DNA of 64,000 nt from Nemopilema nomurai (taxonomy: Eukaryota > Cnidaria > Scyphozoa > Rhizostomeae > Rhizostomatidae). The notes beneath the pieces were generated by a model. That model was not told where the DNA came from and made no database searches. It worked only from the letters and a program-made list of their open reading frames with translations. The stretch is from contig ML133503.1 of assembly GCA_003864495.1 (NCBI GenBank), positions 558,001 through 622,000 of the forward strand. The letters are read 5' to 3'. Of the stretch, positions 1-64,000 are shown one piece after another; position 1 is the first letter of the stretch, and each line of letters starts with the position of its first letter. Both the position numbers and the translations under genes were made by a program.

Positions 1-81
1 CAACTCCCTCCAGGCTAGCTACTCGAAATGAAATGACTTGTTTTTCAAGGAGATAATTATAAATATGCATCAGTGTTTTAC

Positions 82-3000
82 CTGCTCGCTTTCCGAATTC
101 TTGTCCGGGAGCTCCACCTTAGCGTCGGCTGTGGCATAATCATACGTGGGCGCAGTGGCACCTTTTGAGCCAAGCATGTTGATATTGTCAATGCTCTCAT
201 AAAAGTTGCAATCATCGATGGTCTTGTCCAATCCTGAAAAATTAACAACAATTTGTTAGCTCTGTATAAAAGGTAAGGGTCAGTATGCGATATTTTGGGG
301 AATGTGTTGTTAGGAGTGCATCATCTTGATGGTATCGCGGGGAAGGGTGGTCAGTTCTTTTGCACCCCACTTTTCACTTACCCGTTAACCTTCCTCATGG
401 TAAGCATAGCACTAAAGCAAAGTGTCCTGGGTGTGATCGGTAGTTCTCCTACGAAAGAGCCGCTTTTGCACTCGTGCGTTTCCAGGTCACAAAATTTGCA
501 AAAATATTGCACCATCCGCGCATTAAGGTCTGGACAGGAGCGATGCGTGATGAAGAAACAAGGGCCCATCAGAGGGAACTCTGAGGTTTTGGGTGCCTTC
601 CCAGTAGAACTGTTCATCTTAGAAAGAACCCTCCCATTTCCCTGAGTTTCGTTATTCGGGTAAGTTGCACATTAAAAAAACATCTCAGTGGTGTTATTTT
701 CAAAAAATCAAAGAAGAGGAAGCAAAGCTAAATTCACCGACTGCACTGGTATTTGACATGGATGGATTTTATTACTAATGTTAAGGTGCCCTTCTGTTCA
801 TATACAAAACTTGTCTACTTGAAAGCTACTGAGGGGAGCTCACCCCATAGCCACCGCTGGCACGAACAGCACAATCCAAAATAAGAAATGCACTGAAGGT
901 TGGATTGTGTACACTGACATTTGTCATGCGGGCAGGACAATAATTCTTGAATAGCATTTGTATATGAATAAACCGCAGTCCTTCTTGTAATGCTCATATA
1001 GTCCTTTATGAAATCATCCCTTAGTCCTCTATGTGTACTTTATATTGTCTTTTATCTAGTCTTCTTGAATGATTCTTTATTGACCTTTAACCTTTTATCT
1101 AGTCCTCGCATATTCCTTTATGTTGTGCTTGAATGATTCTTTATTGACCTTTGACCTTTGTCCTCATAGTCTTCTGCGTGTTGTCCTCAAATTGGTGGTT
1201 CATATGCTCCTCCGTAGGTGTTTTGTTACCCTTTTAGCACCCTTGTAGCTTTCAACAAAGTTATGCTTTCTGACGATTGTTAAACTTAATTCATTAATAA
1301 AGTGGATATCTAACTCACCTTCACCAGGTAAGCCAGTTGGTCTTGGAGGTATGATATGCGCTTCATCATAGTGAGGTACTGTAAATTGGCAAAGTGGAGA
1401 AAGGCGTGTTATTAGTAAGATTATCGAGCCAGTCCAGTGCACGTTTTTTGCCATAATTCCTTCTACTGGACAATTGTAACTGTAGAATTGCAATGTCACA
1501 AGAGAAGCTTTCTACAAAAATGAAGAGAATCAGCTTAAAACGACCAACTTTACAACGTTAAATTACCTTGTGTTCTGTTATGATAAAGGACATTTGTCAT
1601 CATTGTGGTGCCGCTTCCACTGGCCCTGCAAGTAAATTAAAACTTTACATAGCATGTCTAACGAACTGGCCACACTTTACATCCTATCCATCCTATCCCA
1701 TCATATCCTATCCTATCCTACCTTATTCTTTTTATCCTATGCTATCCTTTCCTTTATCCTATCCTCTACTACCCCACTCTATCCTTTCCTATCTTATCCT
1801 TTCCTATCCTATCCTCTACTACCCTATTATATCCTATCCTATCATATCCTATCCTACCCTACCCTATTCTTTCTATTCTATCCTATCCTATCCTATCCTA
1901 TCATATCCTATCCTATCCTTTCCTTTCCTATCCTATCCTCTACTACCCTATTCTATCCTATCCTATCCTATCCTATCCTATCATGTCCTATCCTATCCTT
2001 TCCTATCCTATCCTATCCTATTTTTTTCTATTCTATCCTATCCTATCCTATCCTTTCCTTTCCTATCGCATCCTCTACCTATCCTATCCTATCCCATCCT
2101 TTTCTATCCTATCCTATCCTACCCTATTCTTTTCTATCCTATCCTAGTTGTTTATGGTACTGCTAATTCGATGGGGGTCCTTCATACTTAAGCATCAAAT
2201 TAAAGCATAGTTTACATTATATTCGCAGATTTGGTTGTCTGAATTTTCGCGAATAGAATGATGCTTTCCCATCTTCGGGCAGTCGTACTATAAGTGCTTC
2301 AGTTGCAATGAAAATGGAACATTTGCTGTCTTTAACACAGTTTTGATACTTTTTAGACAAAAAATTTTCGAGCCTGCAAATAGGGGTATCGTAATAGTCT
2401 TGGAGAACACTTAAAAGAGCATAAGCTTTACTTGATGTTAAAACGCACAAAGAAGTTTAGTTTGTTGGAAAAATGTGACAGCTGAAATTGGTGTTTATAA
2501 CAATTTCGTTTTATCTATCGCCCGTATTTTAAAAAACTTCAAGATTTTTTTTCCAAAATTGCTGAGGTGTGTTTAGACCAAAAATTAGAAAATAGAGAAG
2601 AACCAATCCAATGGCTCATTCAAAGAATTTTCAACGAGGACAAGTCAACGGCATAAAGAGCAATAAAGCATATGTACTTCTTCTTGCATCTCTTTCTGAG
2701 AAGGACTGATATTGAAGCAGCAAGAATGAGGAAAAGGATAGTAACTGCAATGATCAAGCCGGTGAGCAGCCATTTCACGTTGTGTTTTGATGCAGCCTCG
2801 CCCCTAACGTTTTTGTGTGATCCCTGCAATAAACATACACTAATTACACAGATATACGTAATATACAAAATACAGTATCAGTTTATTTGACTCAAAGCAG
2901 GGCTTGCTATCAATTGGCAACAGGGAAAAAAGTTCCCCGATATGCTACCGAATTGATAAATTTAGCATTCTCCGCCAATTAAAACCCGTTTTAGCATAGA

Positions 3001-6000
3001 TGGTAGAGGCAATTAGAATTAGAAATTGGCAATTAGAAACACAATTCCCCCTATCCTTCAAGAAGCTGTCTTTAATCTAATCTCTTCCAATAAACCCTAT
3101 ATGCTGGTATAAATTTCCAGCACATGCAACTTAGGCAACCAATTACTCTATATTAGATAAACATACTTCGTGTATCCTTGTTTGTACTTCATTTTAGCAC
3201 AAAGAGGACTTGTTTTGGCTACAGACACAGGTGTAAAAAACCCAAAACAGTAAATGCACGAGCATCAATTTTAATGTCGACCCCAATATCCGCCACCACA
3301 TCAAATTGTTTCTCCAGGCTAGTAGCGAAACAAAAGACTTTGGCGGAGAATTCAAAGATCAAAACACTGCAGCTACTTGTAATAGGCGCGTGAAACCGCT
3401 AAAAGGACGAAATGACCACAAGAAAGGAGACGGAGAGAGCGGGTTAGATCATATACTATGCCTGTCAAGAGTCCTTAGAACACCACAGTATTTGGTTTTT
3501 GCGTTTCTCATTCCTTTGACGCGCCAATGGCAGGTTATCTCCCTCCCCCCTTATCTCCCCCCTCCCTTAAACAGTGTTGTTAACAAAGTATAGCATCTAG
3601 TTAATCTGGGGAAAAACGTTGGGCGCGAAAATGAAGGTTCGTTTAGCTGCAGGACAGCATTGTACGTAGGGGGAGCGGGGGGGGGGGGATTGGGGTAGAT
3701 GAACGTGAGTCAAATAATAGTCGTTAGTTTTCCAACAATTTAGGCAGGCATTGTAGTTGAACTAGACTGCATAGGACTTTCTCAAAATGCGTTAAAGTTC
3801 CAAAACGTCTGAGTTCGAGCGAAAAACAAGACAGTCCTCTCTCAGAACGACTCAAAGATCTACAGCACACCTGTTGCTTATCCTGTGCTTCTGTGCTTGG
3901 TGCTTCCGTTGACGTTTTCATAACAGGGAACGGAGGGAGGGATCGTGGCGTAGGGGAACCCAGAGCATCAGTTGAATGTGCATCGGGGAGGGACGCTGGA
4001 GGTACAACGACTGGTTTGGTTGATGTTGAAAAGAGCGGTGTCTGGGTTGTGGTCCAGGGCACGGATGTTGTCCTGGCTGGTGCTAACTGTACTCCTGGTG
4101 CTAGTTGTTGTGGGGGAATCTGTCGTAGGGGAATCTGTGGTGGGACATGCCCTTGGTGATCTCACAAAACTTTCAAGGACGTTATCTGATAAAATTGAAA
4201 ATAATTGTTAGCAAATATGATTAGTCTATATGTTTCAAAATGTTTGTTTGATATAGTAGTTCTTGATAAATTCGAAATATGAGAAACAGTTAAAAAGTGA
4301 GAAAATAGAAAATACATCATAACGAAAACACAAAATCAACAGCATTGACAGAATGAGCACAAGCTGCCTAGAGAATCTTGGTTCAAAAGCAGAAAAAAAT
4401 TTCCTTCTTAACACAAAATATAAAGTAACACAAAGCTAACCGTCATATCGGCCACCAACTTTGAAATACAAACACGATGATTTAGTTGTGCTTCCTTTGC
4501 ATTCAATATCCATACTCAGCAACTTTCCTTTCAGCTTCTTCCATACTGTGTCAGCATCTTCAGAAAGCTTCCACTAAAATGAAAATGTTTTAATATGGTT
4601 ATTAGAGTCAACCAACAACCAGGTAAGCACAAGTAAATTTTAAAAAATGCTTTAACAGGCTTAGTCCTTGTAGCAAGCATCACTTTTATTCACTAAATCA
4701 AAAATCAACCCTTAGAATGAGAAATGGTATTTTATCTGTCATCAATCCATTTCTTCTAGCCTTCTCATTTCTTATCACACTGCACCTATTCTTTTTAGTG
4801 ACATTTTTTGTGAGAGGATCTTCAATCAGCAGTCCACAGGCACCGCAGAGCGGGGGGGCTGAGGGGGCTTTAGCCGCCCCCCCCAATTTTTGCAAAAGAT
4901 GCAAAATATTAAGTAATAAACTACCAATAAAGCCTCTCTTTTAATGGTTTTAGCCCCCCCCCACTTTTTCTAGACACCCCATTTTTCTCAACACTCTGCC
5001 ATGCCTTGTCCATCTAAAAAATTTGTAGCCACAGTCAAATGACACTAATCAAATTTCCAATCAACCATTTCTGATAAGGTTGAGAGAAGATATCAAATGC
5101 AGCTTGCCTAAACTAGGCTCTAATCAATGCATCTGCAGTAACAGTTATGCTATAGCTATGCTACAATGTGTTAATAATTAAAACTAAATTACAATACATC
5201 CTTTGTAAAAGTCATCTCAGTCTTTTCAGTTAAGTTCAAAGTGAAGCTTAAATAGGTGGTTTGCAACAAGTAAAACAGAAAAAATGTTTTAAACAGGATA
5301 CCATTCAGGCTTCCTATGTGTCAATACATTATATCCCCTGTCCTATCAAAAATCAATGACTGAACCTTTCTTACCTGTTAGCTAGAAAGCTAAAGTTGTA
5401 TTTAAACCTATTGCTTGTCTCTTTTGGCAATTATTGCAAGCCACTTCATTTAATTAAAACTATGCTTCAGTGCAGTGTTACAGGTCATAGGCCACAGATA
5501 ATCGCTCAATTTCAAACTTTCTGGTACTAGCCATAAGGGGCGTATAGGGGGGGGGGGGGGTGTGCACCCCTCTCATTTTTGGAAAATTTGAAATTTTTGA
5601 TTTTGGTTGCTAAGTTCACCCATTTACCTAAAGCACCTAACTCACCTGAAACATGTGCTGTATCTCCTCATCTACGGTGGCAATGGTTTTTAAGGAAATC
5701 ACCTCTGAGCAGCGATTTTCAACTAATCTAGTCTTTATGCCTAATTGGTTAAAATAGTATATAGTTGTAGCCTTGCAAGTTCCTTCTATTAGAAGTTCTC
5801 TTGTTTTTGGGAATTTTCCCTCCAGTACAATTCCTGATTCTATATCAAGATAACTAGTTATTGTAGGAATAAATGTTGATCCTGATCCAAGCAGATTGTA
5901 AACACAGGCACCACCTAGAAAAAATAGAAAACTATCTGAGCAATTTTTATTTTTTTTAAGGTAGCAGGAAATAACGAATTAGCAGAAAATCAAAAGTTCA

Positions 6001-6728
6001 ACAATTTAACTGAGCAAAGTTCTTGAAATGAAGTCAAAAATGAACAATCCCTCAAATTGGCATCTATGACGGGTCATTGTTGCTATTTCTTCAAAATTAG
6101 AATGGATACAAAATTTGGAGTTCAGCTTTAAAATCAGTTCTTGATAGTCGAAACATTTGGGAGGAGAGAGTGAACTACACACGTTTTACACACTCTCAAT
6201 TACTTTACGCAATCTAATTACAGGCCGTCAACAATAAATCAATGGTTACAAAAACTTTATCAAAACACTTTTTCAAAAGCTTATTCTATAACCTGGCTTA
6301 TTTCCTTATCATAACGCAAAAGACATCAATGGAGAAAAATATAGTCCTACCCTGTAGAAAGGTTTACTCTTAAGAAAGGATGACTTACCATTCTCTCGCT
6401 GCAGTGCACTGAAACTCAAGCAGCCTTTTTCCAACGAAAGGAAGTTTGGGACATGGCCATTACATTGGCAAGAACAACACCGACGCAACCCAAGACTTCG
6501 AGCGCATTTTGCAATTTCTGAACGACACCCTCTCTGCGAGCACATCCAACTACCGAGCCAAGATTTCGAAGGATTCTGGAACGAATCCGCTGATGGATAA
6601 GGCAATTTGTCTTTTCTAGTCACTTTCCTCTCGATAAAAAACGAGGCATTTGCTGACACGATTAGGGATAAAACGAGAAACGCCAGCATTGTACAAGCCA
6701 TCTCCCTGGCTTTCATTTTAGCCATCAT
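82..6728 (-). CDS. Single-pass transmembrane receptor-like protein, 3' end outside window
   Basis: Not recognised as a named family. Exons joined by GT/AG sites and phase: 6728-6389, 5914-5646, 4573-4441, 4185-3871, 2823-2678, 1625-1567, 1378-1319, 233-82; the last ends at a donor, so the gene continues to the left. Exon 1 encodes a signal peptide (hydrophobic run after MMAKMKAREMACTML) and a Cys-rich stretch. Exons 2 and 3 encode a Cys-containing ectodomain. Exon 4 is a Ser/Thr/Pro-rich stalk. The 2823-2678 exon has one membrane helix (WLLTGLIIAVTILFLILAA) followed by a basic stop-transfer RKRCKKK. The tail has tyrosine motifs (VLYHN, HYDEAHI, FYESI, TYDYA) and a proline motif IIPPRP, suggesting SH2/SH3 docking and a signalling role at the plasma membrane (inference). 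Exon 4 is the one place where the frame does not close: it has one base too many. Start: the Met pair at 6728/6725 directly before the hydrophobic run; an upstream in-frame Met at 6788 is possible. Confidence 0.72.
1681..2145. repeat. TATCC pentanucleotide microsatellite
   Basis: About 465 bp of imperfect TATCC/TTTCC units. It lies in the intron between the membrane exon (2678-2823) and the first cytoplasmic exon (1567-1625) of the receptor-like gene. A pentamer keeps two frames open for long distances and gives false ORFs of Ser-Tyr-Pro-Ile-Leu. Confidence 0.95.
3456..3753. mobile_element. Solo copy of the fold-back element M (MITE-like)
   Basis: 298 bp flanked by TA at 3454-3455 and 3754-3755. 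The ends are inverted: left CTATGCCTGTC, right end read on the other strand CAATGCCTGCC. It matches the 276-bp M segment of the tandem array along its whole length, including the C-rich and G-rich arms, but with many substitutions, so it is an older copy. It lies in the intron of the receptor-like gene between 3871 and 2823. TA duplication is the mark of Tc1/mariner-type integration. Confidence 0.82.
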
Positions 6729-8378
6729 GGTCCGTTGCCGCGACTTAGTCAAGCCATTGTGCTCGCAACTGTCGTGAAAACTTGCCAAGAATCTCTGAAT
6801 CTTGTCGAGAACTCATACCCGCTTCAACTGATCACAGGGCCAGCTTTTCTCGTTACTAAAGGACCTTGACAAAATATTATTGCGATTTATCGTAGGTAAG
6901 CAGGTAGCATAGACGAAAAAGACTTTGATGTTTTCCCAGAAACGAAGTTTCTTTCCAATTGTTGTTTTCAAACCAGATTACTTTTTGGTTTGTTCCGCTA
7001 TGGCAAATAATTGTCGAGCCTCGCTTTCGAGCTCCGAACCAGGAAGGGGTGTCATCTGTTTATTCTTTGATTTTTGTGCTTACCCTTACACTGTTTCTTC
7101 CCCCTCCTTTTTTAAACCCCCGTAAGGTTTATATTATCTAAAATATGATAATTATATCTGGCTATGAATCTCCTATCCAGAGGCTCTCTAACTGAAATAA
7201 TAGCGCGAAACTGGATTTCGATGAACCCAGAATTTCTCTTTGGCCATAGTATTTGTTGTTCCAATGTCGAGAATCGCTTCTCTTCCTGTTAAATATTTAC
7301 AACCGATTGTTTATCGTAGCTAGAAAATGCGCAAAATAGTTAATACTGCATACCACAAGTTTGTATAATAACTCAACAATTGTTGAATGTCAGTCAACAT
7401 CCATTTTAAGCAAGCAATTTTTACTGTAGACTGCTTTATTGGGTAAACAAAACATGAGATGTAAGGAAATGCAGCCAAATGAGAAAGACATTCTTTGGCG
7501 CAATGGGAAAGACAACATCCCAGCTTGAAACCGCAATGTTATTTGCGTGCTAAATTCGACGACTCATTTCCGTGCGATGCCCACTTTGAGGTCAGACCTA
7601 ACCAGCAAGCACAATGGATCCACTTCAAACGAACTGCACCAGGTTCCCGCAAATAAGAAACCACTTTTTGAATTGAAGCCTCAGGAATTCTTTAAATTTA
7701 AAGATACCTTTTTATAAATACGTTTAAAGTATTATCAAGGTATATATTCTTATATATAGGTAGTTTTCAAGTTAAACCAAGTAAAGTTACGTTATGTGAA
7801 TGTGCCATGCATGCATGGGTATTGGAAACTACTGGTGGCATTTGACAATATATACTGCACAGTACAAAATTCTAACAGCATTAGAATGCTTTATGCCTTT
7901 ATGATCAATTATTCATTGGAAAATTGGAAATGCGAAAAATTTTGCTTTTTACCTAAAACTATATCGTATAAAATTAGCCTAAGGATTTTAGGTAGTTTGG
8001 GGCTCAACTACAACCACAACAAATTATAACAGCCACTTTTTATTCAACACTAAATGTTTTGCAAATAAACCAGCGTGAACAAAGTTATGGCTCGACAGCT
8101 TTGCCGCTTTTTGTTCAAAGATTGTTGGTACTTCGCACAATCAAACATCCCCATAATCTGAGTTTTAAGATTTGTCGAGCTTGTTTGCACATATTTTATA
8201 GGTGTATATGCTTGGTGAACATCAAGAGAGAGAACACGGCAAAAAGATACACAGTTTGTATGCACATATCTTTTAGATTTATATACTTGGTGAACATCAA
8301 CAGAATAAAACACAGTGAAATAAGTTCAAGTCAATAAAATATCACGCATTTGTAAAGAAAACTCAAGAGACAGACCAA
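6729..8378. other. Intergenic region with a short tandem duplication
   Basis: Lies between the start of the receptor-like gene and the stop of MIC19, both on the minus strand. It should hold the receptor promoter and the MIC19 3' UTR. At about 8180-8335 a ~75-bp segment containing CTTGGTGAACATCAA occurs twice. No exon with convincing splice sites was seen. Confidence 0.5.
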
Positions 8379-11300
8379 TTAACTCGATTCTTTGCTCTCC
8401 ATTTGTTTCTGTAATAGAAGAAGTCAAATTTATATTTCATTGATACTAGAGGCGAGGCAGTTTACTTAAAGAATAACAAAAAGACGATGCTTAAAAAATT
8501 GAACACACATTCAGAATAAACAATTGATCTGCCAATTTTTCGTCTATTTTTTCGGCTAGGTATGAAAAGTAAGACTATAGAAAAATGAATAATAACAAAT
8601 TATTGTTACTATCAAAATCAGTACCATTATCATAATTATGGAGTGACCATAAAATGATTAGATCAATGATGAAAAGTAAAACTATAGAAAAAGGAATAAT
8701 AACAAATTATTATTACTATCAAAATCAGTACCACTATCGTAATTATGGAGTGACCATAAAATGATTAGATCAATGAGAGTTCAAATTTTCAAACAATAGT
8801 GTAGAATCAGCTAACAAAACGGTGACAAAAACTGATGGTTCTTGATATGTTGTCTGTCTGTTACTCTTTGTTTGCACAGAAAATATCAGACTTATCAGGA
8901 ATACTCACCCGTCTAGTTTCTTGGACACATTGCCTGAATTCTTGAACTATATTGGAGCAGCGAAGTGGATAGTTTTTGTTGTTTCGATAGCATTCTAAAA
9001 CGTCATTTTGTAATCCATAACATAGAGCATTACGTTGCAGTGGTCTGTAGATAAAATCAACAAAAAAATTATTGAAAATAACAACAACAGGTGAAAATTG
9101 CTGCTGAAATAATAAATTACTGCAAGGCAGCACTACAAAGAGTATGGCCTGAATAAAGGTTAGGCCTAGAATTTTGGCCAATGGTTTTGACTGATGTCAC
9201 TTGAAAGCCAGAAGCCGCTGCACAGCACTTTAACAATGTTTTGATTTTCGATTCCTGTTATTGTTGTTTTACAAACCTGACTCAAAACTACAAAAGGTGC
9301 TAATAACCTCAATATTTTGCTTTTTAATATTATCTTTAAGTATCTCGGTTTTTCTAAAAGTGACGTCAAGGGTGAATATTAATTCTAGGCTCCTTGAATA
9401 CACCACTAACCGCTAAATGTAAAACCAACATCTTGCACTGAGTAGCTCAGCGTTTCCGGTGCAAATTAAAGTTTATTTTGAGTTCAGGAAATTCCACATA
9501 AAAACGACCCACGACAACATTCAGCTTCGGGGAATCAAGGCAATCTGGTCAGTTGTCAGTGTATAAAAATGACACGGAGCAATTGTCATGTTAAAATGGA
9601 CTTTTATGTGCTCATCTCACTGCAATGGCGTTACGAAATCGTTGTTGCAAACCAAAAGCGCAGAAGGTTCAATTTTGGTGGCAGAAAAGTGTGGAAATCT
9701 CCAGGTAAAGCACAGAGAAAGAAACAAAGCTCAATTCGATAAAAAGATCATTTCAAATGGACAAAGTGAAGTGAGCAACACGTAACGCGTAAATATTATA
9801 TATTTTTCGTTTTGGCTGATCAAATCCACGAACGAAATTTCAGTCATATTGAAGCCATGCAGAAAATGGCCAAGGCATGAATAGCCCTAATTCATGTTTG
9901 GCTAAGGAGAGCGTCAACTGGGCTTTGTTGCAAATGACTTAAGGAGCCCGACGAAGACAGGAACAAAGTTACAAAGGGAGCTAAATCGAAAGAAAGCTGA
10001 ACTTGTAGATTCCAGCTCATTGCTGCTGGACCTAGTCTACATTCAAAATGTTCATTTTAGTCAACTTTCACTGTACCCCCATCGTTCAAGCATCAATCAA
10101 ATTGATAGGCAGTGGTTGGGGGCATTGGAAGGACACTTCAGGCCAAGACTGAAATTGACATTTCCAAAAAACGTCTTGACTTAAGAAGGACATTTCCAGA
10201 GATGATTTAAGAAGGACAAAACATAAATGGACATTTCCAGAGACGTCTTGACTTAAGAAGGAGCAGTTTCATTTTAAAAGAGAAAGATCAAAATGATGAC
10301 ATAATTGCTACGTTTTTCTAAACGAATATGCCGTTAATTGTGCGCCTAGTTTAAGAAAAAGGTGGGTACATGATTGCTAGTAACAGTAAACATTTCAGGT
10401 ATTCTCCAGCATTACAACTTTGACTTACCCAATCATTCTCTTTATGTCCTCGACACCCCGGTTGAACTCGGACTTCATAGAATCATCTCTCGATTCAAGC
10501 TGTTTAGACGAGAAAACATGCTTGAAAAGTCGATAGAATGCAGTTTACAATATAAGTGAAAAGAATAATAAATGTAATGATGAACACACGTACGAAGGTC
10601 ATTAATATATTGTGCATTAATATATTAATATATCATTAATATTGTACTTTGTAATGGTTGACAAATGTTTCGTGATACAAAACTTCACAATGGCAAGAAA
10701 CAGCGGAAACACAACTTTTTGCACGCTTTAAGTACTTTTTCGTTCGATAATCCTTCGAGCATGCTGACGCTTGAAAAAGACCAAAGATTAAAACTAAAAA
10801 GCCAGTTCCTGATCGAAAAACACCAGAATAATGCGGTGGCTCTTGGTGTAACTTGAATAGTAACTGGGATCAGTGAAGCTAGGTCGCAGTTTCCTTTTAA
10901 AACCATCCAGAGGTATAATGCCTGGACTTATAGAGGAAAAAGCAAGGGCTCCGACGCAGGTTGGAAAGTGGAGGGGCCAAGGAAGATTTTAACAATCATA
11001 GCAAAAGTATTTAGAAAAGCTCTATTGTTTTACAGAAAAGCTCTATACGTCGGAGGCCCTGGAAAGTGGGGCCCATCTATTAAAAAGAGCTTCATATTGC
11101 AGTCGCTAGTGTTCAAAGTTAGCATCATCGACTTTGATTCAAGCCTTACTTGTTTACTTTGACCGGAACTATACTTGAAACTACAAAAAGCCAAGGAACC
11201 TACTAAATAAAATTAGAGATAGATCTTGTCCAGAAAATTAAGTAAAGAGCCTGCTTGGTGTGGTAGCGTTTTAATTTTCTAGACAAAACCGAAAACATTA

Positions 11301-14300
11301 CCGATTTAAGACCGATGTCACCAAAATACAACTCATCTTCTCTATATGATCATTTTAATAGTAGTTGGTGCAAACAGAACAATATACGAACAATATACGA
11401 ACAATATACGAACAATATACGAACAATATACGAACAATATACGAACAATATACAAAAAACAAGAACTTTCTGGGACCTTGTGCAAACGACAAATATTCCA
11501 ATTCAAATGTCCGAAAATATCCCAACAAACAGGAGACACCGCTGTTGTGGATTCACTTCATCTCAGCAGGATTCGATGCATTCTTCGCTATGAAAGCAAA
11601 AAGTTTTGTTCTATAAGCTGGCGCACAGTTTGCGCCTAGACATCATTTCCTGGGCCGGATAAGACCTCATGACCTAGACATCAGAGGCAGACTATCCGGA
11701 TGTTTCGAGAACTCCCGGAATTCTTGAAATATTGTTAACAGTCAAATAAAAGAAGAAAATTAGATTATCAAAGTAACATTGCAGCAGTACATCTTTTGCA
11801 ACAGTGCAAATGACCAAGAACAAAATTTTTTAAATTTCTATTTGAAAATGAATTAGAAAAAGGGAAGCGTATACATCATGGGGTATTTTGTAAAATAAGA
11901 AACCAAATATATCACGCAATGAAAAGCAAAGGAGAATTGACACAGGATCAAGATTATTTATCTATGTCAAACGAAAGAATGAGAAGAAAGAAATATTTGG
12001 CGGCACGGTTAGGAGGAAAACATACGTGCATATTAAAAAGTTTGAAAATTCAGCATCAAGAATCAACATCCCCTTAATTACATCGACCAGGAAATTCACC
12101 TACAGAGTGAAAAAATGTACTTTCATTTCATTCAAAGGATGAATGCAGTGAACAGCGAAGCAGCATGTGATAGTGACGTCATATAGGCCTTCTGTTCACA
12201 CGATACCGGATTCACTTCGTATCGGATCGCTTTTCATATCGGATAGGCCTTCTGTTCACACGATGACGTTTGAATCCGATACGCTCCGTATCGTTTTTGC
12301 GGAGTCAAACCATTCCGCTGTGAATGTGGAATGGAATCATATCGGATCGCTTTTGAGCTCGTGTGAACGCATGAATCCGATACGGTTTCGCTCCGGAACC
12401 TCTGTTTCGAAATGACAGCTTCTACGTTGCCAGGCTACTGTATTAAAGCCAATAGATTATGGGAGCGCTGTTGGAGCGTTGTGAACAGGACAGAATCCGA
12501 TACGAAATGAATCCGGTATCGTGTGAACAGAGCCTAATATTCGTATCGGATTGGGTCACTGAATCCGATACGAAATGAATCCGGTATCGTGTGAACAGGG
12601 TCATAGTAGATGTTTGACAGAGAGACTGAAAGCCTCCTAAAGAAAGTCAATGGACGCAGTTCACAAAAACTCTGCACGACATCTTGCTCTCTATGGTGTA
12701 GCGATGCTAAAAAGTCTTTGTGTTGCTGGCTACATCCTGCACAGACACGAAAGTAATGTAAGCTTTAAAAACGCAAAGCACGCCCGTGGTCATAAGATTC
12801 CTCAGACTTTGCGCTGGTTTGGTATTTATAGAAGTGTTAAGTAGAATAATGACGAAGAAGTCGACCTGGCAGTCTCAAAAAGTCTTTCAAGAAACGAAAC
12901 AAGTAGAAATGATCACAAACAGATACAGCATAACAGGAACTAGGAATTAGTGTGTGTTTATGGCAGAGTAGAGTTGGCTTGAAATTGGCATTACAAACAG
13001 GTTGGAAAATGCTATTTCTAATGGAAATCTTAATAAGAACCCAAAACCAGAGTTTTACTATTGCCTATTTCCAACACCAGACAAATATTGATGACCAATG
13101 AAAAAAAATTTGAACAAGTGCTTACCATCTCAATAATGTCATGCTCTTGTAAACACACTACTTTTACATACATAAAACTGAGTCAAATGGTAACCCTTTG
13201 TTCCGTTTCTATACTTAATATCGTTATATTTTACTATAAGAATAACATGAACAATTATCCTCTTAAAACCAAAGGCCATGTATGAGAATGTATACAAAGA
13301 ATATCCAAGCACCTTGCAGATCAAAAGAAGATTAGTAAAATCAAAGGTTCAATATCACGTCACGCCTTCAGGCAGATGGCAGAGATAGTTTCAGTACCAA
13401 AGTGATGTGAGACTTCATTCCCTTCTAGAGCTTCATCTTCAAAATTGTCAAATAAGTGCAGAAAAAGGTGGTGTTAAAGTGGAAGTGCAAGCTTTCGTGG
13501 GAAAATTATAGCAGGCATGCTAACCACCACGACGTGTGGTGTCGTGTCGTGACGTGATCCAGGCGTGTGTTGGCGTGTGGTTGCGTGTGACACTAATTCT
13601 TTGGAAAAATCTAGCTTACTATGGTAGTTCTACGCAGGAGTTGCAAAAAGGACAATGATTCCAGCAATATGATAACTGCTCAAGTTTTCACAGAAATAAG
13701 AACTGAACTTAATCAATATATCAACGAAAGTTTTATAATATTTTAAAATATGCTGTCATCGCTATCGCTTGTGTCCTCGGATGAAAAGGTTTGAATATTA
13801 AGAGTGTCAACGTTTTGGTTACTACTTTGCCAATCTTTTCTGAAATTGACTTTTTTGGAAATACTGCGGTCAAGAGGAGTCAAGAGGCTTGGTAAAATCA
13901 AAAATAGATTAGCGCTATGATTATTCCGGAAATTGATATTTAATCAAAAATCCTGACAGGGTGTCCAGCCTTTTTGAAGTGGCCTGTAAATTAATTTCAA
14001 CACAAAAGTCCACAAAACTAATCATCAAAAATTTTTGCTTTCAAAATAAATGAAGGCCTGCGATATTTTGGACACCTGGGAAGCAGCAGGCATGCGCCAG
14101 TAACTTTTCACAGATTTTGTTTTGTCAAAGCTCAGGGGCGGATTCAGGGAGAAATCTGACTACAGCAAAGGAAGGAAATTTTTTAGAGCCACGCCCTTCA
14201 GGCTGTCTAAAATGAAGGCTACACCCCTTTTATGTGAATACTATTGTTCTGTTGTTGGTCATATGATCAAAAATTTTGTTAGTGATCAGCGCTAAAACCA

Positions 14301-17005
14301 TATAATAAAATCTAACAAAGGCTTTGATCCCAGTTTTCTCTTAGGAATTCGTCACATTCACAGAACAGAAACAAAGGATTGTTGACATTTTCAAAGGGAG
14401 ATTGAAGGCGACAGAATTTTATATTGACATAAGCGGTCGCGAATATGCTAACATTTAGTGGGTATCTGAGATCAATTTCTTAGGACTGCCAGTTAGATAA
14501 CTAGTTATCTAACTAGTTATCTAGATGCATTGGCTGCCTGAAAATTTTTAACTGGCAACTAAAAAGAGACATGAGACTCAAATACCTTTTTCAAGTATTC
14601 ATCCTTCAGATTTTGCTCCTCTAGAAGTCTTTCTTGTGACATTGCAGCCAACTTTGATTGTTCTTCAAATTTTGCAGTTAAATCTATGACCTGCAAATTA
14701 ATTAATGGATTCAACAAATGATAGTCTGTGTTCAAGTGCATGTGAAAATAATTCTTTTCCTAGGATGCAACATACCTATCTATAAAATGTTGAAATTTTG
14801 CAACGTTGAAATGCATGTGAAATTCATTCTTTTCCAAGGATCTCTTTAAAAGAACTGATCTGTGTTTCAAAGGAAACAACATGCATTGATCCATTTGCTT
14901 TCAGTACATTGATGTTTCAGTGTCATAGCCAGGAGTAAGAGTTGGGCAGCCCTCCTTCCCAGGACAAGTATTTGGTGTCCAAGAAAAGCACATATCTGTC
15001 TAATAATCTATCAAGAAAAGATATTTCTCTGGATTTGCCAAAGGGTGTTACTGCAACTTTCACATGCTGTTTCTCATCTTGCAGAATAGACTTTTTAACA
15101 AAGAAGAGAACTACACAAATCAAAACAATAATAAAAACTCCAAATAAGTCCTTAATGATTCAGCTTTCTTTTCAAGACTACAAACTGTTAAGCTGCTATA
15201 ACCTTTTTTCATGGTTTTAAGTCTGTTTATAAACAAAAATAAAACCTACTTTTTCCTGGAGTGCATCCTTATCTTTTCTTTCTGTGCTGAGCCTTTCTTT
15301 TGTTAAGTCAACCAAAGCCTGCTTTTCAAGAAGTTTTCCTGTTGCTTCTGATTCTAATTCGTCTATTTTTCTATTCAATTTTCCAATTTCAGTATTTCTC
15401 AGATTCACTGAGTCCTCGATATCCTTCAGTCGTGACAATTTTTCATTTTCATTCTTCCCTTGATCTTCAATCTTTGATTCCATTTCTCTTGTCGCAACCT
15501 TCTCTCCTGCTTCCCTCCCCTGGAAATAGTGAACCTGGTGATAACCTAATGCTAAAAACATCCACATTTACTGATGTGCATAAAGTCATAGTATCTTGCA
15601 GGTCATAGAATGACACTTAATAGAATATTTCAATAACCTCTGTAAAATGTTTTTGCTGAGAGCATTATTCTTTAATTCTATTACTGTTGCACCCACATTT
15701 GGTTATCTAGCAAGCTTACTAAAGCATCAATAGAAAGTGACTAGGTTACTGCTAGTGATTGCAATTAAGAATAATTACCTTTTTGTAGGCATCATTCAAG
15801 AGGTTTCTAAGGTTTTCTTCATTGATAGTGATTTCATCTGCATAAAAAAGAATATTTTTAAAAACATAAAATACAAGTAGTAAAAAAAGCACAAAATTGT
15901 TTAATTATAGTGAAAACTTTAATTCAAAAACAGATGCAGGCTCAAAGAAACAAATGAAAATTCATACTATTTAAAATAAAACAGGCAAGTCCACAAGCTT
16001 AAGTGAAATTTTTTAAGAGAAGAATACACATTTTTACTTTACAACCTCAAAGAATTAATAAACAAAGGTGATGTGAAACCTGTTGGCATGCCTGCTGGCT
16101 GCATCTTCCCTTTTTTGAGTCTAGACAATACTTGTTCTGAAACCTGTTTAGTTGGAGAAGGAAACAGCATGAACCATTTGAAAATTCTACCAGTTTAAAA
16201 TAAAATGCTTTATAAAGCCTGATAGTTAAAAGGCAAACTAGTTGGATGTAGGAATGACATGTCTTAATAACTGAGGGCACTGGAAAATGTTACATTTTTC
16301 CTGGTATACTGGACTAGTACATTGATCAGTTTGGATTTAGGGCCTAATTTGGGAGCTCAAAGTTTGAAAGATAGGGTTACATTTGCCAAAACATCAGTGC
16401 TACAGCCTTGAAAAAAGAGGAGTTTTTACTGGAGGCGTTGTTTCACCTGATGTAGAGGAATTAGGACAATATTAAGCTGATGCATTGACTGACATTTTAT
16501 ATCCTGACGCTTAATAAGAATTTGCATCCTGAATGAGATGAAAATAAAAGAAAATTTCGACCGCCAAAAATTAATAGTTTCAGCTTTACTTCTATCAAAG
16601 AACACATCTAAGTGTTTTGGTACGATTTCCAAGTTATTTTGCAATCGCGCAATGCTTTCCAAATTGGTAAACATGCCTTCGATCGCGGGGACCAATTTCA
16701 CACACGTGGTGTATACTTTATAAAATTCCAATTTACTCGCAAATTTACAATTTGGCTAGATGCCTCTAGTATGTCAAAAAGTGCAAAGTTCTGTAATAAG
16801 CCTTTATTGGGGGGTGCAAAGTTTTCAAGTTTGGGGCAGTGCTTTATTCAAGCGACATTCACTCCATCAAAATCACCTGTACACAGAGATCATAGACAGG
16901 ACACCACCAAGTACCTTTTCAGAGATGGAAAAAACTAACCTGGACATGGCCTTCGTCAGTCTTCTGCATAGATATTCGCATTGCAGTTGATTCACCGTTC
17001 CCCAT
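8379..17005 (-). CDS. CHCHD3: MICOS complex subunit MIC19 (CHCHD3 family)
   Basis: Eight exons, all phases agree: 17005-16940, 16143-16080, 15837-15779, 15519-15250, 14690-14586, 10499-10429, 9044-8909, 8408-8379; about 266 aa (human MIC19 is 227). Start MGNGES is an N-myristoylation signal typical of MIC19, followed by a VSEQVLSRLKK segment like the family's VSE.V..RM. Exons 3-6 encode a long charged coiled coil. The C-terminal CHCH domain is C-YGLQNDVLE-C then C-SNIVQEFRQ-C, an exact twin CX9C, needed for Mia40-dependent import and disulfide formation. The protein shapes cristae junctions at the inner mitochondrial membrane and links MICOS to the outer-membrane SAM complex. Intron 5 is large (10500-14585). 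CHCHD3 and CHCHD6 split within vertebrates, so a single ancestral gene is expected here. Confidence 0.9.
8562..8775. repeat. 107-bp tandem duplication
   Basis: Two adjacent near-identical copies begin at 8562 and 8669 (ATGAAAAGTAA...). They sit in the last intron of the MIC19 gene, between 8409 and 8908. Confidence 0.85.
10157..10264. repeat. Imperfect direct repeat around GACATTTCCAGAGACGTC
   Basis: A motif of about 35 bp (GGACATTTCCAGAGAC...CTTGACTTAAGAAGGA) recurs two to three times with small changes, inside the MIC19 intron just downstream of the 10429-10499 exon in genomic order. Confidence 0.6.
11377..11453. repeat. 11-bp minisatellite GAACAATATAC x7
   Basis: Seven perfect 11-bp copies in MIC19 intron 5. 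Because 11 is not a multiple of 3, the array reads through several frames. Confidence 0.95.
12185..12602. mobile_element. Fold-back/MITE element with ~41-bp inverted termini
   Basis: The left end (AGGCCTTCTGTTCACACGAT..., continuing through a CGTATCGGAT core) is repeated inverted at 12495-12535, and a second copy of the right end follows at about 12560-12600. Sub-repeats of ATCCGATACG occur inside. The ends at 12185 and 12535 lie next to TA. No coding capacity. It lies in MIC19 intron 5. Confidence 0.72.
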
Positions 17006-18209
17006 TTCTGCCAACGCCTTAAATGATTCCAGTAATAGAAAACACAGTCCGCTGACTTTAGCTGCCTAGGCCATTCCAGGAGTCCAGAAGGCGAATGGTC
17101 GGAAAGAGGTTGCCGAAGGTGACTTGAGCAAGAGACGAAAATGTCCAAATCCCTGCCTCTGGGGTTAAAAGCTATGGTCATTCTTTCCATTTTACTACAT
17201 AAAACACCAGACGACAAGGTTTCTTGGATTAGCTGAAACTTGGGAAATCCTTTTTAATTTTCATTTGGAAAACTCACTCACTTTCCAATACTTGCCTTAA
17301 CAACACGCCCTTGAAAACTTTGTACGGTCAACCTCTGTTCCGCATTCGCTAATGAAATACAAATAAAGCAGAATTAAGCATTTTTTTTATTTTATTGGGG
17401 GATATAAGCATGAATTTTACTCAAAAATGGCTTTTCCACAGTCACTCTGATTCAGGGCAGTTGTATTGCAAAGAGCCCTAGCATTGCCGTTAATGCAAGA
17501 ATCTTCCATCTTTTCTCAATACACGACTCTTTCACTGGTTTTGCAGGTCCTCTTTCTTTCTCCTTTCAACTGTACAGTCAGCGATATCTTATGCCCTTTT
17601 CTCGAATCTGCAGTTTTTGTTATTCAACATACATTTAGGTCAACTTTCCTTACTGAAGACAATAAATTTAAGAAATCTAGCAGCAAAAACTGTTTGTATG
17701 GTTCTGTGTCCTTTGGCCACTATTATTTGAAGATGGCGTTAACAAATGGCGTTAAAAGGTCCCCTCCAAGTCGAATACAAGCGATGTGAGGATTCAGGTA
17801 CCTTCTAACATTGAAGTTATTCCAATGCTCCAAATTCAATATTTGTGAAATTCTTTCTATTTCTTTTTATATGGCCTTAACAAAAATTTGCTCTACAAAA
17901 CAGTGGGAGGGGGGCATGGCTCCCATGGCTCCTCCGGCCCTGTTTCGATTGATTTTGAAGTATTCCAATTAGAGTTCCTTTACAAAAGCAACCAAGATTT
18001 ACAAGACCACTATTTTTTTACGAACTGAACACGAGGTGAAAACCAAACGAGGCTGTTGTTGCCTGGATACAGATGAAGCCACTTGAAGACAAAAACAATC
18101 GTGACCGCAAGGCGAAAATTGACCAACAGATTTTAAAGTTACGTTAATATTTAATAAAGATGACTTTCATCAACTGACAAGGAAAATTGAAAATCACTGA
18201 CAAGGTTTA
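17006..18209. other. Divergent intergenic region between MIC19 and the coiled-coil gene
   Basis: The two start codons face away from each other across 1.2 kb, so both promoters should lie here. I see no exon with convincing splice sites and no strong core promoter element that I would place with confidence. Confidence 0.4.
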
Positions 18210-19944
18210 ATGAAATTCGATAGCTTGGTTAAAATGGAGAGGAAATCGACGCCAAGCTCTCGAGGGTCAAGCTCCCGTGGATCAAGCTCAAAGAGTACCA
18301 AGGCTGACAGTAGCAAATCTGGAAGCAGAAAATCAACTGCACAAAAGACGATACCAGTCGAATGTACGACAGAGACAGCGGTAGATCAATTTGAATTGGA
18401 GACAAAGCGATTAGTCAAAAAGCGAGAACTGAAAACCAAACAATATGACCATTACATCAAGTCGGTGTATGGCTCGCCAGCTGAGAAAGAGGGAGTGAGG
18501 TAGGCCGCTTAATAATGTACTTCCCATTTTTTGCATTAAAGTTGGCATGTACAATGCTACTGCTCATTTACAGTTCAAAGAAAAACGGATTTCTCTGAAG
18601 CTTCAAGGAGAAGGCTGATCCAACTTGTTTTTAAGGATACAGTTTATTTTACAAGTTACTATTAGATTTCTGCAGACCGACTCACACACCAATTTTCACC
18701 GATTATTATTAGGCAAAATCTGTCATAGCTAGCAACCCATTGCTCTTAAAAGTGATTATTTAGACTTTTTTGTTAAAGGTGGGACTAGATGGTATTATTT
18801 TTGCTTACTTTGTAATTTGATGACATTGAGGTTTTTGGCAAAGTTAATAAGCATGGGCCCTGAAACTACACAAAACTTTACTGATTCATCTTTTACAATT
18901 TAATCTCTTTGGCTAGCATGATAGTAAAAAGTAGAAAGGAGAGATGAAACTGCAATAGTGGATTAAGCTCAGATTAGTATGACCCAGTTCAGTTTCTTGT
19001 GTCATTTGCATAATTCTAATCTTGCGGTTCTACCTGATGACTATTTACAGAAAAGATCAATGGTCAGACTTTGATATTCATGGGTGGTTTTATATTATCA
19101 AGGTTTATGCTGTTTTCACTTTGTCATAAATCCATGCAAAAAACTGGAATAAAGCTTCTTACCCAATTAATAATCAATGGGATATCACATGAATTATTTG
19201 CAACACCCTTTTATTGCAGCTGGTATTTAAAGAGAAGTTTATATCAGAATGAGAGAAAAATATCCTTCTCTTTAAGCAGAAAAATCAGCTAGAATTGCAC
19301 TTAAAATATTCAACTGCACAAAAAATACTGTGCCTTTAGCTTGCAAAAACTATTTTGTATACAAATCACAATCCTCTTGAGCTCCCTTTCTAGAAAAGAA
19401 CAAAGAGAAGGACTTCTTACACAGATAAGAAACAAAGAAGAAAACCAGAAAACTGTTTTGAAAACAAAAGTCAAAGAGAGTGAAACAGCAGTAGCATATG
19501 ATAAAGCATGCTTGAATGAAGACAAGCAGGATCAACTGAAACGAAAACAGTATCTAAAGCAGTTTCGGGATGGCAATAAACAGGTAAACCATGAGTGTGA
19601 ATATTGGATAACAAGCTTTAATAAAACTTCAATATAGTTAGAGACATTTCTTGTGTATCATGGACATATCCCTAACTTTGTTTAAACTATGTAAAAGTTT
19701 ATTTAGTCCCTTGCAACAGGCTTTGTTTCTCTTGTGGTTTACAAAATTTTTATTTCGCACGGGTTTCGCAAAAGATCATTGAATCAGGTTACCAGCTTTG
19801 AAGACAATGTATGATGGTTTCTTTGCGTTACAGTTGATAGAACAGAGAGCTGAGGAAAGAAAGCGACAGAGAGAAGAAGAAAACAGGCGAGAAAGAGAAC
19901 TTCTAAAACAAAATCCTCTTAACTGGAGCAATACCCTCAGCTGA
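18210..19944 (+). CDS. Small coiled-coil protein of unknown function
   Basis: Three exons with matching phases: 18210-18499, 19394-19583, 19834-19944; 196 aa. The N-terminus is a Ser/Lys-rich low-complexity stretch (SSRGSSSRGSSSKSTK). The rest is highly charged and predicted by eye to be helical coiled coil (KEQREGLLTQIRNKEENQ, then RAEERKRQREEENRRERE), ending in LKQNPLNWSNTLS. I do not recognise a named family; the short charged coil with a C-terminal NW motif resembles small ciliary or centrosomal coiled-coil proteins, but that is a guess. A second in-frame Met at 18234 is an alternative start. The gene is divergent from MIC19 and convergent with GTF3C6. Confidence 0.75.
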
Positions 19945-20396
19945 AAATGATGTCTTTATACAAGAAAAACCAAGAATATACTAAACTTAAGTACACAAAG
20001 ACTAAAAAATTGTACAGGATGAACTTTTGTCCAAGTATTACTATGATAATTAATATTCTTACTTTAGCAAGTAAAGATGGGATAAACACTTTTATTATCT
20101 TTAGTCCCTTTAACTTGGATGAATCCATAATTTGCAGTATTACATTTTTCAGATAAGGTTTCTTAGGTATGTGAGCTCAAAATGGTATGTTTCAAATTCA
20201 TCTTAAACAACCACACTATAAGAGTTTTCCAGTACTGCAAATACATCCTGTCAAGGCAACACTTCTTTTTTACCCTTGATTTCCCATGTCATATGTACAG
20301 AGAGATGTAGTTGAGGCTTTCTTTGAATTCCTTGCTTTTCACACATCTGGGGCAACAGCACAAAAATTTGATCTTCCAAACTGTAATTTTGATGAT

Positions 20397-22381
20397 TCAC
20401 TTTTTTGTCACTCCATCACTAACATTTTGGAGTTTCTCTGGTTCATCTGCTTTCTTATCTTCATCTGAAAATAAGAAAAGATCTATCATTAGCTTAGTTT
20501 CTATCAATTAATTAAGTTAGGGAAAAGATAACAATTGATTATCAATAATATACTAAAAGGTAAGTAGAAAAAAAAAATTCCCACAGCCATAGAACAACAA
20601 ATCATATTAAAGTTTTTCTAAGTAACATGACACTTATATTTGTTAAAACACTCCAAGCCAGTAGGAAAACCATCTCATAAAGCTTGTAACTCCAACACAA
20701 GCGATACATAATTATTAGTTACTACTGTTTACATCAATATGTGCTGGTTTGGCCATATTACAAAACTAGTGCAACAAACAACAACACCAACATTCATAAG
20801 AGCTGATATAATGTTCAATAAACTGCTAAAATGTCTTTTTAAGTTCTAACAAAATTAAATTGCTGGTAGCTTTTGAGGCCAAATAGGTTGTAACTTTGTG
20901 TGTTTGATCCTAATTAAACAGAAGGAATAAAGGTAAAATAATAAGGCCAAGTTCTTAACCACATCCTGTGCATGGTGAGAGTCTCAATTATTCTAAATAC
21001 ATATTAAACTAAATAAATGCAAAATATTTTATCCAATAGATTCATTCCATCTTCTGCATATAAGCATTGTTCCATTGCTTATCTAACTCCAATAAATTAG
21101 TTCATAATTATAAAAATGTACCTTCTTTAGGTTGTAAACATGACCTCACTGCTTCAAGCTTTCTTGTTGTATGACATTTGTACTTCAACCTCATTTTACC
21201 ATCAACTTCTGCATAAGATGAAAAGATGATTTAAACTTAACTTTTGGAGAATATTGAAATACATGGAATTTATCAATCTAATAAAGTTCTCTTAAGATAT
21301 AAAGTATTTCCAATGCCAAAAAATTGGTTTTTAAAAGTTTTGAATTAGGTCATTGTTGGTATTTTGACAAATAGTCATCAAGAACAACAAAGATCTTTTG
21401 AGCAGATGCTTGGCATTAGGGGATGCTATGAAGAAGCTCTTGGAAAACATAAAAGGGTATTTCTAGAAAACAGCTATGATTCATCAACATTACCTTCTTC
21501 TTCAAAGAGCACTGCGGTTCCTATTGTGTCTAGAAGAAAAATTCAGGGGTCATAGCAGACATAAATTTGGCTCCATCAACAAACATAGTCTTGGTTCTAA
21601 TATGTCAATTTCAGAAGGTTGCAATTTACTTCATACATTCAAAGAACTGATTAATCCATCAAAATTAATTACATCTGTATCAAACTCATACAAATTTGTA
21701 ACACACCATTATATTCCCCTGAAAAGACATATCGATTCAGCTTCAATATTGGATTCTCTGTGTCTGCACCCTACAAAACAGGAAGTACAAGTAAGCATCG
21801 GTTTAACTAACACGGTAGGTATAATACTGCATTAAAATATAATAAATATAGCAAAGATTGTTGTGATAAAAGTGTACGCTTACCCAAATCAATGAATTCT
21901 CTACTGTGCAATCTTGAAGGTGGTCGGTTTCTATCAAGCCTTGTAGTTCAACCAACACATATTGCTCCTGCAAAAATTTCAATTTAATCAAGCATATTTA
22001 CCTCGCTGACATGTGAGATAAAAAGGCTTGACGTACTTGTATAAGTACAACAACCCCCCCCCCTCTCACCCTAGTTAACTCCACACTCAGTGAAATCATG
22101 TCGCTGGTAAAAGCCCTTTGAGGAGCGACAATTGGCTTGAGGTATTCAGTAATATAGTTTCATCTGAATACAGAGAGATAATTTTTCTGCACGCAAAATA
22201 AGACCATCTGGCCTAATTATAGAAAATGCTCCAAAGGCTTCTCTCGTTCCCGACAAGCCTTGAGATATCTGTTATCTTAGTTAATTTATGCACAGTTGTA
22301 TAGTTGTAGAACTGTTGGCATCATTAGTAACTTAATTTAGCCAATAACCTCCTCTTCCCATTCACCAGACGATTCTGCCAT
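20397..22381 (-). CDS. GTF3C6: General transcription factor 3C subunit 6 (TFIIIC subunit)
   Basis: Five exons, phases agree: 22381-22349, 21967-21884, 21770-21707, 21208-21122, 20464-20397; 111 aa. The translation follows the GTF3C6 core in order: acidic start MAESSGEWEEE, then EQYVLVELQGLIETD, then ADTENPILKLNRYVFSGEY, then MRLKYKCHTTRKLEAVR. The protein is the small subunit of TFIIIC, which binds the B box of tRNA genes and recruits TFIIIB for RNA polymerase III in the nucleus. The human protein is longer (213 aa) because of an acidic C-terminal tail; here a short tail EDEDKKADEPEKLQ remains. The gene shares a 348-bp divergent promoter region with SEC13. Confidence 0.87.
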
Positions 22382-22729
22382 TGCAACATCTTATTCCGTA
22401 TAATAGCAGTTTTGGCCTGTAATCAATAAATAGTGCCATTTTATTCAAGCCTCCTATTCAATTCGTAATCTTGTTTCCAGTGAATAAGCTTGATGTACCA
22501 TTAGATATCTAAAAGTATCAGGCTTATAACAAAACTGATCTAGAATCTTTGAATTTTTTTCTGTTTATGTAATTTCTTTGCTTTTATTAACATTCAGTCC
22601 AATGTTTATTTAAAATTGATTAATTCGGTGGTACCGTAAGTTTCCCTGGTGTAATTTGCACGAAAATACTGTTGTTGTTGCAAACGAGACTATTTTAACG
22701 GGACTGTTTTGCCACGTCACTGCTCCAAC
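22382..22729. promoter_or_regulatory. Bidirectional promoter region of GTF3C6 and SEC13
   Basis: The start codons of the two genes are 348 bp apart on opposite strands. Both are housekeeping genes, so a shared promoter is likely. I see no strong TATA box in a usable position. This is an inference from spacing. Confidence 0.45.
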
Positions 22730-25700
22730 ATGGCTGTAAGTAGAGTTCCCTCATTAATTATGCATGTTTCTTTTGTTTTATACAAAAGATCATTTCTTGC
22801 GTTGACAAAATATTGAATTGTTTTGCTCGATACTGCCTGTAAGCAAAGGACCCTCCAACGGGATCTTCTAGTGAAAGTGCTCGGGCGAACTGCGCTAAGC
22901 TGGATTGCCATTTATGAGACCGCTTTTGTGTAAATGAAAATATAATATTCAACATCTTTAATCTTTTTTAATATGAAGGTTTCTGTGATATCAACCGTGA
23001 ATACGGACCATGAAGATATGATAGTGAGTATTTTCTCTCCATTCTCAGTGTACGTGGAATTTGTTTAGGCCCAATTTGGCACATACCTACGCACCATGTA
23101 TATTCTGCTATATCGTGGTTCATATTTTGCCAGATAAGTTTGTGTTATAGGAGTTATAATAAGTAATATGCTGCCTTGAATATATGCAGTTTGCGACTTC
23201 TCTTCTTAGTCAAACAAATTATTCGTCTGTTCAAGATGAAGAATATTGAATTGTATATTTCCTTCTCATTTAACTATCCACAGAAATTTTCAAAAATTTA
23301 TTTTGTTGAAAGGTGATATAATTGTGTATTTGTTTTGTTCTTAGCATGATGCCCAAATGGATTATTATGGGAAAAAACTAGCAACATGTTCTTCAGACAG
23401 AAGTGTCAAAGTTTATGAAGTGATAGGAAGTAACCAGAGACTAATGGCAAATCTTAAAGGGTATGTTTTCTTGAATTTGCAAAATGAATCAAGGGATCAT
23501 AATTCCTAGAACAAGAACTAGGTAACTGGTAGGAAGGAAAGGTAGATTTTTGAAACAAGCTATTTAATACATTTTTGTGGCATGATTTTGACTTGGATGT
23601 TCTCTCCTATTCCTAATCTGTATTCTGAACGTGATCACTATGTTTTGATACCCCATTTTCATAATTTGCTTTGAACCATTAGTGCTATAATATCAATTAC
23701 AATATGCTTCAATAACTTATCATATGATTATGTTTTTCAGAAATTGTTCTCGCTTTTATTTAAAATCTTTAAATAGTAGTATTCTTAGTATTCTGTTGCT
23801 TTTTGCATTTCAGTCATGAAGGACCAGTTTGGCAAGTAGCCTGGGCCCATCCAATGTTTGGAAATTTGTTAGCGTCTTGTTCATATGACAGAAAAGTATG
23901 TGTCTATAACTTGGCTCATATTTTACTATGCTCTTGGATGCTAATGCTAATGATTTTAGTTTTAGACAATGAATGGTCTAAAGTGAAACTAAATTACTCA
24001 GAATTCCTTTCTTATACTTACTTATGTCAAATGAACATTTTTCCCTAGTTTTTGCTCTGTCAGAGTATTTGTAAAATAAAAGGCTGTTTGTCTGTAACTT
24101 TAAATCTAGATCACATTCAAGGTTTTGATTAATGAAGAACAAATTCCGTGATTTATTTCCATGATTAATAGCAAATCAAGCAAAAAAGGGTTTTGATATT
24201 GATAAGCTCTAAGGAAAAGAAACTTTGCTTCAATACCTCTCAGGTTCCCTTTAAAGTCTCCTTCTAAAATGGGAATGACAGGGTGCTAGCTGTCCAGAGT
24301 GGATGGTTGGCTAATATGTTTGAAAATGCCTGTTAGACCTGGCTCTTACCACCAACTTGGGATGAAATATTTTTGGTCAGAACCTTTGCTTCATGCTTTT
24401 GTTTACGTAACTGCATTTTTCGTTTAAATAGAGTACAGAAATTTGTGTTGTTTTGATATGTAGTTCATGTCAGTGCATATCATCACAGGTTATAATATGG
24501 AAAGAGCAGGGGAATGATTGGGTAAAACTATATGAATCAGTTCATCACGACTCATCAGGTAACAAATTTGATGTTGAATTGTTACATTAAGTAATTATTT
24601 CTCTGCCAAGAAGTTTCAGTAAAAGTGAATCATATTTAATATATATAGTTTATTTATATGTTAACTTTGATTTTCATAAGACTTACTTAACAAAAGGAAA
24701 TCTGTATCCAATCAAAAAGGAAATCTGGAAACCCTTTTTCAGGGCTGATTGATATTGTTATCATTGTTATAATTTTCATAAGTTTTTCTATTACCACTTG
24801 CTGTTATAAATCAATTTATTATATATTTTAAAGCATGATTAAAGTTGTTGGAGGATGGATAATATTTATTTGGATATTTTATCTATGTTGACATCTGTAT
24901 CTGTTAATATTTAAATCCATAGCTTTGGTACCAACCAAACCACCCTGTACTGTATATTTTCAATGGCATCATACTTTCCTTCTAGTGAATTCGATTAGCT
25001 GGGCTCCTCACGAGTTTGGACTCATGTTAGCCTGTGGTGCTTCAGATGGTGCTGTGTCCGTCCTTTCGACTTCAGGTATGTTTTAGAAATGGTTTCAATG
25101 TAAATATAATTGTATTTGAAATACTCCTATATCTAAACTTTGGAATAGCTTTACCTTAAATAGTTTGGAGATTGTATGTATCAGTGTCTTTTTTCTTACA
25201 TAAGTTTAATGATAGAACCTCTGCTTTTGTTTTCCCAAGCGTAAAAGTAAATAGATGACACATGGATGATGACACATCCTTTTTTCACTTTAATTTTGAA
25301 TAATATTTTGCTGTTCACAGCATGTGTTGAATAAACTTTCCAAGAAAGTTTCACAAATGTCAAGAAGTTTTTCGCAAGAAATGGACTATTTAAGAATTAA
25401 TTCACATTTTTAGGTGATGGAAATTGGTCAACTCAAAAGATTCCAAATGCTCATTCTGTACGTATAAATTTAGGGCTGTTAATATGGCTAAAAAATTTAC
25501 GTTTTCAGAACATGATTTTTTCGTAGTTGGGTTATTTATTAGCAATATTGTATCATGGAGTGATAATTCTGTCTTTACAAAACAGAAGTTGGAAGTTGCT
25601 GATTTTCGCTAGGAATGCCACAGTAGCGTCAAGGTTGCAAAATGACACACTACCATTCCAGCGTTTAGGACTCAGGGTTATGGATAGTCCTTAATTCATC

Positions 25701-28266
25701 CCTTTAAACCAGGGGTCTCAGACTGGCGGTCCGTGTGAGGATAATTTGCGGCCCCTGTCTTGATATTAAGAAAATGTTAGTGACAAGAAAAAGCGGAAAT
25801 AGTTTTTGCATACTTAAAGTATGGAGTACGAACAATACCAGGGAGATGAGAGAGCCAGCCAGGTTGCCACTATTAAAACACGTCTAGTGCCGCAAAGGAC
25901 TTGTTCACATTCACGTTTTATCAGCGCTTTTCTTGTAGAAATCCTGATGTGGCGCAGCCCCACCCAGACTCTGCCTCCAGCACCCCCAGGGAAATTGAGT
26001 TTGAGACCCCTGCTTTAAACCCTTTAAACCATACATAGGGATAACTTCCATCTTGACCTACTTTATTCGAAAAAACCAAGCAATAATTGGAATATGCTAG
26101 AAGTTTCAAGCTTAATTTTTAGAATTCATCAATACATGCTTTAAGGGCTTATGTTTAAATTTGCGTGTGACAGTCTATATTTCAAGGCATCAAGAAGGGT
26201 TGCTGCCTACCTAATAGTGTTGTTGTTGTATGAGAAAATTGGGGTTTTCAATGTACCATTTCAGCATAGCCAGTCAGATGAAAAAAGTGAATACTTTTAT
26301 AGATGAGTTTTGCTTCCATTTAGATTGGCTGCAATGCAGTAAGCTGGGCACCAGGGATTTCACCTGTCAGTGCATATGGGGTAGGTTTTTGATATAAAAA
26401 TAACACCATGAAAAATGCAAGTTTATCTGTTGGATATATTCATCACCCTAGTTTTTTGTCTGATAAAGTGGGCTTATAAATCTTGAGGCCTATACTTTTG
26501 AGCAATATTTATCTATCTTTACCTCAAAATTTTTTGTACTGCCTACTGTGTAATTCTACATTAAGTGTTTTTCCATAATGAAAAACAATTCAAATGAGTG
26601 ATGTTTTTTAAGGGCTCAACATCATCAAGGGATTCTACCATTGTTAAACGATTTGTTTCTGGTGGCTGTGACAATCTGGTAAAAATATGGGCATACAAGT
26701 ATGTTGCTTTGGTTTTTTTTGTTAGGTGACATGTTTTCTGTTTAACTTGAACTGGGCATAATTTGAAAAAAGAAACCAATCGCCAACAATTCTTAACTCT
26801 TTTGTTGAAAATTATTGAAACTGAAAATTTTTCAACAAAGTATTGGAAAAAGTTGGCAAAAATTAGATTTCTGCTGTGCCATCCTATATTGAACTTCTAG
26901 CCTTGGAAATATTTTATACAAGTTGTGTTAGCATTGAAGTGCTTTGAGAAATATGGGCTCCCAATAGAAATGTTACTATTTTTCATTGCTTGATAACGTT
27001 TATTGAAAAACCACTTTAAGTTCTGTTTACACAGTGTATGCAAATTTGTACTCTGTTTTTAGACAAACATCATCACCTGTCATTTCCTAATCATAAAAGT
27101 ACATGTATTAAGTACTTTTTTTTAGACAAAATTCATCATCTGCTATTTTCAAATGCAAAAAGATTATTTGTTATTTAGATGATTTTTAAAAATCCAAATC
27201 TTTAATGTGAAATTCACTAGGATGCTTGCTTAATTCATAACTAGTATTTTCTCTTTTGAAGCGAACAAGATGCTCGTTGGGAAGAAGAAGAAACTCTTGA
27301 TGCACATAGCGACTGGGTGCGTGATGTGGCCTGGGCACCAAACATTGGTATTCCTGTCAGTACCATAGCAAGTTGCTCGCTGGTATGTCACTGACTTTTC
27401 CTAAAGGATCCTTTATCCCTTTGCAATTTTGACTAAGTTGTTAGTGCTTGGCTGTGAATTATTTGTAAAGTGTTTTTTAAATCTGTAAATTGATTTACGT
27501 GACTGGCAATTTATACCATTCTATACACTTACATATCTCTCATACATATCTCTTTCATAAAGCATTGTATATTTTCCAATTTTATATAATTTTATAATCT
27601 TGGCATTTATAATCTTCATGCTCTAGGACTGCAAAGTTATAATATGGCGGAAAAATGAAGAGGAGGGTGGCAAGTGGATACCACATATCTTACAAAAGTT
27701 TAGTGACGTAATATGGCATGTCAGCTGGTCAATAACTGGTAACATTCTGGCCGTTTCTGGAGCTGACAATAAGGTAAATATCATTTAGAAAACATCCTTC
27801 TTCGAGAAAGCATCCTTCACTGTTACCGAATCCTCCATGTTAGAAAAACGAATGCAAGTTTTATTACCAAAGCAGAAAACTGAATTTATATGGCCAATGA
27901 ATCTAATTGCTTTAGTCTAAGAAAGAACAGATGTAGAGCTGTTCAAAATGCACATTCATCAACATCATCATTTGTCATCAAAATTCGTTTGTATGCTTTT
28001 TACGTTTACACATAATTAGATAAAATTCTTCAAGAAATAAGGAAGTTTCTTGTCTAGTTTACTGCTACATTGTAATGTCATTTTCGTAAAAAAATCCTCT
28101 GTTTTCCACATTCAGTGTTACCTAGGTTTTATCAAGTATAGTATCATGTAAATTTTATCCATCTTGTTGGTTATTTCAGGTTAGTTTATGGAAGGAGGTT
28201 GATGTTGACAAATGGGTGATGGTTAGCGAGGTTGACCGGGGACATGGCAAAGAAATTCAACAATGA
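22730..28266 (+). CDS. SEC13: SEC13, COPII coat and nuclear pore WD-repeat protein
   Basis: Twelve exons with agreeing phases: 22730-22735, 22979-23023, 23345-23460, 23814-23895, 24489-24558, 24986-25075, 25414-25457, 26324-26380, 26613-26698, 27262-27382, 27627-27773, 28180-28266; 316 aa (human 322). Family landmarks in order: [131 protein letters not shown]. These form the six-bladed open propeller that pairs with SEC31 in the outer COPII cage and with NUP145/NUP96 in the Y-complex of the nuclear pore. Exon 1 encodes only Met-Ala. A hAT-type element lies in intron 7. An AATAAA signal is at 28447-28452. Confidence 0.95.
25710..26012. mobile_element. Non-autonomous hAT-type element
   Basis: Ends are CAGGGGTCTCAGACT on the left and, on the other strand, CAGGGGTCTCAAACT on the right. 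The 8-bp direct repeat CTTTAAAC flanks it at 25702-25709 and 26013-26020. CAGGG-type ends with an 8-bp target duplication are the hAT signature. At 303 bp it is too short for a transposase. It lies inside SEC13 intron 7. Confidence 0.9.
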
Positions 28267-29175
28267 TTTGATGAACCTACAATGAACGCAACTGTCTTAG
28301 GCTGTCTGCTTTCACGTGCAGCATTCAATAATTTTAGCAATTTAAATGCGGAACCGGTTCCTCTCGTACAGTATATGTAGCCGATTTGTTCCGAGCCAGA
28401 TCATTCTCATCGGATTATAAAAGCATGAGGCGAATGCTTTACTATGAATAAATGCTTTATATTTTATTATGAGTAAAAATTATTCAAAAAGCGGTAGTAG
28501 GCTCGTATGACTACTCCATTACAGAACATCCATGCTTAATTTTATAGTTAAGTTGTCTACATCGTCAGCTATTGAGTAAATGTTCATCTAGTAAATTGCG
28601 AACTGTGCCTTCGATCATTTGCATTTAGAAAGCAGACTTTCGACGTGAGAATCTCATTTCGTATGTGTAATGCGAGACTTGTAGAAGTAGTGCTCTTGAT
28701 TTCTGTGTCATTTTTCCTCCTTTCAAGAAACATCCTCTATGCAATTATCACCATCAAACTGACAAATCGTTCACTTTTCTCGAGCTTTCATTCTTGAAAC
28801 AGCGAAGTTTCTCACCCCTTTGTTATGTGACAAAACCTCCTTTGCATAGACACGAACTGATTCAATATACTACTGGCAGAATAAGTACAGCTTGTGTCTA
28901 GATGTAGTACACAAAATATTTATCGTAACTAGATGTAGTACAAAAAATCAGTTATGCAAAAGAAAGAGGTTTACAAAAATCTAAAACACGCTAAAATGTA
29001 AGTACTCTTATACTGGCGACGTTAAACGTTGAAGGAACTCTATCTGACATTGTGTCTTAACCTAATACAAAATTCCAAGTATATATATGAAAGATAAAAT
29101 AGTTATGCCCAATGACCCTGGAAGTGCATACCTCTGCGGAGGCGCTTCCGACTGCTTTAGGCAAATAAGATCGTT
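28267..29175. other. SEC13 3' UTR and intergenic DNA
   Basis: Holds the SEC13 polyadenylation signal (28447-28452). A short direct repeat (AACTAGATGTAGTACA-like) occurs near 28900 and 28930. No further gene seen. Confidence 0.5.
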
Positions 29176-29262
29176 CGCTCAGAAGGTGGAATCGAACCAC
29201 TCCGACGCTAATCGGCCACAGGTTTGAAGCCTGTACCCCGTACCAACGAGGATCATCCGAGC
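29176..29262 (-). tRNA. tRNA-Sec: Selenocysteine tRNA, anticodon TCA
   Basis: 87 nt on the minus strand, starting GCTCGGATGATCC and ending CTTCTGAGCG. It shows the typical animal tRNA-Sec layout: extended acceptor stem, anticodon arm CAGGCTTCAAACCTG with TCA in the loop, a long variable arm (GCCGATTAGCGTCGG), and T arm TGGTTCGATTCCA. It carries selenocysteine to recoded UGA codons with SECIS elements, EEFSEC and SEPSECS. Upstream elements of a type 3 Pol III promoter are present. Confidence 0.95.
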
Positions 29263-29286
29263 ATAAGAAAGCCCTGTTCGCCAACA

Positions 29287-29330
29287 ATATATAGTACGGA
29301 AAAATCTATACAGCAACCGTTATGGGCAAC
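29287..29330 (-). promoter_or_regulatory. TATA box and PSE-like element of tRNA-Sec
   Basis: Reading on the minus strand, TATATAT lies at 29293-29287, about 25-31 bp before the tRNA. A PSE-like block GTTGCCCATAACGGTTGCTG lies at 29330-29311, about 49-68 bp before it. This spacing is the known arrangement for animal tRNA-Sec genes (SNAPc-dependent Pol III). The assignment of the PSE is by position and partial consensus match. Confidence 0.65.
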
Positions 29331-30729
29331 TTACTATACGCATGCGTAATAGACGAAAAACGACTATTAGGAAACAAGCTTCCCAGACGGTTTTGACGCT
29401 TGCCAAAATTTTTGGAAGAGGCTCTTCAAGAATAAAAAAAACTAAAGAAACGAGAAGTACAGCGTGTTGTAAACTACTTTTTGGTGCACAACTAAATGTT
29501 GACACCACAGGGCCCCAAGGAGATATGCAAACTTCTATGTACATAAAATACAAAGAAAAGAACTAAAAAAATTTGTAGTTAATTTTAACGAGGTAGAAGT
29601 TACAAAAAGATGGGGGCTAATTACGGATTATTCAACATCTAAATCAGCATTACTAAATCAACAACACATGGGGCTTAGGAACTAACATTATTAAAAAAAC
29701 AAGGACGCCTATGGCTTTAAACTAATTATCCAGTTTTCATGTGCAAAAATACCAATTTATGAACATAAGGTGTCTAAAATGACTCCTAAGCGCCAATTGA
29801 GCAGCTTGACTCGATTCATCAAAAACTTATCAATTAATCAACACATGGGTCAATTAATCAAACCCAGTTGGAGTTTCCTATTTGCTTGACAACTTGATCA
29901 TTCAAGAAACTTGATGCCATTGGTGCCAATACCAAGGTTGTTTTCACAAAAGTGTTAGAATGTGTCTCAATCAACCTTTTCTTTGTCCTTCTATTTCGTA
30001 CTTTCTAACTTGCATAAGCTCTGTATCATTTAGGCAAAAAACTAAGAATTTTCATCATGGTACAAAACAACAGAGTTTAAGAAAATTGATCAAATTGTGT
30101 CTGTTGTGAATAATTGTGACAAATAATTTTTAAGGGCGACATGCAAGTTTTATTCGATTCAAAGCCGACTGTTCCCCTTTTCCTAACAGAACAACGGCAT
30201 CAATTTAAAGAATACGAAGAGGATGATACAACCTAGTTTAAAACTCTTTTGAAAATGGCGGTTTATTGATGAAACTAGAGATTATGAGGAAGGAAGCTCA
30301 GAATGAGTATTTAAAATTGCAAAGTTAATGATGTAAGGTCTTGTTGTATTGTTACTTTATGATGGATTTGACGCTATTATCAACCATTGCACACCTTCGA
30401 ACTCATCACAGCGCCTCTTTTATTCATGACCTCATAAATAAGCCACACTTGTGCCTTAGACTATGGCCTGGAATGGGAATCATTCAAGCTTGTTTCGCCG
30501 TCAGAACCCTGAAAAACATGCACAACTCTGTTAGTGATGACCCCTTTTGAGATTGCTTTCCTCCACTGGTGAACCATGGTGAAACTTCTTTGGTGGCGAG
30601 AAATGGCGAGCGATATTAGTCTGATCGCAAATATCTGCAGCAGCAACTTAATCACAAACGGTAAGAGTAATCAATCTGAATTGAGTGCATCAAGGCAACA
30701 TCCCTTCGGAGAACACTCCTTCTGAAGTA

Positions 30730-31128
30730 AACGCTTTTTTATAAGGAACCTACCACAAGGCCTAGTTCCAAAAGTTCCTTATTCGTAGACCTCAAGTCAT
30801 CAGATTTTAGTACCACAAGTTCCTTAAGAGTTCCTTAATTTTCACTGCACACCAATAAGCCTTAACACTTAATAGAGAGAGGGGCGAGACAGCATATGCG
30901 GAAACTACTCAATAAAGCACTTGACACACGAATATCAAACAATCTATGCGAGTATTGGCTGCAAATGAAAGGAACGGGCATTTTAGCTCTTGATGCTTGC
31001 AGTTATAAAAACTTTTCTAAACGAAAAGTTCCTTAGGGATTTCGTTTTTAGTAGTATAAGTTCTTTATATATTTCGGCCTTCTACATGTAGGTTCCTTAT
31101 AAAGTGGTTCCCTATAAAAAAAAGCGTG
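30730..31128. mobile_element. TIR element (MITE), copy 1
   Basis: About 400 bp with inverted ends of the form ACGCTTTTTTATAAGGAACC, flanked by TA at 30728-30729 and 31129-31130. A related, shorter copy lies in the opposite orientation at 38736-39034. Many internal copies of AGTTCCTTA / TAAGGAACTT occur. No ORF of note. Confidence 0.82.
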
Positions 31129-31130
31129 TA

Positions 31131-32907
31131 ATCCCAATCTTACCCTGGGTACCAGACTATACACAGTGAGTCTGGTTCCCAGGGTATCCCAATCTATAAC
31201 TTAAGTTGTTAAATCTTATTGTATAACATTGCCGCGATAAGTAAGGTTCCAGGCTAAGGTCATGTAGTTTTCGTCCACCCCCGTCTAAGGATAGATTTCT
31301 GCCGGGATGGCAGTCAGTTCTTGGCGGGAGAAATGATGATCATCTTTTCAGACGGGGAGCCCAACTAATTCTAATTTTTGTCGTTCATCAGTCGCTGTCA
31401 GGGAATAGTCTGGCCAGGATTATAAAATTTGTGGCATATTGGAGATCTAGAAGAGGTCGCCGAAGCAATACCAATGCAGTGGAAACACTCTCATCAAAGA
31501 TGATAATTGTGGACGAAAACAAGCGAGAGTTGGAACGTGCAAAGGAGATGAAACTCGATATCCATAGAAATAGGCTTATAATTGCCCAGTTGAAGGTCTT
31601 CGAGAGTCACAAGGAAATGAAAAGAGAATCAAGAGCATCAGGAATTGAATCAGATGACATTTTTGGTTCCTTGTAGAGTTTATGGATCTTGTAGATTAGA
31701 TGACTCATTATAAGCATAGTAAGATCGTATTTACTCTTAACTTGAATAAGCATTTCTTTCTATTGTCTAAATCAACATTTTTTATTCCCTAGTGATAGAA
31801 ATCTTTCTATTACCCCTAAATATCGTGGAATATTTGTTATTGAATACGCGGAGGAGGAACTGGATCGATGATTCCAAGCATCCGCTTGATGAAGATTCGG
31901 AGAGTGAAAAGGATCAGTTTTGAAATCAGAAAAAAGGACTAAATAAATATTCGACATGCAAGAATAGATTGACATCAAACGTAAACTTAATCAGCTTCAT
32001 GTAGAGGGACCCCAATATCCAGTTTATTGCATGATTAGCTCTAGAAATACTTGTGCAGATATGAGCTAAAAAGTTGATGAATATAAAATTTATCTTCAAA
32101 GAAGCGTCAGCCAAGCGTTGCATAAATTGACAAAGGATAACAGAACCTATAGAAGAAGTAGACGATAGTTTAATGCATGAGTTAAGAATGTGAAATGGCG
32201 AGCATAACTTTGTGCCCATGCGTGCTGTATTATTTTGTGTCTTCTTTTTGCAATATTAATGGAAGAAAGTCTGAAGCAACTCCTTTTGAAGAAAAATATA
32301 GGCTTTAATCTTGGTCTAAAAGGACATTTATTTGTTTAAGTTTCCCATCTTAGGCCCTGCCATAATTGGGACAGAAGTCGCAATCAGCATCGGAATATTT
32401 GCGACTTGCATCCTTGTGAATGGCCAAAGAACAAATTAAATGAATGAGACTTCTCTCGTGAATGAAATTCCGCCTCTGAATGAGACTCTACTTTCAACCA
32501 CGCAAGTTGGTAAATTAATTCCCAAGTGATAAAAGCAAACTTCAATGCACGGAATCAAACGACTTTTTAATGGCCAAATGAGGTCACCAACATTGGCATG
32601 ACGGCTCATATTAAATGACGTCAAGTAAAAGACTTCCCTTCAGGAATTAACGTTCAGTAACAGACTTCCCTTCAGACTTTCCCTCCTACCCTATCCTCCA
32701 ATAACCGGGGAGTAGAATCGTTCGCGCATTTCGCACGACTTTTCCCGTTGGAGATTAAGCTTTGAACTTCCTTGACATTATTCGCCGCATCGCATCGAAG
32801 TGTTGTGCAGATTTTTTAAGCAAAACTCCAAATACAAATGAGGCAACTGCAAAGTTTCGATCAGAGGATCTATGATTGAAGGATCATAGAGAATGCGGAA
32901 AAATAAC
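31131..32907. other. Intergenic DNA with a possible coding relic
   Basis: At 31431-31676 (plus) a stretch reads as a charged helical segment (AYWRSRRGRRSNTNAVE... to IFGSL and a stop). It lacks a clear ATG start and is preceded by a possible acceptor near 31415. It could be the last exon or a relic of a transposon-encoded protein; I do not recognise it. The rest shows nothing I can support. Confidence 0.25.
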
Positions 32908-32981
32908 TGACCCGAGCGGGACTCGAACTCACGACCCTTGACATTGTACGTCAAGTGCTCTACCAACTGAGCTATCGGGTC
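32908..32981 (-). tRNA. tRNA-like gene or pseudogene, isotype unclear
   Basis: A cloverleaf can be drawn on the minus strand: acceptor GACCCGA pairs perfectly with TCGGGTC, an A box TAGCTCAGTTGG and B box GTTCGAGTCCC are present, and a T-run (TATTTTTCC) follows within about 10 bp as a Pol III terminator. The anticodon arm is CTTGAC-GTACAAT-GTCAAG, a 6-bp stem, giving ACA at the anticodon position, which is not used by normal eukaryotic tRNAs; a shifted reading gives GTA (Tyr). One T-stem pair is mismatched. It may be a tRNA-derived SINE head or a decayed tRNA gene. Confidence 0.6.
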
Positions 32982-34393
32982 ATGCTTTCAAGCCAGCACT
33001 TAAGGCCAACCTTTTATCCGCACTGCCCCTCTCTTTTGCCGATTGCACAGGGGAGCCATCGCAGCTCCATCGCAATGTGCAGAGGACCTGTTGAATTAGA
33101 GAGGACTACCCACACCAGGAGGGCCATCGCAGCCTCAACACTGGAAAGGTTAAGGCAACAGGATTTCTTCTGATCTATGATTGCTTTTACATATGATGCT
33201 TTCACTTCAATTCTATAGTTTTATTTGTTGAAGCATTTTTGAAGCTGCAAATATTTATATACAAGTCCAATTTTCTGTGGCTGATTTTTTTAAATCCCAT
33301 AAATACATGACTTTTCGTTTATATTCACCAAGTATGTACTACCTTTTTAGCCTTTCCAGCGTACTTCCGCATGTCGAAATTTTTCCGAAGGCTATAAACA
33401 AGCATCTTGAATGTTCATCATCTGCCAACAAGAATCACCTTATGTTGACATAGACTAAGGGAATAAGGACATCTCTCCTTTCATCAGCTTGTTACTAAAG
33501 ATGACAACAGCAATGTTTTCGATAACTAAACAAAAATATTCATATAACGAAGTTGAGGTGCTAAGGAGAAAATGTTAAATGCATGATAATAAAAAATATG
33601 TTCACAGAATAATACAAAACATTTTAGGCATATAGCATAACAAACTGTCTTGTATTGTACGACAGTATGATAAACTCAAGTTTGCCTATGCGAAGTTCTA
33701 GATTCAAAAGTGCTTTGTGGAGACGAGAACAGCGGATTATAAATAACGTCATTAATTTTATTTTTGATTAGCCTCGTTGTATTCAATTGTTTTATAATTA
33801 GTAAGGCAAGCATTGTTCAATGCAGTTTTATGGAATGTTTTGGAATAACAGCGCAATTATTTGTACGTGACAGGGCCTAATAAAGTAAAATACTTTGCTG
33901 GACTCGACCAAGAATAACATTGGACTTGATGAAAAGCGTTTTAGTAACAGTGCATTCTGCGAAGGAATCCGCCTCGTTAAGAGTTTGCTGACCAACACCA
34001 CAGATGAAAGCGGAAACAAATATGTGATGAATGTTGTCTAACTTTGCTTCCACCATCCAGGTTTCTGTTTGACAGAAAAGTACACAACAACATCATTAAC
34101 TGAATGGAAAATCAAATTTGTATATTTTAAGTTTGCATCATTTATACGGTGATCGAAGAGACTGTTGTGGAATGCCAGCAAAATGAGTGGATATGTATCG
34201 GTCGTGGCCAAAAGTATGAAAGTAACGTTCTGATCTGCGGAGGGTTTTGGGTTTAAACATTCTTTAAACAAGCAGTTCGGATCTTTCGTTGTACGCCAAG
34301 ATATTAGAAGATTGTTTGTTTTTAAAAACTTAAAGAAGAAGGCCTCCTTTAACGAGGAAGCTCAGATGACTTTTGCGGACCAAAGGCCCAACG
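32982..34393. other. Upstream region of the PTP-PEST gene
   Basis: About 1.4 kb between the tRNA-like gene and the phosphatase start codon. It should contain the promoter and 5' UTR. No other exon or recognisable repeat seen. Confidence 0.4.
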
Positions 34394-37300
34394 ATGAGCG
34401 AATCGGGGGTTTGGCAAAGTTATTTAGAGAGATATGATCAACTGATAAAGGAGAAAAACCTCAGGCCAGGGAGAGACACGCTCACTAACGAATTTCAGGT
34501 ATTTAGTTTTTAATTTCATTCAAGTGTCTTTGTCTGGTTTTTGAAAATGAAGGAAGAATAAATGGAAACTGGCAATGTTGCAATTTCTCCTTTTGATAGA
34601 TAATTGCTGAACTTTCGCACAATTTGACTTGGCTCGGAAGTAAGCAGAAAATATTAAGAATGTATCATGCAAGGGCTGTATTGCTTGCTAGACACTCACA
34701 ATTCAGAAAAAGAAATATTTTCAATGGTGTGTCACTCAGGCAATTTTTAGAAAACCGTCACTCCAAAGTAGAACATGTTTTCTGAAGTGGACCAAAAATG
34801 TCCAGAAAATTTTTTTACACTAAGCAGGATTTGCAAAATCTGCATTTGTTTCACAGGGTAGGTCCGAGAAATGAGAGATTTTTACTGGATCTCTTGTCTG
34901 CTGACTATAGCAATGCCTGCTCTTAGAATAATATTTTCTAGCTCCTTGCAGTTACACACATCAGTGATAATGTATATTGATACATGCTGGAGATTATACA
35001 CTGCATGAAACAGTTAGCAACAAAAACGCAACCAATCTCTATATTCAATCACATAGAGACTCTAGATTCTTTGAAAAACCATCCACAGCTCATTTGTATG
35101 TTTATGTTGTCAACAGTCAGACATATATACTAGTACTTATTTTTGTTTGTTTCCATTACATATTGGTGCATGCCTCCACTGACATTTTTGACACCATAAA
35201 TTGGTAGAAAGTTATATAATTTCCTACTCAAGACCACATCAAGAAATTTCACAGACTGGCAAACTTACATGTTATTCATCTTCCCTATGTAAAATGAATT
35301 AAAGAACCAAAAATTACAACATTGTTATTGCAACAAGTAACAAAATAGCTGTTTGGATAACTGCCTTGGTACAGTATATTAAACATGCGAGTATGCAAAG
35401 TATATCTTTCAGCAATATTTTTTCAGCTTTCAAGTTTAATAATTTTTTGGTATTAAAAACTGAAGGCAATCTGCTGCTAATAAAAGTTCCAGTGCAAAAG
35501 ACACCTTTGAAGCCTTTGCTTAGAAGAACTGCTCCCCCCCAAAACTAAGTAGTTTTTAGTGCCCCTTCTAAGCTATGGTTCCTCTTTGAAAGTTTTTGAA
35601 AGTTTTAGGGGATCAATGTGAATCTGGCATCATGGAGCACAGATAGACAGTGGTACAAAATCCAAGTCAAGTCAAGTTAATGCATATTGAAGGCCAAGTG
35701 TTATTGCTTTTAACTGAGCAGCAGTGAAAATTAAATACCAACTCAAAATCATGCAAGTTTAGCCTAAGCTTACATGTCATATTTAGATCTGCTTATCGTG
35801 GGAAAATGGCAGTCTGCCAACTTCTCCTGGCCTTGTTAGGAGCAAAATACACCACAGCCTTTGGTTTTAAGCTTTTGCTTTTTAGTTCTATTACCATATT
35901 TACTTATCTGAAGGGCTCATTTGTTAATGGGTTGTTACACCAAAGAAACTGATGCAGAAATTGATAAGTTGAAGCCCCAAAAGTTTCAAGACAGCCAACT
36001 TCCAGTGACCTCACTGACCCAAAAGCAAAATGGAAGTCATTCTTGACCTGTTGTCTGCACCATTCCTTATATCTTGATCTTGTGCCAAGAAAATCCTACA
36101 AGAGAGTTACAGGAACACTGACAATAGGAACCAGTCTTACAAAATGGGTTGTTCTATTTAGAAGTTTGCCTTCCTTCTCAAGAACCTTTGTAGTATTAAA
36201 ACTTTGTAGAAAAGTTTTGCTTTCTGTTTTTATATAGCTTTCTATTTATATTTCTGTTTATGTATGTTTATTAGCTTATCTAATATAAGCCCCTAAGTTG
36301 CTTAATTCCCTGTCTAATGGCCTATTTATCTGCCTGTCTGTTTGTCTGTCTGTCAATGTTCTATGCTATTTCACTGTAGCACCAGTGAAATGTTGCATGT
36401 CTCCTTGGATTTTTAAGAAGTCAATCGTATCTTTTTATTGATTTTCCTTTTTAACTTTTATTTTCTACTCTGTCATGACACAACAAGGGTCTGCTTCTAA
36501 TCTTAGAATATGGTGGTGCTAACTCACAGGGGCCGATAGTTGAAGCCACAAAATTCAGCTAAATGTTCTAGCATTTATGTTATTGTTAAGCCATCCTCTA
36601 ACTTTTGATATAATCAGTATTTGTCCACATGGACTTTGAATAGAAGTGGGTGTATATGTGGAGGGGCAAGACCATAAGATACCATCAGGCATCTATTTTG
36701 TATTCAAAATTTTGGGTTTTTATCAAACAAATGCATGATCCTTTGGAAAGTGTTCTTTAGGGATTCAAAAAATAAATGATACAATGCAGAACAAAAATAC
36801 TTTAAGTGTGCAAAAATGGTTCCGCTATTTATAGCTATTGTAAAGTTTTGTACCACAAATAAATTTTTGAAATAATGTGTGTATTTTTAAGGTACTGGGG
36901 ACATAATTCAGTTGAACTGAGCTTTGCACTTGTTGAATATTGGTAAATGGTACAATACATGGGTACCTGATAGGAGCTAAGCACTTTTACCGCATAACAG
37001 TAGCACACCATGACAGAAAAACAGAAAAGTTAATAGTCCTTCCACCAAGCCAAAACATCTTCAACGACAGCGCTAAAATCATTGATTCACTGCCTCTTTT
37101 AAGGCATGTAAGTGGTTGGTTAATCTCAGCGCTCTGGCATTAGGAAATATCATCTCTATCTCCAAAGCCAGGCGGCTTTAGTAGATTAAAAACCACATTA
37201 TTTTTGTCTTTTAATCCAATATTATACCTTTTAGATTTATATATTTTAATAAGAGTAATAAGTTTCGCTGGATATATTGTTACAAATAAAGAGGGACTCA

Positions 37301-40300
37301 GAAAAGTTGCTATTAGAGGGACAGACTGTCGCCACTGCTGGTGCAAAGGAATTTAACAGAAGGAAAAACAGATACAAAGATATATTGCCTTGTACGTATT
37401 TGGCTTATTCTGCGTTTTCTTCAAGCTTTGCTGTCCGAGACATATCAGGAGAGCATTAAAGTATTCTCGTGTTTCCTTAGCAAGTCGTGTCGTGTTTGTT
37501 GGACATTAAAACGTTGGCAGGTAATTTGAGTAAAAAGTTGTCTTGTTTCTTTAAAGTTTGTTTGACATTTAAAAAGTATCCAGCAATGTTTCAATAGACA
37601 AGAAATTGGTAAATTTGTTATCCCTTGTTTTATCTTATATTTGTCGTTTGACAGTTGATCATTCGCGAGTTATTCTCAATGGAAATGGAACTGAGGAAGG
37701 ATCGGATTACATCAATGCCAGCTACATTAAGGTATCTTGGTTCATTTTCTACATTTTAATTTTGTTATGCATTGTAGCCCGGTGGTAGGGGATTGGTAAC
37801 GATTATCACTCAAAATCCCTTAAGGTTGCCCACCAGCTGACCAAAGACTCTCCACTAATAGTAATGCTGATAGTTCATACAGCGAGCCCTCGATTTAAAA
37901 TTGTTTATCATACCTGGTATAAATGCTTAAAACTATTGTTGAATTTGTTGCGTTCAAAGGTGCTTACAACCTGTTCCATTGTGATTTACTGTTTGAGGAA
38001 CTTACCAACCCATTTGAGAAGCATTCCTTTTCAAGTTTGCATCATACCTCTCTTTAAGGTACCATTAGACGAAATCTTTAAATTTCATTAGTGACGATTC
38101 CCTAAGACACAAGTTTGTGCAAACATTTCTGTTTATTTCAGTCGCCAGATGGGAAAAAGGGGTACATTGCATCACAAGGCCCAATGCCATCGACCGTTGA
38201 CAGTTTTTGGTGGATGATCTGGCAGCACAAAATCACGGTGCCTATTTGATTCCTAAACGAGTTTGACACTCAATAGCGCTGTATATTACAAATATAACCT
38301 AAACCTGTTGATTTTCATTTATACTTGGCGATTATTACAACAAAGTTCTATTTTTTGAAGGTCGTTGTTATGGCATGCAAAGAAATCGAGATGGGAAAGG
38401 TAATTTCTTCGCAATTGTCATGATCAGTGATGCTAGGAGCAGTGGCAATGCACCAACATTTTGAGATATAGGCAACACGCTTTGAGTATTTGAAAAATGG
38501 GTCTACCATTCACAAAATTATCATAATTTTTTTAGAATAAAAAACTTCTTTTGCATTTAAGTTTTTAGGATAGGCAAAGCAGAACGGTTTCTATCCATGG
38601 CAGTTATCATTTGCAATGTCATATTAGAATAACGCTAACTGAATAACGCTGTTTTGATGTTCTTGATACTCTTAAGGCAGAGCTATACATGTAGAATAGG
38701 GTCGTCCTAGATTTCTGTTCCGGGTTTCAAGTATACACTTTTTTCACAAGGAACCACTTCATAAGGAACCTACATGTAGAAGGCCGAAATATATGAAGGA
38801 CTTATACTACTAAAAGCGAAATCCCTAAGGAACTTTTCGACTAGAAAATTGCAAGCATCAAGAACTAAAAAGCCGGTTCCATGCATGCATCCAAGTGTTA
38901 AGGCTTATTGATATGCAGTGAAAATTAAGGAACTTTTAAGGAACTTTTGGTACTAAAATCTGATGATTTGAGGTCTACGGATAAGGAACTTTTAGAACTA
39001 GGCCTTTAGGTAGGTTCCTTATAAAATAAGCGTGTAATACGATGATCGATTTAGTTATAACTCTGTTGAATTATAACATCTGCCCCATCAATCGATATAT
39101 TGTGAATAGAAGTCTTTTGGAGTTAGGTTCTTTTCAAGCACGTTTTAAATCCACAGCATCGCTGCCAAAGATACTGGCCTACAAGTGGGGAGGAGATGAG
39201 ATTTGGCCCAATATCAGTTACTTTGGTAGGTGAAAGGCTCGGGTGTTCTGATTAGCTTGTGTGAAATCTTTCTTTCCTATCTTCATGCTGCCAAAAATAA
39301 ACAACACAACAGAGATTCTAGAGAATTGCACTTGCTTTTTTTAGCCTTCGAATATATTAGTTAACTGGCCTTTAAATAGATTTGTGATTGTAAATCATTT
39401 AAAGAAATATCCAAGTTGGTTATGCTGTAAGCAATGTATCTCAGCCACAATAAGCATGTATTCGATATGGGAGTGGTGGGGGCAATGGGGCCAATGGGGT
39501 CAGAGTGACAGAGCCAACGTTTAAGTTAGCCCAAGGAATAGGGAAGCTAGAAGGTCCAGGAAGCCTGGAGGGCAAGGAAGGTATTGGCCTCTTGGTGCCA
39601 GAGTAATCCGAAAGCCTTGGTACAGATATGCACACGTGGGGCCACAGAGCAGAGATGACTGGAAAGAAGGAGGAATTTAATTTTTAATATTATTCTGTGA
39701 TGAATTAGTATCAATATCTCGCATGCAAATTGTGTTGCAATTCAACCCTATTGCTGGGAATTTTTGAAATGTAAATTATGCCGAATATTTCAGCTATTGT
39801 TTGTTATTAATTGTTTTCCAAGCTATTCATTTTTGTTTTATTTTCAAGGTCAAAGAAGAGTTGGTAGCGAACTGTTTGACGGAACGTAAGCTTAAAGCTG
39901 TTGTTGGCGGTGTAAGTATTATTTGCTTCAGCTGTCAATCACAATCCAACGCACCAATGGCATGCTTTAGCATCTATTTTCATATTGGTGCCGCTTTTTG
40001 GTGGGTGTTGTGAAAAAACACGGCGAAAAAAGACGGCTTTATAGATAAACTCTTTTCAATAGATTTCTTGGCAAGCTATAATTCATATCTCCTTCACAAG
40101 TATGACATGTAGCTTGTGTGTAATCTCCTTTACAAGTATGACATGTAGCTTGTGTGTAATCTCCTTCACAAGTATGACGTGTAGCTTGTGTGTAATCTCC
40201 TTTACAAGTATGACATGTAGCTTGTGTGTAATCTCCTTTACAAGTATGACATGTCGCTTGTGTGTAATCTCCTTTACAAGTATGACATGTCGCTTGTGTG

Positions 40301-43300
40301 TAATCTCCTTTACAAGTATGACATGTCGCTTGTGTGTAATCTCCTTTACAAGTATGACGTGTAGCTTGTGTGTAATCTCCTTTACAAGTATGACATGTAG
40401 CTTGTGTGTAATCCTGTTGCATTTTCATTAAGTGTTGTACTTTTTTATGATTGCACAGCTTTGTCATTTCATAGGAGGAGCTTCGCCTTTCACAGCTGCA
40501 TTACACTGCGTGGCCAGACCATGGTGTGCCAAAAACGGCTACTGACCTTATTCAAATAATCGAGACGATGAGAGAAATTCATCCTTGGGACAGGCCTCCA
40601 GCTCTGCTTCACTGCAGGTTGGTGCTTCTTAGAACTGCCAATTTCACTCATCAAGAAAATGTTCCTTTTAACGCTGATCAGCTTAGACCGTATAAAATAG
40701 TTTCTGTTTCCTTTTCTTTGTTCGTCCTGGCACATACTTTGGAAGGGGAGTGCGCCGCCATTTTGTAGTCGAAAAACAAGGCTAATGACGTAATAAGCAT
40801 CAATATGATTATGTATCGACTTCATTTCTTCGGTAATGTTGGGTGCGAACGTCACTGAAACTTATTAAGAAAATTAAAGTTTTAATTTCCAGGCAGTTTT
40901 ATTGCACATTATATCAAAAATTACAAAATCGATACCTTTTGTCCTTGATTTCGATTATGGAAGATCAATGAAAAACATTATACATGGCCTCTTAAACCCT
41001 AAAGCTTGTATATCATTTCATACCAACAGCGAATGGTTTTAGCCTTTTGCTTTTGAATCACTGATTAATTAAGCAAAATTTAAAACATTTTATTCTTTCT
41101 ACAAAAAGGATGTTTAAAACCGTTTCAGTGTATGATGTAGCACTGCAATTACTCGCCATGATAGTTTTGCAGGCTTTTGCCTCGATATGACTTTCTTGCC
41201 TCGACATGACTTTCTTGCCTCGATTTAAGTTTTATTTCATCTCTTAGTGCTGGCTGCGGACGGACTGGGGTCATGATAGCTGTTGATTATGGACGCCGTC
41301 TCATCCGAAGATCCGTGAGTCAACCTTATTTTGGTTTTTTTAATTGTACTCCGTACAATGAATAAACTGCTTAAAAAGATTCGGTGGCCAGTTTTCCTAT
41401 GAGTGCTTTGAAATGGGTAGCTTTTGGTTTCGAAATACACATTAACAGTCTGCATTTTAGACTGTTATTTTTATGACAATGAGACCGGAGTCTTCCTGGT
41501 AGATTCGACCGGAGTCTTCCTGGTAGATTCGACCGGAGTCTTCCTGGTAGATTCGACCGGAGTCTTCCTGGTAGATTCGACCGGAGTCTTCCTGGTAGAT
41601 TCGACCGGACTTTTCCTGGTAGATTCGACCGGCTCTTCTAACTAACTTGGTAGCCTATTTATCTTGCATTAAATTTCCATGTTTTTCGATCAGTGAAACA
41701 AATCGGCAATATTTGTCTACGTAATTTTTGGTACTGTTTTGAGAAGAGAGCAAGCGTTGCTAGCATGGAACATATATATTGGATGTAACAACTCGCTTAT
41801 CAAACAAAGTCTCCAAGGCATTGCGCTCTTTATTTTTAAGCGTTTTCTTCTGTACGTATAAATGTCTGCTCGAGCTATTTTAACACCGGCAGCGTCTCAT
41901 ACCTTGAAAATGCAGTCATCCCCTTCAAGACAGTGTTGAATTTGTGTCTGTAGGCACTTTTTTGAAGAGGACTGGTCCAAACTGAGTTGCTCCAAGTAAT
42001 TGTGGGAGACATTGTGTTTATATTTATCTGTTCTATCCTTACAAGATATCCCGTTGTTACTAACTAGTTGTGGGAGGCTTTAATTTAGTATAGGAACGGT
42101 AGATTAAGCAAATATTAGGCTACTCTCCTGAATTGCTAATTAGAAAAGATAACGCTGGATTGATAGCATTATTACATAAGGTTCTTTTTGACTTTATTAG
42201 CCTTCAACCTTCAACATATATGATCTGGTTATGACTTTGCGGAAACAAAGACCAGCAATGGTGCAATCAAAGGTATTTTGCAACATTTCCCAGCAAATAA
42301 AGTTGTGTTTCAGCTCTCTAAACCTTCAATATTTCTATAAACTATTCACCGTACTTTGCTGAAATTAGTGCCTTTACGTAGTGTCTCTGTTCAGAGTCTT
42401 TAACTGAAATGTATGGAAACTCGAAATCCCACATTTATCCTCGAAATATTTGAGTATATGTTCACCTTTAGAACGGTACAATGTTCAAATGTAGTTAAAA
42501 GCTCGAAAGTTTCGTATGCCTAGATATATGCCTAATTCTGCATTGTATGCCAAAAATTCTAATATTTGTGATGATTATCAAAGAGCAGAGTAGTTAGGGT
42601 AATATCAACTAAGTTTCAGCTTAAATCTTTAAAAGATAGTTTAAGATAGACAGCAGATTAATGTTTACTTTCTTTGCTTTGTATTGAACAAGTAACAAGA
42701 CTTGCTCGTAATATTCCTTTCCAGGAGCAATATGAGTACCTTCACGAGGTTTTCAGAGACCTGATTTTGGAGCAAACGAAGAAAAAGGAAGACTCATTTT
42801 CTTCGTATGTGAACATAGACTATCCCAAAAAGAGCGAAGAGGTTTGTTAAGCTTGACTAGGTTGTCCCTCTGTAACTCAATAATTTGTGTATGAAAAGTA
42901 TGTCGATAGCTTAATATTGTCAATGTAGGCCTTCTTTGTGTGGTGTTTGTCCAATCGATGTTTGAGATTGTCACTAGATTGCCAGTTAGATTGCCATGTA
43001 AAATTAGGCCATAGATGCTAGCTTCTATATCAATAGTTTGTTTTGTCATATTCAAAAAGGTCGAGCTGCCCACCTAACATGACGGTAAAATTATCAATAA
43101 GCATTCAGTTCAGAATTTCTCAAAATTTCATCACACACAACCGGTTAAAGAATCAAGCACATAATAATGTGCAGTATTTTCTTATCTGCATTGGTAATGG
43201 AATGTCTTGTCGGAGAACTTTCCCAATAGTTGAAGAACCCAACCAGAGAAAAGCCTCCTCTTATTTAGAACCAATAATTTACTCAAGAGCATCCATGCTC

Positions 43301-46300
43301 CGTTTCGCAAACTGGATCTTTTTTCTTGTTTGTTTGTCTTATTCTAGCAGTCAATATTCCATATGATCATTAACAATGCTGATTTGTCATATACCCCTTT
43401 TTGAAGAAATACTTACTCTCACTTCTCCTTTCTTGTGGCCAGTTTCAACGCATGTTATACAGTTTTTATGCCGATTAGTTCTAAATGCGCCAATTATTAT
43501 GCCAAATATTGTCATTAACAGGAGGAAATTCCTTTATATGAAAATTTGGACCCGAAAGCCAGATACGGTGATGCAAATTCTAATGCTCGTGGTTTCGTTC
43601 TCCAAAAGCGCCTTGAAGAGTCACGTATGTTTTTAAAAGAAGTTTATTTATATAACATACACTTTCTCGATGTTCGATCTAAAATAACGCTTCTATTATT
43701 TGTGTTCTTTTTTATGCTTGCCAGTAAAGCTAAGTATCTTAAATCTAAAGCGCAGGAGACGTAATTCAGGCAAATAACGCTTTTGCCACGAAATTCGAAA
43801 TTAGGTTCAAATGCTATTTTTAATGGCTTGTGATCAGAAAAGGCTATGATAAAAAACAGATGAAGATGTCAGGTCTCAGATGGAAACATGATGGATTCAA
43901 ATTTCAAAATTGAAAAAGTAGTTTGTAGCATTGATGATTGATCTGACTTTTTATTTCTTTGTGTTTCATTAAATTCACTTTCAATTCAGGAAAACCTGTG
44001 ATTACTACAAACATAATGAATCCACAAAAAGCTATTATCAAGACAGGTATTGACGAATTTCTGTTCGTATTTAAATGATTCTATGTTTGATCAATACTTT
44101 CTTAAAGTTCGTTGGCTCAATTTCAAGTGTGCAATTTACATACATTCCCTGCAATTCAAGGTTGATATGGACAGATGACAGTGTCTGAAGTATTTAGGAG
44201 CGAAGAACTAATAGGCTAAAATCATCAAGCATCGTTTTTAACCGTTATTTTAATCGATATCTCCTAATTACATTTTTCTGTTATTTTGAATGGTCACTTT
44301 GTATCAGGCCAACACACCGGAGTAGTTTCTTCTTCAATCAGAGCTCTTGTTTAGGCGACTCTAAGAGACCATTGTTCTCTGTTATTTATAGTTACATTAT
44401 TTTGCTTTGTGCTTTATATTCGTATTCATCTGGACACTTGGTAGTGTTAAATGAAGCACATTGACTGCAATTTGTCCAAGCCGAACATCAAACTTCTACG
44501 CTACTACCACTTCACGAGCGCATTTACTGATTCATACAAATAAAATTCTTGTATGTTTTTCCTATTCTCATTAGATCTGCGGAATAATAGTAATAAACCG
44601 GTACCGTTGCCTGGTAAGAAGCCTGCACTGGGAAGCCAATCACCTCTAAAGATTCCGAAACCGGTTCCGAATCCCACCCATACCACCCCGGACGTTAAAC
44701 TGCACTCCGGCGTTAGCCATGCACAGCAAAACTACATAAACATGGAGATAGGTAACAGTTTAATTTCATGGATTTTAACAGTTGTTGGCACTGAGACGTA
44801 ATTTTGAGATCTCGCTGGCTTTATCGCCTTTATCAAGATGACAAACCCGCTGGCTTTTGTAAGGTGTTTTATAATATGTGAGACTTTTGTGATTTGAATA
44901 TTAAACATTTATGAGTAAAGTTTATTTATCTTCAAGAAAGTAATAACGTTTATTTTTCAAATTCATGAATAAATTCATTTGTTGCTTAGGTAAAGGCGGT
45001 CCTTTAGAATGAGTTCTTCTTGGTCACTCACGAACAATTTTTTGGAGAAGGGGCCGTAATGGCTCCCTGGCCAAATATTTTGTTCCTGTTGAATAGATTT
45101 TCGGCCAAAAAACATAGAGATAGAGCGCATTGTTGGCAACAAAATAACAGTTGAAGTTGTTTATATATTGTAGATTTTTGCCTCAACCGAGTATAGATTT
45201 GAAAAAAACTAGCATGTCGCCAAAGAATTCAAATGCTGACAGCTGTAAAGAGTATTTTTGGTTCTAGGCCCGCCGAAAATACCATCGAAACCCGTGCAAG
45301 TGGAAAATGTGCCAAAAGTTCCATTGAATCCCGTGCAGGTTGAAAATGTACCAAAAGTTCCATTGAAACCCGTGCATGTTGAAAATGTGCCAAAAGTCCC
45401 GTTGAAACCCGTGCAGGTGGAAAATGTGCCAAAAAACTCATCGAATCCGGTGCAGATAGAAGCTGTTCAAAAGATGCACTTAAGGAACTCAAATAATGAT
45501 CCGAATAGGACGGAGGGACACAACGACTTGAATTTGATGTCCAAGCTTTTATCTCCTACGAAAAGTCCTCCAATCCATGCTCTTAAGCCATCTTCTCCGC
45601 CAAAATTGCCAATTAAGGCAAAGCCCATCAACTTTAGTCCAAATTCCCCCGGAAATGCAATCAGTTTTGAATTCATTGGCGGGAAGAGACCTCCTTTGCC
45701 ATTAAAACAGAAGGACCTGGCCGAATTTGATTCTTTGGCACCTTCAAATATCAACGATAAAAAGCAAAGAAGAAGTGATCTGCCTAAAGAAATGCTACCT
45801 TTAAAGGACGAGGAACCACTTTTTGGAGGCATGAAATCGAGAACCCTGGGAAGGGAGAATGGTGGTAACAGGGGGCATGGGCTCAATTCCTGGGACCATT
45901 TCCCGCCAGATTATGACACAGGGAGAGCGACAAGTGACAGCGCATCTACCAAGCAGGTAGTACCAATGCAGAAGCACGCCTTACTAGACGACAAAGCTGT
46001 CAATGATCACCGTACTGAACGACTTCCGACTAAAGACCTTTTGGCGAGCGACATATTTGCTCCATTCGAACCCTCCAGCTCCGAACGCGTTTCGCCCGTT
46101 CCACAAGAAGCTGCGAAGGAAAAAGCCCCGGAGCTAAAGAAAACGGCGGAGAAAACAGCGCTTACCGACGAGAAGAAATCACAGTTGCAAGTGAGAGATG
46201 GCCTAGTCAGAAGAACAAACGCGTCAATTGTTAAGAGAGGGGAAAAGAGAGATGGTTTGGTCGACCACACAAATTATTTTGTGTCTATTGAGAAACTCGC

Positions 46301-49300
46301 GCCTAGAGGTAGGTCTGAGCCACCGAGCCCGCATGCAAATGCTCTGCCGAAGCGGCCATTGCTGCCGAAAGCCGAGCCTGTTGGCGCAATACGACCTGGA
46401 AGGCTGGGCGGGGATGCTGCGTCGAAGCCAAGAAGATTACTAAGTGAAAACAACGAGTTTGAGAAGAAGGAAAGACAACATGGAAGTTCTTCTCGGAGTG
46501 AAACAAACGGTGTCGCTGATGGTGAGTTTATTCTGAATTTCATTTAATCGACTTAGAGTTGTGGAGAAATGAATTCTAAACTAGTGATGTCGAATATTAT
46601 GTTTTATAATATATTATATTATATTATACTATAATATAATATAATATAATATGACATAACATAATATAATATAATATAGTATAGCATAATATAATATTAT
46701 ATAATAATTGACTATATTGTAAAATTATTTTGTATACGTTGTTATTTGATATCATTTGTATTAAGTCATGTTTAATTATACATTTGGGCAATTAAGCAAC
46801 GGTCTTCATTTTTGTAGAATCGATGTACTCGAAGGCTGTAGTGAACCCACGTGTCAAATCAGAGCAAGCGGTGTACGAATCGATTTGGAGCCCATCGAAG
46901 CAAGCACCTAGCGAGGTATGTCAAGTGTTTGAGCCTAGTTGATCTTCGTTTCCAGAATGCGTTCATTCCTGAAGTCCTATTCAGCGTTTCCAACTCATTT
47001 GAGAAATGGACAGTATTAATTGACCAAACTGTCAAATGTGTTATTGGCATCTATGGCAATTTAATTGATTTAACCGATCAAGTAAGTGACCTTAGCGTTA
47101 ATTAATTTACACGGCGGGCGCCCAGGAACGCAATAGGAATGGAAACATAAGACGATGATTTATGGATTGATTTTTTGCAATGGCCGCAAAGCTGCTGTTG
47201 TATTAATACCTTTTAATATAAGGAACATTTTTATTTTATTGCGTTTTTGTGTGTGCTAATATCAGGTTTTTAATTAATTACTTTTTCGGTATCAAAACAG
47301 GAGTTGCCCCCTGAATTACCCCCAAGAACGCTAGATTCCCTGATATTAACTGGCAGGATTGCAGCAGATGAAAACCACTGCCTTGAAGAGGAAGGTGCAA
47401 AGGGTAATCGAGTTTTTAATGTTTTTCTATTGAATGACCTAAATGCTAAGCAATTTGTTATGACAATATTCAGATTTCTTCAAGGCCAATTTATCCGTTT
47501 CCATAATATGAAAATATTTTTGCAGAGGTCGAAGAAGCTTCCCCAAAGGAATCAGAAAGCACTGCGTCTGGAGAACAGGGGGGAATCCCCTGGCTTTCAG
47601 CTGGGATGGACCGCCTTATTAAAATTGCACACATCAAAGAAGTTGTATGTATCCTAAAAGTGGTTTGATTCAAGTTGACTTTAATTCTGTCTCGATACAA
47701 AAACGAAGCAAGCAATTCTGTTAAAACTTTCGATGCAAGCTTACACCCGCTTGTTCTTTTGATTCTAATGAACTCTACTGATGGCGAATAAGCTTTTCTT
47801 TCCTTTGCGTTTGTAAATGTCACTTTGATGGCCACAAGTTAATAGAAAGGCCATTAATTTCTAAAAGTAGGCACACGGGGCTATGCTGTGATTGCTGTAA
47901 TTTTAACTTTTGCTACAGGTTTTGATACAGATTGTGTTTTTCTAACTTTCAGTTTGCTTCGAAAGCTCCCTCGCGGCAAACTTTGGCAGGGAGTAACTCT
48001 CAGTTTTACGCGGAGGCTGCCCATCCAGGTAGTAAAAATATTTGAATTTTCTTGTCATCTAAAGGCATGTGAATAGAATCAAAATTCATTCACGGGAAAT
48101 ATCTACGATATCAATGTCTCATCTTCCCCAAAAGTTGCTATTTTGTTGTTTTAAAAGTTGCCTCGTAGTCGTATTGAGTATGAATCTCGGACTAGGGACC
48201 TGGAGCCATCTTTCCCTGTTTATCAAGTTTCGTTATTATACAATTTTATTGGGTCGTTTCCATCAGTTTGTACTCTGTCTTCAATTAACCGCAGTCACGA
48301 TTTCGAGAAAGCGCGGAAACATGATTTTAGCATACTGAACCACGTGATAAATGCGCGTGTTTGGCTGTTTAACGACCAATCAACAAGTGAGAAGATGACG
48401 AATTCGTCTTGATGTCCGGCCTAAACAAAGGAACATGTTGATGTCCCTTAGGCTGTTTCTAGAACCACCACTATTTTAATAGTCTCAGAAGCTTGAATGT
48501 TTTGTCATATTTCGTATTGCTACATATAATACAAAGGTCGTTTTATGATTATGTTTCATTTCAGGGCCACCTATCAAAGAGTATCAAAAGCCAACTACTT
48601 CTTCATCAACAAACTTTGAAATGAGTGAGTGATGTTATTTCTTACTTCCCCTTTTTCAATCTATGATTAAGATCCATGATTATATGCTGTCTTTAGCGAA
48701 AGGTAAGTCTCCGCTCAGTTCTATTCTATCCTATCCAATTTTTGTTCATGTTATTTTATTCCATTTTACTTTATTTTATTTCCTCTCATCTCATCATATT
48801 AATTTTGTTTGATTTCATTTTATTTTATTATATCATATTCTATTTGGTTCTCTTCCATTTCATTCTGTCTTGCTCTGCTCCCCTGTTCTGTTCTGCTTTG
48901 TCCTGTTCTGTTCTGTTCTGTTCTGTTCTTTTCTATTCTGTTCTGTTCTGTTCTGTTCGTCTTTGATTTGTTCTATTCTGCTCTGTCCTGCCCTGTTCTG
49001 CTCTATTCTGCTCTATCCTATCCTGTTCTGTTCATCTCTGATTTGTTCTGTTCAGTTATGTTCTGTTCTGTTCCGTTCTATGCTGTTCTATTATTACGTT
49101 ATGTTAATTATGTTCATTATTACATCTTTATATTTATCCGTTGCCTACGTCTGTTATCAATTGACTGACCAATACCCTGACCTACACACAGATAGATTCA
49201 AAATGTAAACAAGTGTGATTTGTTTTGCAGCATTTGGTCATAGACTGCCTCACAAGCCCAAGGGACCCAGACCGATGCCAACCAAGTGGCAGTCCACTTG

Positions 49301-49301
49301 A
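34394..49301 (+). CDS. PTP-PEST family tyrosine phosphatase (PTPN12/18/22-like)
   Basis: Twenty-one exons, phases agree: 34394-34498, 37292-37391, 37655-37731, 38142-38237, 38361-38399, 39157-39225, 39849-39911, 40475-40617, 41248-41314, 42201-42272, 42725-42841, 43522-43624, 43990-44046, 44575-44751, 45268-46521, 46818-46915, 47301-47403, 47526-47644, 47953-48028, 48565-48624, 49231-49301; about 1021 aa. The catalytic domain has KNRYKDILPFDHSRV (60-74), DYINASYIK, RCQRYWP, the WPD loop AWPDHGVP (Asp198), the P-loop HCSAGCGRTG (Cys230, Arg236) split by an intron, and VQSKEQYEYLH. It dephosphorylates phosphotyrosine on cytoskeletal and signalling proteins. The long proline-rich tail (exon 15) and the C-terminal basic/Pro block PHKPKGPRPMPTKWQST match the PEST-PTP tail motif that binds PSTPIP-type adaptors. 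The tail also has YSK, YESI and NYINM motifs. The exon 2 acceptor has a poor pyrimidine tract and is the least certain junction. Confidence 0.92.
38736..39034. mobile_element. TIR element (MITE), copy 2, inverted and shorter
   Basis: About 300 bp, flanked by TA (38734-38735 and 39035-39036). It is the reverse-complement relative of the element at 30730-31128: the GGAACCTACATGTAGAAGGCCG block appears inverted. An internal part is missing. It lies between exons 5 and 6 of the PTP-PEST gene. Confidence 0.82.
40089..40412. repeat. 36-bp minisatellite, nine copies
   Basis: Nine units of 36 bp (CTCCTT[CT]ACAAGTATGAC...GTGTGTAAT), with a few substitutions. It sits in intron 7 of the PTP-PEST gene, 62 bp before exon 8. 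The period is a multiple of 3, so both strands stay open and give repetitive false ORFs. Confidence 0.95.
41483..41634. repeat. 24-bp minisatellite, six copies and a partial
   Basis: Units GACCGGAGTCTTCCTGGTAG(ATTC) start at 41483 and repeat every 24 bp to 41626, with a partial after. The array is in intron 9 of the PTP-PEST gene, 168 bp after exon 9. Confidence 0.95.
45291..45470 (+). repeat. 39-bp coding repeat in PTP-PEST exon 15
   Basis: Four 39-bp units and a partial fifth encode P-V-[QH]-V-E-N-V-P-K-V-P-L-[NK] (13 residues). The repeat makes regularly spaced PxxP-like motifs at the start of the disordered tail. Near-identity at DNA level points to recent expansion. Confidence 0.93.
46595..46705. 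repeat. AT-rich simple repeat (ATAAT/ATATA)
   Basis: About 110 bp of imperfect ATAATATAAT units in the intron after exon 15 of the PTP-PEST gene. Confidence 0.85.
48722..49090. repeat. Degenerate TTTTA/TTCTG simple repeat
   Basis: A pyrimidine-rich run that grades from TTTTATT units into TTCTG pentamers, in the last intron of the PTP-PEST gene. Any ORFs here are artefacts of the pentamer. Confidence 0.9.
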
Positions 49302-52246
49302 TTCTTGTCAGCAAAATACGCAAGTAAAAACAACAGACATTACGCTATAAAAATTAGAGTAGATCCAGCGTAAACTCTTGAATTGAATAACAGGTTATAA
49401 CTTGTCGCTTACGATTCTCAAACTCTCTGTCCGAGCTAGATAGCCTAAAATTTATGAAAAGGAGATTGCAATAAACTGTACAAAAGTTTTTAAGCCAATG
49501 AAAACTTGTGGACAAATCGAGTGACCCCCTGCTAGCGCCTTATTTTCCATATTTCGTAACCTGAGTTGGATGACGATGCTTATGAATTTCTGTATTGAAC
49601 GAGATATAGGTTTTTCATGGTTGTTATTCAATAGGGGCTGCCCCAAAGAAGTTCTTGAAGATTGCCCCTCAAGCTTCGTCATCTCTTGGACAGGTATCTA
49701 GTGAATCTGGATCGCTGGATGAGTAATCTCGTTTTCAAATCTGTGAGGCTTAGTTGCTCGCTCATAGGCGGAGAGCATGGGAACCTTCTTAAGGTCATCT
49801 TGAGTCAGAGGTTATATGCTCCCCGGCCGAATTGTTAATGCTAATATCAGTTTTGTCTGTTGTTTTGTCTGAGTTGCACTTCTTTTTGTCTATTATTCGA
49901 AATTTTGTAATTCATGGTATTTTTATTCTAGTCGTTTTTTATTTGATTTTTGCTAAATAGATTTGGTACAAAATTTTAGGGGTGGTTTCTATTTTATTCG
50001 GGGGAGAATTTTTATTTGTTAGGAATATTTTTCTTATGTCAATGTAATTTTTTCATTCCCATTTGATTTTTAGCTTACCTAAATAGAACTCATATTGTAC
50101 TTGTATGATTCTTTTCTATATGCTTATTTATTGTTTAGCTATTTTGTACCAAGATAATTTCACAGAACATGGCATAGTAGCAGTCACATCCTTGAAAATT
50201 TGTTTGTAGATGATTTGAACTTTTATCTTATTGTCTGAAGACGGTCCCTATCCTTACCCAACCCATTTTGGTAGATAGCTTACACAACCAAATTCGACCA
50301 GCCAAAGGGATTTCTGCTTCTCCGTTTTATTTTCTGTCTTGAGGCTTTTAAATATTTTGAAATAGGCTTGAGCTGAGAATACAGTAAGATTGATCAGCCT
50401 CAAGCGTTAACTAGAATTCGCAGTTATATCATACCGATGAAGCACCGTTGTTAATTAGTTAACAGCAGGTTTGGTGCCTTCGTTATAGGATTTTAAGTAG
50501 ATAGTCAGTTATTTTACAGAAGATCAAAAGTAATTAATTTGGTGCAATAGGACCTGATATACGGTCTCAGTTGTTGTTGTTGTATGCAGTGGTCAATGTG
50601 GCATTGGATTTGAATATCCTAGCTGCATTCAGCTTTGTTTAGTTTACGGATTTCAAAAGACATTAGCTCTTTTGTGACAGCAGCTAATTCAATTTTTATA
50701 TTGTTACTTAACATAATTCATACTTGTATATTTCTTTATGATTAGTGGATTTACCTTTGAAATAAAATTTCTCGTTTATAAATAGAAGGCATTGTCCTTG
50801 AATGTGTACATCATTTTATCGTCCACTGTGACCCACTTCGATTTTCGTGTTTTCTCCGGGACAAGCTGTTATCAATTTTATGACACAGTGTCCCTTTTAC
50901 CTTGAAAAACCTGCTCCCATGGAAACTGCAGAGATAGAGAGATATGCACTAGGGGTGCCGACTAAATTTCCAAAGAGTCATGTTTGGTCTTTTGTATTCA
51001 ATATTCAACTTCTTTCGAAGAAGAAAACTTAACTCATTCTTGCAAAAAGGACCTGTAGTAACTTGTTTGTCTACTTTCCATTTCACACATGAATGCTGAC
51101 ACCCTTTCTCGCATCTCAGCTTAAACTGTTCATTTCAATTACATCATCATTTCATCGTCCAATCTCATCCCTCGTCAGCAAAAATTATTTTTAGGATAGT
51201 AGTATAGATATAACTGTTAAGTTCAGTTCTAGTCAGAGTCTCTCTCTCGGCCTGGCTCCGTATTTTCTGCACGTTAGACAAGACAATTATCGCTCGGATT
51301 GTCCATAGAGGATGAGGTACGCAGTCGTTAGGAACCCTGACCAATACTATGAATTTATAGCCAGAAACTTCACTTAAAAGCATCAACTACATTCATAACC
51401 AGAGGGGACGAAAGTGCTCATCCCCCCCCCCCCCAGTTAAACTCCAAGCCCCACCTTTGCAAGGCGCCTGTCCCTTCCGTATTTGGTACATGAAGAAATA
51501 AACAAACGTCATAAAAGATTAGTATGCAAATCTTTGACGTTCATCTATGGACAGATGTCTTGTTTTCCCAATTTTTCTATAATCTTTTGGACTCTAATGC
51601 ATTATTTGAGACACTTTTAGACATCGATTCGCTTGTTTATGATGAAGAAGAACATGTGCCTAAAGTATCCATCTGTCTTTTCCCAGAGAAGTTTGAATGC
51701 TAAATGTAAACGCTGTGCTCTTGTGTGGGTGACAGCAAATATTGGACAAAGTGCTCTTTTGAGTTAACAAGTAGATCAATAATTCAACTTCGCGTCTACA
51801 AAATTGGTTGCAAACAGAGTAGGGCATCAGTTCTACATTCAATATTCAAAAGCAACGATACGAAGATAAATTTGCTCCTGTTTGTGAGAGTAGGTCGTGA
51901 CTGAACTGGCAACTTTGCAAAACATCTTGAAAACGCAGAGATTTGTAAATGGAAAGATACAGGAATGCAGGCTTCTTGTCTAAAGCAGAGTGAATGATAT
52001 CCAAACGCATGCGTAGTGTGTTTGTCAGTTCAGAGAGCCGAAATCTGGGAGCTACTTTTTAGAAGAGAAATTTGCAGTAAATGTCCGCTTAACTTGAAAT
52101 TAGGAGAGCTTACGTCATTGACAAACAATAAGGCTAAAATACTCTTTGCTTGCAGCAAGGCGAAAGACAAGACTTTCCCACATAACAAGTTTATATTTCA
52201 TTCTGACAAAGCTAAGGTACTTCAAGTCTACCAATATCTTGGCCTA
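49302..52246. other. PTP-PEST 3' UTR and intergenic DNA up to the array
   Basis: About 2.9 kb with an AATAAA near 50760. No gene seen. A run of C lies near 51422. The region ends with the TA at 52245-52246 that abuts the first M segment of the tandem array. Confidence 0.5.
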
Positions 52247-52522
52247 CAATGCCTGCCAAAAGTCCTTGGAACACCTCATTATTTTCTCTGGTTTTCGCAT
52301 TTTTCATTTCCTTGACACGCCACAAGCTGTTAATCCCCCTCCTCCCCCCTAAAACAATGTTGGTAACAAAGTAAAGCATCCAGTCAATCTGGGGAAAAAG
52401 TTTGGTCTAAAATTGACGCTTCGTTTAGCAGCAACACAACATTGTTCGAAGGGGGGGAGGGGGATAAGTGAACGCGAGTCAAAGAATTGTCGTAAGTGTG
52501 CCAACAATTTTGGCAGGCATTG
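52247..52522. repeat. Fold-back segment M, copy 1
   Basis: 276 bp whose two halves are imperfect inverted repeats. Outer arms: CAATGCCTGCCAAAA is repeated inverted at the end. Further in, TTGACACGCC pairs loosely with GCGAGTCAA, the C-rich run near 52335 faces the G-rich run near 52455, and AACAATGTTG pairs with CAACATTGTT. The strand should be able to fold into one long imperfect hairpin. A diverged solo copy is at 3456-3753. Confidence 0.88.
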
Positions 52523-52612
52523 TCTGAAATTTTTTTTGAAAACTGGGGGTTTTTGAAAAATAAAGGCTATTTGACATGGGGTTTTCGATGGCGCTGATTT
52601 TATTTCTGGCAA
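52523..52612 (+). repeat. Left terminal inverted repeat of body E, unit 1
   Basis: Starts TCTGAAATTTTT. The 19-bp block GGTTTTCGATGGCGCTGAT at 52580-52598 lies 57 bp from the end. The right end of E (56846-56935) has the same blocks inverted at exactly the same distance (56860-56878). Between the blocks the two arms differ. Confidence 0.85.
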
Positions 52613-52977
52613 AAAAAGTTTAATTTTTTCAGACCCAGTAGGGGTTTCAGGGGGTTGGGTCTAATTAGTGCTTGTCTTGGCACCTTTCAATGCAATAAAC
52701 AGCACTTCATGCTCATGGGACTTTTCATTCATATTTTAAGCTTGGAAAACTATTCACCAATAAGAATAGAAGAAATTTGGCGAATTAGAATAAAATTGGC
52801 TAATTAGAATATGCAAAAAGGTCATTTCAAAGAAACACGATTTTTCTGTTATGATTGAAATTACTTCACACTAAGTATGAAAGGGTGCATCGGTCGCTTT
52901 TCAATGGATTGTTGCAAAATATGTCTAAATATAGAATAGAATTTAATTATACGACACGTGTTTCTGGAGAAAAAAAG

Positions 52978-52985
52978 TATAAAAT
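52978..52985 (+). promoter_or_regulatory. TATA box of the transposase gene, unit 1
   Basis: TATAAAAT about 60 bp before the ATG at 53046, which is the first ATG after the expected transcription start. Repeated in each unit (57669-57676, 62360-62367). Confidence 0.55.
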
Positions 52986-53045
52986 CCCTAGATTTAGAGC
53001 AATCAGATCTAACAGAGGACTCACATCTACAGAGGATTACTCTTG

Positions 53046-54140
53046 ATGCTTCAGAGGATGGTCTTCCATACAAAGATAAGTGCAAAGACACGGGCCTATG
53101 CCTACTATCTACGATTAGAGAGAGGAATATCGTATCGGAAAGTTGCTGATATTTGCAAAATATCTCCTTCGAGTGTTGTACGAATTTCTCGAGAAGGTCT
53201 TCAGGTGAAACAACACAAAGAACGAGCTGGACGACCATCAGTTATGAACAAGAGAGAAAGGGCAAGATTTCTTAGAACATTCAAACGAATGAGGAATGAA
53301 AATTCAAATATCAAAGTGATGGATATAGCCAAGGAGAGTGAAATAACACGCAACGTTAGCTACCGGACACTCGTTAGAGTTTTGAATCAAGCGGGGTACA
53401 AGTGCTTACGGCCGAGACGCAAAGGAGTCTTATCGTCTGCAGATAGAAGACAAAGAGTTCGCTATGCCAAAGAGGCCCTTCGAACACACGACCAAAGGTT
53501 TTGGTGTGACGAAGTTCTCGTTTATTTGGATGCAGTTTCATTTGTACACAAACAGAATCCCTACAGAGATGCATTGACGCCATGTGGAAGAATCTGGAGA
53601 AAATCAAGTGAGGGACTGGAATATACGACAAAAGGAAGCAAAAGCCTACCTGAGGGGCGGAGGTTGCATGTCATGGTGGGCGTTGGATTTTCTTCAGGGG
53701 TAGTAATTGCCGAAGAATACGAGAAGATGAATGGAAGGTGGTTTGCAAAGTTTGCAGAAAATACTTTACAGCATGTACTTTTAGAATGCGCTCATTTCAA
53801 AAAGAGGGACAAACTGCTTTTTGTAATGGATAATGACCCAAGTCAAAACAGCAGAATAGCCAAAGATATGTTGAACGAAATTGGTGCAGAAGTCGTAAAA
53901 ATACCCCCGAGATCACCAGACTTGAATCCAATAGAGAATGTATTTCACAACGTAAAACGACAGATGACTAAAGAAGCGCTTAGGGGAAGAATAGAGAAGG
54001 AGGACTTCAACGGCTTCAGAAAGAGGGTACTGAGGACACTTGCCAATTTCAATACTTCTGTCATCGATTCAACGATAAAATCTATGCACGAGCGCCTGAA
54101 AATGGTTGTACGTAACGAAGGACACAGAACAAAGTACTAG
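53046..54140 (+). CDS. Tc1-type DD34E transposase, unit 1
   Basis: 364 aa, no intron, intact. Family: IS630/Tc1/mariner. The N-terminus has paired-type helix-turn-helix DNA binding (RGISYRKVADICKISPSSV, about residues 26-45), a GRP linker (62-64) and a second HTH (about 88-118). Catalytic residues: Asp162 (VYLDAVSF), Asp262 (FVMDNDPSQNS) and Glu297 (SPDLNPIENVF), with 34 residues between the last two, which is the DD34E signature of Tc1. The enzyme should bind terminal repeats and integrate at TA. I use the ATG at 53046; the preceding codon is TTG. A polyadenylation signal AATAAA lies 56 bp after the stop. It converges on the Rep gene. Confidence 0.93.
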   Translation: MLQRMVFHTKISAKTRAYAYYLRLERGISYRKVADICKISPSSVVRISREGLQVKQHKERAGRPSVMNKRERARFLRTFKRMRNENSNIKVMDIAKESEITRNVSYRTLVRVLNQAGYKCLRPRRKGVLSSADRRQRVRYAKEALRTHDQRFWCDEVLVYLDAVSFVHKQNPYRDALTPCGRIWRKSSEGLEYTTKGSKSLPEGRRLHVMVGVGFSSGVVIAEEYEKMNGRWFAKFAENTLQHVLLECAHFKKRDKLLFVMDNDPSQNSRIAKDMLNEIGAEVVKIPPRSPDLNPIENVFHNVKRQMTKEALRGRIEKEDFNGFRKRVLRTLANFNTSVIDSTIKSMHERLKMVVRNEGHRTKY

Positions 54141-54195
54141 ATTAACTTTATAATGTTTAATACTGATTGATGGCTCTTGCATTGCAACGCTAACC

Positions 54196-54201
54196 AATAA
54201 A
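54196..54201 (+). terminator. Polyadenylation signal of the transposase, unit 1
   Basis: AATAAA 56 bp after the stop codon at 54140. The same site recurs at 58887-58892 and 63578-63583. Confidence 0.6.
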
Positions 54202-54442
54202 GTAGATGAATAGAATCGTTCCATGGTGCTGCTCCTCCGCACCGACAGCCAGGTGACAATAGAAATGTTTCATTTTTCCCACTTATTCTTTAATTTCTCA
54301 TGTACACAATATTTTTTTTCATCAAAAAACTTTCGCATTCTGATTTAAATTTGCTATTCGTTATTTGTAGCGCTTCTCTTCATCTAAAAAGCCGCTTGTT
54401 TGCTAGCAAGCAAAGGCGCGAGTTGAAAAGTGTCTGTTCTCC

Positions 54443-54843
54443 ACGGTTTACCCCACGGTTTACCATTTGTAAAATGCTTATAACTTTGTTGTTAACTTGA
54501 GAAAATTAATTTTTTTTTTGTAAGAAGTGGTGCAATGCTTTTATGAAGGTAATTGTCAACTTTGATGTAGCTTTGATAAGTGCGAAACGAGAAAATCGAG
54601 AAATGGTCCACGGTTTACCCTTTTTGCAATTCAAATTTGATGTCTTCAGAAGCTTTCTCATTTTCAACGGTTTACCATACAGTTCCGTAAATTTCTTCCC
54701 TCAAAGCGAAGATATTCTAAAGAAAAGTTCATGTCTGGGTAGGTTTCGTAGAAGCACCACTTCTATAAAAAGATGGGAGCAAATAGTTCACGTGCTGATG
54801 AATAAATGGGGAAAAAGTGCCACGGTTTACCATACGGTTTACC
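54443..54843. repeat. Iteron field ACGGTTTACC x6, unit 1
   Basis: Six exact same-strand copies of ACGGTTTACC at 54443, 54455, 54610, 54667, 54822 and 54834. Two are close pairs 12 bp apart. Each has GGT-TT-ACC symmetry. The field fills the gap between the 3' ends of the transposase and Rep genes. Repeats like this are typical binding sites of replication initiators; binding by this Rep is an inference. Confidence 0.8.
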
Positions 54844-55015
54844 ATTTGGACGACCATTCGGGGATGCATCGCAGCACAAGAATGTGCTCGAGACATTGCC
54901 ACTGCCTAGGTGGTCTTTGTTAAGTATCAAGACTTTATTGAAGACAATAGCAATCCAGCATAGTAAATCAAGAAAAAACAAAGCATGCGATCATTAATGA
55001 CAGTGGATGTCACTT

Positions 55016-55021
55016 TTTATT
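55016..55021 (-). terminator. Polyadenylation signal overlapping the Rep stop codon, unit 1
   Basis: On the minus strand AATAAA spans the Rep stop (TAA at 55019-55017). A signal this tight to the stop is typical of compact mobile elements. It recurs at 59707-59712. Confidence 0.55.
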
Positions 55022-56321
55022 GTCGCTCTAAAACGAGTTTGGCAAAACAATGCCCACAGGAAGGAACACTTCTCTGCACACGCTCTTCGAACTGATGTCT
55101 GAAGTTGAAGACTCGCCATCGAACGTTCATCATTTCCGTCTCGCGTTCATCAAACATGGAGCCTTTGATGAAAGTGATGGGTGCTTTTGCAGTGGCAAAG
55201 ACGGGAGTGCCAAGGCTGAGCTCGATATCCTTGCTATAGGATGTCTTAGGAGCAGCGAAGTGGACAACTGCACCTTCGAGCAACTGCAGCATGTCACTCC
55301 ACGGAAGTATGACAGGTGACCATCTAAAATCATTGAGAAATATAACCTCCTTTTCTTCGACTCCAAGCCATGCATAGGAACATGTGGCTGGAGAAAGAAA
55401 GGCGTTATAAACAACCCTGACTGGGTCGAGGATAAAGGTTTTGCCGCAATTCGCTGGGCCACAAATGTAAATATTTCGGCCCTTGCCACGACCTTTGTCG
55501 AGTAACGTAAAGATGGCCTCGGCAAAAACAGGTTGGTCGATTGAATTTTTCTCTAGTATTTCTAAGGCACATTGGAGCCATTCCCCCTTGCAGACACAGG
55601 GAGAAGCCAGCTGTTGCTGCAAGATCTGAACCCTTGTCATTCCTGCTCTTTGTAGCTTCGAATTTGCCATCTCCATCTCCCACGTCGTATCCAGCAATTC
55701 CCTGATTTTCTTATCGCTTCGTCCTAGGACAAAGTCGTACAGACGCGAGTCCCCTTGGTCTACAGAGGATCTTGCAAGGCCAAGCAGCTCCAAGCGAGAA
55801 TGCACTTTGTGCTTGATGGCCATCCTGGCAACATCAGGATTCGATAGACGCTTTGGTTTTTTGGACCTTTTAGAACATTTATTCCTTTTAGCTCTTGTAG
55901 CCTCTGCTGTTTTTGGAGCTGCTACATGAGGATGTTGCTCGCTTTTAATAAAAGCCCCGTCTTCCTTCGCAACATAATTGAAGGCAGTGTGGTAGCCACT
56001 GTGGCCAGAAAAGTTAACAGTAATTTTGTGGCGATCATTTAGATGCGTTTTTACCTTCACCCACCTTTGAATACGGTCGAGAAGGACACACATATGAAAA
56101 TGATATGCACCATTCTTGTGCTGCTCCATACAGCATGCCCATTGCTCCACAGTAGCATTGGTGCTTTCGTTAAAAGCATTTACCACGATTGTGGAGAACT
56201 TTTCGCGGTCAAAGATTTTAGTGTCCGCATCACTGTATGTAATCAGGTAAACTTTTCTCACAACACGTCTTCCAAGATTTTCTGGTGCTTCCACCTCGTT
56301 AGATTGAGTTCCAGTTGCCAT
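55017..56321 (-). CDS. HUH endonuclease-SF3 helicase Rep protein, unit 1
   Basis: 434 aa, no intron, intact. The N-terminal HUH nuclease has motif 1 VYLITYSD (24-31), motif 2 HFH (74-76) and motif 3 with the nicking tyrosine YVAK (Tyr116, Lys119). A basic linker follows (144-158, rich in Lys/Arg, possible nuclear signal). The C-terminal SF3 helicase has Walker A GPANCGKT (288-295), Walker B VIFLNDF (326-332) and motif C PVFATAKAPI (373-382), in which the usual Asn is not evident. Such proteins nick an origin and unwind DNA in rolling-circle or rolling-hairpin replication. They are known from CRESS-DNA and parvo-type viruses and from related copies in eukaryotic genomes. No capsid gene is near. 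It converges on the transposase across the iteron field. Confidence 0.88.
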   Translation of the reverse strand: MATGTQSNEVEAPENLGRRVVRKVYLITYSDADTKIFDREKFSTIVVNAFNESTNATVEQWACCMEQHKNGAYHFHMCVLLDRIQRWVKVKTHLNDRHKITVNFSGHSGYHTAFNYVAKEDGAFIKSEQHPHVAAPKTAEATRAKRNKCSKRSKKPKRLSNPDVARMAIKHKVHSRLELLGLARSSVDQGDSRLYDFVLGRSDKKIRELLDTTWEMEMANSKLQRAGMTRVQILQQQLASPCVCKGEWLQCALEILEKNSIDQPVFAEAIFTLLDKGRGKGRNIYICGPANCGKTFILDPVRVVYNAFLSPATCSYAWLGVEEKEVIFLNDFRWSPVILPWSDMLQLLEGAVVHFAAPKTSYSKDIELSLGTPVFATAKAPITFIKGSMFDERETEMMNVRWRVFNFRHQFEERVQRSVPSCGHCFAKLVLERQ

Positions 56322-56572
56322 ATTAATAAACGTAGTATGTTGCGTAAATTTTCAAATTGCACGACTGGCAAAAAAATTGGCAGTTATTACCTCGATCGCT
56401 TTTGTACACAGCCTCGATCTCAAAACGCCTCGGCTTACGTTTATTGGAGCTTCTCAAAGTTTTACTCACGTAAAAAAATTTTTTATTCTGAAACAAGCTT
56501 AAAATGTTTTTGTCCATTGTCCATGCCCAATTTCCAGTTTCCCTTTGAGTAAACATTTTCATAATGTAGCTA

Positions 56573-56611
56573 GATAAGTCAATAAAGTAGCTCTTTTCAA
56601 TAGGACTTATC
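56573..56611. other. Stem-loop upstream of Rep, unit 1
   Basis: GATAAGTC (56573-56580) and GACTTATC (56604-56611) form a perfect 8-bp stem with a 23-nt loop, 250 bp upstream of the Rep start. TCAATAAA occurs on both sides. A weaker hairpin, ATTCT-AGTATTCA-AGAAT, lies at 56780-56797. Either could be an origin or a regulatory structure; there is no exact viral-type nonanucleotide. Confidence 0.35.
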
Positions 56612-56845
56612 AATAAAAGTGCTACTATTCTAGCCTCCTTTAACTATGCAATTTTTCATAATAAGTCTAATATACTCAAGTTGACGTACGTGAAAATCTA
56701 ACTAGATCACTTTTCCAAGCAAATTTGATTCTTCATGGATGCTTATGGGTAACAAAGTTGATCCCCGGGGGGTCACGGTATTCTAGTATTCAAGAATCAA
56801 GAACACCCCCATAGCTTAAAACTGGCTTGGAATTTTGAAAAAATA

Positions 56846-56935
56846 ACCTGAAAAATGAGATCAGCGCCATCGAAAACCTATGGTTTGATAATGGTTTTGG
56901 GGTCATTATTAACAGTTTTGAATAAAAATTTCAGA
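56846..56935 (-). repeat. Right terminal inverted repeat of body E, unit 1
   Basis: Ends AAAAATTTCAGA and continues into the next M (CAATGCC...). On the minus strand it reproduces the left end of E: TCTGAAATTTTT and, 57 bp in, the 19-bp block at 56860-56878. Confidence 0.85.
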
Positions 56936-57211
56936 CAATGCCTGCCAAAAGTCCTTGGAACACCTCATTATTTTCTCTGGTTTTCGCATTTTTCATTTCC
57001 TTGACACGCCACAAGCTGTTAATCCCCCTCCTCCCCCCTAAAACAATGTTGGTAACAAAGTAAAGCATCCAGTCAATCTGGGGAAAAAGTTTGGTCTAAA
57101 ATTGACGCTTCGTTTAGCAGCAACACAACATTGTTCGAAGGGGGGGAGGGGGATAAGTGAACGCGAGTCAAAGAATTGTCGTAAGTGTGCCAACAATTTT
57201 GGCAGGCATTG
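56936..57211. repeat. Fold-back segment M, copy 2, at a unit junction
   Basis: Identical in layout to copy 1, but here E ends flank it on both sides: AAAAATTTCAGA before and TCTGAAATTTTT after. M with its flanks is a larger inverted repeat. Confidence 0.88.
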
Positions 57212-57736
57212 TCTGAAATTTTTTTTGAAAACTGGGGGTTTTTGAAAAATAAAGGCTATTTGACATGGGGTTTTCGATGGCGCTGATTTCATTTCTGGCA
57301 AAAAAAGTTTAATTTTTTCAGACCCAGTAGGGGTTTCAGGGGGTTGGGTCTAATTAGTGCTTGTCTTGGCACCTTTCAATGCAATAAACAGCACTTCATG
57401 CTCATGGGACTTTTCATTCATATTTTAAGCTTGGAAAACTATTCACCAATAAGAATAGAAGAAATTTGGCGAATTAGAATAAAATTGGCTAATTAGAATA
57501 TGCAAAAAGGTCATTTCAAAGAAACACGATTTTTCTTTGTTATGATTGAAATTACTTCACACTAAGTATGAAAGGGTGCATCGGTCGCTTTTCAATGGAT
57601 TGTTGCAAAATATGTCTAAATATAGAATAGAATTTAATTATACGACACGTGTTTCTGGAGAAAAAAAGTATAAAATCCCTAGATTTAGAGCAATCAGATC
57701 TAACAGAGGACTCACATCTACAGAGGATTACTCTTG

Positions 57737-58831
57737 ATGCTTCAGAGGATGGTCTTCCATACAAAGATAAGTGCAAAGACACGGGCCTATGCCTACTATC
57801 TACGATTAGAGAGAGGAATATCGTATCGGAAAGTTGCTGATATTTGCAAAATATCTCCTTCGAGTGTTGTACGAATTTCTCGAGAAGGTCTTCAGGTGAA
57901 ACAACACAAAGAACGAGCTGGACGACCATCAGTTATGAACAAGAGAGAAAGGGCAAGATTTCTTAGAACATTCAAACGAATGAGGAATGAAAATTCAAAT
58001 ATCAAAGTGATGGATATAGCCAAGGAGAGTGAAATAACACGCAACGTTAGCTACCGGACACTCGTTAGAGTTTTGAATCAAGCGGGGTACAAGTGCTTAC
58101 GGCCGAGACGCAAAGGAGTCTTATCGTCTGCAGATAGAAGACAAAGAGTTCGCTATGCCAAAGAGGCCCTTCGAACACACGACCAAAGGTTTTGGTGTGA
58201 CGAAGTTCTCGTTTATTTGGATGCAGTTTCATTTGTACACAAACAGAATCCCTACAGAGATGCATTGACGCCATGTGGAAGAATCTGGAGAAAATCAAGT
58301 GAGGGACTGGAATATACGACAAAAGGAAGCAAAAGCCTACCTGAGGGGCGGAGGTTGCATGTCATGGTGGGCGTTGGATTTTCTTCAGGGGTAGTAATTG
58401 CCGAAGAATACGAGAAGATGAATGGAAGGTGGTTTGCAAAGTTTGCAGAAAATACTTTACAGCATGTACTTTTAGAATGCGCTCATTTCAAAAAGAGGGA
58501 CAAACTGCTTTTTGTAATGGATAATGACCCAAGTCAAAACAGCAGAATAGCCAAAGATATGTTGAACGAAATTGGTGCAGAAGTCGTAAAAATACCCCCG
58601 AGATCACCAGACTTGAATCCAATAGAGAATGTATTTCACAACGTAAAACGACAGATGACTAAAGAAGCGCTTAGGGGAAGAATAGAGAAGGAGGACTTCA
58701 ACGGCTTCAGAAAGAGGGTACTGAGGACACTTGCCAATTTCAATACTTCTGTCATCGATTCAACGATAAAATCTATGCACGAGCGCCTGAAAATGGTTGT
58801 ACGTAACGAAGGACACAGAACAAAGTACTAG
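57737..58831 (+). CDS. Tc1-type DD34E transposase, unit 2
   Basis: Same 364-aa product as in unit 1, intact, with Asp162, Asp262 and Glu297. TATA box at 57669-57676, polyadenylation signal at 58887-58892. Full domain description is under unit 1. Confidence 0.93.
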   Translation: MLQRMVFHTKISAKTRAYAYYLRLERGISYRKVADICKISPSSVVRISREGLQVKQHKERAGRPSVMNKRERARFLRTFKRMRNENSNIKVMDIAKESEITRNVSYRTLVRVLNQAGYKCLRPRRKGVLSSADRRQRVRYAKEALRTHDQRFWCDEVLVYLDAVSFVHKQNPYRDALTPCGRIWRKSSEGLEYTTKGSKSLPEGRRLHVMVGVGFSSGVVIAEEYEKMNGRWFAKFAENTLQHVLLECAHFKKRDKLLFVMDNDPSQNSRIAKDMLNEIGAEVVKIPPRSPDLNPIENVFHNVKRQMTKEALRGRIEKEDFNGFRKRVLRTLANFNTSVIDSTIKSMHERLKMVVRNEGHRTKY

Positions 58832-59133
58832 ATTAACTTTATAATGTTTAATACTGATTGATGGCTCTTGCATTGCAACGCTAACCAATAAAGTAGATGA
58901 ATAGAATCGTTCCATGGTGCTGCTCCTCCGCACCGACAGCCAGGTGACAATAGAAATGTTTCATTTTTCCCACTTATTCTTTAATTTCTCATGTACACAA
59001 TATTTTTTTTCATCAAAAAACTTTCGCATTCTGATTTAAATTTGCTATTCGTTATTTGTAGCGCTTCTCTTCATCTAAAAAGCCGCTTGTTTGCTAGCAA
59101 GCAAAGGCGCGAGTTGAAAAGTGTCTGTTCTCC

Positions 59134-59534
59134 ACGGTTTACCCCACGGTTTACCATTTGTAAAATGCTTATAACTTTGTTGTTAACTTGAGAAAATTAA
59201 TTTTTTTTTTGTAAGAAGTGGTGCAATGCTTTTATGAAGGTAATTGTCAACTTTGATGTAGCTTTGATAAGTGCGAAACGAGAAAATCGAGAAATGGTCC
59301 ACGGTTTACCCTTTTTGCAATTCAAATTTGATGTCTTCAGAAGCTTTCTCATTTTCAACGGTTTACCATACAGTTCCGTAAATTTCTTCCCTCAAAGCGA
59401 AGATATTCTAAAGAAAAGTTCATGTCTGGGTAGGTTTCGTAGAAGCACCACTTCTATAAAAAGATGGGAGCAAATAGTTCACGTGCTGATGAATAAATGG
59501 GGAAAAAGTGCCACGGTTTACCATACGGTTTACC
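59134..59534. repeat. Iteron field ACGGTTTACC x6, unit 2
   Basis: Six copies at 59134, 59146, 59301, 59358, 59513 and 59525, all on the plus strand, with the spacing of unit 1. Confidence 0.8.
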
Positions 59535-59707
59535 ATTTGGACGACCATTCGGGGATGCATCGCAGCACAAGAATGTGCTCGAGACATTGCCACTGCCTAG
59601 GTGGTCTTTGTTAAGTATCAAGACTTTATTGAAGACAATAGCAATCCAGCATAGTAAATCAAGAAAAAACAAAGCATGCGATCATTAATGACAGTGGATG
59701 TCACTTT

Positions 59708-61012
59708 TTATTGTCGCTCTAAAACGAGTTTGGCAAAACAATGCCCACAGGAAGGAACACTTCTCTGCACACGCTCTTCGAACTGATGTCTGAAGTTGAA
59801 GACTCGCCATCGAACGTTCATCATTTCCGTCTCGCGTTCATCAAACATGGAGCCTTTGATGAAAGTGATGGGTGCTTTTGCAGTGGCAAAGACGGGAGTG
59901 CCAAGGCTGAGCTCGATATCCTTGCTATAGGATGTCTTAGGAGCAGCGAAGTGGACAACTGCACCTTCGAGCAACTGCAGCATGTCACTCCACGGAAGTA
60001 TGACAGGTGACCATCTAAAATCATTGAGAAATATAACCTCCTTTTCTTCGACTCCAAGCCATGCATAGGAACATGTGGCTGGAGAAAGAAAGGCGTTATA
60101 AACAACCCTGACTGGGTCGAGGATAAAGGTTTTGCCGCAATTCGCTGGGCCACAAATGTAAATATTTCGGCCCTTGCCACGACCTTTGTCGAGTAACGTA
60201 AAGATGGCCTCGGCAAAAACAGGTTGGTCGATTGAATTTTTCTCTAGTATTTCTAAGGCACATTGGAGCCATTCCCCCTTGCAGACACAGGGAGAAGCCA
60301 GCTGTTGCTGCAAGATCTGAACCCTTGTCATTCCTGCTCTTTGTAGCTTCGAATTTGCCATCTCCATCTCCCACGTCGTATCCAGCAATTCCCTGATTTT
60401 CTTATCGCTTCGTCCTAGGACAAAGTCGTACAGACGCGAGTCCCCTTGGTCTACAGAGGATCTTGCAAGGCCAAGCAGCTCCAAGCGAGAATGCACTTTG
60501 TGCTTGATGGCCATCCTGGCAACATCAGGATTCGATAGACGCTTTGGTTTTTTGGACCTTTTAGAACATTTATTCCTTTTAGCTCTTGTAGCCTCTGCTG
60601 TTTTTGGAGCTGCTACATGAGGATGTTGCTCGCTTTTAATAAAAGCCCCGTCTTCCTTCGCAACATAATTGAAGGCAGTGTGGTAGCCACTGTGGCCAGA
60701 AAAGTTAACAGTAATTTTGTGGCGATCATTTAGATGCGTTTTTACCTTCACCCACCTTTGAATACGGTCGAGAAGGACACACATATGAAAATGATATGCA
60801 CCATTCTTGTGCTGCTCCATACAGCATGCCCATTGCTCCACAGTAGCATTGGTGCTTTCGTTAAAAGCATTTACCACGATTGTGGAGAACTTTTCGCGGT
60901 CAAAGATTTTAGTGTCCGCATCACTGTATGTAATCAGGTAAACTTTTCTCACAACACGTCTTCCAAGATTTTCTGGTGCTTCCACCTCGTTAGATTGAGT
61001 TCCAGTTGCCAT
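59708..61012 (-). CDS. HUH endonuclease-SF3 helicase Rep protein, unit 2
   Basis: Same 434-aa product as unit 1, with HFH (74-76), Tyr116, Walker A 288-295 and Walker B 326-332 intact. The minus-strand AATAAA at 59712-59707 overlaps the stop. The upstream stem-loop recurs at 61264-61302. Confidence 0.88.
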   Translation of the reverse strand: MATGTQSNEVEAPENLGRRVVRKVYLITYSDADTKIFDREKFSTIVVNAFNESTNATVEQWACCMEQHKNGAYHFHMCVLLDRIQRWVKVKTHLNDRHKITVNFSGHSGYHTAFNYVAKEDGAFIKSEQHPHVAAPKTAEATRAKRNKCSKRSKKPKRLSNPDVARMAIKHKVHSRLELLGLARSSVDQGDSRLYDFVLGRSDKKIRELLDTTWEMEMANSKLQRAGMTRVQILQQQLASPCVCKGEWLQCALEILEKNSIDQPVFAEAIFTLLDKGRGKGRNIYICGPANCGKTFILDPVRVVYNAFLSPATCSYAWLGVEEKEVIFLNDFRWSPVILPWSDMLQLLEGAVVHFAAPKTSYSKDIELSLGTPVFATAKAPITFIKGSMFDERETEMMNVRWRVFNFRHQFEERVQRSVPSCGHCFAKLVLERQ

Positions 61013-61626
61013 ATTAATAAACGTAGTATGTTGCGTAAATTTTCAAATTGCACGACTGGCAAAAAAATTGGCAGTTATTACCTCGATCGCTTTTGTACAC
61101 AGCCTCGATCTCAAAACGCCTCGGCTTACGTTTATTGGAGCTTCTCAAAGTTTTACTCACGTAAAAAAATTTTTTATTCTGAAACAAGCTTAAAATGTTT
61201 TTGTCCATTGTCCATGCCCAATTTCCAGTTTCCCTTTGAGTAAACATTTTCATAATGTAGCTAGATAAGTCAATAAAGTAGCTCTTTTCAATAGGACTTA
61301 TCAATAAAAGTGCTACTATTCTAGCCTCCTTTAACTATGCAATTTTTCATAATAAGTCTAATATACTCAAGTTGACGTACGTGAAAATCTAACTAGATCA
61401 CTTTTCCAAGCAAATTTGATTCTTCATGGATGCTTATGGGTAACAAAGTTGATCCCCGGGGGGTCACGGTATTCTAGTATTCAAGAATCAAGAACACCCC
61501 CATAGCTTAAAACTGGCTTGGAATTTTGAAAAAATAACCTGAAAAATGAGATCAGCGCCATCGAAAACCTATGGTTTGATAATGGTTTTGGGGTCATTAT
61601 TAACAGTTTTGAATAAAAATTTCAGA

Positions 61627-61902
61627 CAATGCCTGCCAAAAGTCCTTGGAACACCTCATTATTTTCTCTGGTTTTCGCATTTTTCATTTCCTTGACACGC
61701 CACAAGCTGTTAATCCCCCTCCTCCCCCCTAAAACAATGTTGGTAACAAAGTAAAGCATCCAGTCAATCTGGGGAAAAAGTTTGGTCTAAAATTGACGCT
61801 TCGTTTAGCAGCAACACAACATTGTTCGAAGGGGGGGAGGGGGATAAGTGAACGCGAGTCAAAGAATTGTCGTAAGTGTGCCAACAATTTTGGCAGGCAT
61901 TG
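61627..61902. repeat. Fold-back segment M, copy 3, at a unit junction
   Basis: 276 bp, flanked by inverted E ends like copy 2. Spacing from copy 2 is 4691 bp. Confidence 0.88.
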
Positions 61903-62427
61903 TCTGAAATTTTTTTTGAAAACTGGGGGTTTTTGAAAAATAAAGGCTATTTGACATGGGGTTTTCGATGGCGCTGATTTCATTTCTGGCAAAAAAAGTT
62001 TAATTTTTTCAGACCCAGTAGGGGTTTCAGGGGGTTGGGTCTAATTAGTGCTTGTCTTGGCACCTTTCAATGCAATAAACAGCACTTCATGCTCATGGGA
62101 CTTTTCATTCATATTTTAAGCTTGGAAAACTATTCACCAATAAGAATAGAAGAAATTTGGCGAATTAGAATAAAATTGGCTAATTAGAATATGCAAAAAG
62201 GTCATTTCAAAGAAACACGATTTTTCTTTGTTATGATTGAAATTACTTCACACTAAGTATGAAAGGGTGCATCGGTCGCTTTTCAATGGATTGTTGCAAA
62301 ATATGTCTAAATATAGAATAGAATTTAATTATACGACACGTGTTTCTGGAGAAAAAAAGTATAAAATCCCTAGATTTAGAGCAATCAGATCTAACAGAGG
62401 ACTCACATCTACAGAGGATTACTCTTG

Positions 62428-63522
62428 ATGCTTCAGAGGATGGTCTTCCATACAAAGATAAGTGCAAAGACACGGGCCTATGCCTACTATCTACGATTAG
62501 AGAGAGGAATATCGTATCGGAAAGTTGCTGATATTTGCAAAATATCTCCTTCGAGTGTTGTACGAATTTCTCGAGAAGGTCTTCAGGTGAAACAACACAA
62601 AGAACGAGCTGGACGACCATCAGTTATGAACAAGAGAGAAAGGGCAAGATTTCTTAGAACATTCAAACGAATGAGGAATGAAAATTCAAATATCAAAGTG
62701 ATGGATATAGCCAAGGAGAGTGAAATAACACGCAACGTTAGCTACCGGACACTCGTTAGAGTTTTGAATCAAGCGGGGTACAAGTGCTTACGGCCGAGAC
62801 GCAAAGGAGTCTTATCGTCTGCAGATAGAAGACAAAGAGTTCGCTATGCCAAAGAGGCCCTTCGAACACACGACCAAAGGTTTTGGTGTGACGAAGTTCT
62901 CGTTTATTTGGATGCAGTTTCATTTGTACACAAACAGAATCCCTACAGAGATGCATTGACGCCATGTGGAAGAATCTGGAGAAAATCAAGTGAGGGACTG
63001 GAATATACGACAAAAGGAAGCAAAAGCCTACCTGAGGGGCGGAGGTTGCATGTCATGGTGGGCGTTGGATTTTCTTCAGGGGTAGTAATTGCCGAAGAAT
63101 ACGAGAAGATGAATGGAAGGTGGTTTGCAAAGTTTGCAGAAAATACTTTACAGCATGTACTTTTAGAATGCGCTCATTTCAAAAAGAGGGACAAACTGCT
63201 TTTTGTAATGGATAATGACCCAAGTCAAAACAGCAGAATAGCCAAAGATATGTTGAACGAAATTGGTGCAGAAGTCGTAAAAATACCCCCGAGATCACCA
63301 GACTTGAATCCAATAGAGAATGTATTTCACAACGTAAAACGACAGATGACTAAAGAAGCGCTTAGGGGAAGAATAGAGAAGGAGGACTTCAACGGCTTCA
63401 GAAAGAGGGTACTGAGGACACTTGCCAATTTCAATACTTCTGTCATCGATTCAACGATAAAATCTATGCACGAGCGCCTGAAAATGGTTGTACGTAACGA
63501 AGGACACAGAACAAAGTACTAG
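62428..63522 (+). CDS. Tc1-type DD34E transposase, unit 3
   Basis: Third intact copy, identical in translation to units 1 and 2. TATA box at 62360-62367, AATAAA at 63578-63583. Confidence 0.93.
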   Translation: MLQRMVFHTKISAKTRAYAYYLRLERGISYRKVADICKISPSSVVRISREGLQVKQHKERAGRPSVMNKRERARFLRTFKRMRNENSNIKVMDIAKESEITRNVSYRTLVRVLNQAGYKCLRPRRKGVLSSADRRQRVRYAKEALRTHDQRFWCDEVLVYLDAVSFVHKQNPYRDALTPCGRIWRKSSEGLEYTTKGSKSLPEGRRLHVMVGVGFSSGVVIAEEYEKMNGRWFAKFAENTLQHVLLECAHFKKRDKLLFVMDNDPSQNSRIAKDMLNEIGAEVVKIPPRSPDLNPIENVFHNVKRQMTKEALRGRIEKEDFNGFRKRVLRTLANFNTSVIDSTIKSMHERLKMVVRNEGHRTKY

Positions 63523-63824
63523 ATTAACTTTATAATGTTTAATACTGATTGATGGCTCTTGCATTGCAACGCTAACCAATAAAGTAGATGAATAGAATCG
63601 TTCCATGGTGCTGCTCCTCCGCACCGACAGCCAGGTGACAATAGAAATGTTTCATTTTTCCCACTTATTCTTTAATTTCTCATGTACACAATATTTTTTT
63701 TCATCAAAAAACTTTCGCATTCTGATTTAAATTTGCTATTCGTTATTTGTAGCGCTTCTCTTCATCTAAAAAGCCGCTTGTTTGCTAGCAAGCAAAGGCG
63801 CGAGTTGAAAAGTGTCTGTTCTCC

Positions 63825-64000
63825 ACGGTTTACCCCACGGTTTACCATTTGTAAAATGCTTATAACTTTGTTGTTAACTTGAGAAAATTAATTTTTTTTT
63901 TGTAAGAAGTGGTGCAATGCTTTTATGAAGGTAATTGTCAACTTTGATGTAGCTTTGATAAGTGCGAAACGAGAAAATCGAGAAATGGTCCACGGTTTAC
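63825..64000. repeat. Iteron field, unit 3, truncated by the window end
   Basis: Copies of ACGGTTTACC at 63825 and 63837, and a third starting at 63992 that is cut after nine bases. Confidence 0.75.

What the first reader, a model, noticed from the sequence alone, without database searches (positions are those of the whole stretch)
52247..64000. Tandem array of a composite element with both a Tc1 transposase and an HUH-helicase Rep
Each 4.69-kb unit holds an intact DD34E transposase and an intact HUH/SF3 Rep, in convergent orientation, and nothing else that looks like a gene. Established: Tc1 transposases move DNA by cut-and-paste at TA; HUH-SF3 proteins start rolling-circle or rolling-hairpin replication. 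Inference: the unit can replicate through Rep, possibly as an episome or concatemer, and integrate through the transposase. I do not know a described element class with this pairing.
Basis: partly seen in the sequence, partly recalled or inferred. Interest (0 to 1): 0.92.

Follow-up and report, generated by a model that had tools for sequence, protein, structure and literature searches.

The report
Tc1 transposon carrying viral-type Rep
An animal genome holds very recent copies of a jumping gene that pairs a cut-and-paste enzyme with a virus-like DNA-replication enzyme, between hairpin-forming end repeats, which may explain how it moves and how it gives rise to long tandem satellite arrays.

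Summary
From 52246 the window is a head-to-tail array (units of 4689/4691 bp), each unit with an intact DD34E Tc1-type transposase and an intact HUH + SF3-helicase Rep, convergent. The unit is M (276-bp imperfect palindrome, also dispersed alone) plus E (4.41 kb, both genes). At 14 of 14 assembled loci where both outer ends are intact and were read, the structure is TA-[M-E]n-M-TA, n = 0 (solo M), 1, 2, 3 or 16; inner M ends are flanked GA..TC. Three uninterrupted sister sites show one TA and no M, so the M-bounded block inserts in one step at TA. Rep and transposase are paired at 34 of 54 Rep loci (13 of 33 sites if array units are counted once), including Reps only 51-69% identical, and Rep evolves under purifying selection. 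Best reading: a Tc1-type transposon that inserts by its own transposase at M ends and probably replicates by its Rep as circles or multimers; the Rep step is inferred. Deleted derivatives with M form 1.94- and 3.09-kb satellite arrays. Caveats: flanks look wrongly paired across arrays in this assembly, so unit counts at single loci, the window's included, are unsafe; a degenerate truffle element with Rep and transposase ORFs was published in 2011.

The parts
52245..52246 (.). TA at the outer left end of the array (target dinucleotide)
   Evidence: left flank equals the uninterrupted site C62 up to this TA: 1290 bp at 98.76%
52247..52522 (+). M1: 276-bp imperfect palindrome, ends CAATGCCTGCCAAAA / TTTTGGCAGGCATTG
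   Evidence: (52246-52523, DNA fold z-score -7.8 against 200 shuffles)
52523..56935 (+). E1: gene-bearing part of unit 1 (TCTGAAA..TTTCAGA), 4413 bp
52524..52545 (+). outer subterminal inverted repeat of E1, left arm (partner 56913-56934, 91% complementary)
52580..52605 (+). inner subterminal inverted repeat of E1, left arm (partner 56853-56878, 92%)
53046..54140 (+). Tc1-type DD34E transposase, unit 1 (364 aa, intact)
54442..54843 (+). six copies of CGGTTTACC between the convergent genes (possible iterons; no such repeats found in family 2)
55017..56321 (-). HUH + SF3 Rep, unit 1 (434 aa, intact)
56853..56878 (-). inner subterminal inverted repeat of E1, right arm
56913..56934 (-). outer subterminal inverted repeat of E1, right arm
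56936..57211 (+). M2, inner junction GA|M|TC between units 1 and 2
57212..61626 (+). E2, 4415 bp
57737..58831 (+). transposase, unit 2
59708..61012 (-). Rep, unit 2
61627..61902 (+). M3, inner junction between units 2 and 3
61903..64000 (+). E3, cut by the window end; array ends at C137:624593 with M and TA
62428..63522 (+). transposase, unit 3
3456..3753 (+). older solo M-like copy, TA on both sides, 73% identical to M

Best explanation
It is an autonomous Tc1-type DNA transposon that carries a viral-type HUH/SF3 Rep. The moving block is [M-E]n-M. Its own DD34E transposase most likely acts at the outer M ends (CAATGCC..GGCATTG) and inserts the block at TA, duplicating the TA (insertion of the block at TA shown; the enzyme's role inferred from the gene and from the Tc1-type target). 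Because M has both a left and a right end, M alone can also move, as a MITE (solo copies shown; agent inferred). Recombination between the directly repeated Ms would release a circle with exactly one M and one E; Rep, with a geminivirus/CRESS-like nuclease and a parvovirus/papillomavirus-like helicase, would nick at M or in the intergenic repeats and drive rolling-circle replication to multimers, which explains head-to-tail arrays with one M per unit (inferred). Inner Ms sit in GA|M|TC, without TA, which may keep the transposase on the outer ends so that arrays move whole (inferred). Deleted derivatives that keep M are amplified in trans into satellite arrays (arrays shown; in trans inferred).
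Against: No circle, replication intermediate, nick site or expression was seen; unequal crossing-over between Ms would also make homogeneous head-to-tail arrays. The repeats between the genes are not found in family 2, so no conserved origin outside M was found. Tc1/mariner excision normally needs flanking TA (recalled), so how an M inside GA|M|TC first becomes an outer end is unexplained. 20 of 54 Rep loci have no convergent transposase hit within 3 kb; counting array units once, 20 of 33 sites lack one, many of them Rep fragments (the search used the window's transposase and a capped first look). Outer ends that do not fit the rule: the left M is rearranged at C2:1525 kb and truncated at C56:492 kb, and no M was found at the right edge of the C36 array in the 2.8 kb fetched. 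The whole-chain match to AAV Rep68 has a low TM-score (0.36-0.42) and large rmsd, so domain packing differs. Of 8 equal contig lengths one (4631) is probably chance.
Confidence: 0.66

Rival explanations
1. A Tc1-type transposon whose arrays grow only by host recombination (unequal crossing-over between directly repeated Ms); Rep serves another step, for instance regulation or repair, or is a passenger.
For: Direct M repeats at most inner junctions invite unequal exchange; mostly alternating junctions with and without M in C123 (9 inner junctions with M, 6 without, the six alike in the bases printed); arrays homogeneous inside; most non-array Rep sites lack a detected transposase partner.
Against: Rep is under purifying selection and stays paired with the transposase in diverged families; 1.94-kb arrays at two loci (C31, C36) are 100% identical over the 840-850 bp compared, which suggests arrays spread as such.
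Confidence: 0.27
2. The multi-unit array in the window is an assembly product of M-E-M insertions at several loci.
For: Uninterrupted sites join flanks of different arrays: C137 left with C10 right, C123 left with C137 right, C123 right with C117 right; C117 and C86 share 6.5 kb of left flank at 99.9% but not the right; one 1803-base N block in C123.
Against: GA|M|TC junctions need real E-M-E sequence; the diverged C56 and C133 dimers and the M-less junctions are not made by joining window-type monomers. The C56 flanks read as a palindromic target CACC-TA-GGTG, a plausible true pair.
Confidence: 0.12
3. A capsid-less descendant of a small DNA virus (parvovirus/papillomavirus-like or CRESS-like) that took up a Tc1 transposase and still spreads between individuals as an episome.
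For: Fold of Rep close to AAV Rep68, B19 NS1, papillomavirus E1 and geminivirus Rep; palindromic terminal repeat.
Against: No other ORF of unit 1 has a Pfam match (0 of 9); no relative confirmed in viral contigs (Rep; transposase) or phages (Rep); M orientation does not flip.
Confidence: 0.08
4. Composite: M is an unrelated MITE, and E is a separate element trapped between two Ms.
For: M exists alone in many places: 44 of the first 100 listed TA ends pair up as 22 solo M of 222-295 bp.
Against: Two families 61% identical in Rep have the same M-E-M plan with the same GA|M|TC joints.
Confidence: 0.05

Closest known systems
Tc1/mariner (DD34E) transposons such as Sleeping Beauty
   Same: HTH plus DD34E transposase (Sleeping Beauty SB100X is the best solved relative, E 1.1e-8); TA target duplicated; terminal inverted repeats; MITE-like solo ends
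   Different: second gene, an HUH/SF3 Rep; terminal 276-bp palindromic direct repeats; blocks of 0, 1, 2, 3 or 16 units; derivative satellites
Geminivirus-like transposon of Tuber melanosporum (Liu et al. 2011, PMC3198968, section 8 read)
   Same: Rep-like ORF together with transposase ORFs, TIRs, recent amplification
   Different: there the ORFs are interrupted or truncated, TIR 37 bp, no obvious TSD, fungal; the type of transposase is not stated in the section read
Dependoparvovirus (AAV) Rep68 and ITR concatemers
   Same: best solved match of the whole chain (9bc5, Foldseek E 2.2e-12); palindromic terminal repeat, one copy per head-to-tail junction (AAV concatemer structure recalled)
   Different: no capsid gene found, nuclease part close to geminivirus Rep, M never flips in the loci held, insertion at TA beside a DDE transposase gene
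DENSOV_HM of Hydra and parvovirus-like repeats of Saccoglossus (PMC3198968, section 8 read)
   Same: NS1/E1-like helicase genes in repeated elements of lower animals; hairpin in the Saccoglossus element
   Different: no transposase reported in the section read
Helitrons and Replitrons (recalled; no call examined their sequences)
   Same: HUH enzyme in a eukaryotic transposon
   Different: no DDE transposase partner and no TA duplication, as recalled

Membership tests
Tc1/mariner superfamily | DDE transposase with DD34E spacing and N-terminal HTH | tested here: met
Tc1/mariner superfamily | insertion at TA with TA duplication | tested here: met
   14 of 14 loci with both outer ends intact and read; three uninterrupted sites with a single TA
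Tc1/mariner superfamily | terminal inverted repeats at the outer ends | tested here: met
   16-bp perfect inverted ends of M, 52246-52261 / 52508-52523; M ends are the outer ends of the block
Tc1/mariner superfamily | cut-and-paste by the encoded transposase | not testable with these tools
   no assay
HUH/SF3 Rep proteins (CRESS, parvovirus, papillomavirus E1) | HUH nuclease with catalytic Tyr, then SF3 helicase | tested here: met
   conserved H74, H76, Y116, K119, G288-T295, N330-D331; fold matches; activity not tested
Parvoviridae | capsid gene | tested here: not met
   no other ORF of 80 aa or more in unit 1 has a Pfam match (0 of 9)
Parvoviridae | terminal hairpins in flip and flop orientation (recalled) | tested here: not met
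   50 of 50 and 20 of 20 inner M ends in one orientation in the loci held
Helitron | SF1 helicase with two-Tyr HUH, no TSD (recalled) | tested here: not met
   best fold matches of the helicase part are SF3 proteins, and TA is duplicated
Replitron | Replitron-type HUH protein | not tested
   no reference sequence at hand; the search listed only papers that mention the word

The most novel reading that the evidence does not exclude
A class of animal mobile element that is both transposon and replicon: a Tc1-type transposase integrates and a viral-type Rep copies the element as circles or multimers, with a palindromic repeat M that serves at once as transposon end, terminal direct repeat and replication origin, so that any number of units can be inserted at one TA and new satellite DNA is born directly from replication.
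Probability: 0.5. Interest if true: 0.93.

Novelty: new variant of a known kind. Interest (0 to 1): 0.86.

Why it matters
Cut-and-paste transposons need host tricks to gain copies (established knowledge); a transposon with its own replication initiator would answer that directly and would link small DNA viruses, Tc1 elements and satellite DNA in one life cycle. The copies are so alike (20 units from four contigs, 63 variable columns among 4425) and absent from near-identical sister sites that the system may be active now and can be tested.

Tried and rejected
Rolling-hairpin replication as in AAV: not favoured, since M never flips in the loci held. E as a transposon with its own CAGT ends, suggested by the M-less junction TTTCAGA-CAG-TCTGAAA: not supported, no E end at TA without M was seen in the loci read (the end lists are capped at 40 and show no context); an M excision scar followed by dimer amplification is likelier. 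Campbell-type integration of circles into solo M: disfavoured, the 3 uninterrupted sites found with two joined-flank queries lack M. Intergenic repeats as a conserved origin: no 9-12-mer repeated three times in family 2. Relatives in other collections: none confirmed in viral contigs (Rep; transposase), genome contigs (Rep only) or phages (Rep only). PHROGs gave weak matches for the transposase only. The third protein search added 26 transposases; read by eye, none had the contig length of a listed Rep.

Shared contig lengths: 8 equal lengths in 119 x 119 listed; ten shifts of 1-5 bases gave 0-2 each (12 in all), and 0 above 10 kb against 4 observed; both sources 'ena' in 7 of 8. Equal length is taken to mean the same contig; contig names were not shown. 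The pair with length 4631 is probably chance: its Rep is 87% identical to P0019, its transposase only 41% to P0019's partner. Mirror-tree correlation: r 0.54, P 0.004 for 9 pairs; 0.74, P 0.003 without that pair; 0.64, P 0.05 also without the fragment pair.

In one search I left out rows before counting: 37 of 99 Rep rows (1.94-kb satellite fragments) and 57 of 112 transposase rows (repeated fragments, nearly all of the 3.09-kb arrays); 62 Rep rows merged to 54 loci, of which 34 are paired; 22 of the 34 are units of the C123, C137, C117 and C86 arrays, which is why I also give 13 of 33 sites (counted by hand from that output). In one search, 4 of 24 unit candidates were left out (two without a recognised right end, one of 6096 bp with N, the shorter C2 copy). 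A first orientation count misassigned ends by too loose a pattern; one search replaces it. Host species: not identified; named relatives are Acropora millepora (Rep, 44%) and Dendronephthya gigantea (transposase, 40%), so a cnidarian host is a guess.

Judged from titles and starts of abstracts, no listed paper describes a Tc1-type transposase with an HUH/SF3 Rep in animals. Seen in more detail: PMC3198968 (passages, section 8 whole), PMC5013282 and PMC12730594 (passages only). Repbase was not available.
Full report

Anatomy. The unit divides into M, a 276-bp imperfect palindrome (folding z-score -7.8), and E, 4.41 kb, whose ends carry two subterminal inverted repeats (22 bp 91%, 26 bp 92%). 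M has ends CAATGCCTGCCAAAA and is found alone elsewhere, for example six copies 96-100% identical, each TA-M-TA, and an older one in the window.

Rule of insertion. In the own genome I found 22 full-length Rep copies identical to the window's in protein, open throughout, plus older ones, and 17 identical intact transposases. Assembled loci with both outer ends intact and read follow TA-[M-E]n-M-TA: C137 (3 units), C123 (16 units, 75,297 bp), C117 and C86 (2 each), C56 at 100 kb (2), C10 (1), C42 (1, deleted E), C133 at 2442 kb (1, family 2), and six solo M: 14 of 14, not all independent. Eight further ends read on one side are also TA. Not fitting: the left M is rearranged at C2:1525 kb and truncated at C56:492 kb, and no M was found at the right edge of the C36 satellite in the 2.8 kb fetched. 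In the whole genome, 950 exact M-end words exist: 549 after TA, 320 after GA, 81 after something else; the reversed control pattern has none. Of the first 100 TA ends listed, 44 form 22 solo M of 222-295 bp, 6 bound longer blocks, 50 lack an intact partner in the list. In the loci held, 50 of 50 inner M ends of family 1 and 20 of 20 of family 2 have one orientation.

Empty sites. Two joined-flank queries led to three uninterrupted sites: C9 continues the C123 right flank (reversed, 2033 bp, 99.4%) into the C117 right flank (669 bp, 98.8%); C62 continues the window's left flank (1290 bp, 98.8%) into the C10 right flank (101 bp, 100%); C107 continues the C123 left flank into the C137 right flank at about 94% and may be a paralogue. 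Each pair of matches overlaps at exactly one TA, with no M. This shows TA duplication and one-step insertion of the M-bounded block, and suggests that insertions are heterozygous, so recent. It also shows that flanks are paired differently across the identical arrays, by assembly error or by exchange between arrays; I think assembly error. Unit counts at single loci are therefore unsafe, the window's included.

Age and selection. Twenty full units from four contigs (C123, C137, C117, C86) have 63 variable columns of 4425; 59 of the 63 are in one unit only. Between the window unit and family 2 (C133; Rep open over 437 aa, transposase frame broken) mismatches by codon position are 0.31/0.21/0.64 in Rep and 0.40/0.26/0.54 in the transposase: purifying selection on both. 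Against the nearer, pseudogenised copies on C2 the contrast is weak (0.028/0.019/0.040 in Rep), as expected for dead copies.

Pairing. Of 54 Rep loci (satellite rows left out), 34 have a transposase convergent within 3 kb, most often 883 bp apart, including Reps 51-69% identical on C1, C2 and C133. Counting units of one array once, it is 13 of 33 sites; the unpaired ones are largely Rep fragments, but I did not prove that each lost its transposase. The protein database holds 620 Rep and 438 transposase relatives at E <= 0.001; among the 119 + 119 listed with contigs, 8 equal contig lengths occur, 4 above 1 Mb where shifted controls give none. One of the 8 is probably chance.

Derivatives. Arrays of 1940 bp (C36, C31) carry family-2 M and the Rep C-terminus; arrays of about 3085 bp (C17, C76, C113, C122, C132; one unit on C42) carry a transposase fragment, with family-1 M where seen. 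Edges seen as TA|M: C36 left, C122 left, C31 right; C36 right not. So derivatives without intact genes that keep M form arrays, which fits amplification in trans.

M-less junctions. Six of 15 inner junctions in C123 read TTTCAGA-CAG-TCTGAAA instead of TTTCAGA-CAATG..CATTG-TCTGAAA, in a mostly alternating pattern: best read as one M excision with a 3-nt scar, then amplification of the dimer.

How it most likely works. Shown: block structure, TA insertion, directionality, pairing, selection, recency. Inferred: transposase acting at outer M ends; circles by recombination between direct Ms; Rep-driven rolling circle. The constant orientation of M argues for circles rather than AAV-type hairpins. 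The missing TA at inner Ms may protect them, but leaves open how an inner M becomes an outer end; Rep nicking at the M border is one possibility.

Known or new. Rep plus transposase ORFs with TIRs were described in a truffle in 2011, degenerate and without obvious TSD; parvovirus-like repeats with a hairpin in an acorn worm; DENSOV_HM in Hydra (PMC3198968). Judged from titles and abstract starts, none of the papers listed in my ten searches describes the M-E-M plan, the TA rule or these satellites. I file it as a new variant of Tc1/mariner, with a fair chance of being a class of its own.

Noticed in passing
G000 C36:5012001-5069018 and C31:934652-981349 (L028, L041-L044): 1940-bp satellite: family-2 M plus a Rep C-terminal remnant; four C36 units 99.95-100% identical, and identical to C31 over the 840-850 bp compared.
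   Followed up: partly
G000 C17, C76, C113, C122, C132; C42:311697-315061: About 3085-bp repeated unit with a transposase fragment and family-1 M; C42 holds one unit as TA-M-dE-M-TA.
   Followed up: partly
C117 (L020, L021) and C86 (L022, L023): Both 2-unit arrays share 6.5 kb of left flank at 99.9% but have unrelated right flanks: assembly switch or exchange between arrays.
   Followed up: partly
C123:74110-75174 and 78566-79429: Two units with an unchanged Rep carry a transposase only 74-80% identical with stops; local decay or poor assembly quality.
   Followed up: no
C123:91759-97856: Unit 10 of the array is 6096 bp long and contains the 1803 N bases of the stretch fetched.
   Followed up: no
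C2:1525459-1525888 (L024): The left M of this copy is rearranged: two parts of M in opposite orientation.
   Followed up: no
C10:508694-516525: The C10 copy is inserted beside a tandem repeat of roughly 190-bp spacing that is also found on C15 and C54.
   Followed up: no
window 30737-31122 and 38739-39026: Inverted repeat arms 92-93% complementary about 8 kb apart, probably another transposable element.
   Followed up: no
window 40087-40413, 41483-41632, 1681-2146, 48883-49089: 36-bp and 24-bp minisatellites and two long pentanucleotide arrays.
   Followed up: no
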